Shown here one piece after another: positions 1 to 64,000 of a stretch of DNA of 64,000 nucleotides. The first letter of the stretch is position 1. Every line of letters starts with the position of its first letter. The translations under genes and the position numbers were made by a program. The notes beneath the pieces were generated by a model. The model saw only the letters and a program-made list of their open reading frames with translations, was not told the origin of the DNA and did no database searches. The DNA comes from Sclerodactyla briareus (taxonomy: Eukaryota > Echinodermata > Holothuroidea > Dendrochirotida > Sclerodactylidae): NCBI GenBank assembly GCA_026419785.1, contig JAODTK010000677.1:124001-188000 (forward strand), in the 5' to 3' direction.

Positions 1-1640
1 TAATGGTCACACTTCGGGGGGAACACTTCAAGCCCAGGAAGTTACAATTTCAGTGTTTGGGGCTACCGAAAACCAAAAGTTCAGAGCGCTCGCGCCACTA
101 TCGTGGCGCTCGGCTTAGAAAGGCGCGCTGGCGAGTCATAAAAAGCCTCAATACGCACGTAGAACTTTGTCTTTCCAAAAGAAAATTCTGAGAAACACAC
201 CACCCACCCCGACAGCCCTACAAACACACGCTGACAGGAACCTTACAATAACGATGCAGCAGCTCTTGGGGGACCCAATGTATTCGTATTGACCTGGTGC
301 GGTGGGCACGGGTTACTCAGTTGGGGAGAATCCATATACTTTTTCCTAGAATAAGTTTTCACATAAATTGAAAACATTCCAGGCAGGAGGTTCGTATTTG
401 AGGGTTGTGTACATGCAAGTTAGACGCTCGGGAAGTGCAGTTTCCGGCATCTAGAGAGTTGAAACAAAACCAAAATTCTTGTTCACGCTCCACGCCAGCC
501 TATGTGGCGCTCCGTCTAGATGGTCCTCTGTCACTTTCCCAACACCCACTTCTGAAACGCTGACGCCGCCCCTAACTAATTTTTGCCCAAATTTCCTATC
601 CTAAAATGTCCTTCCAAAAACAAGAGAGAATAAAATACAATCAGACACATTTTCACCAAAATTGCACATCATGATAGGTGATTTAGGGCCTGAGCAAGTG
701 CTATTTCCGGCGTTCTAAGGTGTATATTAAGATCGCACAAATGTTCTCTTTTGTGCGCTCCGCGCAACTATGCGAGAGCGACTACGCTGAGATAGTCACG
801 AAGCTCACAGGAAAATCGTCAGCCCCCCCAGCAAAACATCGTCTGGCCCCCACCGGCCTCCTACTGGAAAATTTCTAGCTACGCACTGTCTCGAAGGCAG
901 TTAATTGATGGAAGGGTTATGTCAGATTGCTCTGGGCGTACATCGGGCCAACTATAAATGAAGTCGCTGATTTTAGAAGGATTCATGTAAAAACAGACAA
1001 AAATGTACTCTCCCATAAACTTTTATTATAGATATCACGACTGGCCCTTTACTCGAAGGAACCTTAAAAGCTGGGTGCCACCTCAAACATCATCGCATAA
1101 ATTACGATAAGGAAAAATCAAAGTGTTGTATACAACATATGAAGCTTTTCAGCAAAATACAAATGCGTTTCACAGTACAATACCGTATACCCTTTCTCCT
1201 CGAGTTTCCCACTTGGCTGCTTGGGAAGAAGGATGGGGGAGTTTCTTCCTCCTCGTAGGCCTGTACATTTTACTTGTGGTATACCGTCTGAAGGCAAGCA
1301 TTTTTTCTCTTCCATCTCTCTTCCCATATCTATTTATACCATTGAATAAATCAGACCTAACACTGCCCATCCATAGATTTGCTCCTTCCCTTCCGGCAGA
1401 TACACTATGCTCTGATTTGAAGGATGTTCCCTCCTTGATATACACACTTTCCTAAAATTTGAATCACGCCTGGGATTGTCGCTAAAAGTTATATAGTTTA
1501 TATTCCAGTATTCAAAAATGTCACATACACAAACTGCCACACCCGTACACACACATACATGTATAAATTGCCTTCAGCAGTTCAGCGAGGCATAAAAAAC
1601 TGATCTATTCGCGCTCCAATTTAGATCAATTAAAACGCTA
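1..1640. other. intergenic, no gene recognised
   Basis: No recognisable protein, RNA gene or repeat was found here on either strand. The open frames are short and lack splice context or family motifs. Composition is ordinary, slightly AT-rich. Confidence 0.5.
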
Positions 1641-1665
1641 TATATTATTATGATTATTATTATTA

Positions 1666-1703
<38 letters not shown>

Positions 1704-1712
1704 TATTATATT
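1641..1712. repeat. (ATT)n microsatellite
   Basis: An ATT/TTA trinucleotide run of about 70 bp with two or three interruptions. It directly abuts the 5' side of the tRNA-derived SINE fragment that follows, so it may have been the insertion target or an expansion at the junction. Confidence 0.9.
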
Positions 1713-1800
1713 ACACCCGGGAGATCTGGGTTCGAATCCCGGTCGGGTCATACCAAAGACTCTAAAATTATACCTGTTGCCTTAGCGCTCAGCACAAGAG
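1713..1800 (+). mobile_element. tRNA-derived SINE fragment (copy A)
   Basis: The segment contains a perfect RNA polymerase III B-box, GGTTCGAATCC, at 1729-1739. It is followed by CGGGTCATACCAAAGACT and a short tail with CCTGTTGCCTT. The same order of blocks occurs in reverse orientation at 36440-36540, where an upstream A-box-like part is also kept. This copy is therefore 5'-truncated and begins inside the tRNA-related head. The matching body outside the tRNA part is what separates a SINE from a chance B-box. The 3' limit is uncertain. Confidence 0.7.
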
Positions 1801-1929
1801 CTGGGGCAGGGAGAAATTTGTGTCCAGGCAGCGCTGGCCCTGGCGACTCACAAGAAGTTGGGATTTTTTTTTTGCCCAACTCTGCACTCAAACATGTCTT
1901 AAAGAACATGGTCCAGTGAGAGAGCAGCA

Positions 1930-4900
1930 TGGGCATGAAAAAGAGGAAGAAAGACGAAACCGAATGAGTGATTCTGAGAGGGTGGGAAGTCCGGGAAGAC
2001 TACAATAAGACAAAGAACCAATGAAACTATTACAAACACTCCAACATCAGGTAGAGAAGCAAATTATGAAACCAACTCAAAGAGGAGAGAATTTGACAAA
2101 GAAAATTTAAGATGACCTCGGAACATTTTACGTTCCATCAGAACAGAAAAACAGAAATTCGGACAAACACATTATGCATTGAACAATAATCGTGAATCAA
2201 AGGCGTACCTCACGTATATGTAAAAAAAGTTAATTGCCTTTACAAACATCAGTGTTATTAGATGATCAAAAATTGCGCTGGCGCAGATATGTGAACCACT
2301 CTTCACGGGGGGAAACGTTTCAAAAGTTTGGTGTGTGCCACAAACAATAGTGTCTCTTGCAACAATATTAACGAAGGACTCTTGAAAAATTAGGTGGCAT
2401 TGTTACTCCCATATTGTAAAAAAAAAAAAATATTCAAATTGGCGTCATATATGCCGAAAATTGCCATATAAATAGTCTGTGCATTTACTATTTTACTTAT
2501 GTCCGTTCAGTTATTTCAATATTCATTTCCATTTTGGAATTCCAGAAAAAGCACAGGCTATATTTCTCTCGCTGATGTTACCAGTTCCTCTTGAACGCAC
2601 GCTTGCATGGCACTGTTTTCTTGTTGGTTTACTCGCCAAACAGTGGTATGTGTTGATTTGTTAGGACCTGACAGTTTACGTTCTAATGAAATATCGGACA
2701 AAATTGTCATGAATAAGGGGGGGGGGCCCGATTTGCGCGAGGCCCATGTTGTAAATAGTGAGCTGAAATTGACAGAGAACACATTCAAAGAAGCTACGGT
2801 ATTATTGGTAGGTTACAAGCCAAGTCAGTTGTGGGGGCATACTTCACCTTTTTATTACAGGGGTAGAAACCATGCCAATGTTTGCAGTTTTTGAGATCCA
2901 TATAGCATTTAATAGACAAGACAGTCAATCCTTAGGAGTAATTGAGTATTTGCTATATTCTATTTGATATATTTTGTACTTATTCTATAAAGCGGGGACT
3001 GTATCCAGTTGCTCAGCGCTCTCACTGGTTGTAACGTTTTGTTTCGGGTTTTTTTTCAGGATCCGTTCGTAACTGGTATTCAGCCTTTTTTATGTTGTTT
3101 TTACTTCACTGTAGAAGTGACGCTACACAACAAATAGCGATCCATCTTTGATGATAAATTTTGGACCTAATAGTGACCTAATAGTTTTTATTCTACCCTG
3201 AAAAGGGGCATCAGATGGGTATACGAACAATCATGTCCTACTAAAACCACCCAGTGCGAAACACGATTCGTCAATACGCACGTTTTATAGTCATTTTGAA
3301 CGATAAATTGAACATATGTCTGTGTCTCAATGATAACATGACTCAGTGAAGATGGAAGGTATATTGTACGTGGCTGTACTCTAAGCCGGCTATAACTCAA
3401 AGGGACCCATAATTAACCATCTATTTTGACACAAGCCATTGCTGTGACGTTTGCAGAATCGGTAGTGTTTATTGTCAATGGGCAAGGCCTCACGGTATAA
3501 ACGGCATAAACTCGTGCCGACGCGTCCATTGAGATGTATTACGTCCATTACAATTAATAAATATATTGGGGTGTAGATGCTGATTCGTCTCGGTCTTTAG
3601 GGTGCCATGGCCACGTGGAGGCACGCGACCACCTTGATAGGGTCACAATCAGTGCAATAACAAAAACTGTTAAAATGACGTGAAAGCGCTATTACTGTAT
3701 TAACGGCCTCAAGAACTTCGAGGGCGCTCATCCACAAGAAATAGTGATGTGCGACAGGACGCAACCATGGTACCCACAATGCGCTTTATGGCCAATAAAT
3801 TGGATCCCTGCTGCGATTTAGTGGGCGGTGTGGACCCCATTTGTTTTTGTTTTTTACTCTCAGACTAGGTTGGCCGAATACTAAGATACACTTCCACCAG
3901 ATCTAGTATGAATGTCATCTGTTCATAAGGCCGACAGATCAGAGAGGTACTGTTAATATTATTGACCGGTTTCTGAGTTGCAATCCTCAATAAGTGGATT
4001 TTAAGTTAAAAACCCCGATATTCTATGTACTAAACTCAGAGTAATGGAATCCTCTCTTCTGATTTGAGTGTATTGAGAATCCCGTCGAAGTGAATAAAAT
4101 TCTCAGAATGAAACTAGCTACAAATTTCAATATTTTGTATATAGACATTCCGGTGTTCTTGACATTGGGCCTCCCGTAATATTTTGTGCGGGGCCCATAT
4201 AACCTGTCTACAATGTTAATACCATGGCGTGGTATAGTTTTCGGGCCTTCCCTAACATTATAAACATATACAGATCTGCAGATTATGCATAACAATTTTA
4301 ATCAATCCATGTTAAATACGGCCCAGAACTCAATAATGGTCAGAATGAAGTGGACAATGCAGGTCGAGGAAAATGTAAAACAACTGGAATTGGGACAACA
4401 ACATTTCACGATGCGTGTCCTAAATATCCTTGATTGAACGTTGTTGGTTTGTCAGATAAGTGGCGTGCACTGCTACAGTACTAGCTAAAGAGAGCCCGAA
4501 CTATCTGCTGGTTCCCTCTATTCGTGGAAGTGTTGTTGGCATGTTCCCCTTCTTGCTACACTACCTTGGGGAACGTTTACTCCAATTGGGTAACATACCC
4601 GGACTGAGTAAAACAAATTGCCCAGGTAATATTTGTACCCAACATTTGTTAGAGTGTACCGTATTATTCCAGTTCTGAGAGCTTTACCTGATCATCTCGG
4701 GCAGGTCGAGAGTTAAGCACACTTTTTTCTCTCCGAGAACAATATCTTCTTTGTTTCGTGTCTTGTCCTATTGTTGTTTCCGTCATTTGGGGACCCCAAT
4801 CTGCCAATAGAAATAACTTTTCCCAAAGCCTTCTGGGGTTATCGCTGGTACTCTGTTTTGGTAATCTTTATTTCTCGTATCATCCATTGTCTCATCACTA

Positions 4901-5448
4901 ACCCTTGTCTCTGTATTTCTATCTTGTTGTGGTTATGTTAAGGAATATGAATGATGGAATCTTCTGATTGTGTAATACACAAGACGGATTTCTTGATCTC
5001 AATACTGTAGGAAGTTTGCCCAGCTCCCACAAGGAAAAAATTCGAAAAAAACACGGACAACAACAACAACAAAAACGAACAAACAACTGTACAGGACGCG
5101 TAATTCAGAGATTTAATGGCTTTAATATGTAGTGTTCGCTAAACGATCGTGCTGAAACACTGACCAAGCAGCCCCAACAATTAGGAATTAATGGCGAACT
5201 GACTTTCTACTTTTGAATTTGTGATTCAAGAAAGAGCAAACAAAGAAACCCCCCCCCAAAATGACTGATGCAGTGAATAAACGCCGCTTTAGGTCAAGAA
5301 TGTCACAAACTATTGCTGATCCTAGGTGAATATTCTTCTTTTTTTATTTTTATTTTTTATTCTGGCATTAAATTGAAGATGCAATGTCATTGAACTCCCT
5401 TCGACATACACTCCCACTGACATACACCCTACATACACACGACACAGG
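1930..5448. other. intergenic, no gene recognised
   Basis: About 3.5 kb with only homopolymer runs (for example A at 2419-2431 and G near 2719) and no family I recognise. Short open frames on both strands show no conserved motif. Confidence 0.45.
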
Positions 5449-5481
5449 TCTGTCTGTCTGTCTGTCTGACCGTCCGTCTGT
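5449..5481. repeat. (TCTG)n microsatellite
   Basis: A tetranucleotide TCTG run of about five units, decaying into CCGT/CTGT variants on its right side. Its role, if any, is unknown. Confidence 0.8.
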
Positions 5482-5935
5482 CTTACTTTTGTTTAGCCGG
5501 TCCATCTACCCACCAGCCATTTGTTTGTATATGAATTTGACTATGAACGGATAAAGTATGATGATAGTCGATGAGTTCTAGCAATAAATCAGTTCTACTA
5601 TACATGAGGCCAGGACTAATGAGGGCTAATTTTGAGATATGTCACCCACGGGGGTTATTTTGCCGCGCTTTATAAGATGACAATGTGGGGTCGAACATTC
5701 ACCATTTCTCTCTTCTTCAGAATGATTTGAATGGTCACGACATGTTATCGTTGCCCGGAGGTGCCCAATGGATTATTTGAGATACTCACACCAGAGGCCA
5801 TCACAACCCATTTCGCCATTCAAATTCTTCTCATTGTCTTGTCATTTTTATTCTTCATTATTGTCACCAGAAGTTTTTGTGTGGTGTTCTGGATCTGTAG
5901 GACGGAGGTCATCTATCTGTCTATCAACTAAAATT

Positions 5936-6412
5936 GTTAGCGACTGAAGTTTCTATGAGCTGAGAGAGTCAGTCCTATATCGACGGTTTTCATGAGCTGA
6001 GGGGACTCAGTCCAATAGCGACCGAAGTGTTCTATGAGCTGAGGGGACTCAGTCCTGTAGCGACTGAAGTGTTTCTATGGGCTGAGAGACTCAGTCCTAT
6101 AGCGACTGAAGTTTCTATGAGCTGAGGGGACTCAGTCCTGTAGCGACGGAAATGTGTTCTATTAATTGAGGGGGCTCAGTCCTATAGCGACTGAAGTTTC
6201 TATGAGCCGTGGGACTCAATCCTGTAGCGACTGAAGTGTTTCTATGGGCTGAGAGACTCAGTCCTATAGCGACCGATGTGTTCTATGAGCAGAGAGGGAC
6301 TCAGGCCCGTAGCGACCGAAGTTTTGTTATGAGTAGATGGACTCAGTCCTATAGCGACTGAAGTTTCTATGAGCTGAAGGAGTTGGTCCTGTAGCGACTG
6401 AATTTTTCGATG
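5936..6412. repeat. minisatellite, about 42-bp unit, 11-12 copies
   Basis: Tandem units read roughly GCGACTGAAGTTTCTATGA followed by GCTGAGGGGACTCAGTCCTATA. Unit length varies from 38 to 44 bp through small indels. The alternation of CCTATA and CCTGTA ends suggests some two-unit duplication. Each unit holds two small dyads, CTGAG...CTCAG and CAGTC...GACTG, so single strands could fold. No open frame runs through the array, and it is best read as a non-coding variable tandem repeat. Confidence 0.9.
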
Positions 6413-9400
6413 AGCGACCCAAACTTACGATTCCATGACGTACTCGAAAGCGCGATCTTGCAGTTCACATCACTTTCTCCATCTGGTAGGAGACTACAGC
6501 ATACAGATTCATTTGGAGATCCTCCATCATCAAGGTAAAGGGTGTCGCCACCCAATCCTACGTTTCCCTCTGTAAGCGACGATTTAACAGCATAGGCCAT
6601 GATGATGATGGACATGGGCTACTGCCACATGGTGCTTTAGTTATCAAAATACAGAAATAACCAATTTTTATAAAACACAAACATTTTAGTTATCCCTATT
6701 CCGTTTCTTATAATGTATAACACCACCGTAATGCTGCTTTCGCTTATTGTCCATGTTTTGTACTCATGTTTTTCGCGTTCGTATAAGCCAAGCCTGCAAA
6801 GGTGACCAACCGAAAGATCTTGTTGGATTCCTTCCGGTGAAACGAAATGAAAAGTCAAGCCCATATTAAAACATTAGAAGTGGTACTTCCTCCATGATTT
6901 TAGGTGATGGTCATTCGATCATGCTAAGGTGCTCTTTCTAATAGTTGACCCTAAATCCAATTGAGCAATTCACGAAACAAGGGAACATCGCGAAATGTCA
7001 AACTGTGAATATCCGACGTTATACCTATCACGTGTGCTTATAAGGTATTTTGCCGCGCGAAATATAACCTCATTTCCTGGCGCCGACTGTAACAATGATC
7101 AACAATGAAACTAATAGAAAAATAATGAAAATGATAATGCTTCGCGCTCATTCGTCTTTTGAAGGACAATACAGGATATGAAGAGGCTAATTTGATAGCT
7201 GGAGAAAAAACTAAATACGTCGTTCACACGACGTTCATACGACTTTCTGTTAAGGAGTCAGGGGTTCTTAAAGTTTGTGCAAGTGTATTGCACACTACCA
7301 AATGCATCCCATCATGCAATGATAAATAATGTCATTAATTGCATTATTCTGCAAATGTTCATTGTTTTCTTTTAAAGTTTACACATTATTTTAACAACTA
7401 GTTCACATAGGTGGGTTGGTATAGGTGTTGACAGTTACTCTGGTGAGAGAAAGCGGAGTTATTCAACACCTTGAAACAATGGAATACACAACATAAGTGT
7501 TCGTGTTGTTCAACTGTGACGTCATGTGTTATTGAGCAATAGGGATTCTCCCTCATTTTTTGCATAATGGACCAAACCTCGAAGGCTAATAACCCCGTGC
7601 ACGTAGGAACATAGTAACATTGTATTGAAACGGAGTTTGGACCTACAAATATAATTGCCTATTTCCCACGATATAATCTCTATCATATCCAAGCCTGCAG
7701 TTCTCCTTTAACGCCCGCAAAAAATGGCGGATATCGTAAGAAGACTCGTAACCATAGAACGTGTTTAATTCTATGCTCCTAATAATTCTATGCTCCTAAC
7801 GCACATCTCTGGTCAGGCCTCACGGTTTTCGTACTTCGATGACTGCGCGTGTCGTAGGCTATTGTTAGTTATTCTATAAGGCTCATCTCACACGAAACCC
7901 CTTCTCTTCTCGCACATGATGGCGGTTATGCATATGAGTAAGGCTCCATGCACCTGGACCAGTCTCTGCTGTCTCTTTCGTACTCTTTCGTGCTGGCGAC
8001 ACTTGTTGGAGCCCAGCGCGTATTGAACGGTATCGTACCAGGATATGCAAGATTGATCTCGATCATTTCCTATCTTTTTCAGACTCGTTCCGGTACTTCA
8101 AGCCTGACCTTTCGGCAGCTATCACTAGTAGTCCAGTAGATCCATAAGGTTTGCATCTCCGTCCAGTTCCTGGACTTCGTCGAGGTCCATTGTGGCCCGC
8201 ACTCATCGGCATTTATTGTATTATAAGAATTATGCAAGGCCAACCCCTGATCATTTCTAACGTTCGTTGACTCTGGCTCTGAGTACATACAGTCATTGTA
8301 GCCATGCGTTTGTCTGTATGAGATGCGGAGCAACACTTTCACAAATATGGTTTCGATGCTCACAAGTGAACAGCACATCGCAGCGTAGTACCAGTATTCG
8401 GTCCTATTCAAGTTTGCCGCAACCATATTGAGAACGATTCGATGTTGGGCACTAGCGTAACTATAGAGGCGAGTTCGTGTGGGGCAACGTGGAGCCGGTG
8501 AGGCCAGGAGAGGAGAACCGAGAATACCAGGGAAGATGCTGAATGAGCGAGGAGAAGTAAAACAGGGTAGGGAAGAAGAATAAGGAAATGGGGAAACTGG
8601 AAAAGATACATCAGGATATAGCAACGACTACACTCTAGAAACGGCGTAGTCAAATTGACCAGGAATGGAATCGCATGGGCACATACCAGAGGAAAAACAA
8701 CAACAAATATTTGACTAGAATCTGTTCATTTCCAACAGAAAGTGATTCGATATTATTTCGAAAACTGGTCATATATCTGGTCTTCTTCCAGGTAGGTACC
8801 CAGTTGATTCGATTTCTGGTTAATTTTGCCAGGCAGCCAGGGTGGTTTTGGGGGTGTAGTGTTAATGTACTGTACCCAGATAGGTCAGTGGTGTTGAGCA
8901 AATAAATGTTTTTAAACCACACGTACGTTCTAGCCTAATAAAATAGGTTCAACAATTTGAGGCTTGCAGGTCTGCATATCTCACTTTCAGTTACCGTGAT
9001 GGAAAATGTGATCAAGGGTGTTTATACCAATCAAGTACAGTCACTAATGGCTATAAGTATTGATATCCTGGGTCAAACACTATGTCTCCCAATTCCTGCC
9101 CCTCATCCCCTGTACCCTTCTCGGTCGCGACTAAGCTAGTTGAATATATCAGACTGATGGGTCAGTTCACATTTGCAGTTCAGTTTATTATCATGGTAAG
9201 GTCATTCAGTGGACGCTGGCAGTCTAACCTTGCTGCGACAGTATAAAAGGGAGCATCGAAACTCCTCTGACGAGAATTACAATGACAAAACTATACAAAT
9301 ACCCCATACTCCCTCCCCTTTCCTCACCCCGATACCTTGCTAATCACATCAGTTTGAAAGAAGGCCGTAGTGGTAGCGCTGTTGGGAAACTCTTGTCAAT

Positions 9401-11490
9401 GCCCCCAACTGCTTTTTAGGGAACATGCGCATTTGCAATCTTGGATAGGCCTATTTGTGGAACCGACTGGCAGTGTATCTGACGATGTGTCCGTTTCGTC
9501 GTCCTACTTCTTTGTTACTTCCGTAAAGGTATCCAACATTGAACTTCCCCAGTCACCATGAGAAGTCTATGTATCTGTTGACATAAGTAATAGTTGGGAA
9601 TCCTTACAGCGGATATGTCGTCTTGAAACCCGAACCCTTATGATTTTACAGAATGGGTATGAGTTGTACTATAAGTGATACATCCTGTGTAACCTTAAAC
9701 GATGATCCAATACGAGCAGAGCCTCTTGACTAAAGTTGAATGACATTATCACCCTTCGACAGCTGATCTGCCAGGGTCGGTACTCGGATCTCAAAGGCCA
9801 GCCAACGTTCTAGGCAGGTATAGAGCATGAGGCATCCATAGTAGTGTACTCAGTTCAGTGCTGGTGACACGTCCATGCATTGGGCATGCTCCCCGGAAGT
9901 AACGCAGTGCGTGTAAGCGTCCATCCTCCCCGTGGAACATTGCGGAAATCGGAGCAGCAGAGAAACTCCGCGAACTCTCGACGGTGTTGGGGAGGAGAAC
10001 ACGACTCTAGTCAGACAGTGACTTGTTCGAATCACATCAGTGTTGCGGTCACAATTATCATCGATGTATCGGAATCAAAGTACTATAAACGAAAGGTATT
10101 GGATTGTCCTCATGAAAAAATCTTATTCGGGTGGTGGGTGAGGTTACCTATCGAAAAAAAGAGACTAATACTTCCCTTGTTTCAAGGTGCACATAATTGG
10201 CAGCGTATTTCAGTGGCTATTTTGTCACCAAGATATCTACCATTCGAGAGAACCTAAATGAGTGTGGGAATTATATCAACTTTGCTGGCGGGATGTCAGC
10301 CTGTCACCACTAAACGGTTTGGGAAATATTATTGTCGTCCTCAAGCAGGTTTTGTGAGCTAGGCCCCATTCCTACATGGCTCGTAAAATAAGATATATTC
10401 TATTGCCAGTTATGCCAGAATAATCAATTCCTCTCCTAATTGGCAGCCAGCTGACGGCGCTTGTTAAACCTGCTTCCAAAGAGCGCATCACTTGAATCTG
10501 TACTCGCCATCTATAAGGTGTCGAATTTGCCTTCTGCGGACAAAGTTATGGAAAAAAACAGTTACAGAACAACTGTTTTTTCGTTTTTTGTTCGTTCGTT
10601 TTTTTGGTATAAATCTATGCAGTCGACTTACATGAAACACTCCGGAACAGGACTGTGTTCTATAGGTGCAGGATGATAATTTTCGCGGCCTGAATGAAAG
10701 GGCAAGTTTCCTCCTTTAATTTCTTTCAGACTTATCGGCAGTCTTTGAAACCGCTGACCGAAGGATCTTGTTCTCTCAATTGAAAAAGGGAATGGTGCCG
10801 ATGGCGGTCGGTTTGAATCCTACCTGTTTGAAGGTGGTCACAAATCAGTGAATATTACTCTTCAGAAAGAATATCAAGTACGGGGTTCCACAGGTCGGGT
10901 TGAGACCGATTACCATTTACGGGGAATGTGTATAAAAAAGAAGAAGCTATCCCCACGCTGATGATCCACAGCTGTACATGTCCTTTGACTGAAAGCACAA
11001 TTTGATTAAGATAGAACGTGCGATTGTGTGAAGACGCTTGAATCCAAGATATCCGAAACTGGACGTGCAGCAAGTTTTTACAGCTGAACGACCGAAAGCC
11101 GGTAGTGTGTCACTTAGGGAGAGGAAGCGTGAACCTGTCATACCATTGCTGAACTTACTTCCCTAGCTTCCATTGAAAACAGTATTGTAAAGGCATACTG
11201 CTGTTTCGTAATGAAGAGGACAAACTATATACACAACTTCTGGTAGTGCCTGGTTTTGGTGATAGGTCTTCTTGCCCCAGGGTTGTGGAAACGATTGTGC
11301 CAGAATATCAGATTATCTCCGACTGAGGGATCGACTGAAGGAGTTTTCATGAAATATATTTGCGCCTTGGACTAGTTTCACTCGTTTAAACTGAAGAATG
11401 GGTTCAATCGAAAGAGAAAATCAGAAAACTAACAGGACACGAAGGAGTGAATAATGGGGGGAAATGATGGAAGACAAGGAAGATGTTAAC
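6413..11490. other. intergenic, no gene recognised
   Basis: Five kilobases without a recognisable gene or repeat family. The longest frame (about 181 codons, minus strand, 8079-8624) is low in conserved pattern and rich in S/P/L. It shows no domain, splice signals or homology that I can recall, so it is not called. Confidence 0.45.
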
Positions 11491-11491
11491 G

Positions 11492-11562
11492 GAATGGTTA
11501 GCACAGTTGGAGAGTGCTGTCGGCTACCAAACGAGGGGTCGACAATTTGCATGTTGCCGTCT
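11492..11562 (+). mobile_element. possible degenerate tRNA-SINE head (copy C)
   Basis: The stretch TGGTTAGCACAGTTGGAGAG followed about 30 bp later by GGGGTCGAC resembles an A-box/B-box pair. It matches the head of the SINE at 36440-36540, which reads TGGTTGGCACAGTTGGAGCG on the minus strand. The B-box is damaged and no tail is visible, so this is an old fragment at best. Confidence 0.4.
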
Positions 11563-12189
11563 GTGTGAGGTCATCCCCTTCCCTCCCCCTCCCCCTTTAC
11601 ACACACACAACCAAGGTACCTCTTCATTGATTCGCCTTGGGTATAGATAGACCGTCTCTCTCGACGTCTGCATGTCTTTCCTTGATACGCCACTCTCCTA
11701 TAATCCCCAATCAGGGACGAAATAACAAAAACGATCAAATTGACCTGGGGCCTCCTACTTCTTGACTGGGATGGCGGGCTACGCTATTGCGTGAGAAATG
11801 ATGGGTATTCGAGAACACATTAGAAACGATCTCACTCAACTAGACTCCCCAGCTCGACCATCCTTATAATAGTGAGTTTATTTTCATCGGGAAAGTCACG
11901 CTGTAGTTGCCCATCATTCATGCATTCCCATTGTTTTTCCAATTACTTCAGAATGCATCTATCATATAATCCTATGTAAATATCTTTTCTTTTTTATTCC
12001 TATAACATCGTAAAAATAGCAACATTCGAACCGTTTCGGCAATAGAGGGCGGTAGACCAATTTCATATGTGGGTTGTACAGCAAAGGAGTCCTCCATTGT
12101 CTATGTGTGTATGGGTGTAAGTGACGCTTCTTGTAAAAACGATATCTGAAGAGTGTAATCATCAATAAAGTTCAAATTATACTCGTAGT

Positions 12190-12560
12190 TTACAGTTATG
12201 AGGAAGGAAAACCCTATTGTCTTGGAGTCAGATCTGAGGTCTCTAAGAGGTCAAAATCTGGAAAGGAAAAGTTTGTAAGCATGATAACTGTGTAACGAAA
12301 CGATGCAGAGAGCCCTACTTGGCACGAAGGGTTGTTGCGTGTAGTAAATAGTCCCTCTTGTTTTGGGGTCGGGTCAAAGGTCACCGAGAATCAACAGAGG
12401 TCTAAGTACGGAAAGTGGAGAGAGCTCATATATTGCCACGGAGGGTGTGCCATTTGAAAACAAATTTCCAAGTTCCAAGACCAAGTCGAATGTCACCTAA
12501 CGTCAGTTGAGGTCAAATTCTGAAGGAAACCTTGTGAACACGATACATGCTCAACTAAAA
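12190..12560 (+). repeat. degenerate GAGGTCA-rich repeat, 2-3 units of about 130-150 bp
   Basis: Recurring blocks (ACCCTATTGT / GTCAAAGGTCACC / GAGGTCAAA / CTTGTGAACACGAT) return at roughly 130-150 bp spacing. Related blocks occur at 26605-26680 (GGTCAAAGGTCATCTGAGGT) and 58380-58500. This looks like a diffuse dispersed tandem repeat. The TGACC-like half sites are part of the repeat and are no evidence of nuclear-receptor regulation. Confidence 0.55.
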
Positions 12561-12610
12561 ATGCGGAAAGAAGACATGTTAATGGTTAACCTTAATATCA
12601 ACCTTTTCAG

Positions 12611-12718
12611 CATGCCATCGTGAATCTACGTTTATCGAGACAAATTCAGGAGAAATATGTTGGATCGAAGGGTGCAAGAATGGACTTTGAAGAATACAAA
12701 AAAATTATACAGCGAGCA
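12611..12718 (+). CDS. possible internal exon, unknown protein
   Basis: A 108-bp segment, exactly 36 codons, lies between a fair 3' splice site (CAACCTTTTCAG) and a strong donor (GCA|GTGAGTATT). It is open in phase 0 and translates to a charged, helix-like peptide containing SRQIQEKYVGSKGARMDF then EEYKKIIQRA. The GARMDFEEYKKII part is faintly like a degenerate EF-hand or a helical repeat, but I do not recognise the protein. No partner exon was found nearby. It could be an isolated real exon, an exon of a long-intron gene, or chance. Confidence 0.33.
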
Positions 12719-13307
12719 GTGAGTATTAGAGTCAACGTTGGAACAGTTACGCGTACGTGCTCCAGAGGAATTGCTGAAACGGCGAGCCTTACACGCTTTG
12801 TACTTTTATTGAACTTATTTTGACACTTTTGCCTCCAAATTCCCAGACCTCTCGGGAAGTTTACCTTGTCAGCAGTTCGTGAAAGTGTGTGGGATGGGGG
12901 TGGGGAGGAGGATTGTGAATACAATTGGGTTCCATTGTCTATGCAAAGAGTCGTTTATAGACTCCCCGACGGTATCAGCAATTACTCCACTATGTCAGAG
13001 CCATTACTCCTCGCCGCCGATACCCAGCATTGATTGAAAAAAACCCTGTAATTTTTGAAAATCCAGCCGGAGGGCCACGGGGTTCCGCCCCTGGTATGAT
13101 CAAGTGGATGGGTTTGGATCATTAGTGAATCCTACTGAAGAACTTTAAAAGCGGAATTCACTGCTCTTGTACGTTGTTCTCTGCTAGAGAGTATGGAAAC
13201 AATCCACTCTCACACTGGCGCGTAGAGAGAGATTTGTCTTGGGGAGGGGGGGTGTTTGAGGTCGGAAATGGAAGTGCGCCCTCGAAAATGGCCTCATTCT
13301 CCCTATG

Positions 13308-13440
13308 GCAGTGAATGAAAGTACAATTATGGGCCCCTAGACACATGCTGCTGCAATACTTGCTAAATAACAGCTACAAAAAACCTCTACTGAACTGCAA
13401 TTTCTTGATCAATGGCATGGGGTCCGCCCTCTCTGCGCAA
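13308..13440 (+). repeat. dispersed repeat, copy 1
   Basis: About 130 bp beginning near ATTATGGGCCCCTAGACA and running to a GGGTCCGCCC-like end. It matches 22919-23060 with the same block order (ATTATGGGCCCC, GCTGCAA, AACAGCT, CTACTGAAC). No coding capacity and no terminal inverted repeats are visible. Confidence 0.6.
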
Positions 13441-13814
13441 ATTGACAGTCCTGGAGCATGGATAGAAAACATCTTTCCAGGAGGTTTAAGTGATACATAT
13501 TGGCGTCCTTGTTCGTTCTGGATATAGGAGTGCCAATAGTACTCTCCGTAATGCATTGAGTTATCGCTCGTGAAGACAATTGCAACCTAAATTATAACAA
13601 GCGCATATCTATTGTATAACCTACCTTACAAGTTCACAAATCTAAACGTTTAATTATCCGATCGCCGATAGCATGCATAGTTACCAACAAGAACGAATGG
13701 TGAAATACTTCCTAGTCATCGTTACTCGGGAATTATTATATCCCATATTTCTTCTTTCTTCAGTGGTTTGCAAACAATTGGAATATCAGCTGTTTCCAAC
13801 GGAATGCTTCTTTG

Positions 13815-15125
13815 TACTGTAAAACATGGTTAAAACATGGTTAATCTTCATTTCCTTTCACCGGTAGGTTGGATATGATACCGAGTGATCAAAATAATTC
13901 AAGGGAGGTACAGTTTATTGTTCCTTTGATGGCTTCGTAATACTTGCGATCATTGTCTGTTGACTAAGAGAATAATTCAAGAAAGTAAGATTTTAGGGAT
14001 ATAGACATTTATATACTTATGACAATGTTAGTTTTGATGCTTCAGTAGTAGCCATCCTGACTCTATTTGTACAAAATACCAATACCAAGTGAATTATACT
14101 GATAAAGTTTATCAGTATATTCATTTGTATTGGTTTTGTGCGAATAGAGTCGGGATGGCTACTACTGCAGCATCAAACTCTAACATTGTTGGACACACTC
14201 TATGGAGGCTAAATGGAATTTTTCGTTATTCAAGTTTAGATATGTATGACAATTTTTTACCTTTGGTTTAAATTTTTTTTTTCCTGTAAATTTCACATCA
14301 TTTTTTCCACATCGGATTGTGGTAATTTGGTAGAGTAGAGTCATTGTTGAGTGTAAGTAACAGGAAGGAACATTGGTTAATATGTTTCAAACGAGTCAAA
14401 CGAGTCCATGTAAATGTTCACGATAACGTTTAAATGTTTTAAACGAGTCCATGTAAATGTTAACACATGGTAATGTCATTCCTTCGTTGGCCATATGCTC
14501 CCGAAACACACACGATCTATAACGAGTGATCAAAATAATTCAAGGGAGGTACAGTTTATTGTTCCTTTGATGGCTTCGTAATTCTTGCGATTATTTTGTA
14601 GGCCTACTAAGAGATGAATTCAAGAATATATAATTGTTATGAATATGGACATTGATATACTTATGACAATTATTTTACTGCGATTTATGTTTCTAGGATA
14701 TATTTAATCATTCTCCCAATCGGGTTGTGGGTAATTATATAGTAATGTAAACGAACCTGGAAATGTTAATATGATCCCTGAATGTTTCAAACGAGTCCAT
14801 GTAATCATTAAACATGGTAATTTCATTCCTTTCGCTGGCAGTTGGCCATATGCTTCTTCAAAACACACGATCTACACCGAGAACAAGGGAGGTATACCAC
14901 ACTTTATTTTTCCTTTGGTGGATTGTAATAATTGCGATTATGGTGTACTGTGTTATTAATATGGATATATAGTATAATATGACGTATATTTTATGTCGTT
15001 TTCCTCTTCAATTCTACCTAAGTTTTTAACGTCGGGTTGTAGTAATTCCGTTCATGTAACAGATTCTGAAAATTGTTAATATGATCCCTGAATGCCTCAA
15101 ACGAGTCCGTGTGATGACCTGTTTC
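13815..15125 (+). repeat. tandem array, 3 units of about 345 bp
   Basis: Three units start with CAAGGGAGGTA-like blocks at about 13900, 14541 and 14885. Each runs through CTTATGACAATT, then GTTAATATGATCCCTGAATG, CAAACGAGTCCATGTAA and an AACACACGATCTA end. Units 2 and 3 are about 344 bp apart. Unit 1 is longer (641 bp) because it carries the hairpin element at 14022-14190 and a local duplication of the CAAACGAGTCC block near 14387-14460. No frame is shared by the units, so the array is not protein coding. Confidence 0.85.
14022..14190. mobile_element. near-perfect hairpin (foldback MITE-like) element
   Basis: The sequence is an inverted repeat over its whole length of about 169 bp. The arms begin ACAATGTTAG and end CTAACATTGT, share GTAGTAGCCATCC / GGATGGCTACTAC, and meet at the perfect centre ACTGATAAAGTTTATCAGT. 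The arms differ at about ten positions. It sits inside unit 1 of a three-unit tandem array and is absent from the same place in units 2 and 3, which marks it as an insertion. No transposase is encoded. Target duplication is unclear because the arms run into array sequence. Confidence 0.85.
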
Positions 15126-15129
15126 AACA

Positions 15130-16029
15130 TGCAAGTTGGGGCGCTCGTAATTCAATGTCCATATATGCCAATATTTATATCATAATTTTAATTCCCAATG
15201 TTCAAATGAAATGATTATGTTGAGAACATAAAATTCGGAAATTATTGTCGAAGCGTATTTCTGCCGGTCCCATGGCTATACTTATAGGCCACATGTTTCC
15301 TGCCCTTGTACATGCGTATAAAATGTGTTTTCAGCTACATTGGGGTCCAGGTTCACACTCCCGTGGCGTCCGACTCGCGTCACGGGACATTAATGTTGTT
15401 CGCGAGCAGAGGGGGCATCGTTAATATGTCATGCTCGTAGTTACGGTAGGCCATAGGCTTCAGGTTTAATTACTATTGTGCAATAGCTTTCTGTTCTTTG
15501 TCGAGATACATGACAGTCGTAAAGAAGAATTGTCACATCCGAGGAGGAAATCATTCACGATTTATGGATTCAGTTAATCTGGATTCTTCCCAGGATTTCA
15601 TATTCTCATTCTCACTCAGAATGTGGGTCAAAAAGCTAATGAATAATCGACTTAAATATCATCACGAAGAGGTGGTATACAGGGAGAGAGTGTGTATCAG
15701 ATTAAATCCAAGGGGCAGAACAACAATATCATGTTTTTCGACGGCCCGTATTGTACGCTTTCATGTTCCCAGATATTCGGTTGGGTATATCGGTGCACGC
15801 GCTTGAATTTGGCATGCTCTGTCCAATAAAGTATGAGCGCGTTCGGCAAGGACCGTCAGAAACTGATACACGTGTTTTGCCCTAACTAATAGGCCTAGTT
15901 AGACAGTACTAGCTTAGGTCGTAGCTTAGTACTTGTGATTATAGTTTGTGGACTTTTCTATTAGATTCCGGCATCCAGCAATCCTTTGTTTTCTGGGTCC
16001 TTGGTGAGTTGGGTCAAATGCACTGACCA
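15130..16029. other. no gene recognised
   Basis: No gene or repeat family is recognised. The 102-codon open frame at 15498-15806 has no domain or splice context and is left uncalled. Confidence 0.4.
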
Positions 16030-16045
16030 CCCCCCCCCCCCCCCC
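16030..16045. repeat. poly-C run (16)
   Basis: An uninterrupted run of 16 C followed by a TCCTC-rich tail. Runs like this (also near 35820, 43660 and 49797) are prone to sequencing length error. Confidence 0.85.
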
Positions 16046-16523
16046 TCCTCTCCTCTCTGTGCCCATAAAATTTGGTGGAAATCTAATTGGCTCAGATATA
16101 ACATCAAATAGGGGTGACCAGGACGTTATTCGATTGAGTAGTTGTACAACCTTCTATAAACGTTCGCGTTCGCTCGACAAAACTCAGACAATTGTCTCTC
16201 ACATAGGGCATATGGCCTATTTTAGGCCCAGGCTACAAGCGTTATAGTGCGTACGCGCAGCAGGGTCGTAGACTATGTGACCGAGTGAGTTCTGTGTGCA
16301 GGTTATAGTGTTTCCCAAATTCCCACTCGGAAATGTTCCATGATCTGGTTTTCATAAATACATGTTAAGTGACCACAGTACCTGAACAAGGTGAGAGCAA
16401 AAGGAGGATGTGTTTGATCTGATAAACATCTGTCATGGCTAGGTGAGATATTTTTTGACAACTTCGCTGTCATCAATCATGTAGGCCTATGTAAGCCTTT
16501 TGGACCTAGGAATGGGTCTAGTT

Positions 16524-16588
16524 TGGGTTAGGGTTCGGGTTAGGGGTTAGGGGTTAGGGGTTAGGGGTTAGGGGTTAGGGGTTAGGGC
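16524..16588 (+). repeat. telomere-like (TTAGGGG)n block
   Basis: Two starter units (GGGTTAGGGTTCGGG) lead into about seven copies of the heptamer TTAGGGG. The animal telomere repeat is TTAGGG, and here an extra G is fixed in every unit of the core. The block is short and internal, with ordinary sequence on both sides. It is either an interstitial telomere-like repeat or a simple repeat that happens to resemble one. Confidence 0.85.
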
Positions 16589-16589
16589 C

Positions 16590-17424
16590 GCGAGGCTTGT
16601 GATTGAGTCGATGTCCTGTTAGCTAGGCGATGTCATAAACTAACGAATTATTTAACCAAGAATTAACCTACCTTCATCCTAACACTTACTTGCAATAGCA
16701 AAGAAGCGATTCCCTTATTTGTGATAGATCAAGGGCATTGTGATCATGTGTATATAGTCAACGTGGGATTATCGCCCAGAACAACCGAATCAGCTGGTAT
16801 AATCTGTGCCGACTTCCGTTTCAAAGTGTTCATTTCATAGAGGGTTACCTTGGTTAGGAATTAAATGACCTCAGTCACCATCATACCCATGACCCTTCGT
16901 CATGGAGGCGGTCTTGCCCACACTTCGCTCTGTTCACCTGAAGGTCGGAGAACGCCCTCATTTTCGAGCACATCCAGTAAAAGAACGGTGGAGCGTGACG
17001 TCATGCCAGGATAGGTCAGCCGCGGGAGGGCGTCTCATATTTACTTTGAAGAAAAAAAAACAGTGATTTACGGCATAACATCAGAACGCCATTTCCTCAT
17101 ATCGGTTGTGCGCTCGCCGATCTGGCAAACCCAAATGAATCGTTACGAGAGCGTTTGAGCTTTTGCCGGATGCTCTATTTGCTGAATGCCGGATTGCCAC
17201 ATTGTCGTTGCCATGGTTGTCGGGCCGATGTGTACAATGTTCTTTGATGAAGGTTGGATGTACAGGTGTGAGCGTACATCGTAGGTAGGAGTCCATAAGA
17301 GTCGGATGTGGTGTGGGGTTGAATGTGAAAATTGCATTCCTGCGTTCATATAGAAGTCCAATAACTGTATGATGTTGCGGAATGAACATAGAAATACAGC
17401 AGCTCATGTACACGGACTTTGCTC
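16590..17424. other. no gene recognised
   Basis: No feature is recognised. The minus-strand open frame of 116 codons at 17081-17431 has no recognisable motif and overlaps the start of a dispersed repeat. Confidence 0.4.
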
Positions 17425-18165
17425 GGACCATCGAATAAGCCAGTTCGTAGTTCTAAGGCTGGGATTCCATAGTGCTATGCGTATCAGGGTGGATGTTGAA
17501 AATCACATATTTTCGGAAACGGACGTTTGTTTCAGGAGAGAAAACACTATACATGTATACGAAATGTATACAAGGAGCAGTCTCTGTATATTGTCGTTGT
17601 TTGGCTTTTAAAGGAAGATTCCCATAGAATCATTCGGGTGATTACGCATAGCATTGGTGCATGTGCCTGATTAGCCCGTTCAGCGTTGTTTTGCCCTCAT
17701 TTATGAATTTTTGGGTATGAGGAACCAAAATTGATCTTCAAACTTGATAGAACATATTCAAACACTACCCCCCGCTCAGTTCATGTAATTTTGCGATTTT
17801 CCACATACGCCTACGCATCTATGGAATCCCAGCCTAAGTGAGCATGCATGCTCACCACAGAAAAGTTCGGGGGAATAGACGAGATTCGGTCAGATTCCCC
17901 ATAGCAATATCGTTACGGCGCATTTTAGACTGCCACCACTATTTGAAAATGCAACCAGTTCATCCCATGTTTTCGGATGTTGTTGTTGATAAGTATTAGG
18001 GGAAATCTGTTAAGTTTTTTGATGGCAGGCTTCGTATTTTCGACAGTGGAGTTTCGAAAGATCGTTCTGCACACTGTACGTTTAACGTCGAACTGCTGTC
18101 ATTCCCCTATGACCTTTGACACATTATCATTAGCATCTCATTAACTGTAACCCGAACTGGTTTTA
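17425..18165 (+). repeat. dispersed repeat, copy A (interrupted by a MITE)
   Basis: The left part (17425-17456) and right part (17835-about 18165) together match 35735-36100 in the same order: GAATAAG.CAGTTCGTA, GCATGCTCACCACAGAA, AATAGACGAGATTCGGTCAG, CATGTTTTCGGA, GATCGTTCTG, AACGTCGAACTGC, ACTGTAAC.CCGAACTGG. In this copy a 378-bp element splits the repeat; the other copy is uninterrupted. Nothing in it looks coding. Confidence 0.85.
17457..17834. mobile_element. MITE with TAA target duplication (PIF/Harbinger-like)
   Basis: The 378-bp element has terminal inverted repeats GGCTGGGATTCCATAG... and ...CTATGGAATCCCAGCC, continuing with an imperfect ATGCGTA match. It is flanked on both sides by TAA (17454-17456 and 17835-17837). 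The related repeat at 35735-36100 lacks it and reads TTTCAAGTG where this copy reads TTCTAA-[element]-TAAGTG, so that copy is an empty site. A 3-bp TWA target duplication is the mark of PIF/Harbinger transposons. No transposase frame is present, so the element would be non-autonomous. Confidence 0.85.
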
Positions 18166-18169
18166 TTTA

Positions 18170-19690
18170 GGCGAATACAAACGTGAAGAGTCCCGAAATA
18201 AGTGATTTTCGATATATGGCAAAGACAGAGGCAAATTCCGTGGCGACAAAGAATCAATGGGATGAATGAAACGAGCACTGTGTAGGCAAAAGTACCATGC
18301 GTACTAATGCGGCAATGATGTCGAATCACCGCCTAAGTCCAAACTCATATAAAATATTACAAGTTATTGTCTTCCGGCATCATTATTCTACCTTTTCTCT
18401 TCTGAAAGAATATTATTCTTGATTTTTAATATTTTCAGCACACTCCGTATACAAAGTTCGCAATCCTACCTGAACTTTGCTTGACTCGACTGGAAGCACT
18501 TCTCCTCCTTTACGCACACGTGCATGCGTCACCAACGAAACGGCGCTAATGTAACTAAATTACAAATGTTCAAACTCCAAACCAATGAAACGATAAAATG
18601 AAAATTTAGAAAGAGGAAATCAATTTACCCAAAATGCTGTTGATTGGCATTACATGCTGCCACTCTCACCCCCCCCCCACCTCCCCGTCTGGGACCCTTA
18701 TTCTCCTTGTTGGGTAATTCTCGTGTTCACCTACAAACGTATGATTTTTGTTAATTAAAAGTTGTAATAGTTATAGATATATATACAGGTAGGAGAGCCT
18801 ATGTTTTCTCAGCGATATTACTCACAGCAGACGACTGGATAGAAAGTAAGTGACGTTATTCTTATTTTATTTGACTTCATTCGAGTGGGGCAGGTACGTT
18901 GATAGTGTTGTCATTTGTTTAGACGACACCATTGGCCTTGAGTGCAATGACCAACCTCGGTACCCTCCTATCTATCGTCTAATTATTATATGTATCTTTG
19001 AGTCCGGAATATAGATCAATTTAAACAGTCTTCGAACTATTTATAATGCAAATTATTGTCACACTGCGGAACCAGGAAAGTTACCTCCCTCGTATATACC
19101 GAAATATGTGAAGTTTAGATTAATATTTCAATGATCATTGTGCCAAAAGCTTTGATATTCTTAAGAAGGAATCACGACGGATCGATGTGTTCTCGGTCTG
19201 CTCTGTACATTGACACCTCATTGCGTTCGAATTCACTCACTATGTGCTTCATTCGGCTCGAAACCAAACGGCTAACAACATGCTCACTATACACCGCCTG
19301 TTGAATCTGTCATTGAATATATAAACAATGACTGGATGAGTCATCTACGTGTGTACACCCATCCGTGTTTATCGAACTACAATAACATCAATCAGTGGTA
19401 TGCAGCTCAAAACAGGTGATATTACCGTGCAACAGCAGCAAGCCTGTACTCGTCTCCGCGTTATTGCAGTTGTGAATGGAAATTTGATGAACCACACCTA
19501 TTCATTGCCTACCGATGAAGTATATTTTACTGGCATCAGTAATCGAAACGAACATTAACTGTTAAATGGGTGTTACCACCAGCATGTCGAGCCAGCATGG
19601 ATTTAATTGAATATCCCTACCTACCATCGACGGGATTTTCGAAAAATGGAATAGCCTAACTGACCTAGAGCGAGGGTGATATTACCAGAT
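18170..19690. other. no gene recognised
   Basis: There are no recognisable genes. The stretch includes a short C-rich run near 18670. It is the likely upstream region of the serpin locus, but no convincing TATA box or other promoter element was identified. Confidence 0.4.
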
Positions 19691-19701
19691 AACACACTGA
19701 G

Positions 19702-19975
19702 GTGAGTAATTTATAGTGAATATAAGTTATATCAATCATTTACATTAACATCAAGCATCGCTGTTTTTACATTGAATAAAACTAGACATAGAGCCATACA
19801 CCTGTACATCAACATTGCTTGTACACTCATACACTCTGGAGCCTGCAGTTTTCCTAGTTGCCTCTTGTCTTCTTAATCCCATGAGAGACGGTAACTAACG
19901 GCAACGCCGTATTCACGTGTAATGGAATACAGCATAAGCGCAGCCTATAGGCATAACATATGAAACAAGGTAAGT
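19702..19975 (+). promoter_or_regulatory. candidate 5' UTR exon donors of the serpin
   Basis: Two strong donor sites lie upstream of the serpin coding exon: CTGAG|GTGAGT (donor from 19702) and AACAAG|GTAAGT (from 19970). Either could join to the acceptor ending at 20851 and give a spliced 5' UTR. The second is preceded by an ATG (ATGAAACAAG), so use of that exon could add a few residues. There is no transcript evidence. Confidence 0.35.
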
Positions 19976-20079
19976 GTCATTTTGGCCTCGATATGATTGA
20001 CTTTGGGACTCAGTGATAAGATCTCGAATTAAACACGACTCATGGACATTTTACCATAAGCATAGGATATATTCGAAGG

Positions 20080-20780
20080 TTATGGTCGCGTAGGAAAATG
20101 CGGTTGTTCCGTATAGCCCGCAATAGGACACTTTACCTCATATCCCTTTGGACTAGGGTTGTAGAACTGCAGAATGTACCTACAGTATTTCCCGCATGTC
20201 GTAGGACAGTAGGACGTGACGGAAGAGGCAGAAAGTTGTAGCTTAAAATTTACATAAAAATCAGATATTCTGAATATTTCTGGCAGATTATGGTTTGAAT
20301 TGACCATGACCGGCACCACCGATGATTTTACTCTCGAAGTGTTATTATTGTTGGGATTTGTAAGGCGAGAGTAGTAATTGAGTTCCACTCAATGACCGTG
20401 TTAATGTATAACTCAGGACTCATATCGTTATACATCTAACGCTGATCAAACTGTATTGTAATGACGCTCGATAACCGCCATCGTTAGTACTATTGTATTG
20501 GTAGGATCTGCAGGGGATGACAGAAACTACGCAGTGAAAATTAATAGATCACGGTTTATGGAACACATTATTATGATGTTATTCGCCGTCTGCCAGTGTT
20601 CGTCCTAGTTTGTCTGAGATGCTCAGATGAGCGACCTCTGTGATCAATTAATACTGAGATATGTGAAACACAGGTGAACTGACACTATATCAACTAACGC
20701 CGGCACATACGATTACTTCAAGCTTCAAATTCAATCACCTCTATGATTATTTAAAAAAATAATTGGGGATAGCTGCGAAT
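20080..20780. other. probable serpin 5' intron, no other gene
   Basis: The stretch between the candidate donors and the acceptor of the serpin coding exon holds no recognisable coding sequence. The 102-codon minus-strand frame at 20080-20388 has no family resemblance. Confidence 0.4.
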
Positions 20781-20851
20781 GCATGTATGTTTAACGGCTA
20801 TGAATTACTATGACTTTTCGATCGCTTACATTTCTGCCGTTTATATTGCAG

Positions 20852-22133
20852 CCAGAAATCAGATTAACCCACTGAACTCCTGCTCAGTCGAGATGGGCTT
20901 CGGGGGCGCATCCACCGCAGAGACAGTACCTCTCGTCAACACTGTGAACGAATTCGCTTTCTACTTCTTCAAAGTTATCGCTAACCTGGCCGAAGACAGT
21001 AACCTCCTCTTCTCATCCCTCAAGCTCTGAACTCAGCCTAAGCCTGATGCATCTAGGATCGAGAAAAGACACAGCCAAGGAAATCAGTAATGTAATGAAC
21101 TTGGAAAATCTCGAAACGGTCGACTTACACGCGTCTGTCGCGGCGTTGCACAATTTCCTCTTTGAAGAGAAAGAATCCTGTCACTTTTATTATGCTAGCA
21201 AAGATATACCACCACACTGATGTCAAATTGGGGAAGAAATTCGTCAAATATGCCAAGAATTCTACCGAACGAATTGTGGAGGCGACATCGTTCGCTGATC
21301 CTGCGGTCACAGCCCAAGACATTGACCACTGGCTTAAGCAAACGTGGGGCATCCAAAGGTGACTCTATCATCACGCACAAGGCCCTGAACACGTTGGAAA
21401 GACTCGTTATCGTGAACGCCCTCTATTTCGTCGGAAGACTACAGACACCTTTTCAAAAGTCGTCTACGAAAATCGGAAAGTTTTTTCCGTCATCGGCAGA
21501 AAGTTACAATGTTCCAATGATGAATGTCAAGAGTAGCTTCCCATATTTTTTCGATGGCGAGATGAGCTGCCGCGTTTCTGGAGATGCCTTACATGGACGG
21601 GTAACTTCCGGGTCATTTTCGTCTTACCGGAAGTTACGTCAGGGTTGAAGAACGTCCCCTTGTCAAGGCTTACGTTGGAACATCTACAGAAGTGGTGTCG
21701 CCCAGAAGATGATGTCGTCGACGTCTATCTGCCCAGGTTGGAGTTGAATCACTGATCGATCCAACTTGATTGCATTGGACGGATGGGGATCGCGCCCTCT
21801 TCGATCCAGGCGCGGCTGATGTATCCGCGGTCGGGGGTAGCGTTCATCTCTCCAGCTTTTTCCTTATTCTCGACTGGGAGTGAGTGAAGCTGAACAATTC
21901 ACAGAGGGTAATGCGGGTGACATACACGGCTTTGTCGTATCGTGCGAGACTTTCAAAGCGGACCGTCCGTTTTTCACATTCTGTTCTTCGTCCCAGACAA
22001 GCGCCAGGGCGCTATCGTTTTAATGGGCAGAGTCACGCAGCCGCCTAAGATAGGCGATGATGAACTGAAGGAGATATATAAGCGAGCAAGAGACACTTTT
22101 TGCGGGATCAAGCTAAACGGCCTTGAACGTTAA
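20852..22133 (+). pseudogene. serpin, single large coding exon with frameshifts
   Basis: A serpin-fold protein; typical members trap serine proteases by inserting the reactive loop, while some are non-inhibitory. A strong acceptor (TTTCTGCCGTTTATATTGCAG) ends at 20851, and the first ATG is 20893. Serpin blocks follow in order but in changing frames: helix A NEFAFYFFKVIANL, then LLFSSL; LSLSLMHLGSRKDTAKEI (about 21024-21090); YHHTDVKLGKKFVKYAKNST; DHWLKQT (hinge towards helix F and s3A); LERLVIVNALYFVGRLQTPF; YNVPMMN; VIFVLPEVTSGLKNVPL; DVYLPRLEL; ALFDPGAADVSAVGG; and the C-terminal ETFKADRPFFTF and IVLMGRVTQP. At least eight frame changes are needed. The acceptor argues against a processed copy. 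Either the gene is broken or the sequence has indel errors. The reactive-loop segment is short and lacks the Ala-rich hinge. There is no recognisable paralogue in the window. Confidence 0.85.
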
Positions 22134-22269
22134 AGGAAACCCGGCTTTTTGGATGCCTCTGTTGAGGTCTTTCGTGGAGCAGTCTTTCGTACCGTTGGGG
22201 AGGAAGTGAGTTTCCTTGGACCCGGTTCACATACACCATTTTCACGTTGCACTGAAAAAAAATCTTCAA

Positions 22270-22470
22270 AATGCTTGGTGTATAATTCACACACAAAACT
22301 GTGTAACCAGCACACCTATCCCGAATCATTGGGTAATTACACCATTGGGGTGTAGAGGCTGTGTAGAAAATTACCCACATTGTGCAGATAGTAACTATGA
22401 TTGTGTAATTTGGTTACAGCAACGTGACATCACCATATTTTGGTGTGCTAGTTACACAAAATTTTTAAGA
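22270..22470. mobile_element. palindromic MITE, copy 1
   Basis: The inverted repeat runs from TGTGTAACCAGCACACC (22300) to GGTGTGCTAGTTACACA (ending 22458). Its interior is also imperfectly complementary (CATTGGGTAATTAC / GTGTAATTTGGTTACAG). The arms recur in the element inside the LINE at about 35.2-35.4 kb. No protein is encoded. Target duplications were not resolved. Confidence 0.7.
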
Positions 22471-22918
22471 GTGGAGGATCAATCAGCTATCGAATGGAGC
22501 ATTACTCTCTTTTGGAGTGCACTCTCATTCTGTTTTCCTCTAATATCATGTATAACCGTTTGTCCCGCAACCACGTATACTGATCTGAGTACCTAAGGTG
22601 TTTAGAGACATTTATTGTATTTGGTGTGTTATTATTGGGTTTATATTCCATTAGTGTATGCTGACAATATAGAATGTCTTGCTGTGTAATCTGTGTAAAG
22701 CCATTGTCCAAATTGCCGCCAACCTATATTTTTGAAGCAAGGCCCTTATCTCAACATTGCTTACTATCTCAGCTTTTCGGTGCTACCGAACATATGGTTG
22801 GAAATATTTGGAGACGGTACTAGTCGGCAACAACTGGGTAACTCCTGAATGTGCAGGTTCTGATATATGTCCAGTTAGTTCCTAAGCCTATTCCTAGATT
22901 CCTCCGCTATTAGAGAGC

Positions 22919-23060
22919 CATTATGGGCCCCATAGACATTTGCTGCAAAAATTTGATAAGCAACAGCTGTGAAACGTCTATACTGAACGGTAAAAAAAGG
23001 TGGTTTTCCTGTTGAAAATTTATTGGTCCACATTGTGCATTGGGTGGGGTTTCTGCCCCA
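22919..23060 (+). repeat. dispersed repeat, copy 2
   Basis: The segment matches 13308-13440 with shared blocks ATTATGGGCCCC, ACATTTGCTGCAA, AACAGCT and CTACTGAAC-like sequence, ending at a GGGGTTTCTGCCCC-like dyad. It is non-coding. Confidence 0.6.
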
Positions 23061-23788
23061 CATGAGCAATGTTTTCCCCCTCCTCCTTACGTACGTACGC
23101 CACTTGGTGTACTGCTCCAAAGACATTCTTAATTCGCAATTGGGTTTAGGTTATCAAATAGAACAAATTCACTTTTTAAACGCTTCTGCTGCCTGCATTT
23201 ACCGGAAATGATGTACTTTGTATAATTAAATATATTGAATTAGGCCTATCATGTTATGAATATTGCTTTCGCCTGTTTGATAAAAAAAGAAGAAAAAGTT
23301 TATGGCCCAAAAAAGACTGGGTGTCATTCGCGCGTCAAATCCGTAGCAATTTTCATTTTCAATGGATAGCATCATAGAACCTAGTGTGTGTATCAATTTC
23401 TAGATGCCAACTTCGGTCTTCTACTTTCTACTGTTTAGTTTATCAATACATAAAAAATAAATAATAAACGAAGGTATATAACGCACATATCCAACGAGAG
23501 GTTGTTTCAAGGCGCTGAACAAAGGCGGAGTGAAAATATCAAATACAAAATGAACATTGATATAAGAGATGGCCCAAATGGTCAACAGCAAGAAACGGCT
23601 ATGGAGTTACAAAGTTAAAAACTGAAAATGCTGATACGAATAGATAAATGGAAATTGCTAGATGAAAGATAAGAACGTTTTCGAAAATCGCTTCAGAATA
23701 CAATACAAAATCGCCTACATGAAAAGTTTACCATTTACCATGAAAAAAAGTACCCTCGGATGATTAATATGTGGCAACAGTAGCAATT

Positions 23789-24110
23789 TTACAAAGGCTG
23801 TTTAAAGATTGTTTTAAACTGATCGAGGTTTCCACATTTTGGGATCGGCATGATTGGAGCTGGAAACTCGTTCCATAGTTTGGACGCTGCAGTTTGATGT
23901 ATTATTCCCGTATGTTGTCCGTTCGTGTGTTCTCGCGTGGTCGGAGCAACCCATCTTTAGATCGAAGAGACCTCGCTGGCCTATTACGCTAAGGTACAAC
24001 TTCAGTAGTTGCACGCTGCAGCTTCCAATGCCAGTCAGCAACGTTTCAATTATGCCAAACTCCCCAGTACCATGCTGGTTAAACACAGAACAGTAAACAA
24101 CTTGCTTCAA
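23789..24110 (-). mobile_element. LINE fragment, C-terminal end of ORF2 (LINE-5)
   Basis: On the minus strand the frame ending at TAA (23789-23791) reads AASKLWNEFPAPIMPIPK then CGNLDQFKTIFKQPL-stop. This is the typical C-terminus of a CR1/L2/jockey-type LINE reverse transcriptase ORF (LWN.(L/F)P followed by a short FK..L helix). Upstream, RSKDGLLRPRE.T continues the match in another frame. The remainder of the ORF is missing. The flanking 23060-23788 shows no gene and may be LINE 3' UTR or unique DNA. Confidence 0.75.
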
Positions 24111-24114
24111 AACA

Positions 24115-25225
24115 CAGTCATTCACATACATGAAGACAGGTTGTCCAGAAGGTGTATTGGAGTTCTTTGGGATTATATGACAATGCCTTCCTAGTGCATT
24201 CTGCAGGCGATGAAGCAGGATTTGAATTTTTATAGTCTAAAACACCTTGAAAACAAAAACTAGAACAACAATGAACTGATAGAAAACCCTGTCACATTTT
24301 TATTCAATTTTTACACATTCAATAATCCCATACATGCTCCATCTATTATAATAATATCTTCTGTATCAAGTGTGAAGTATAATTAGGACCATTTGAAGCA
24401 CACAACTCCAAATCCATATCGGTGTGCATTTGTTCAATACATTGCGATAGCTAAACAAGAGCCAATACCGGAATTGCCGGTTCTCATCGGTATCCCTGAA
24501 AATTTGAAACTATGCCTTCGTTCCCTACTCCGAATAACTTGCAGTAGCAATGTTGAATTATCAAAACAATTGCTAAAAAAAAAAAACCTCCACATACCAT
24601 ATTCAAGTAATTTCAGAAATTTTCACCCTAATTTACTGGAAAACTCTGTGTCGATACTTCCAACCATGTCTAGATTTTGAATCCATTCGTCCTTCCATTC
24701 CCTTCCCTCCCCTTGACATCATAATTTTTGAACAATTGCCGGCTGATTGCTTGGAAAAATGGTATTTTGTGCCCTTTTACCGTGTTGCGAAATTTGAAAT
24801 CATTTCAGCCATTAGGTTCAGCACATATCTAGGAAAATGGTTGAGCATGTCTGTGAAAATAAAATGTTCCCCCCTGCACCTCGTCTTGCTGGACCACGCA
24901 CTATACAGCAACAGTCCTCTATGGTGCAACCAGCAACATAATAAATATAATAGGTTCAGACGGAAACTGACTACAATATCCGGCCTATCAGCAGTTCAAA
25001 GCAGATGAGGTATAACTGGCTTGTACAAGAACTGCTTCCAAAGAATATCTGAGGTTGGCTATACACTACCCTCATCCATATCGTATTCCAGAGCTATAGC
25101 CATGAATGTAAATGATTGCCTTACAATACCACTGGCCCATCCGAGAACCACCTGGTGATATTCACAGTGCTCTCACTGAATAATCTTCAACCGCCTGCGC
25201 GATTGGTGCTGGTCTTATTATTATC
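24115..25225. other. no gene recognised
   Basis: No recognisable coding or RNA gene. Two open frames of 90-95 codons on the plus strand (24393-24680 and 24736-25008) have no motif or splice context. Confidence 0.4.
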
Positions 25226-25229
25226 CCCA

Positions 25230-25390
25230 GCAACCCACTTCTAAGTGTTCGGGAATATGGTTTTGGGCGTGGAAGCACCGCCGTCTCAGCCGCAACCGCC
25301 GCGCCTCCGGCATTAGCGAATAACTTTCAACGCTTTTATCCTATGATCCTGAAACTTTGTACCATGTCAGCCTAGTGAAATCTTGGATGC
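25230..25390 (-). repeat. GCG-core dispersed repeat, copy 1
   Basis: In reverse complement the segment reads AAAGTTTCAGGATC, GCGTTGAAAG, ATTCGCTAATGCCGG, a run of CGGCGG-like triplets, then CCAAAACCATATTCCCGAAC and ACTTAGAAGTGGG. The same series occurs on the plus strand at 34190-34385 and 46150-46330. It is a three-copy interspersed family in this window, non-coding, with a GC-rich core in AT-rich flanks. Confidence 0.65.
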
Positions 25391-25477
25391 TTCCGAAAAC
25401 TGGTATTACCGGAAGTCTGCTGCCCTCTATTCGTTGGGTTCACACGAAAATAGTTTATCCTATTTCACGAAACTCCG

Positions 25478-25668
25478 TGGTTGGGGAGAACAGTTTGGCC
25501 CGAAAAACATGACCGTAATTTCGAGGTCACCGGAGATCTTTTTTTTTTTTTTTTTTTTTTTGCGAAAAAAAAATTGCGAAAAAACAAAGCAGTCCAATTC
25601 ACATGGAACTTGTGGGTGGGAACAAAGTCGGCCCGAATAACGTGACGGTGATTTCGAAGTCCCAGAGT
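25478..25668. repeat. imperfect tandem duplication around a T23 run
   Basis: GGCCCGAAAAACATGACCGT / AATTTCGAGGTCAC (about 25496-25530) is repeated at 25631-25664 as GGCCCGAATAACGTGACGGT / GATTTCGAAGTCC. Between them lies a T run (25539-25561) followed by GCGAAAAAAAAATTGCGAAA. The unit is about 134 bp. Confidence 0.65.
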
Positions 25669-26324
25669 TCAAATTGTGTGTTTTCGCGATTTTTCAAAAG
25701 TCACTGGAGGTCAACGTGATTCCTCTGAACGAGGTCATACAATGCGGTTTCTGCGGGGATAGTACACGTCGGCAGTTACCCGCCTGCACATGTCTAGTTG
25801 TACTTATTGTTGGGATTATGATCGGGTCATTCCAGGGAAACCGCATTTTCCTGGTCAGTCCTTTGAGTCAATCCATGGAGAAACTCATGAAAACCTTTTG
25901 TGCATCGACACTGGATAATAATATTACACAGAACAACAAATAAGAACCTACCCAGACCAATTTCACTGATAGAAATAAATAGTCCGTACGCTTATGCAGG
26001 TAGGCATGTTTCATTCCTCGATTAAAGTCTGGGGAGTTTTTGCAGCCAAGACGTGTGGCGTAGACGTGTTCCTAATCTTCCACGGGGTAGCCTTCTGGGT
26101 TGTCACTGGGCTGTCACAAATTCCGTTTTCAGAATGTTCATGTGTGCGTAACAGTCTCCTAAATATCCCGTTGGGTCCTCGCTCGAAGAGGTGTTATTCC
26201 CTGTCTTGACGATGTTTACTCTTTCGGCCGCGTGCATGCGTGCATGCCTCTCTCGTGGCCCCTCTCCACGGCCGTAGGAGCTGGATAAACACACTCGAGC
26301 GCCCGCAGGCTGATTCCTGTCCTG

Positions 26325-26470
26325 ATGTGCCGGTTCCCGAACAACTCCCACGTGGACATCCCCCGGGACAATTTCCACCCAGACTATTCCCACCCGGACA
26401 ATTAATAGGAATTGTCCGGGTGGGCATTGTCCCGTCACGAGTGTGTCACGTGGGTCGCCTGGAAGCGGTG
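26325..26470. repeat. dispersed repeat with a perfect palindrome
   Basis: At 26390-26425 a 15-bp perfect inverted repeat (CCCACCCGGACAATT / AATTGTCCGGGTGGG) surrounds a 6-nt loop. The surrounding sequence (TTCCCGAACAACTCCCAC ... CCCGTCACGAGTG) matches 50405-50535, where the palindrome is eroded. A strong RNA or cruciform hairpin is possible. No gene lies nearby. Confidence 0.75.
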
Positions 26471-26594
26471 AGCATGGTGATAGCGCGAGCAGGCTCAGAA
26501 CCGCCCGTGCCTCAACGATTTTTCTACGTCACGCCGTCGGGGTTATGGTTAGGAGTGTGCGTGTATGCGTGTTCCCCATAAGGCAATCCCCGAA

Positions 26595-26690
26595 CCTATT
26601 GTTATGGCGCCGGTCAAAGGTCATCTGAGGTCAACAGAGGCCATGTCCCTGGAAAACCTTGCGAAACACGATAGATCCAAAATACTTCGT
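26595..26690 (+). repeat. GAGGTCA-rich repeat fragment
   Basis: The blocks GAACCTATTGTTATGG, GGTCAAAGGTCATCTGAGGT, CAACAGAGG and CTTGCGAAACACGATAGATC match the diffuse repeat at 12190-12560 and its relative at 58380-58500. Confidence 0.55.
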
Positions 26691-26699
26691 CCGATTACT

Positions 26700-28185
26700 G
26701 AATTTGGTATAAGGGCCGGTCGCCAGATCGCAAAAGTCCCACACTCGAGCGCGCCGTTAAGTTATCCAGGTTTTCCCATGGAGCTTTTATATTATTGGAG
26801 AGGCAATAGCAGCCTATACTGTAACATTCTAAGAAAAAAGTGTACTCTTGCATAAATTTTCAGGACAATTCTAGAGATTAGCAACCTTAAATAGAAAGTG
26901 TCAGTATGTTTGCATGTATAATACACTAAAGGAGTGGCAAATCGCCCTCCTGCATGGGTAGGGGACATTTTTGGCTTCTATGTTATGTAGGGCGACTGTG
27001 CTTGCAAGTCGGTTGAAAGGCGCGCTACTTCCAAATTTATACATTTGTGTACAGCTGTTCAAGGACTAATTTTCCTCGTTACTGGGGTGGTAAAATAAGC
27101 TTCCTAACCTTCATTGGAATGTCCCCAGAAAGGGGGGGGTTTAATTAAAGGGGGCGCTTCTTACATATTATACGGGGTATATAACACATTTGAACAAATG
27201 TATCTGGAAAAACTCCATTGAGGTCAATACTACTTCCGAATCACTGAAAGCAATCTCCTGGAATGATAATATGTGTGCAATTATGTTTCGGTAGGCCCAC
27301 GCATTTGCCGTAATTTTGATAAAGAAATTCAATTGACGTTAACGTTGGCAGGGGTCTAACTCGATGTATTCATAATGAACGAAGTTATATTAGTGTAGTG
27401 GCTAACGGTATATCTCCTATAGGAACAAAGCCTCACATTAATCCATATTTGCTACACCCGATATTCAACCACGAACGCTTTAACTCTGAATCAGGCACCC
27501 GGCATTTGCACAATCCTTTGCAAATAGATCTCACAAAAGGTTGTCCTAGCTTCTATGGGGCATAATCGTAGCGAACATATTCCCCCGCGATAATCAGGGC
27601 TTTCTTCCGACTTCCTTTGGAAACGAGGACGAACAAACCCTGTTTTACTTTTGTCTTGTTGACATTCTTGACGAGTATGGGAGCTGGTATTTCTATGGTT
27701 TTGCGTTTATCCGGGTTATTGTTAGGCTTAATTTTTAGCCTACAATGTAGGCTACATTTCATTGCAAAGGACCTACGGAACCATACTACATTAACATGTC
27801 ATTATACCGCAACTGGTGAACTTTACAACAGGTCACATATATCAGACATTACTATATATGTGCATCGGGTAGAGCCCGACGTATATAAGGGCCTACCCCC
27901 CCCCTCCCCGCAGAAATCACCTCTGTGGAATTAGAGAGAGCACATTAAATCATGTCCCATTTGACCTTGGGTGACTTTGAGATTACTATCCGGTTGTTCT
28001 GACCTGATGTAGTCCACATTCGGTTTTCGGTGGAATATGTTAGAAAAAGCGTAAAATAAATCATGCAAATTTAACCGTCGTGTGTTGTTTAGTACTAACA
28101 ACAGTCCAAATTTGACCTCTGGTGACCTTGAAATTTTCCGAGACCAACTTTTTTGTCGCCACCCATCAAGTTCGATTTTCATTTT
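26700..28185. other. no gene recognised
   Basis: No recognisable gene. The right end approaches the 3' end of LINE-1 (minus strand), and the last few hundred bases may include its 3' UTR. Confidence 0.4.
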
Positions 28186-28189
28186 GTTT

Positions 28190-29391
28190 TTTCAACAAAT
28201 TGACAAGAGAAGGGGACCCCATAATTGCCTAAAAAAAGAGGAAACCACCAAGCACAAGAAACTAAAAGAGAGAAGAGCCAGCTTATTGAATGTTACTCTT
28301 GAACAGCGGGGATCAAAGCGTGGGAAATACCTCCCGAGAAGGCTATTCCAGCACGCGCAGTGCGAGAAAAAAAGGGCGAGCATCTGTTTCGGTGCGATGA
28401 CGTGGGAGAAGCCAACCGAAACGGGTAGCTGAACAAGAAGAGCGAGTCTGGCGAGTAACCTCGAGTAAAGGAGGAACAGCATCCCCAGCCTCAGAAGAAC
28501 GTTGAACCTAAAGTAGCGGCAAAGGAGACAGAGAGATGTTACAGATCTGCGATGGGATAGAGGCTGGATGAGGAAGTAAAGTTATCATCGTTGAAAGCCG
28601 AATGGCCTGGATAACGATCAAGGACAACTGAGAGAGGATGGCGATTCCCCACCCCATATATGGCACCATAAACTTCCATAGGGAGCGACTTTTGGGCTTT
28701 GTAAAGCAGAGTAGCTGTTGTGAGGGGCAGTAGTCCCTGCCAACGAATAAGAATCCCACTTTCTAGAAGCATTAGTACCGATCCGACTTGATACGAGAGG
28801 TTCCAGGACAGTTTTTTGCTGCTTTGCCACACAAAGATATTAAGAGAAGTAGACTAGGGAGGATCTGGTCAGCCATGAAAATAGCGGTGCATCAGAAACA
28901 CGCTCCCGAAATCAGCAAGTTTCTGAGTTAGATTGGTTTGGAGGCCCCAGATTAGCAGTGCCCTCAGTTCATAAATAGCAAAATAAATGTAGATCATTGT
29001 TCACTGGACTGGCAATCGGGAACGGTTTTAGACAAAATCATTCCGTTCTGGTGACGAGGAGAACCGATATGGCTAACGGTAAATCATCATCAAAGGAGTG
29101 AATACATGGGAGGTATAGCTAAGAAGATCATCGATGAAAAGAAAGATGTAGGAGACAAACCCAACCTAGGAACACCAGCATTGATAGGGAAGGTCTCGGA
29201 GAGAGCACCATCAACCAGAACTGAGATAGAGCGACATTAGAAAGCTGGCCTGTCCAAGAAGTTAGAAAAGGAGGGGGCTGAAACCATATGAAGGTAATTG
29301 GCAAGTAGTCCGGCGTGCCATACACGGTCAGAGGCCTTGGAGATATAAGGGCAACATCCCTACTTTTGCCGAAAACCTCCTGAATCGTAAC
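28190..29391 (-). mobile_element. LINE-1, reverse transcriptase and C-terminal part (jockey-like)
   Basis: Minus-strand segments read, in element order: VALIS...SKASDRVWHAG (RT block A), FSNFLDRP and the AGVPQGSVLSP-like region (decayed) near 29130-29260, SWN...GSVLMLLESGILIR and LLYKAQ, LSVVLDRY near 28610-28790, and the C-terminal HCACWNSLLGR, FNKLALLSFSFL near 28270-28370. The frame changes often, so the element is dead. It is colinear with the endonuclease half at 32431-33690; the ~3 kb between the halves is another LINE. About 130 codons of the RT fingers region appear lost at the break. Confidence 0.8.
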
Positions 29392-32300
29392 AAAAAAAAA
29401 AAAAAATGGGAATCAAATGAGATATTCATCACTAATAAATGTATAATGATTTGTCAGCTAACAACCATTAAAATGAAATTCATAAAATTACCGAATATAC
29501 CATCATAAAAACTGTCAAAATCCTCAAACATATATATGCTCATAAAATTCAGATATGTCGTGTCATTAAAATGTTTTACAACGGCTATGATTGCGCATCC
29601 CTCCAGTTGGGGGTAAGTTATTCCAGTCCCTAGCAGCATTGTATGAAAAAAAGCGTCGTTTGTGTTATTCGGTCCTCCCACCGGTAATAAATAGTCCGTT
29701 TGACGTAGACGATCTTATACCATGTGGTGCGTATCTTCTGTTAATTGGAATAGCCCTCTGATATAATCGGGGGTCATACCATAGACATTTATATACATTG
29801 TGAGAACGCTTTTTCCTGAATACGCCTATCGGTTATAGCCTTCCATCCTGTTTATCAAGCATATAATCAGAACTTAATTGAAGTCAGGATCGCCCGAAAT
29901 TACTCTAGCCGCGAGTTTTTTTTGCACACGGTTAACTTTTTTTGCATTCGCCCTCCTTACATGTACCCCATATGGTACTACAGTAGTCTAACCGCGGCAT
30001 AATATACCCGTGACAATACCGTTTTAAGGTAGCTGTGTCAATGAATGGGTTTTTATTCTTCTTAAAGAGAATCTCCCCTTGAAAATTTGCAAAGATATCT
30101 ACATGTACATTCCGAATAATGTTTGATCAATATCACGTCATAGTTTTTTTCGAGGGATCCATTTTTCCAGATGCAGGTTTTTGTTTACTGTACAGAGAGC
30201 TTATTTCCTAATTCATCTTGTCTCCCGATAATTTCTGCCCGGAGCTTATCAACATGTTTTTAGTTTTTACTGGTATCATCGCCATTCTGTTTTACCTTAC
30301 AACCCCCCGATTATATATTTTACACATGTCAGAAGTTTAATTAGCATTTAATCTGTTATAGTTTTACCAGCAACATAAAAGTGTATCTTCAGCATCACAT
30401 GTCGCCGTACTATGTTTCAACGAGAGGCCATAGCATTTATACATTAATTTAAATTCAATAACAATGGTCTAGAATAGATCCTAGACGCCACATACAACCG
30501 GCTCGGGATCAGAAAGAGCCCCATTAATCTGAGTTCGCTGGGTTCGCCCATCAAGGAAGACGTCACCCCACGCACATGTACTTTCCGAAACCCATATAGA
30601 CCAACTTGGTATTAGAATGTCATGATCGCCAGATCAAAAGCTTTTCTTAAATCCAAGAATACGGTGCCTACAAAATATCCTTCGTCGATTGCTTCCAACC
30701 CATCCGTCTGTGATTTTTAGGAGAGCTGTCTCGCATGTGTGCATTTTCCTGAATCCTGACTGCGCTTCGCTGAGTTTGATCAAACTTCATACAGGATGTA
30801 TCAGGGCATTATGTACGTGATTCCCAATAATCTTGAATAACACTGGTAGAATAGATATAGTGCCGATAATTAGAAAACGTCAGCTTGACCGGGCTTTTGA
30901 ATATTGGGGTCACTCTGGCTTGTTTCCAGCACTGGAAAGACATTGTTTGGTAATACTTAAATTATAATGTGAATAATACGTCACAAATAACGCCTGCAGG
31001 CTCTTTAGAAGTTTTATCACTAACTTCCCATCTAGACGATTACTTTATGGGGGGTGGGGTGTTAGTCTGAAGACTTAATACCGCCTCACGAATCTTGTGG
31101 GACCACGGATGTCGAAGCTGGGTACCGATGGGGACTTATTTAAGATATACCTTCGTAGTTCATTCGAAGTCCTCGGACCTGCAAGCCCACGCCACATACT
31201 GGTTGATACAGAAGGTGATTTGTTAAATGCATTCACACCTCCTGGTTACTTTCAATACCTCTTCATCGACTTAGGAACGGGTGATTGTTGACTTTCATGT
31301 CAGTGTTGTTTTATGGACATTTCGTATGATCGTCCAAAGCTTAGAGTTTCCTTCCTCACACCGATCAGGGAATCCATGAAATAGTTGCTTTCGCCTTTGA
31401 TCATGTGCCTGTAACTGTATTTCTATATTGTGTGTACACGTGAGATCAGACCTTATCTCACCCTGTGTTTTCTTCTCTTAATTTGCATCAATTAATTTCG
31501 TCATAAACCATCGGTTGAACTTTTCTCGTAATCCTCTTTTCATTTGAAGCGGCATGTTTTGTTATATTCAGGATATCCATACATACCTTTTCCCACGCGG
31601 CTAAAGCTTTATCTGGATCGTCTATATGTAACACGTCTGTGGCCATAAAGAGCCCACTAAGTAGGTCTCTCCCTAACTCATGTTGGTTTATATTATCAAC
31701 CTTCCTATACTTTTAGACTTGGGTGAGTTGGTCTTAATTCTCAAATTCACATGATGCCTTGTAAATGATATTGGATAATGATCTCTAATTGTAACATGAG
31801 GCACACTGAGATTGTTAACTACTCGAATTTCATTTGTGGTGTATCATTGTGTGCGTGTGGGGCAAGGTTTGAGAGAGGGTCTATTTTCCGTTTCCCTTGT
31901 AGCAATTTTAACCAAATGTTTTCAATCCCAGTAGTTCGATATCTTGACCCCAATTACAGTTTTCTCCATTCAACAAATTGATATTGAAATCACCCATTAT
32001 AATACCGATATCCAAATCAGAATGACACGGGTTCGTTAGCATCTCCTGAAATATATATCTGTCCAATCACGTGTGCAACATGGCGGTCGATATAAAACCC
32101 ACATTATTACATTTCTAACATTTTTAAGGGAATTTTACCCAAATTGCTTCGATCGCATCAACCTCAATTTCATATCGCCTGACACAAGGTATGTCGTGGT
32201 TTTACACCAACAGCAACACCACCTCCTTGTCTCCCTTCTCTGTCCCGGCGGAACAAAACATACCGGGTATATTTATCTCATGGTCATAATTGAATCATCG

Positions 32301-32430
32301 AGAAATGTCTCGTTCAAACCAAAAGTGTGCAGTTATAATTTAGTCCGTATATTAATGCTTGTAGTTGGTCTACTTATTGAGAAGGCGATTGATGTTAAGG
32401 AAGGCGATTGTTCAATTCTTTTGCCCAGTA
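29392..32430 (-). mobile_element. LINE-2, endonuclease plus RT, nested in LINE-1
   Basis: A second minus-strand LINE, read from high to low coordinates: TIAFLNINRLLNK (near 32400), IPGYVLFRRDREGRQGGGVA (about 32210-32270), YRPP..C...W then a MGDFNINLL-like block (about 31960-32090) from the AP-endonuclease domain; RT with LSEAQSGFRKMHTCETALL then a FLDLRKAFDL-like block (about 30610-30780); LDYCSTIWGTCKEGE (about 29945-29990); and the C-terminal GRTEYTKRRFFSYNAARDWN (about 29630-29690). All are CR1/jockey-class landmarks. Many frameshifts and stops show decay. Length is about 3 kb, slightly 5'-truncated. The 3' junction carries 15 A on the plus strand (29392-29406). Confidence 0.85.
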
Positions 32431-33690
32431 ACATTTTTAGAGGTGGTTATCACTGTCCCAGAGCCATCCGGGTTTAACCAACGGAGGGAATTTGGAAGTA
32501 CAGAAATTCTGGGACAAAGATTTGATCAGCGACCAAAATGAACGACTACCAGAAGGGCGGATGAAAGTTTATAGCCCCTACGGGAAATGAAAGAGTTTTT
32601 TGCCTTATCGACTGTCTCAGAGCACACTTACGAGCAGTTCAAAGGCTTGACGAGAATCAGTGGAGGTGGAAAGATTATCCCATGCTCGAAAAAGTCGATT
32701 CTCTCCTAAACGGCAGTGGTACATTGATGATGGAACCATGAAGGTGATGAGAGGAGCCTGATCTTAGAGTGTAGGAAATAAAAATGTTCATTCCCATAAA
32801 ATAATTTCCGAGATAGCAAAGCAGGGGAAGGGGGATCATCTGAGAAAGTAATTTCATCCCAAGGGAAGCCCAAACCAGTCAGCTTTGGAGTAGTTCCAGA
32901 GTTTCTGCCTTTGGTGGGGAGCTTGGGTATAGGGATTAAATGGATAATACAGGATAATGAGGCAATGGTCAGAGGAGCCATTAGGGGCAGAGACAGTGGC
33001 TGGACTGTAAATAAGAGGATGAGTGGTGAGAAAAAGATCCAACATGTTAGCAGAGTCTGAGGCCCGATCTGGGATACGGGTGGGAGAATTGAGGAGCTGG
33101 GTGAGACCGTTGGTAATAGCAAAGACTCTGCTTCAACATCGGCTCTATCAGAGCCAGTAGAGTGAAAGAGCCATTCTGCATTATGCACATTTAAATCACC
33201 CAGTATAGCATTTTCACAGTCGTTATCGTTGAATAGTGATTCAACAGCAGAGGTGAGTTGCGAGAATAGAGCCTCGTGATTATTACAATTGGGCGAACGG
33301 TAGACACAACCGAACACCTTAGTCAGGCGAAAAGAGAGACTTTGAGCCAGAGAAGTTGAAATCCATCACAACAGAGATCAAATTCAGAAAGGGGCTGACA
33401 GTGATGCTGGAGTGGACAAATGCGCACACTACCTCCACCTTGAAATGAAAACAATTATGAAGAATCTAGTTAGGACACTGGAGATGTGTTAAATCAAGAG
33501 GAGATCTAATCTGTGTTTCAGTTGAAAAGAGTAGATGAGGATGCTGAGCCATAAGGAGTTGGTGAACATGGTTGAGATTGCTGTGGAAACCGCGTATATT
33601 CGCAAAGAGAAAGAGAGAGAGCACACATATGTCCCGTTAGAGCTGCAGTGGGTGGCTTATGGGAAACTTAAATAACCATGGCATTGAAGG
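32431..33690 (-). mobile_element. LINE-1, endonuclease and linker part
   Basis: Minus strand, in element order: NIRGFHSNLNHVHQLLMAQ, HPHLLFSTETQ (about 33500-33600), FGCVYRSPNCNNHEALFSQL, AILGDLNVHNAEWLFHS (about 33160-33310), the SDHCLIILYYP region (about 32920-32970), and the linker NSFISRRGYKLSS ... NPDGSGTVI (about 32440-32600). These are the AP-endonuclease domain and following linker of a jockey-type LINE. GDLNVHNAEW holds the catalytic D and N, and SDH is the distal catalytic motif. A 203-codon frame is still open, so decay is moderate. The rest of the element resumes at 29391. Confidence 0.85.
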
Positions 33691-34100
33691 GAAAGAAGGG
33701 AGGACAAAGGCAGGGCAAGTGGAAAGCCCACGACACCGACAGACATTGACGGGACTCACTCCGAGGGCACGGACCTCGAATGGGCACCCCGAAACACCGA
33801 CCTAGAGTGACATCTAGTCGCGAACTAGCAGAGGAGGCTGCTCGGGATTTTACGCCATATGAAAAGGCAGCCTCCCAAGGCGCTACCCCGGGGTTCTGGC
33901 CTCTGCACTATCTGACGGCCGGCCTGCAGCGCACCGACTCCACCTGTATCCTCTTGCCCAAGAAAGAGGAACCATGGTATCGAGGCGAAGCCGGGGTAAA
34001 TACAGGACCTACCAGAGTCTTCAGAAGAACCGGCTACCACCGGCTACCGACCCCGAGAGCTTGGAATGATTGCGAAATGTTACAGGCAAAGAGGGCCTGA
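33691..34100 (-). other. GC-rich stretch, possible 5' region of LINE-1
   Basis: A GC-rich 400-bp segment immediately 5' (on the minus strand) of the LINE-1 endonuclease. Both strands are open for 70-106 codons, but no domain is recognised. It may be the 5' UTR or leader of LINE-1, or unrelated. Confidence 0.3.
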
Positions 34101-34189
34101 TACGCATAGAACATCACTAAAGGCACCCAAAGGATCGGCGGTGGCACCTCCCTGGGCGGCAAACACCTGAAGAAATCGTAAATCGCGTT

Positions 34190-34385
34190 TTCATGTGAAA
34201 GGGCGGACATGTGTACCGAGTTTCAGATCAATCGGTAAGGCGTTAAAGCGTTATTGCGCTAGTGCCTAGTTTTCTGGCGCGGCGGATACAGCAGCGGCAG
34301 CAGCAGCTCAAATGACAGTGTGGGACACAACACCAAAACCATATCGGTTATATCCCCGAACACTCCCAGTGTGGCAGAATATTTA
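34190..34385 (+). repeat. GCG-core dispersed repeat, copy 2
   Basis: The order GAGTTTCAGATCAATCGGTA, GCGTTAAAGCG, GCGCTAGTGCC, a GGCGCGGCGG/CAGCGGCAGCAGC core, CCAAAACCATATCGG and TATCCCCGAACACTCCCAGT agrees with the copies at 25230-25390 (reverse) and 46150-46330. Confidence 0.7.
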
Positions 34386-34389
34386 TTAT

Positions 34390-34990
34390 TCAACAGGACT
34401 CGGAAAGTTAGGGTTAGATTAGTGGATTCACCATTCTGCGGAAATATCAATCTCACTGGTTTATTGAATGAGCGAGTTCAGAGATGAGGTTGGTGTTGAT
34501 GTTGTACAATCAGGTCAAATGTCATTTGGAATCCCAAAGGCGTTGCATTCTGTGTACGGTCCCTATGTACGTTCTCTTAGACCAGTTGACATGTGGAACA
34601 CCTAAGCTAAAACATGACAACTAGATCGAGTTTTATTTTATTCAAAGATAGAAATAGAATCAATCACAGTTTTATTCTATCGGTGCCATGGAAATTCTGG
34701 ATTTTTTTTACAGAATGTTGGTATGAAGTTGCGTGCAGTAAAAACGAACTAATTGTACGAGCAGAAAACACAACGTTTTTCGTCGTGATAAAAATTGATC
34801 ATCAACGAACGTACTTCTCGGCCAGGTGATATTTTCCTCCGAACAGCATATAGCTTACTGGACCCCCGAAATCGGGACATTCCTCCTGCTAAAAAAAAAA
34901 CTCACATTCCCCTAAGTATACTATTTGAATGTCGACTGAAGGCATTCAATTCATTTATTTATCTTCATTTGCACATTTGAAACCGCTCTA
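34390..34990. other. no gene recognised
   Basis: Nothing recognisable is present. The stretch is AT-rich with an A run near 34893. Confidence 0.4.
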
Positions 34991-35029
34991 CCAACGGCAT
35001 GGAAAACAATGAAATTTGTTTTATCCGTA

Positions 35030-35745
35030 TTCAACGATGATTTGTTACAGCAAAGCCATTTATTGACGGCAACAAGTTCCTCAATAACCACACTTGATCA
35101 GCTCTTGCAAAATCCGGACTCAAACATGTCCTCTGGATCCGATGGCATTCCTATCAGAGTTCTGAATTTGTGTACCGAAGAATTGGCCCCAGTTTTTTGA
35201 ATGCATTCTCAAAAAAGTTGTGTAAATTTTTCACAACACTCAGTGTGAACTAACCACACCTATCCTGATGTTGTTAGAAATTACAACAACATTGCGCAAG
35301 GTTGTGGAAATCACACAATTGTGAATATTAAAAAGGTACAAATGATCGTGTAATTTCTGACACAACACTGGAACAAATGTGCTAGTTAGATACGCAACGT
35401 CGTTGGCAGTGTGGTGTTTCAAAAAGCAAAAAGTCTAATGAACAGATAATGCTGGGAATTACATTGAGAAGAAGTCTCAGGTTGACATGATGGTGATTAT
35501 TCTCGAAACTGTCTAATTATGGTATCCGAACTTCCAACTGCTTGTATAATGACACTCTAAAATCCGAGTCACAAGATTGATGTCGGTGCTGAGGAATCGA
35601 AGTGGTCAAAGGTCACCTCTGGTGTGCTCTAGGGTACTGTCTTAGGACTCTCACTTATTCCGCTTGGAACAATTTCCCGTGCGTTTGTTCGGCAGATGCC
35701 TGCACAGGGAGGTCAGGCAGTCAAGAACGGTGGGGATGCAGAATA
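35030..35745 (+). mobile_element. LINE-3, reverse transcriptase fragment, split by a MITE
   Basis: The left piece (to about 35216) reads ITTLDQLLQNPDSNMSSG then SDGIPIRVLNLCTEELAPVF, the RT fingers of a CR1-like LINE. The right piece (from about 35470) gives KLSNYGIRTSN, ESKWSKVTSGVL-stop-GTVLG (an in-frame TAG replaces the usual Q of the PQG block) and RLFGRCLHREVRQSRTV (usual form RLFADDC.LYRE..S). The YADD/FADD catalytic motif is lost. Between the pieces lies the palindromic element. The right end abuts dispersed repeat copy B near 35735. Confidence 0.8.
35217..35435. mobile_element. palindromic MITE, copy 2, inside LINE-3
   Basis: The inverted arms run from TGTGAACTAACCACACC (35244) to ATGTGCTAGTTAGATACGCA (about 35377-35396), with matching interiors (GTTGTTAGAAATTACAA / GTGTAATTTCTGACACAAC). 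Arm sequence agrees with the element at 22270-22470. It breaks the RT frame of LINE-3, so it inserted after that LINE. It is non-autonomous, with no frame of its own. Confidence 0.7.
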
Positions 35746-36100
35746 AGACAGTTCGTATTTCAAGTGCGCATGCTCACCACAGAACAGTTCAGGGAATAGA
35801 CGAGATTCGGTCAGATCCCCCCCCCCCCCATAGCGTTATCGTACGGCTTATTTTTAAACTGTCACCACTATTTGACAACACAACCAATTCATCTCATGTT
35901 TTCGGAGGTTATTATTGATAAGTATGGGGGGATCTCTGTGAAGTATTGTGATGGCAGGATTCGTAATTTTTCAGCAGGGGAGTTTGGAAGGATCGTTCTG
36001 AACACCTTACGTTAACGTCGAACTGCGGTCATTTCCATATGCCTTGACACAATATTATTATCATCTCATTACTGTAACTCCGAACTGGCCTATTGCAGGA
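35735..36100 (+). repeat. dispersed repeat, copy B (empty site)
   Basis: The uninterrupted partner of 17425-18165. At 35758-35766 it reads TTTCAAGTG with no insertion, where the other copy holds the 378-bp MITE. A run of 14 C/T-interrupted C bases near 35818-35830 is the main length difference elsewhere. Confidence 0.85.
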
Positions 36101-36319
36101 GTAACCTTGTTTCTCTCGAGAAATTCCGATTGTTCTAAGTGTACCATGTTACGATGTTCTCCCATATCAGGCATATCGGTTCTTCCCCTCATTCCCTGGG
36201 TAGGGTTACTCTTTTTTGCAGTTGAACACTATCCCAATTGAAAGGCCTTAGATGGAATTGGTGCATTCAGCTGACATATTATTAAGGAAAATCAGATGAA
36301 ATAGATGCATTTTTTATGA

Positions 36320-36545
36320 TATACTTGCTGAGCAGGGGATCGAACCCATTCAAGGCACGGCAAGGTTGCAGACATCACCTTGCAATTTGCCTACCCTCGT
36401 TTGTCCCGGTTCCGTTCCATGTGCTAAATGCTCAGCGAGAAGGCAACAGGTACCATTTTCTAAGTCTTTGGTATGACCCGACTGGGATTCGGACCTTGAT
36501 CTCCCTAGTGAAAGGCCGACGCTCCAACTGTGCCAACCACTATAA
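36320..36545 (-). mobile_element. tRNA-derived SINE (copy B)
   Basis: On the minus strand, from 36545: AGTGGTTGGCACAGTTGGAG (A-box region), then AAGGTCCGAATCCCAGTCGG (B-box with one change), then TCATACCAAAGACTTAG and GGTACCTGTTGCCTTCTCGC. The body matches copy A at 1713-1800. Further downstream on the minus strand a second B-box-like GGGTTCGATCCCC occurs (36332-36345), so the tail may contain another tRNA-like piece. An ATA-rich microsatellite (36540-36600) sits at its 5' side. Confidence 0.75.
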
Positions 36546-36599
36546 TAATAATATAAAAAACGATAAATATAAAAATAAGATTTATATAATAATATTTAA

Positions 36600-36850
36600 T
36601 ATTTAAGTGCTTATATAGCGCTTTTCGACGCGATCAAAGCGCTTCACAGATATTACCCCTGATCATTAATGACTTGTCCCACCTGTACTATATTTATATA
36701 GCACGCACCCCTTCCTTGTCTAAGGGCCACCACGGAAAAGCCCGCGCGGGCTTTGTGGAATTCGAGCTCACGATCTTCGGATCACGAGTCTGGAGCTCTG
36801 CCGACTGCCGAGTGTTCCCCAAGGGTCGGTCTTGGTCCTGGAGCTCTGCC
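36600..36850 (-). mobile_element. tRNA-Thr-like SINE with an L2-type 3' tail (SINE-D)
   Basis: The minus strand reads CAGTCGGCAGAGCTCCAGAC, then TCGTGATCCGAAGATCGTGA and GCTCGAATTCC: a tRNA-like D-arm/A-box, an anticodon arm with loop CTCGTGA (anticodon CGT, threonine) and a damaged B-box. The body continues to GTGAAGCGCTTTGATCGCGT, then AAAGCGCTATATAAGC and a TAA/ATT-rich tail (36540-36605). The last part resembles the 3' end of LINE-4 (GCGCTATATTAAGCGCTTG plus a TTA tail at 37428-37460). The 5' end runs into the 49-bp minisatellite. Confidence 0.7.
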
Positions 36851-37082
36851 GACTGCCGTGTGTTCCCCAATGGTCGGGTCTTGGTCCTGGAGCTCTGCCG
36901 ACTGCCGTGTGTTCCCCAATGGTCGGGTCTTGGTCCTGGAGCTCTGCCGACTGCCGTGTGTTCCCCAATGGTCGGGTCTTGGTCCTGGAGCTCTGCCGAC
37001 TGCCGTGTGTTCCCCAAGGGTCGGGTCTTGGTCCTGGAGCTCTGCCGACTGCCGTGTGTTCCCCAAGGGTCGGGTCTTGGTC
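36793..37082. repeat. 49-bp minisatellite, 6 units
   Basis: Six nearly identical units beginning GAGCTCTGCCGACTGCCG start at 36793, 36841, 36890, 36939, 36988 and 37037. Unit 1 is 48 bp and the last is truncated. Variation is limited to AAGGG/AATGG and A/T at one site each. 49 is not a multiple of 3, so all frames cycle; the long open frames on both strands here (up to 179 codons) are products of the repeat and not genes. The minus-strand unit includes the D-arm/A-box of the adjoining tRNA-like SINE. Confidence 0.95.
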
Positions 37083-37427
37083 CCCTCACTCTTCTTGGTC
37101 TATATACACAAATCTCGGTGTATTTTTTTTTTCCAGTGTTGATAAATTCGACTTCGAATTTGACTTCGAATGCTGTAAAGTGTTCAAAGGGATTGGACCA
37201 AATCTTAAAATAGTCTTCCGTTTGGCAATTTCTTTAAACGCCGATAAATGCATTGTAATGCCCCAATGATGTGGATCCAGATGCTTCTGGGGAGCCGGCC
37301 TATGTGATGTCATGTCAACGTTTTGAGACATATTATTTCCGGGGGGGGTGGGTAAGGTGTTACACTATCATGGGATAAAGTGTATTGTGATACATTATCT
37401 GTCGCATATTGGACATCTTCCGCGAGT

Positions 37428-40330
37428 TTAATAATAATAATAAACAAGCGCTTAATATAGCGCCCAATACCGCTGAAGCAGTCTCAAGGCGCTTTACAAA
37501 GTGAAAGAGGGAAAAAGAGAATACAGGAGGAAATTATAGGATGAAAGTTCAGAATGAAACGGTAAGAACGAATAAAGAGCAGAAAAAAATACAATATAGA
37601 AAAACGATATAGTAAAAAAATAACTATAGGAAGGATCAAAAGATAGGTTTTTAAGAGTTTCTTAAAACTGGCAAAGGAATGAGCAAATCTGATAGTATGG
37701 GGCAAGCTGTTCCAGAGCTGGTGGGTGCAGAAACTGAAAATGCACGTTCCCCGTATGGTTGGTTGACACAGTCCCGCGTGGGACCCTCAGAATGGTGACT
37801 GCGATGATGATCGGAGTTGACCCGGTCCGGTTGATTATGGAGAGGAGGTCTGTCAAGTACTCTGGTGCAAGTCAGTTTTGAGCGATTTGATACTGCAGAA
37901 GGACCTTGAAATATCGGTCCTTTATTGGCAGCCCAATGAAGGCGGTCACGTCGCAGTGATTGATTTGACGTGTAAGCCCGCCCCGTCACACCAAGGCAAG
38001 TCCGGGCGGGCGCTGTTCTTTATCGTTGAAGCAAGCTTGGAGAGTTTCAGATTAGGAAGGCCGTTCGTAGGCTGTTGTTAGTCGTCAAGACGGGGTGGTG
38101 ACGTAGGCAATTGACACTCGCTCCTGTCGTTTGAGCGGTCGATGTATTTACGAATCCTCCGATAGGAATTGCAAAAGATGCGGAGCGACATATCTTGTTG
38201 ACATGTGACGACATATTTAAATGCATATCCATTAGAACACCAAGATTCCTTGCCTCTTCTGCTCGACATCAAACTTCCGCGTCACCGACCCAATAGATGA
38301 GATTGTAGTGATTTCTTAAAACACTAGATGTAAAACGGCTGACCTCAGCTTGTCGCGTCGTTTAGAGCATTAACCTGCTACTGGCAGTCCACGCCTTCAC
38401 ACTCGGATGCAGTCCTTCAAGCTTGATGTAGAGTTATCGCCAAAGGACTAAGACTAAGTACAGCTGGGTATCATCAGCGTACAGCATTGTCTGGACACCG
38501 TAAGATTCTATCAGTTCCTCGATTGGCGGCGCATAATGTAAACAGGAGAGGCCGGCGACGGATCTTGGGGACCGAGCACGGTTTGTTGTGTGTTGACGAT
38601 GTACCTGTCACCTAACAACTCTCTGTTGACGCCCCTGAAAAATGAACTGGAGCACCACAAGAGAGCGTTGCCACGGAAATCATAACGATTTCTCAGTCGA
38701 ATGATCAGCTGATGGTCACAATATCAAACGCTGATGAAGAGGCGTCAAGGAGAATCATCAGACATCGGAACGCTGGTCATCAGCACGCATATGTCATTCT
38801 GGACTCGGGTGAGGGCAGTTTCGATACTGAACTGTTGTTCTAGCTAAGCCGATTGGCGTTCCCCATGTAATCCATTCCTTGGTCTATGCCTCGATATAAG
38901 TTTGTGAAATAGGTCTATAATTGTTCAGGTTATTGGCTTTAAGTCCTTGCTTCTTTAACAACGGAGTCCCTGTGAACCTATCCGAGTTTTGGAACACCCA
39001 GATAGGGAGCGAAGGTGGCACTTGTCATGTGATAGTTGGGTGGAAGCTCGGAAGACCTCTTGGAGGAGCCCGTAGGAATTGCAACTCGAGAGAGGCAGGT
39101 GACGATACGATTCATGATGAATCTGCGACGGATTCAGCCAAGACCTCACTGAATTTTGCTAACATCGCTGTGGTGTCATGGATGGGCATGGGCGGGGGGC
39201 ACGGAAGATGCTTGTAGGGTAGATACATTGTTTCCCAGTGTAACCCCGACCGCTCCATTTTGTCGACGAGGAACTTTGCGAAGTTATTGGCCAACTCTTC
39301 GGCATCATCATGTAGTTAAGAACCTTCTGAGAGCGTAACCGATTACATTCGGTTCACTTGATGGAAAAGTTGCTTCTGGTCACATCCACTCAGTTGAGTT
39401 TGGTGATACTGTGTCTTTGCTTCAGTGGACCACTTTAAAATATTCCTTACATTGATCTGTATAAATGCTCCTGGGCATTCAAGTTGGATTTACAGAAGTG
39501 ACGCTCCCACCTCGACGGCGTTTGTTTTTGCTCCTGGAGGGCGTCATTGTACCACCGAGCATGTGGGGGGGCGGGGTTCGTATAAACGTTATCATGGTCT
39601 TGGGCATGGATCGAGGAGATCAGACATAACGGGGAAATCAACTGGCTGCTAAGTAATTCCACATCAATGTCATCGGATCAGTGACAAGCGGAAAAGCAGT
39701 ATATCGGTACTGAAGGATTCGATATCGATGCGATGAAGTTTCCGTGTGCGAATCGGACGTCCTTGTAACCGGTGGTCGATGAACGGCCAATTTACAAAGA
39801 ATCGCCGAGTGGTCAGATGGAAGGCTGTTATTCAATCTCGACAATCCGATGCAACAGACGTCACAATTCCGAGTAAGTATCGCATCCAAAGTATGGCCTC
39901 TCCGATGATTCGGTCCAACCACATGCTGGTCGAGGGAAGCCGAACAAAAATCCAGAGGTCAATGAAGTGTTTCCCGATCATCAAGGGCATCAAGGTGAAA
40001 TTTGAGGTCTCCAGCAATCACCAATGGGGTAGAATAACATCTAGTCGTTTCATGACGCAGAGACCTCCTCCAAGAACATCGGAACAGTTAGCTTGTTGGC
40101 TTTGGATGGCGGGGGCATGTACTGATGACAGCCCTGACAGAAGATGATTTGGACGAGATCGTGATGTCAATGTGTTCAAATGACTTGAAAGGAGTGGTCG
40201 GCTTCGTGACAATGTCAAAGCCGTTCCGCAATAGAATCGCGACACCCCCGCCCCTCTTTGGACGTGGAACATGATGAACAGCAGATCGGGAATGGGATTT
40301 GCAAGTCTGAGAGGACACGGTCATCCCTTT
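37428..40330 (-). mobile_element. LINE-4, L2/CR1-type, nearly complete ORF2 and 3' end
   Basis: Minus strand, from 40330: HVPRPKRGGGVAILLRNGFD, FEHIDITISSKSSSVRAVI (endonuclease, about 40130-40290); VVGPNHRRGHTLDAILTRN and LPSDHSAILCKL (endonuclease end, about 39800-39920); the linker RWERHFCKSNLNAQEHLY, EAKTQYHQTQLSGCDQKQLF and EELANNFAKFLVDKMERSG (39260-39560); RT LLKKQGLKANNLNNYRPIS (about 38900-38960); NLGVLMDMHLNMSSHVNKIC, TRLDYNNSLLYGLPN (38040-38260); the C-terminal PYGERAFSVSAP and VLRNSLKTYL (37650-37770). The 3' UTR has GGCGCTTT..., GCGCTATATTAAGCGC and a TTA tail. There are frequent frameshifts. The first part of the endonuclease seems missing or beyond recognition. Confidence 0.85.
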
Positions 40331-40339
40331 TTTTTCTCA

Positions 40340-41655
40340 TCACCGGTTAACCCCCCCCAAGTTCGGGGATCGCCAAAATAACGACATTGCCGTCTGTCTC
40401 AACTTTTTGTACTCCACCCCAAACTGCAAAGCAAATATGTGATTATACACGCATCTATCATTTGCCATTATAGCCTACAGTATCTTCATTCACCTCAACG
40501 CTTACACATAGGCCTCCTCTACATCTCAGAAGACCGTGATTGAATTTATCTCTTGAGGCCTAAACAATAGATTGGGGCGAAAAGAAGTATCCGCGAGAAT
40601 CGTTGTAACGTTGAGAACACATGCAAAACAGTATGCAACCCTACACTACTCAGGCTGAATTTGAGTGACGGAAGGTTATTTCAAATCCGTATCTGACCGA
40701 TCTATTTAATCGACATTTTGTGAGTTCTCGCGCTATGCGCGATTGTGGTGTATGTTGCGAGACCCGCGGCCGCCTTCACGACCGTGGCTCATGGAGAAGT
40801 ATATACGTCGTATGTTCGTGTGTAAATCCGTACGCATTGGTCAGCTTATTGTCTCCATATGCAGTATTAAATGCACACAACTTTTAAACGAATTTTAGTG
40901 GAAGGTGGGATATTTTGCACCAACGCCATAAAGGAACAACTGACCTAGCACCAACTCGCATCTTAGCCAGGTGAAAATCATTTTCAATAGAGTGTGAAAG
41001 TGTGCTATATTACCAAATTGCATCTAGGCCACCTGGAATAAAAAATGATAACCTCCCACAGCCCGCCATCTATCTTCACCCCCGTCGAATAAAACCAAGC
41101 CCCTCCTCCCTCTCACTAAGCTTCCTGGCGCCGCCCACTGATTGGATCCGCCCTTTGAAAATTCTGCCCCATGGAGCAGGCTGCGCCAATAGTATTGACG
41201 CCTTTCCGATTGTAAAAACATTAGAAGGTCCTAAGTGTAGCCTTTGTGAAATGGATGAAAACTATATTGCCATTGGTGGGTGTCTTAACCTTGAACTTCA
41301 TATATTTGCCCTGGGTCCTATTACATGAGGCGATGGCAACAATGAGAAGAAGTGAGGACATCGCGTGCGAAGTGCGCATTTTACGAGGATTCAACACTGG
41401 ATAATTCATATATTCCTCACACTGGTCACTGATTCAGTCGTTGAACCTACGACTATTTCGAAACATTATAAGCGAAAATACAGCTGGTTCAAATTGAGGA
41501 CAAAAACCCCCCTCTTTACCCAAATTATTGAGGTGACGCCCCCACTCCCATGATAGCCGCTCATGCAGCACCCCATCGGGAGCCCTCCCTTCCCGTCATG
41601 TTTATATTGAAAAATGCAATTCTGACAGAGGGGTGGGTGAGGTTTGGAGTATCTT
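40340..41655. other. no gene recognised
   Basis: No recognisable gene. The part next to 40330 may hold the decayed 5' end of LINE-4. A GGATCCGCCC word at about 41145-41155 resembles the ends of the MITE that follows. Confidence 0.35.
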
Positions 41656-41663
41656 CGATCGGT

Positions 41664-41846
41664 CATCTCAGGCGGCGGATCCGATTTTGGGAAAAAGACA
41701 TTCGAGAGGGAATTCAAAAATAAAGTGACTAAAAAATGACTGGCGTCGTGGGGGAGGTGAGGTGAAAAAGGTTAGACCTGCTTTTTTTTGCTGGAGCCAA
41801 AGTTGGACCCCTCCCCTTTGGAAATCCTGGATCCGCCCCTGTGCTG
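41664..41846. mobile_element. MITE-like element with CAGG...GGATCC ends (hAT-like)
   Basis: The left end CAGGCGGCGGATCCGATTTT and right end AATCCTGGATCCGCCCCTG form an imperfect terminal inverted repeat around about 180 bp. CAGGG-type termini are typical of hAT transposons, but an 8-bp target duplication could not be seen, so the class is tentative. No transposase is encoded. It sits directly upstream of a LINE fragment. Confidence 0.5.
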
Positions 41847-42305
41847 TTTTTAAACATTGGTATGGTAAGACCTCACCTGGAGTATTCTTTGGATTGGGAA
41901 TCATCATCTCTCGAAAGAAAAGTTGTCAATTGAGGACTTCCACATGAGGGTTACAGATTAATCAGGTCCTGCGTGCTTGCCATATGTGGAAAGGGGAGTG
42001 AAGATCGGTTCTCATGTAGCTAACGAATATCGAGTTTGATCGATTTCAGGTTCACAAAATTGACCGTTTGATTAAGGTTTTCAGAATTGGCCATGGCTTG
42101 CGATGATGACCGCCTTTTAACTTCTTTGAATTTTCCAATGTTTCCACTAATAGGGTCATCATCTCAACTCGTGGATAAGGTTGCTGGCTAGATTATTTGG
42201 AAGTATGTGTTCTCTCTCAAGCGTTCAATGAGTGGAACAGCCTCACTGAAAATGTTCTTTGGTCTCAAGAAGTGCCACTACCTTCAAGACAGTCTTAATT
42301 GGTTG
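41847..42305 (+). mobile_element. LINE-6, C-terminal RT fragment
   Basis: The plus strand reads NIGMVRPHLEYSLDWESSS then LERKVVN and YRLIRSC (usual form LVRPHLEY...VW...(K)..E.VQ+.A.RLI) at about 41855-41975. After a decayed part it reads LSQAFNEWNSLTENV then LWSQEVPLPSRQS-stop (about 42215-42291), the typical C-terminal F..WN.LP..V of CR1/jockey-type ORF2. The lineage differs from LINE-1, LINE-2 and LINE-4 at this end. The catalytic core is absent. Confidence 0.75.
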
Positions 42306-43530
42306 TTTTTTTTCAGGATTTTGGGGTACGTGCTTTTTTCTGCGTTTTAGTGTTTTGCATACGTGAGCGAGAGGAGCGATAGATGCAAATGCGGCATATC
42401 GATGCCAAGAAAAGAGAGTACCCAGCCCCCAGAGGGGCCACCTGGGGTGGGGTTAACACAAACACATCTCCACATCACCGGATAGAGTACTACCGTACGA
42501 AAAAAGATGGACATGTGACTGCTGTGATCTACAAACTCACGGACTTGTTTCGATTAGTCCACACACGTAATATCAAAGGAAAAGTGAACAAGTGCCTCGA
42601 CCTTTACGACCGGCCCTCAAGACCGTCAACACAATCAGCTTTTTGGAGGCAAATATAAGAATATGGCCGACGACTGTATTCTTCATTTTTTGGGTAATCC
42701 TTGGATTGGCTTAATTTCCAGAAAAGGAGAACTGTTCGATTGCGCAATATGTTGTACGTTCTTATTGGCAGAGAAATCATACCCTCCGGTTATTCAAGTG
42801 AAGCATTTCATTGTGTTGATTAGTGTGTTGCCCCATATGACATGTGTTGGACTCTGGCTCACAGGGGCAACTAAAGTTCACGTTTATCGTATCTGTGTTT
42901 CTTTATTATTCATCCAGGACAGCCTTCAGCCACCAGTCTAGGAGCGAAGACAGACTCTCACCCTTCACTCGCTCACCTAAGTAAGCCTATAGCTACGTGG
43001 GGGAGGGGCTGGGGGGGGACGCTGCGCGTAAATGCAGGAACTCGAACTGGATTTGTTTGGCATGGAAAGCATCACTGAGCGGCTCCGCCACTTCCGCCCA
43101 ACTAGGTCTCCTGATTCTAGATTTCCTAGACGGATAGTCCGGACTGCGCGACTGCAAACTTAAATCAACGTGAATGAACCTTCAATAGACATCATGATGA
43201 TAGAATAACTACTGCTACATATAAGCGAGCTATGCAGCAGAGTATAACACTCAACCGTTCTTGTTAATGTAGAGCCTGAACAAGAAATGTGAAGGAACTT
43301 ACCGTAATCAATCAAAGGTGTTCAAGCTACCCTACTACCCAAAAAACCACTTAACTTAACAACAAAACTATGTCGTAAATATTCGTAAAGGCACATTTAA
43401 TGATTTCACGTTCATGCTTGCAAAGGCAACACCAATGGGGGTCAAGTTTCGGACCTCCAACTTCTTTGGCCTTTTCTTGGTACGTATTTTTTTTTTTGCC
43501 CCCATGGATAATGAATACACTCCTGTGACC
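42306..43530. other. no gene recognised
   Basis: Two plus-strand frames of about 90 codons (42383-42658 and 42663-42941) were read without recognising any family. No splice-bounded exon was convincing. Confidence 0.4.
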
Positions 43531-43535
43531 CCCGA

Positions 43536-43712
43536 CTGTCCGAGGGCGCAGCCAGTAGGGGACCAGGGTATCATGACCCCCCCCACTTTTGGGAAGGCCT
43601 CCATGCATAATAATTTTTTTGCAACACACAAATGTTTCCCATCACTGCTTCGATCCCCCCCCCCCCAAAGTGCCTTGATCCCTCAACTTTCAGACAGTGG
43701 CTGCGCCCTTGA
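43536..43712. mobile_element. MITE-like inverted repeat (GGGCGCAGCCA ends)
   Basis: GAGGGCGCAGCCAGTAGGGG on the left pairs with CAGTGGCTGCGCCCTTGA on the right, bounding about 175 bp rich in C and G runs. There is no coding sequence, and target duplication was not identified. The similarity of these ends to other compact inverted-repeat elements suggests a DNA transposon derivative. Confidence 0.45.
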
Positions 43713-43719
43713 CTTTAAC

Positions 43720-45250
43720 GGGTAGTGGTACTCTTTTACTATAATGTGTATCGTTCACTGCGTTGCGAGATTGTGACCAGGTAGTGTTATTTACGCCACA
43801 TGTTTCACTAGCTGCTCCGAATACAGCTTCCGCTATTTTGGGGGGTGGTTTCATACTCCTCTATTTCCTTACTATTTGAACACCACAATAGACGAATCTA
43901 TCGATCCTGCCAGTCTTTGGTTCGACCCACTGGGAGTCGACCTGAACCCCAACGGACGGTGCAAGTCTGATTCATCTTGACATGGCACTGGATTTGGATA
44001 AGTCAATTTTCTTAGTGGGGTGGGTAGTGGAGGTGACCCTCCTCCTCCACCGGGGTCTCCTCACAGAGTCTCAAGCCATTCGATAGGCACACCTATACGA
44101 ATATTATTTTTCCTCTATTATAAATAATTAGTTTCATTACAGGGTACATATAACTCGCTCCGGGAGTGTCGTATCCGGCCATATGGCAGGCTCGTGAACG
44201 TAAAAAGCTACTGAACTACGCTCACCGCGCCAACCCTATGGCGGTCCGCTTGGATCTTGACAAGGCGTGAATAAGTGTGTCCGATCCTATTGGAATGCCC
44301 AAGAAACTTCGAAGCAACAGTCCGTTTAGGCTTCCGTAGTATTTTCTCCGGGTTCGTCTTCCGCTCGCTTACCCTTGTTTCGTTCACTCAAGCACGTTAT
44401 GCTGGTATGATATGCTGGAACTGGATTTACCAACTTCTACTGCGTGGTCGGTTGCTGCTCGTGTGGTATGTAAGTCTGACGATTTTAGAAAGACTTGCTG
44501 AAGAATATCCCAAATGATGGGTACTAACGTGTAATGTTTGCCAACAAATTTTCCAACAAGACAGAAAGGTGCAAAGTCCAATGTATTGTATTCATTCCCA
44601 AGACAACCTGTCGTTCACATGAGCTGTAACCTTTCAAATGGCAGGTGACACCGCAACTTATGTGTTAGGCTAGAAGCCTAGGCTAGCTGAGTTAGGGACA
44701 GTGTGTGCGTGGCAGTTACAGTGTGTGCGTGTTAAATCTAGAGCTCGGATCGTACGCTTTTGCAGCAATTGCGGCATGATGCATAATGTATACCTATGTG
44801 TATCAGGGGTAGCGTTAGAGTCACTTCCAATTCCAGAACAATAATCCCAGGTCTTATTGTCACCTAAACCTTACCCACACGAACCCGAGCCATCTTTAAT
44901 TGGATCCCTAAAAATAATTTCATATTGCTTAATTTTTCAACACCCAGGTACCCATCCTGACATGGGTATACATTATCCAATCACTACCGCAATTACAAAA
45001 TGACCGAAATATGTGGAAGTCTCACAACGACAACAGGCTGCCAACATTAGAGATCTGTTGAGAGTGAGATCGTCAGGTGAACCATGACGCGGAGCGCGAC
45101 ATTGGGTTTCACGCGGAGCGTCCCGCCAGGGAGATTTTCTGCTAAAATGACCTTAGATCGCAGGAAATGGCACTTCCCATGCCCCTCACCCCCATCACAG
45201 GAACCCTCAATTGATAGGTATTTCATAGTAGTAATTCAGTGATTATTTTT
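43720..45250. other. no gene recognised
   Basis: No gene is recognised. A local inverted word, GACGCGGAGCG / CGCGGAGCGTCC, occurs near 45085-45125. Confidence 0.4.
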
Positions 45251-45259
45251 CCCTCATTC

Positions 45260-46058
45260 CAAGTGTTACCCTACCCACCAAGTTCGTTCAATCACAACTA
45301 AATAATTTCGTGTAAAACCTCAAAATAGAGGGCAGCAGACACAATCTGGTGAAACCTTGAAATAATCATAATGTTTCTCTCGGGACCATGTGTTCCCCTA
45401 CCCCCACGTTTCATCTGAATCAAACAGATGAACTTTTCGTGTAAAACCGCAAAATAGAGGGCAGCAGACACACATCTGGTGACCTTGAAAGCATACGCCA
45501 TGTTTTTTTCGGAACCAGGTGTTACCACACCCATCAAGTTTCGTTACAACAAACTAATATTTCGTGTAAACTGCAAAATAAGTGCAGCAGCACATCTGGT
45601 GCCTTAGACTTATCACCAGGTTTTTCGGGCCCAGGTGTCACCCCACCCACCAAGTTTTCGTCTGAATCACACAGCTGAATAATTTCATGTAAAAACTCAA
45701 ATAGAGGGCCATGGTTTTTGTGGATTAGGCAGGGATGTGCCCACGCTGGGCGGCACGCCCGGGTTGGGTAACGCGCCGGCACTCCGGCATGTTTAAACCG
45801 TCACTCATGCAAATTTGCCAATAACCCCGGCACTAATCCTCCTTGTTTTCTATTAAATTACCTTACAATGCGGTCGTTTTTGAGTTCCCACTGCCATTTG
45901 TGACCATGTTTCAACCTGTACTCATAATTTCTGGGCAAAATCCCTGGATTAGGTGTTACCGGGCCTACCCATCATTTCGTATAATAAATAGAGGGCAGCA
46001 GACACCTTTGTTGACCTTGAAATTATCGCCATGTTTTTTCAGGACCAAGTGTTAAACC
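45260..46058 (+). repeat. tandem satellite, about 127-bp unit, 5-6 copies
   Basis: The block AAATAGAGGGCAGCAGACA (and variants) recurs at 45327, 45456, 45580, 45702 and 45988. Between the repeats lie CATCTGGTGACCTTGAAA, CCATGTTTTTTTC, GGACCAGGTGTTACC, CACCCACCAAGTTTCGT and TAATTTCGTGTAAA. Spacing is 122-129 bp, except for one insertion (45720-45960) between the last two. Units differ by many single-base gaps. Confidence 0.85.
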
Positions 46059-46149
46059 CCGACACAACTTCACGTCCAAAGCGAACGCGGAACAAACTTG
46101 ATAGTTCGGTACAACCTCTATTAGACATGCAATTTTGCCCACTTTCTAA

Positions 46150-46330
46150 CCGATTCGAGATTCATCATTCCCTTGGGGTGGACAGTGTGTACTAACTTTC
46201 CTATCAATCGGACCTTTGTGTATGGAGAGTATTTCGCTAACGCCTAAAGTTTTCCGGCGGCGGCGGGACGGGCACAGGCCCAACCAGAGTATCCCCGAAC
46301 ACCTACAATGTTGCGGGGATATAACTATCT
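46150..46330 (+). repeat. GCG-core dispersed repeat, copy 3
   Basis: The segment carries TATCAATCGGAC, TTTCGCTAACGCCTAAAGTT, CCGGCGGCGGCGGGACGGGC, CCAACCAGAGTATCCCCGAA and CACCTACAATGTTGC in the same order as the copies at 34190 and (reverse) 25390. Confidence 0.65.
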
Positions 46331-46334
46331 TCAC

Positions 46335-49300
46335 TTCTTACAATATTATTCAATCAGCCTTTTTCGATATGATTTAACTTCACGCAGTGCTCCCGACGTT
46401 CGCCTGCTCATCAATACTTTTTTCATGTTGTGCTTATTTACGAATATAAACTTAGTAAGATAATGCTAAATTTGGGTCTACATTTACCAGTCAGACGACC
46501 CCCGCGTCTTTCCTACTCTTCAATTGTATTTATGAAGGCGAGGCAAAATATGTACACAAAGTTAATTATTATCAAAATCTCACAAAAAGTTGTACCTTTA
46601 TCTGCGGATTTGTACTTTCTGGTGTTCCTGCTGATCGTTAAAAAAAACCTTCGCAAGTTACGTTGCTATTGACCTGGTCCTGTAGGCTCGTCTTGAATCA
46701 ACCGTACGCTTTTACTGCAGTTCTGTACAGTAAATGCTTCGCGTCGATCAGCGAAAAAAACACATGTTTCGGAGTATTAACCGCTGTATTGTCCCTCGTA
46801 GTTTTATACACCTGTCACAGCTCAATCGTGTGCGGCGCATAAAATTACGATCTGTGTAGTGCGCGGAGTCTGCTGGACTGCTAATGAGTCAATGAGGGCG
46901 AGATGTAAACTAATAATTTTTTGACACGTACTCAAGAAATGCATGAGCAATTTTATGCCTCGCCGTGAGAGCGGAATCGGTACCGAATGCGTGAGTCGCA
47001 CGCGATGCGTGAGACTCGGCAGCCCTGGACACAACGTCGGAAATCGTTGCCAGAAACGAAACATAAGTGTACCCAGGCTCGGCCTAGGCCTAATTAACTA
47101 AAGACAAAGGAAATTGGGGGCTCTTCGTGAACAGCGCCTAGCTTCGGGGCTTATGACCGACACCTCAGCCTATCCCTACCTTCCTTTAATGTTGAGATGA
47201 AGGCCAGTGCTGCCTGGACAGCAGTTTCCTCCCCCAGTGCGGAATCCAAGTGGCCTAGTTGGTACTCATTACTGCTGAGCAGGCCCCACGCACCAGCACA
47301 GAATTAACTGGCCCCCCGCAATGAGTGGTAGCTGGCGCGATAAATTGAGAAGTTCGTGACACCAAACTTTCCCCCCCGATTACTCACACCTAATTATTCA
47401 CATACTATGAACAAGCACCATCGAAATCCCTTCCACTTTGTAAACATGTGTGTTTAGGCAGCCATATCACTACTGTGAGTGCTATACCCAGTGCAACAGT
47501 GAAAACTTTCCTTTTCCAATGCCTAGTCGTCATGGTCAGGATTGTTGATAATTCTAGTATATTCAATCGAATTGTCATACTGCTTTATTTTTTGCAGTTT
47601 TTTGCTATGTTGCACCCATGATTTGTAAATTTTTCATGTATTTTGCATTAGGAAAGAGTAAAACATTGAACATTTCCGTTTTTGACGCAATCTGTCGAAA
47701 TTTGCAGGGATTTCTGATACAGGAATGTTTTACATTCGAATCAGCGCGCCCATGGTCCGCCTATTGTATAAGCAGTTCCCCACGCTGTGCGAGTCATGAT
47801 ATCGTTTGAGTCATGGTAACCGTTAACTATACTCCCCTGTTCGAGCCTGCATCATTGGCGTGTGCATGTTTTGCACAGTACAAAATATAATGAAATGAGC
47901 TTCAGGATCTCTTGTGCTGACTGGATGGAAATGGTATTTAAAGGACCGATCTGAAAAGTTTTGAGACATGTCAAGAAAGCTGTCGAAGCAGACAAGTGAT
48001 ATATTTAGGCAGGTGCCAACCACAGGGTCGCGCATACGTAGCGTCAAGAAAAACTTAGTGTTGACAGACCCCCAGATTGCAGGGAATGGCGTTCCTTGTG
48101 CCTTATGGGACAGTAGCGCATTCCTAAGTTTGAAAGATCTTCATTTTAGGAAGGTTCTCCCAAAAACTATCGTCTTAGTAATCAATTCAGTTTTTGTTTT
48201 GCGTGGGTTGCTGTATTTCCTGAATACGTGCAGGAGGTTAGGTCCTGAAGGAAGCAATGGAAATGGGCAATGGCAACAACCAGACTTTTCCGCACGTGAA
48301 TGCGAGAATTTTGCAGGATCAATTGACCAACGACATGGGCCCGGACCCCTCTCTGACCTTCAACTTAGATATGCCGAGATTTTTTACTCCAAGATTAACA
48401 ACCCCCCCCTTTTTATCTTCTTTGGCGGACCACAGGCGCAATGGGAGGACACTCCAAGTGGGGCCAGGCAGGTGCCAATGAGTAACCCGAAAATTTTATT
48501 ACACTTTCAGACATTCCATCGGAAAGTCGGCCATCTTCGGAAAATGGACTTCACTGCATTTTTTATCATGTCTTGCACAATTCTGGTGTTCCTTGGCCGA
48601 ATCTTCGATGGCTAGTTTTGGGGCTCCGCCCTCACCCATGTGCCTGCCCCCTTAGTAGATGCACCCTGCATGGGACCTAATTTCAACAAGTGGTCGCCCC
48701 CCATAAATTGATTGCTGAATCTTAAATTTGCAATAAACTCCTATTCCACAAATCCACGAGTCCTGCCAGGTGGTTGACTTACCTTACCCCCTCCCCCATC
48801 CGCCTCAACCGTCCTTCCCTTCCATAAACAACGATCACAACTTTTGGGTGAAAATTCAGGGATATTTTAATTTAAGCGTTTTCTTCACTTGAATTTTTGG
48901 TTATTCCTTGCTGACTTGGAAACTATGCAGTCCATGACAGTGTGGTGTGTCTATGCGTGTGATTATTGCTTATCAGGTGAACTAATTTACAAAATTTTAC
49001 ATTTTTCCATTCCCATGGAGTTTGATTAGGTTGGATTTTCTCTCAAAGTTATCCAAACTACAAATCTACAACCCAACTGATAATGAGCTGGTGATTGCCA
49101 TGTTTCTAAAGGTAAAAACCCCTGATCGCCTTGTTTTTCTCAAATATCGTCAATGTCATACCTGCTGGACAGGCCTCCCCGAGTGGCATAAAATTCATAA
49201 ATATGGTTGAAAAGGGGCAGGTAGCATGAAATTGACGGGTAAAATCATAACAATCATAAAATTGTGTAAAAATGATTTGTGGATTGCTTTCAAATATCTT

Positions 49301-49830
49301 TCTCATCCCTTTAATGCCTGAAATGTCATGGTGTGTAGGCTACATATTTACTCCACATAGCGCACAGTTGGGATACCGCTTTGTGCCTTCAATATTGCTT
49401 CCTCATGTGTTACTACATGCAACACTGTCAATGTTCAGGCACAGTACCTAGGCCTATGGAGGATTTCAAATGAAAGCAATGTCATCTGATGCTGTTTATT
49501 TGAACATAAATACATGAACCATGACCTAGACATTCTTCATTTATAAAATAGTCTAGTCACACCCTTCTCTTCTCCCTCCCTATTCAAACTCCCCCTTCCT
49601 AGTCTAATGCCCCCTTAGAGAAGTATCAGTTTACCACCTCTTTGAATCACTGCACCTATTAATTGTGAATTATTAGATTGAGTATAGGCTGCATGTGGTA
49701 TAGCTCATATTATTAGCTTATCACTGCCCATCAGAATTGGTTACAAAATGCTCCTCTCCCATTCCCTTTCCCACATGGATAATGAATGAAACTTGTCCCC
49801 CCCCCCCCCCAATGATGACCAAGTGAAGGG
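46335..49830. other. no gene recognised
   Basis: This stretch contains the longest open frame of the window outside the repeats (215 codons, plus strand, 47968-48615). Its translation shows no domain, no signal peptide, no splice context and no family I know, so it is treated as chance. Confidence 0.4.
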
Positions 49831-49836
49831 TCCTCT

Positions 49837-50560
49837 GGGGTGTTTTTAGAAATTGAGGTCAAGGTCATCTAGGGATCAGTTTTGGCCATTTTGGGACCGT
49901 ATTGCCCAATGCTTCTCTTGCGATTAAGTTGATTTTGTTCATAATGGTCAGTATTGTCATATAACCAGTCATACCTTGGTTGTTCGAGGGATTTCAAAAG
50001 ATCATTATGGGTGTATTTGATCCCAAAGGTTATTTTGGGGGTCAAATGCCAAAATGTTCCATTCCTATACAATTGAATGGGTGATCATGATAGATGGTCA
50101 ATGTCTCACTGTGACCGTGGGCATATGGGGTGTTCAGCGAAATTGTGGTCGCGGGTGCTTTAAGTGGTCCACAAAAAGGGTCATTTGTGGTCAACAGTCA
50201 AATGATCCCCTATAGATTGATTTTGGACTATTATTAGATATCGTCAATGCATGACCAATGGTACACGTGGGTTGTTTCTGAAATTTGGGGTCAGTGGTCC
50301 TCTAGTTTCTCAATTTGACCCAAATGTTATTTGGTTGGGGTGAAAAGGTCAGATACACTCCTCTATAAGTTGATGTCATGTAGGTGCTCAGTGCCCATCA
50401 CTGACCATGGTGCACACAGTTCCCGGACAACTCCCACCCTGACATGTTTAGTCCTGCCCCTTTCTGACCAAAAAAAACACATTCCCGCTGAGGGTGAATT
50501 GCCCGTGTGGGAATTGGTCCGGTCACGGGTGCCTTGGGGTGTTCAGGAATTGAGGTCAAT
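49837..50560 (+). repeat. tandem repeat, about 140-bp unit, 5 copies
   Basis: GGGGTGTTTTTAGAAATTGA and variants recur at 49837, 49977, 50127, 50268 and 50535, with a TTCCCGGACAACTCCC variant at about 50416. Each is followed by GGTCA/GGTCATCTAG and a TTTGACCCCAAA-like part. Divergence between units is high. The part at 50405-50535 is shared with the palindrome-bearing repeat at 26325-26470. Confidence 0.7.
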
Positions 50561-50564
50561 TGAT

Positions 50565-52085
50565 GACCATTTATGAGACTGCACAAAATCTTGCTGCTTT
50601 TACAAGATGAAGTTGGCTTTCTTTTCAGTAAGTTTGTCAGTCATATAATTGACTATTTGGTTCCTATTTGAATGCCTTTTCAATCAAGTTTGTCGAAGAG
50701 CATTTGCTAATCAAGCACATCAGAGCTTCTATGGTTGTGGTTAGGCTGTTGCCCGTTGCATTTTTTGTTTCACAATCAGTCCAATTAACCTTTATAGATG
50801 GATAATACAGCTACCACCCTTGATGCTCGTGTTTATTCAAACAGGGTACTCTCGGTACAAGATTTAGCAGTAAATACCTTCCAACACCATCACTTGTCCA
50901 CCTAGGTCCTGTATGTTCCTTAATAAATTCCATTCTGTAAAGTAGTACCCATTTGAAAAGCAAATATTCTGCTCATCTTTCTGTAGTAAATTGCTGGCAG
51001 GCTAGGCATTCTCTGTGTTTTATCTTCACTTTGATCAGCAACGCAAAGTTCCTGTGTTTATCATAGCTTTTCAAACTCTTGCTCCCTGTGTTTGGCTTGA
51101 GGGAAAGGGGCCCATCTGAGGCGCAGGTGTTGTTTGCAAATGTTAGCATATGTTATTACACTCTAGCTATTAGATTAGTCAACTTCAAACTCGGTGTGTT
51201 TTTCAGAGCAGAGCTGTTGGTTGTACTTTTTTACTTTTCATACAAGTTGCCAACTTGGTAAACTTACAGATGGCTGGACATGAACAATGGTTTGAACTAC
51301 TGAACCCGGTGCTCTGGTTTTCTTGTCAGTATCCCCAGCCATATAGGGCTATCTCGGTAGGCTTCTAAAGAGTCAGTCCCAAACTTCATTAGTGAGTAAG
51401 TGACCTTATCTTCAATTTCCAAATGCTTTCCAGAAAATGTGAAAGGAGGCATGTGGAAATCATTCCAATGTTTTTGCTCAAAAACTCCACACCCATTGTT
51501 GTTTTGGTGATCCTACCATGAATTTTTTGAAGGCCTACTTTACCTTTTTTCCCACCAAGATCCGCGGTTGAATTGCCAATAATTGGAAAAGACCCTTACT
51601 GTGAATCTTGGGTGGGAGAATTCCCTAGGTCAAGAGTGTCCAGGTGATACCACCCTGCAATACTGTACTAGAGTAAAAAATTCAGAATTGTTGCCCTGGT
51701 CTTTCTCATGACGATCACAATTGTAGAGCATCTGATCCTTAAAGAACTTCGAAAGGACAGTCAGTCATGCATAATGGTCCCCACCTTTCTTAAGAGCCAC
51801 CAGAATTGGCGCTAAACCTGTTATGTATATTATTTTTTTCCACACCAATTGCCCAATTAATCAATTTAATTGATTATAGAATTGTGGGCCCACGCGAATT
51901 GCATTGCAGTATCGCGGATCGGAGTGGATCGACGCTCGCTACTAATTCCCATCCTTGAATCACCGAGTAGTTAGAAACTCCCATAGATGTTAATTTGTGC
52001 GATAAAAAGTTTTGCTGTCGCTCCTGTACCAGTACATAGGAGTGGCCGACTTGGTAGTTGAGTAACGCACTGTACTTTATCAGGG
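50565..52085. other. no coding sequence recognised; probable CNOT10 upstream region
   Basis: No gene is recognised. From about 51890 CpG words become more frequent (ATCGCGGATCGGAG, GATCGACGCTCGC), compatible with a promoter just 5' of the CNOT10 exons. No TATA box or mapped start supports this. Confidence 0.35.
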
Positions 52086-52101
52086 GTAATGCATTGTCAG
52101 A

Positions 52102-52112
52102 ATGCAGTCACA
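52102..52112 (+). CDS. CNOT10: candidate first coding exon of CNOT10
   Basis: ATGCAGTCACA is followed directly by a consensus donor GTAAGT (52113-52118). Joined to the acceptor at 53404 it stays in the frame that reads into the recognised CNOT10 N-terminal exon (M-Q-S-Q-C-R-Q-E-E). Such short N-terminal exons do occur, but this is only a phase and splice-signal argument. A different upstream start is equally possible. Confidence 0.25.
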
Positions 52113-53404
52113 GTAAGTAGGTGATACCACACGTGTTTCCAACGGGCTATGTAGTGAAACTAGTGCAACAGCATAGGGCGAGTAGCACGCAACATATAGC
52201 TTTGCCTGCAGTTTTATTATTACGTTACCATACGCTGCGATGGTCATGGCAGCTGGGTATTCCGCAAATAATGCAAGTACACAGCTCGCAACACACGTGG
52301 GGCAGTTTTATAAAAAAATCATTTTTCACAGTTTGCTGTTGAAGCCTGGCGTGTACTCGGCAGCGGCTTGGATTCGGCGAAACACACATAATCATATGTG
52401 TTGGGCTGTTGGCTATTTAATATGGGCTCCGTAATAGGCCCCTACTGTACTTTGAACTTAATACCGACTACAGATTGCGGTAGCCCACGGCATTTTCCCG
52501 CAACAACGAATCCCTTAGCCCGACTCAGGAGGGGGAACCGGCCTAACCGGCGCATAGGATTTTTTCGAGCCCGTTGTGTTCAGTGTTGGCAATAGTACCA
52601 TCTCTAAACCGACGGTTGATCAGAACATTTCAGACATCCCAATTTTGCCTTTCTAGTTGGATGAAACCACACAACCTTGCAGATAGCGCAGTATGAAATG
52701 GCCACTGCAGTACTGACTGATCCAAGAAAGAGAAATGGTTGTGATTGTTTTGCAGATCCTTTTTTGGGTAGTCCACTGTAAACTGAGTTGGTATGCCATT
52801 TCAAGATGGTCCAATGATGAGTGGGATACGAAGTACCTCTTGCATATTGGTATGTGTGATCTGATTGTTAGTGTTTTCTTTGAAAGAAACTTGCGGCTAA
52901 CTTGGAAGAAAGAATTTCATAATAGTCCGTTCATTTCCCTTCACCATGTGCATAGGCAGTCTGGGAGCCCTTGAGAAGGTGGACATGGCGAGAGGACGAT
53001 GCTCTGTGGCAGGCAGTTCAAAGTGGACAGCTTGGTATCATTCATTATGCCACAAATGTCTTTTTAGGTGGCTCTAGCACTGAAGCCAGTTGTTTGCACA
53101 GTATCCTCGAACTGTGGACGAACTTGCCGGAATAACTGACGAAATGTTGCAATTTTATTCACCATGACCATTGGCTTGGACCGGTTTACAGATGCCCTTT
53201 TTTTTCACCAGTTGTTGTTCTCAACAACAACAGCAATTTTACACGAAAATATGGCATAAAATGCCATGAAATTGCAAACCGTGGCATAAATAGCATAAAT
53301 CTCCATAAAATAGCATAAATTTATAAATAAATTTCCCCCAAACTTGCTGGTAGGCCGCTGCTGATTTTACACTAGCTTAACGTAGTCCTCTTTTCACTGA
53401 CCAG

Positions 53405-53636
53405 ATGCCGACAAGAAGAATTGTGGCAACATCATGATGAACGTGAGCTGCCAGCCTGCCAGGAGACGAGTTTGAGGCCAAGAATTACTCCGCCTGCATG
53501 GCCAAGCTGAGAGCCCTCAAACGCTCTCCTCTCCTCGATGACCCAAGATCCGCACAACATGGTTTTGGTCCCTCCATCAGTCGGGCTAAAATCACATGTA
53601 GAAACTTGAAGAAGGGACTCAGCAAGTCTGTATCAT
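53405..53636 (+). CDS. CNOT10: CNOT10 exon, N-terminal region
   Basis: CNOT10 is a TPR-rich subunit of the CCR4-NOT complex, which shortens mRNA poly(A) tails in the cytoplasm; with CNOT11 it forms a module on the CNOT1 N-terminus. Acceptor TCTTTTCACTGACCAG, donor GTGAGT at 53637. The exon reads QEELWQHHDERELPACQE, then EFEAKNYSACMAKLRALKRS and DDPR, then HNMVLV and HQSG in shifted frames, then KITCRNLKKGLSK. This follows the family order (.D.E+EL...A...F..+NY.AC+..L......DD......N.AV.EF..S....+NL...L...). At least three single-base frame changes are needed, so coding is disturbed or the bases are wrong. The identification is from memory of the vertebrate protein, supported by the next two exons. 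Confidence 0.78.
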
Positions 53637-55506
53637 GTGAGTACAACAGAACAGTAATTGAATTTATTTTGCAAAATTGTGGCGAATTCTTCAATCATCT
53701 GATTATTCTCTTTGGGATGTTATTGTGGGTCTTTTCGGGGTTCTTTCCTGAGATGTTGTCTTTCCTTACCATTTTTCACTGAACTGAACAGTGATCAGTT
53801 TCTTATGAAATTGATCGGTCCATATTCCGAGAGAATCTCCATTGCCATTCCAGGGCACAATTCACTGGATTACAGTACATAGCATTCTGTTAGTCAGATT
53901 GGCATGTTTGGCTATCAGTTCACTAGCTGCTTAGCATCTCTGTGAATGAACAATACACGTAGCTGAGAAATCCTATTGGTCTCAATCGACAACAGACATT
54001 AGCGGTCACTGATATTTGGTGTGTGCGTGTGTATGTGATGTGTGTCCTGCTTTCTCGTAGAGGATTTCTCAGAACCAGTAAGACAGTTAAGGATTTAGAT
54101 GAAATTGTGTATTTGTATCGGGGTGGGTGATGAACGCATCTGATTAGATTTGAGGAACAAAAGTCACGAATTAAGTAGGATAATTACTTATTTTATGTAA
54201 TTTGTGGTTAAGTTGTTAGCAAGACATGATGAGAACCGTAGGTACTATGGTGAGTTGGTTTTGCACATATGGCAGGATATATAAGGTAGATGAACTGCTG
54301 AGATTTTCAGCCTAAAATATGCTAATATTAATAATTGGCATGAATTGGTGAAATCTTTAAGTTCCACGGATTTGTGAATATGTTGAAACTTTCCAACAAA
54401 ATGATTCGGGGTCAATGGAGGTCATTCAGTGGGTGTGTAATTTAACCGTGAATACTTTGAACTCCACGTATGAGTAAGGTAGGACCATCCATGCCAATGT
54501 GACAGACCTTATCAAGCAGGACAGTCCTTTAAGCATCCTGTTGATTATACACAGTTTTTGAGGTTTCTCTGGCCATGGTTGAAAGGAGGCTGTTGTTTTG
54601 CATCTTAGAACTGAGTACTACAGGATGTGCCTAGAAAATTCAGACTTCTGGGTCTGCCTTGTCATGAAAGACTTTAGATATCTGTAAAGCACAGTATGGT
54701 ATGTAAGATATTAGGAAACTAGAGGAGAGAGTGCCAGGAAATATGGGCCGCCCAAATTGTCATGAGGCTGGGCTGAAAGGCCTGCATGGGCAATTCCTGA
54801 TTCTACAATATGACACATCCTGTCCATCTACTCACTCAATCAACTTTGCAGTGACACTTTTCTATCAGCACATCTGAGCAATAGCAGTCCAAATTCCGGA
54901 CAACTGCAGGCTTGGAATACAATGGAGGTTTTTCCGTGGAGAATGGAAAACTGTATATATAGGTCGAAACCCCCATTTCAATACGATGTTCCTATGTGAG
55001 GTTATCAGCTTCACAGTTTGGTCCATTACAGAAAATTGGGGAGATCCAATGGTACAATAATGGCATGACGTCACACTTGACACCCGGGATATTATGTTAA
55101 GTATTTCATTGTTTCTTTTGTTGGATAAGTCAACATTTAGTAAAAATTCCTCTGTTTGTTTTTCTCTAACCAAAGTAACCATCACCCCCTACCAACCACT
55201 GGGCAAATCCTCTCCTATAGACTAAATGCGTCTTGAAGTGGAATTAATGAGTGAATTTCAATATAAAACAAGATAGTTTTGTCATGGTTGTGCAAGATGA
55301 CATAATTGTATTATTGCATGATGGGATGCTTTTCGATCTTGCACAATACACATGCCAAACTTCAAGACTGTAGCTCCATAATGGAAGGTGTATTAACTTT
55401 GGTTTTGGACTGACCCATTCTGTTGTCCACCAGCTTATATATTACCTCTTATGTAATTTTATCCTGAGTTGTCCTTTAATATGGCCCTTTCCGTAATCCA
55501 CAATAG
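53637..55506 (+). other. CNOT10 intron
   Basis: Bounded by GTGAGT and an AATCCACAATAG acceptor. No other gene is recognised inside it, and no large repeat was identified. Confidence 0.6.
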
Positions 55507-55655
55507 GTCCATGTTGACCCTGAGAATGCCACGTCTGTGGCGGACCAGACCAGCCTATCCCTCTTCTTCAACTGTGGCTTGTTACTGTATCATCAGAGAC
55601 AGCATAACAGGCTATAAGGATACTCGAAAGCTCTTCCAAGTCATAGAACCTCTAG
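55507..55655 (+). CDS. CNOT10: CNOT10 exon, first TPR region
   Basis: This exon reads VHVDPENATSVADQTSLS then LFFNCGLLLYHQRQHN, followed after one lost base by IRILE and, after another, LFQVIEPL. It corresponds to the vertebrate CNOT10 stretch containing (Q)VH....ENS.L.YN.A..LYH.RQ......EKL.QFIEP. The acceptor is AATCCACAATAG and the donor is CTCTAG|GTAAGATT. The exon ends in phase 1 (G), and the next exon begins with AG, restoring a Glu codon (EPL-E-DML). That phase match supports the two-exon model. The 149-bp exon carries two single-base gaps. Confidence 0.85.
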
Positions 55656-57065
55656 GTAAGATTGTTTATCCCTGGATTCACCTTGATAGCCACCCTCTTG
55701 AGCTCTGAGCGTAATGGCGTTCGGAGATTTGATTGATTGATTTGGATGACTAACGGTTCAGGAAGCCAATGTGACTCATTAATGAACCCTAACCGAATTT
55801 CTTTATCGTGGATGACACCGCGACGACTCGCCTTCCCTCTTCTCGACTAGTTCAGCTGATATCGATGCAATAGTGACCAACCAATCCGGCTCCCGGGACT
55901 GCCTTTTTACGTGCCCATCCGACAGACGATCAGTGAATTCAACGACCTGACCATTTTTTCAGAACCTGGAGGAACGGGAGGTCGACGCGACTGCTCACAG
56001 CCCGACCCGACAGCCTATTGCAAGTGCCCCCGAAACAACCCCCCAAATTTTGGCCAGCCACTGCCAACGCAGACCAGGAACCTAAGAGCAGGAACACCCC
56101 GTCGAACTGCAAGTATAGCCACTTCTGAAAAACCCCTGTCTGGTCGGCTGAAATCAAACCCGGACCCGTTGCATGCCAAAGCGACACTGATAACCGCTTT
56201 AACGATTTCCGATACAAGGCCATGCCCCTTTAAGTCTACATTTCAACGTCTGTACATAATTATAGAATTCTTCACAACCCCTCCTATTAATTATCCACAT
56301 TTTGGAATTTGGAACTATTGATAGAAGGAGCATCAGACAAGCAGTTCTTTCTTGAATGTGTTATTGTTCGGGCTCTCTTCGGCACTTTGTTACAGCAGGA
56401 GTTTTATGGAGTAAACATATTGCCCTATTCCAAGCACTTTTTTTGGGCTGGCCTATAACATTCCTAAGAGTCTACTGGTCTCACCTCACTTTTGCTCACC
56501 ATATGTCATTACTTACTCAATTTGGACTATCCGGACCAATGGCAGTGAATGATATGAATGTTGCCATTGAGTGTGCATGTAGTAATTGTTGGTTGTATTC
56601 ATCTTCTCTGTGATGAGTGTAAGTCATTTCTTTTCTAATGAGTGCTTGTATTCATATTTTACTTCCTAAAATTTCATTCAATCAGATCCCTATTCCCGTG
56701 GTGACAGAGTCTTGTTCAGGGTTTTCCATTTGTCTAGTATACTACAGAATGATTTGTAATCTTCAAAGCCAAGTTCTTTGACCGTGGACTGGCTATTTCA
56801 TCTCACTTAAGTTCATACATGTATGTGACCCATATGATCATGATTCTAGGGGGCCCTGGCTCACATGATCCTGTTTTCTTGTTGCCCTGGACAAGAACTA
56901 ATGGTGTCCATATGGGTTTGGCAATGGAGAGGGTAATAGTTTTGCTTCTTGTAATACCCCTGGCCAACGTATTTTACTCCTCCCCACCCAGTTGCTAACT
57001 GTGACGTGTTTTAAAAACTAATAAATCGGAGCACGGAGGGGCTCCATAGAGTATAGTGCTCAGCA

Positions 57066-57236
57066 TTGTTTGGAGGGCTCTCGCGGCCGGCCTCGGGCCT
57101 CGAGGCCGCCTGATGCCGTTGTTTGGCTGCCTCGGCCTCGGAGCTTCCCGCCTCGGCCTCGGAGCTTCCCGCCTCGGCCTCGGAGCTTCCTGCCTCGGAT
57201 TTTGTGCCGAGGGCCGGGTCGAGGGCCGGAAAAATA
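57066..57236. repeat. GC-rich 21-bp minisatellite block
   Basis: Three tandem copies of GCCTCGGCCTCGGAGCTTCC(C/T) (57132-57194) lie within a GGCCTCGGGCCTCGAGGCC-rich segment. The minus strand encodes repeated GSSEAEA for a short way, because 21 bp equals 7 codons. The block stands out sharply from AT-rich flanks. Confidence 0.85.
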
Positions 57237-58236
57237 TTTTTCGCTATTAACATAACGAAAAACTGAAAATTTTATGTCACAAATGCGCTCCAAAATTTGT
57301 TTGAATTTCGCGACAATTTGAACTAACGTTATCATATCTCGTTATCATCCAAAAAACTGCCGATAAAATGCTGTTGGCGCTGTGCTCGACCCGCCGTGCA
57401 ATTCCCCAGTGCAGTGCTAGAGGCCCGCTGCCTAGCGAGCTCGCTGGCCATGGACATCTTACAGTACTGGAATGCACTTGCATTGGCAAAGTGCACCATA
57501 CGCTAGTTCGCTTAGGGTACAAAGCGCGATCCTGCACTGTCGCGGCCACGCGTGACACTCACTCACCGATCGCCCCCTTACTTCGTAGTAGAAGTTGCGA
57601 GGTGAAATTCTAGTCCTCCAATGCAAAAAACTGTGCTAAGCCGGGACCAATAAATCCGAAGTAATGGTCTGTTCTGCGATCGTGAATTATTTTATACTTC
57701 AATATAACTTTATATTTATAACCTGACCCTGTAGTCTGTAGTGTGTCATGAGAAAGTCACCCCAATATATTTGAATTCCTCATGCATTATATCCCCCACA
57801 TGGGGAATATGGTTCTGTCTTCGCCATCGCCGCGCCCACGACGGAGATTTTTCATGTTGCGCGATAACTCTCCAAAGAATTGTCAGGAATACTTGAACTT
57901 TGCACACTGTTTATTCGAATAAAAATCTCGATGAGTTCAGCAATGGGGTCGCCCCACTCCCACGAGGGCGGGCATCCTGTTTTTTTGACGGTACTTTTTT
58001 TAGCGCTGATTTGGCGCGTTTTGGAACATGGCGATCGTTTTAAAAAACTACCTTTCGTGTAGCCTCATGGACCCACCGATTCAGTCGTTATCGAATGAGA
58101 TCGACATTGTCTCTCCCGGCCCAGTGAGTTGCTGCAAATATTTGGATAATACGTTTGTGGTGCAACGCAAGGCGATGGTGTAGTTTTAGTTTATGGTTGG
58201 ACTTAGTCGAAGGAATTATTGCAGTCATGACAGTGT

Positions 58237-58241
58237 GGTGG

Positions 58242-58273
<32 letters not shown>

Positions 58274-58333
58274 GTTGTGTGCGTGCGTGGTGCGTGCGTG
58301 CTGTGCGTGCGTGCGTGCGTTTTTTTTTTTTTT
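58237..58333. repeat. GT/GCGT microsatellite plus T run
   Basis: (GT)n grades into GGGTGGGTGTGTTGTGTGCG and (TGCG)n units and ends in 13 T. The apparent proteins on both strands here (V/C-rich or H/T-rich) are only low-complexity translation. Confidence 0.9.
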
Positions 58334-58377
58334 GCTTGCTGTGCGGGCGTGTGGTGTGAGCTGGCTTGTTTTAACCA

Positions 58378-58502
58378 CGTGATATCTCGACTCCACCTTG
58401 GTGATAAGCTCATACTTGGTATGTGGGTTCCCCATATGAGTATATGATCCCTATGGTTTTTCGGTCATCAGGTTAAAGGTAATATGAGGTCACCAACTCA
58501 GG
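58378..58502 (+). repeat. GAGGTCA-type repeat fragment
   Basis: GTGATATCTCGACTCCA, CATACTTGGTATGTGGGTTC, CCCATATGAGTATATGATCC and TATGAGGTCACC follow the same series as the repeat at 12190-12560. Confidence 0.55.
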
Positions 58503-59112
58503 GCCGTCGACTTGTATCACTAAAGCCTCTGGGCTCTTGGTTTAGTTTGTTGTTCGGTTCGAGTCACTGTATGATTGGTATTCGATATTGAGATGAATGT
58601 ATGCCTAGCCAAGATGGGATTTTAAAATTTAAATGTAACTTTTATAGTTAAAAAATTAGGTGTAGTACACACATTGATTGGATGGGCAGGTTTCTATGAT
58701 TAAATCCACAGCCCTTCGTGGAAGCCAGATGGTTGCAGCACGAATCAAGGACTCTGCTTCTCCCCAGATGATGGAATACTTGAGGTTTTCAAAAATGCAG
58801 TGCAGTGTCCTTAGCTTCTTAGGCTAGTACCTGTCTGCTGTGGCACTTATTAGAGTCATATGAAAGAGTGTATTTATTGTGATGGTATAATTAAGCATTC
58901 ATATTTTTTCATTGAGTGGTGACTGACTCAAGAATTATAAAATTGGTTGCATATACTTTTGCTTTTTCAGTCCTCATTTTCGGGACTTCAACATTTCTGT
59001 CTCCATATATTAATCATAATGACTAGCTGTAGCCATGGGGAAGGCGACAAAACCCAAAATGACTTATGTATTCGAACACTGGTAATTCAAATGTCTGCTG
59101 TATTTATTATTG

Positions 59113-59228
59113 CCCGGCCTCGGCCGGCCCGGAAGGTGTTGTGGCGTCGGCCTCGTGGGTGCGGCCTCGGCCTCGGGGGGGGTGGGTGCGCCTCGGCCTC
59201 GGGCTTGCCTCGACTTGCAGCGGCGCTC
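59113..59228. repeat. second GCCTCGG-rich block
   Basis: GCCCGGCCTCGGCCGGCCCG, GGCCTCGGCCTCGGGGGGGG and CGCCTCGGCCTCGGG resemble the 57.1-kb block but are less regular. It lies in the same intron. Overlapping frames on both strands reflect only the GC bias. Confidence 0.75.
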
Positions 59229-59713
59229 GACTACAACACTGGTGTCAGTGGTGGCCTGTTGTACACCTGGGGTGCTGGCACGGCCATCAGTCAACGTAAT
59301 GTGTAACTAAACGCAAATATGGGAAGACTCAAGGAATAGGATTGTGACATTAATACATAAAAATATAATTACTTTTTTATCAACTTATTTTTGAGAATAT
59401 AACTCCATATGCAGAGCCGATACGATTCTGAATAGCAATTGGTTGCTCCAGGGTTACAAACGATAAAATTATATCAATCAGTTGATGAGACACATCTGCC
59501 ATTCCTGCGGGAATCCTGCCGTTTATTATCATGTCAACATCTTCAAAATTGCAGCGATTAATAATTCCTTATGTCAGAAGGTAATCAGTCATTGTTCATT
59601 CAATTGGTGGTGTTTGTCAATCTGCTGTGAGAAAATGACAGAAATTCATTCCCTATAACTATATGAAGATCCTTTGTTTTGTGTTTCCAAAGCTTTCTCT
59701 TTCTGTTTCCCAG

Positions 59714-59856
59714 AGGATATGTTGGCCCTGCAAGTCTTACACTGCTTGCAGAGTCCTGTCTATGCACCACAACAGCCAGACAAGGCCCTGAGACCACTGC
59801 AATACATAGATAAACAGAATGACCAGCAGTAACAACAAGCCACAGATAAAAGTGAG
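59714..59856 (+). CDS. CNOT10: CNOT10 exon, second TPR region
   Basis: Excellent acceptor (TTTCTCTTTCTGTTTCCCAG) and donor (GTGAG|GTATGT). Starting with the two bases that complete the previous codon, it reads (E)DMLALQVLH, then LLAESCLCT in a shifted frame, then QQPDKALRPLQYIDKQNDQQ, an in-frame TAA, and QQATDKSE. This is the family segment E..FA..V..L..+LY..T.Q.+KAL.LL..+.K. followed by the polar N/Q-rich linker. Total length fits the phase (2 + 47 codons), but two compensating frame changes and one stop are present. The stop falls in the linker, where CAA to TAA is a single change. Confidence 0.82.
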
Positions 59857-60504
59857 GTATGTGGAATACTATATATTTGAAGCATAATGAAAGTCGATGG
59901 CTATCCGTAGAGGGGCCGATCATAGCCCTCTTATACGACTGGTTCCCATTTTGTTCCATCTGTCAAAATGCACACACATGCGTCATTATTTTCTATTATT
60001 TAAATGTGCGCTCGTTATCGGTGCAGTGTGTGTGTTTGAAAGTTTTTGTCGCATTGTGACACAATGAGCTTGGATGAGGTTTTACACCTAGGTGGTGTGT
60101 GTTTTCGTTGGGATTTTGAATGAGTTTGCTGGGTGCAGAGAACACATTTTGGATGGTGTGTAGTACAGTGTGCTGAGGAGATGTCTATGGAGCAGTCATG
60201 TGTTGACGCAACGTGTTTAGTAGTTTCCCTTTTGGACCCAGGTCATCGCTGGATTGAATGTGAGTCAATATTATTATCAGATATTATATTTATATTTTCA
60301 AATTTTGCTGGGGCCTATCATACGTAGACTCATATTATGAACCTACTCTGTAAGGGTGGCTCAGAGAGATTAGATCGATGTCGTAAATTACTTTGAGCCT
60401 TGGCAGTTATTCGTCGTCGCAGTCGCGGTCGCCTTTCCTCTGATCCCCACATTTTTAGCTCAAACCAGCTATTCTGGTTGATCTTATTGGAATCTGCATG
60501 TCAC

Positions 60505-60572
60505 TCTATCTATCTATCTATCTGTCTGTCTGGTCGTCTGCTGTCTGTCTGTCTGTCTGTCTGTCTGTCCTT
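60505..60572. repeat. (TCTA)n(TCTG)n microsatellite
   Basis: TCTATCTATCTATC passes into repeated TCTG units with one interruption (GGTCGTCTGC). It directly precedes the higher-order repeat. Confidence 0.9.
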
Positions 60573-60584
60573 AAAGCTACTTTG

Positions 60585-61960
60585 TGAGCAAGTCAAAGGT
60601 CCTAAAGGGGCTAGTATGGCCATTATGTGTAAAATTCAAAATGTATCTCCTACAAATTTTGGTGGGCACAGTGCTGATGTTCGGTCCATATGATGGTCTA
60701 ACAGCCGTACCTTCGGGGTGTTTCAGAAGTTGGTCCAAGGTCCACTTGGGCCGGGGCCCCATCTTTGAAATTTCACACAATATACTTGAAATGCATCACC
60801 TCCCACAAAATCCAATTGATGTTCTTCACAGTTACATGTAATGGTCCTTGGGTGGAGGGCCTAGGGGTTGTTCGGAATTTTTGCTGGCTCAAGGCCCAGT
60901 TCGTGCCCCTAGGGTCTCATTTTCTGGAAATACCGCAAACTTGTATCTACCTACAAATTTTTGCTGCACAGTTCTGATGTTCAGTCTATTGGTGGTCTAA
61001 TAGCTGTACCTTCAGGGTGCCTAGGGATTTAGGTCCCAAGGCCCAGTATGGGCCCTGGGGCCCATCAATGTTGGATTATGCAAATGCTTTTCTCTTACTA
61101 ATTTCAGTGCACATTGCTGACCATTCAGTTATAATGAATGGTATTAACAGCCATGCATCTGGGGTTCAGGATTTTTTGGTCTAAGGTCCCACTTGGGCCG
61201 TGGGCCATTTTATGAAATTTCACCAATGGTACTTGAAAAGCACCCTCCTCTCTCAAGATTCAAGTTAATCTCAAAGTTACAATTAATGGGTCCTTGGGAA
61301 TAGGGCCCTCATGGCGGTTTTCAGGGCTTTTTGGGCTCAAGGCCCAGTCTGGGCCCTAGGGCCCCTCATTGAAATCGTGCAAAATCTTTTATCTCCTACA
61401 AATTTTGTTGCACAGTGTTGATGTTCATGTTCAGTCATAATTGTGGTCTAATTGCTATGCCTTCATGGTTCCCAGGATAGGTCCGAAGGCCCAGTGTGAG
61501 CCCAATTAGGGCCCATCATGTGATTACCAATGTTTGTTCCCTCTAAACGAATCTGGTGCGCAGTGCTGGCATTCGGTCATAATGATTGTCTAACGCCGGA
61601 CCGTGAATTTTGGTCCAAGGTCCTCTTGGGACCTGTGGGCCCCATTTTAATGAAATTCACACAATGGTACTTCATTCATCTCCTTCCACAAGCTTCAATT
61701 GATTTTCTTACATTTACGAGTTACATGTAATAGTGCCTTGGGTAGAGGGCCATAGGAGGTTGTGTTGGGAATTTTTTTAGCCCAGGCTTCATATATGGAA
61801 TTCTTAAATCTTGTACCTCCTACAAAGTCTGTTGCACATGCTGAGTTTCAGTATAAGATGGTCTAATAGCTGTACCTTCAGGTGCCCAGGATTTAGGACC
61901 CATGGCCCAGTGTGACTGTTGGCCCTGCTACCCATTCTGGTGAATATTTTATGGGCTGCT
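60585..61960 (+). repeat. higher-order tandem repeat, period about 445 bp, about 3 copies
   Basis: GCTGATGTTCGGTC-like blocks occur at about 60672, 60972, 61112, 61420, 61565 and 61840, so spacings alternate between about 300 and 140 bp. The long subunit contains TTCACACAATGGTACTTGAA, ATTGATGTTCTTACA-like sequence and TTACATGTAATGGTCCTTGG. The short subunit lacks these. Both contain GGTCTAATAGCTGTACCTTC and CCAAGGCCCAGT/GGGCCC. Two diverged subunits were thus amplified together. Confidence 0.8.
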
Positions 61961-62109
61961 AAGACATCTTTGGGCCATATGAGATCATGGTCAAACTCAT
62001 TACAGGGCACCATAGGCCATTGTTTGAATCTGCCTCTTTGGCCCTAAGGATCTTGAACATTTAGCACATAATGGTACATTCGTCTTAGTACAATTGTGCA
62101 GTTTGAGCT

Positions 62110-63395
62110 CCATCCCCATTGGTGCTCTTTTGGAAAGGTGGCAAGATGCTCCATCGCCTTGCCCCTCGTCTGGTGTTTCAGTATCTTTTGGGAAATGCTG
62201 TATATCCTTTCCCCTCTCTGGGTTTCAGATCTTTGGGAAGATGCTCTCAAGCATGCTCCTTCTGGTGTTTCAGTATTTTTGGGAAGATGCTCCAGAAGCC
62301 CGTGCCCCATCTCTGGTGTCTTCCGTATCTTTGGGAAGAGCCTCCATAGCTTGCTCCTCTCCGGTGTTTCCAGTATTTTTGTGAAGATGCTCCATGCCTT
62401 GCCCCTCTCTGGTGCTCCAGTTTCTTTGGGTAAGATGCTCCACAGCCGTGCCGCCTCTCTGTGTTCCAGTATCTTTTTTGGAAGATGCTCCATAGCCTTG
62501 GCCCCTCTCTGGTGTTTCAGTGTCTTTGGGAAGATCTCCATATCTTGCCCCTCTTTGGTGTTCCAGTGTCTTTGGGAAGATGTCTTCCCATAGCCTTTCC
62601 CTCTCTGTGTTTCAGTTCTTTTGGGAAGATGCGCCATAGCCTGCCCCTTTCTGGTGTTTCAGTGTCGTTTGGGAAAGGTCTCCAAGCCTTCCCGCTCTCT
62701 GGTGTCTTTAGGTATCTTTAGAAGATGCTCCATAGCCGTGCCCCTCTCTGGTGTTCAGTATACTTTTGGAATATGGCCCTAGCCTTGCCCCTCTCTGGTG
62801 TTTTCGTACCTTTGGGAAGATGCTCCATAGCCTTGCTTCTCTCTGGTGTTTCAGTGTCTTTGGGAAGATGCTCCATAGCCTTGCCGTATCTGGTGTGTTC
62901 CAGTAGCTTTGAGGAAAGATGATTCCATAGCCTTCCCCTCTCTGGTGTTTCAGTGTCTTTGGAAAAGATGCTCAATTAGCTGCCCCTCTCTGGTGTTCCA
63001 GTGTCTTTGGGAAGATGATCCCATAGCTTGACCTCTCTGTGTTTTAGTATCTTTGGGAAGATGCTCATAGCCTGCCCGTTATGGTGTCAGTGTCTTGGGA
63101 AGATGCTCCATAGCCTGCCCCTCTCTGGTGCTTTAGTATCTTTGAGAAGATGCTCCAGTCCTTGCCCTTTGGGGTTCAGATCCTTTGGAAAGATGCTCCA
63201 TAGGCCTGGGCCCTCTCTGGTGTTTTCAGTAACTGTGGGAAGATGATCATAGCCTGATCTATCTGGTGTTTCAGGTTCTTTGGAAGATGCTACATAGCCT
63301 TACTTCCTCTCTGGTGTTCCAGTATCTTTGGGAAGTGCTTCAACAGCCTTGCCCTCTCTGGTATTTCAGGATCTTGGGAAGGTGCTCCACGCCCT
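62110..63395. repeat. 48-bp minisatellite, about 26 units
   Basis: The consensus is CTCTGGTGTTTCAGTATCTT / TGGGAAGATGCTCCATAGCC / TTGCCCCT. 48 bp equals 16 codons, so each frame gives a 16-residue periodic peptide. On the minus strand this is charged (KDTETPERGKAMEHLP), and frames of 197 and 85 codons stay open. Many single-base gaps shift the frame, however, and the array lies in a CNOT10 intron, so a coding role is unlikely. Units are too divergent to be a very recent expansion. Confidence 0.93.
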
Positions 63396-63399
63396 CACC

Positions 63400-63990
63400 C
63401 CCCCCCCTTCTCCATCCAGTCCAGGGACAGGCATTTAGCCCATGGACGGCATGTTTGGGTGTGCGTTTCTCTCTAGTGTTCGCGTGCAGGCCGACTCCAA
63501 TGATCAGTTGTATCTGTGAAGCACTTTCTTCACTTTAAGGAGGGCCGCCACCTAGGTCTCAAATATATTTATGATTAGCCATCATTTGAATTTGAATATC
63601 TGTAGATGTGTGGGATCGCTATAGGTGAATTTAGTCCAAACAATGAAGTGAAGGCTTTGCTAAGGTGACGGTTTGTGAATGTTACCCACTCCCATGTCCT
63701 CATACTGATTTTCACTCTGTCACTCCAAAATCAATATTGGTCACATCAAGGCGAAATGGGGGGGCAAAAAAAAAGACATGATAGGATTTTCTCTCCGGAG
63801 AACGAGCATCATTGAAAGTATCCTGATGCGGTACCCATGTAGTACTGGGTTTCAGTGTATGACGGATGATTAGTTCTGACAAGAGCTGGAATGACCACAC
63901 GCAACAATGCGCCTTGACGAAATGTGATGACTAGCGCTTCATATAAGGATGTAAACCAGTGTTAATTGTTGTTGTTTGCTCTTTACTCAG
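63400..63990. other. end of CNOT10 intron, no gene recognised
   Basis: No repeats or coding segments are recognised after the minisatellite, up to the terminal acceptor. Confidence 0.45.
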
Positions 63991-64000
63991 AAGAAGGAGA
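63991..64000 (+). CDS. CNOT10: probable start of the next CNOT10 exon (cut by window end)
   Basis: The window ends with a pyrimidine-rich acceptor (TTGTTTGCTCTTTACTCAG) followed by AAGAAGGAGA. A Lys/Glu-rich start would fit the charged linker that follows the second TPR region in CNOT10. Only ten bases are visible. Confidence 0.45.

Follow-up and report, generated by a model that had tools for sequence, protein, structure and literature searches.

The 64,000-nucleotide (nt) stretch of DNA analysed here (hereafter, the window) carries the 5′ part of CNOT10, with a reading frame that is broken in the assembled sequence in the same manner as unrelated essential and non-coding genes elsewhere in the assembly. 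CNOT10 itself, which encodes a subunit of CCR4-NOT, is an ordinary animal gene. We hold with little doubt that the window contains an ordinary and probably intact copy of it, with breaks that are base-calling errors of a long-read assembly polished poorly or not at all; both the origin of the frame changes in sequencing error and the use of long reads are inferred. A known gene is here combined with a known artefact, and the apparent gene breakage is very probably not real.

The window corresponds to positions 124001–188000 of contig C673, in an assembly of 319,486,128 bases and 3,171 contigs. The CNOT10 segments comprise four exons, the last of them probable, which lie on one strand in protein order with canonical AG/GT boundaries throughout (Table 1). 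A preliminary description of this DNA, made from the letters alone, had proposed three splice-bounded exons of the 5′ half of CNOT10; these are confirmed, with AG and GT found exactly at the boundaries it gave, and frameshift-tolerant alignment matches exons 1 to 3 to human CNOT10 in the order of the protein. The TAA that it reported is likewise there when exon 3 is read literally.

Table 1 Features located in the window and across its end (window coordinates)
Feature	Position	Strand	Boundaries or domain match	Remarks
CNOT10 exon 1	53405..53636	+	AG acceptor, GTGAGT donor	about human residues 31–93
CNOT10 exon 2	55507..55655	+	AG acceptor, GTAAGA donor	human residues 98–146; strongest similarity
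CNOT10 exon 3	59714..59856	+	AG acceptor, GTATGT donor	about human residues 148–190; one TAA in the literal frame
Probable CNOT10 exon 4	63991..64062	+	ctttactcag acceptor, GTGAGT donor	72 bases, 10 in the window and 62 beyond; ends at C673:188062
Decayed retrotransposon endonuclease	39809–40276	−	PF03372, E 6e-5	stops; part continues in another frame by eye
Endonuclease–reverse transcriptase fossil	32956–33314	−	PF14529, E ~0.04 in each of two frames	divided by a frame change

The assignment to CNOT10 is carried by exon 2. In a frameshift-tolerant scan of both strands of the window with human CNOT10 (a 692-residue query identical to PDB 8bfi_B, residues 27–718), exon 2 is the top-scoring place, with a score of 84, whereas six shuffled proteins reached at most 65 and the reversed protein 58 on the same (+) strand. 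Aligned to its own human segment, exon 2 scores 85, while the highest score among 514 other blocks is 45 and that among 200 permuted segments is 39. Its literal peptide returns CNOT10 as the top three of four PDB matches, at E values of 0.16–0.21 that are weak by themselves. Judged by its sequence, exon 2 is convincingly a CNOT10 exon, and we regard its identity as decisive for the gene.

The evidence from exons 1 and 3 is weaker, and for these exons order, spacing and splice sites count as much as similarity. Exon 1 scores 44, which none of the 514 other blocks equals or exceeds; at a harsher frame penalty its score is 38, equalled or exceeded by 4 of 514. Exon 3 scores 42, equalled or exceeded by one block of 514, and at the harsher penalty 33, a value reached by 21 of 514 blocks and 5 of 200 permutations. 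Neither literal peptide finds CNOT10 in the PDB. We accept both exons because they flank exon 2 in the right order and with splice sites. The alignment that the preliminary description proposed for all three exons is therefore clear for exon 2, and close to noise for exons 1 and 3 under the harsher penalty. A standard six-frame search of the genome with the 692-residue human protein gave nothing at E ≤ 1; it missed the window's own exons too, and so is insensitive to broken frames.

A 72-base segment across the window's end, absent from the preliminary description, is probably a further CNOT10 exon, as judged by its position, its splice sites and its final motif. The acceptor is pyrimidine-rich, all 24 codons are open, and the segment ends in AKIHQ, where human CNOT10 reads SKIHQ at residues 220–224 (within KSKIHQ). 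Its alignment score of 33 is that of a short match, over 12 exon residues and three past the donor, and has no noise control. Contig C673 ends at 189615, 1,615 bases past the window, so that the gene runs off the contig and its remainder is absent from C673.

Frameshift-tolerant alignment to human CNOT10 places 3 frame changes in 188 aligned bases of exon 1, 2 in 145 of exon 2 and 3 in 127 of exon 3, giving 8 in 460 aligned bases (1.74 per 100), or 8 in 532 with the open exon 4 included. The exons are broken as had been described, with 3 + 2 + 3 changes against the 'about six' given there. Simulated intact CNOT10 exons at 40–65% identity yield only 0–0.065 spurious changes per 100 bases, with 8 changes reached by 0 of 60 simulated sets at each of three identities, and simulated intact exons of the chaperonin genes considered below yield 0.003–0.017; these simulations covered CNOT10 and CCT only, and introduced substitutions but no in-frame insertions or deletions (indels). 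Because simulated intact exons show almost no spurious changes, the breaks in CNOT10 are truly in the assembled sequence.

The same breakage is found in other genes of the assembly. CCT7 and CCT4 are essential chaperonin genes in animals, and were aligned to checked human proteins on contigs C2009 (176 kb) and C304 (15 kb), respectively, with the aligner and penalty used for CNOT10. The 13 alignments scoring at least 75, a threshold that dropped one CCT7 alignment at 69.4 and one CCT4 alignment at 56.6, hold 46 frame changes in 2,513 bases, or 1.83 per 100, an approximate rate as some alignments enter introns. Where identity to human exceeds 70% (four stretches, 73–91%), there are 15 changes in 511 bases; including the two stretches that follow in identity (68–69%; 0 and 1 change) brings the count to 16 in 846. 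An animal genome should give dozens of chaperonin exon matches, but a Pfam chaperonin search of the whole 319 Mb gave only four, three of which have internal stops. CCT7 and CCT4 are two of the genes behind these matches; a further chaperonin match, on contig C219, lies outside the counts.

Histone H3, which is nearly invariant among animals, gave 10 genome matches; the best-ranked covers 112 residues at 58% identity, and the highest identity is 78% over 55 residues. All six distinct copies on contigs C1362 and C2362 are frame-broken, with 10 to 22 changes each, and together hold 88 changes in 2,524 bases (3.5 per 100, at a milder penalty of 6); two loci proved to be repeat views of one copy and were counted once. 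The breaks fall at differing places between copies, and many substitutions remain even when the copies are read with tolerance for frame changes. Partial copies outside the pool, on C2876 and C491, show 6 changes in 278 bases and 5 in 251. Since each copy is broken differently, the H3 genes also offer a convenient measure of how error-prone the assembly is.

U2 small nuclear RNA (snRNA), which is not translated, is affected as well. Among the 12 copies fetched of 16 matches, in tandem on C1148 and C2811, every one has at least one indel relative to the majority, with 45 indel events over 159 columns × 12 copies (2.36 per 100) and 169 substitutions (8.9 per 100). At 1.74 changes per 100 bases, CNOT10 is no worse than CCT7 and CCT4, H3 or U2. 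Breakage beyond the assembly background, the mark of a pseudogene at this locus, was not found at CNOT10; instead, near-invariant and non-coding genes (CCT7, CCT4, H3 and U2) are broken alike, as an artefact predicts. No living animal could have its chaperonin, histone and spliceosomal RNA genes all broken, and the fault therefore lies with the assembly. Base-calling errors left after little or no polishing would shift the frame in CNOT10, whereas in the organism itself the exons very likely keep their frame.

The preliminary description had left the cause between unpolished long-read indels and a very recent loss of the gene. The chaperonin, H3 and U2 controls uphold the former and tell against the latter, as essential genes are equally or worse broken. 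A loss in this species, leaving a young unitary pseudogene in place, would account for the frame changes of exons 1 to 3 and the stop in one of them, for exon 1 DNA having no second match in the genome, and for an intact CNOT10 not being found elsewhere, although by a search insensitive to broken frames. Such a loss is nevertheless very unlikely, as the density of changes equals that of the indispensable CCT7 and CCT4 and is below that of the H3 copies, while the splice sites are preserved and exon 4 has an open frame. Even less probable is a non-functional, intron-retaining duplicate with a working copy elsewhere: the broken copy does carry introns, but its exon 1 DNA matches itself alone in the 319 Mb searched, and its breakage is common to other genes.

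The breaks might also be genuine features of many genes, CNOT10 among them, with programmed frameshifting or RNA base insertion restoring the message. Breaks in essential genes across several contigs are what this would produce, but it leaves the indels and substitutions of untranslated U2 snRNA unaccounted for, and it sits poorly with H3 copies that break at different places and retain many substitutions after frame changes are allowed for, and with sequence that is in frame (a 174-base CCT7 alignment and CNOT10 exon 4); we give it almost no weight. Assembly error is the reading that we retain.

Several observations speak against this reading, and the error is uneven along the assembly. A 49-base tandem array at 36790–37083 (6 copies) has 98% matches and 0 indels according to TRF, unusually clean for this assembly; random errors at 1.5 per 100 bases would be expected to leave about 4.4 indels in it, and a slightly longer self-alignment shows one gap. 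The 174-base CCT7 alignment mentioned above has 0 frame changes, and the retrotransposon endonuclease fossils look less broken, the frame switching about 4 times over some 1,150 bases (counted by eye). The window keeps long homopolymers (T23, C16 and A15), so its profile is unlike plain homopolymer collapse, and its homopolymer-length spectrum showed no truncation. The H3 and U2 arrays may include true pseudogene copies and may lie on contigs worse than C673; the CCT7 contig is large. In self-alignments of repeats in the window, the ratio of indel openings to mismatches is 0.11–0.31 for five repeat pairs, either dispersed or adjacent; it is 0.62 in a palindrome and reaches at most about 0.5 in tandem arrays, and it does not separate age from error.

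The rest of the window is animal-like, with tandem arrays, retrotransposon fossils and few long open frames. Six-frame Pfam scans of 52000–62000 (+), 32000–52000 (+) and 25000–55000 (−), at an E threshold of 0.05 (0.5 once), found two retrotransposon endonuclease fossils only (Table 1) and no TPR or other gene domain. No tRNA was found in the window. The predicted RNA fold of exon 2 is ordinary (z −0.72), and no relative was found among viral contigs, either of the exon 2 peptide or of part of the 49-base repeat. The intron before the probable exon 4 contains a 48-base minisatellite (62139–63389) of about 26 copies with 12% indels. A TTAGGGG-like heptamer, one base longer than the common animal telomere repeat, occurs in about nine tandem copies at 16525–16587, and the long imperfect palindrome, at 14022–14189, matches its own reverse complement at 87%.

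These results are a warning to distrust gene loss, stop codons and frame changes read from this assembly, in which gene prediction will probably overlook many genes or break them into pieces. Real breaks would have meant that an animal had lost a CCR4-NOT subunit, a case worth studying.

Compared with human CNOT10 (PDB 8bfi, 8fy3 and 8fy4), the window presents the exon-encoded segments in the same order (residues about 31–93, 98–146 and 148–190, then to 224), the exon 2 segment 'LYYNQAVILYHLRQY' is recognizable, and where exons 2 and 3 join at Glu the human protein reads EPFEEK. The window differs in its frame, broken 8 times in 460 aligned bases, and in extent, since its contig covers no more than about the first third of the protein. 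In bacteria, errors that remain in assemblies made from long reads alone are documented to break genes by frameshift (PMC8812927). As in those bacterial assemblies, the assembly analysed here has many small indels in conserved coding sequence of unrelated genes. Set against that description, the 1.7–3.5 frame changes per 100 bases found here are high, substitutions are common in H3 and U2, and long homopolymers are still present.
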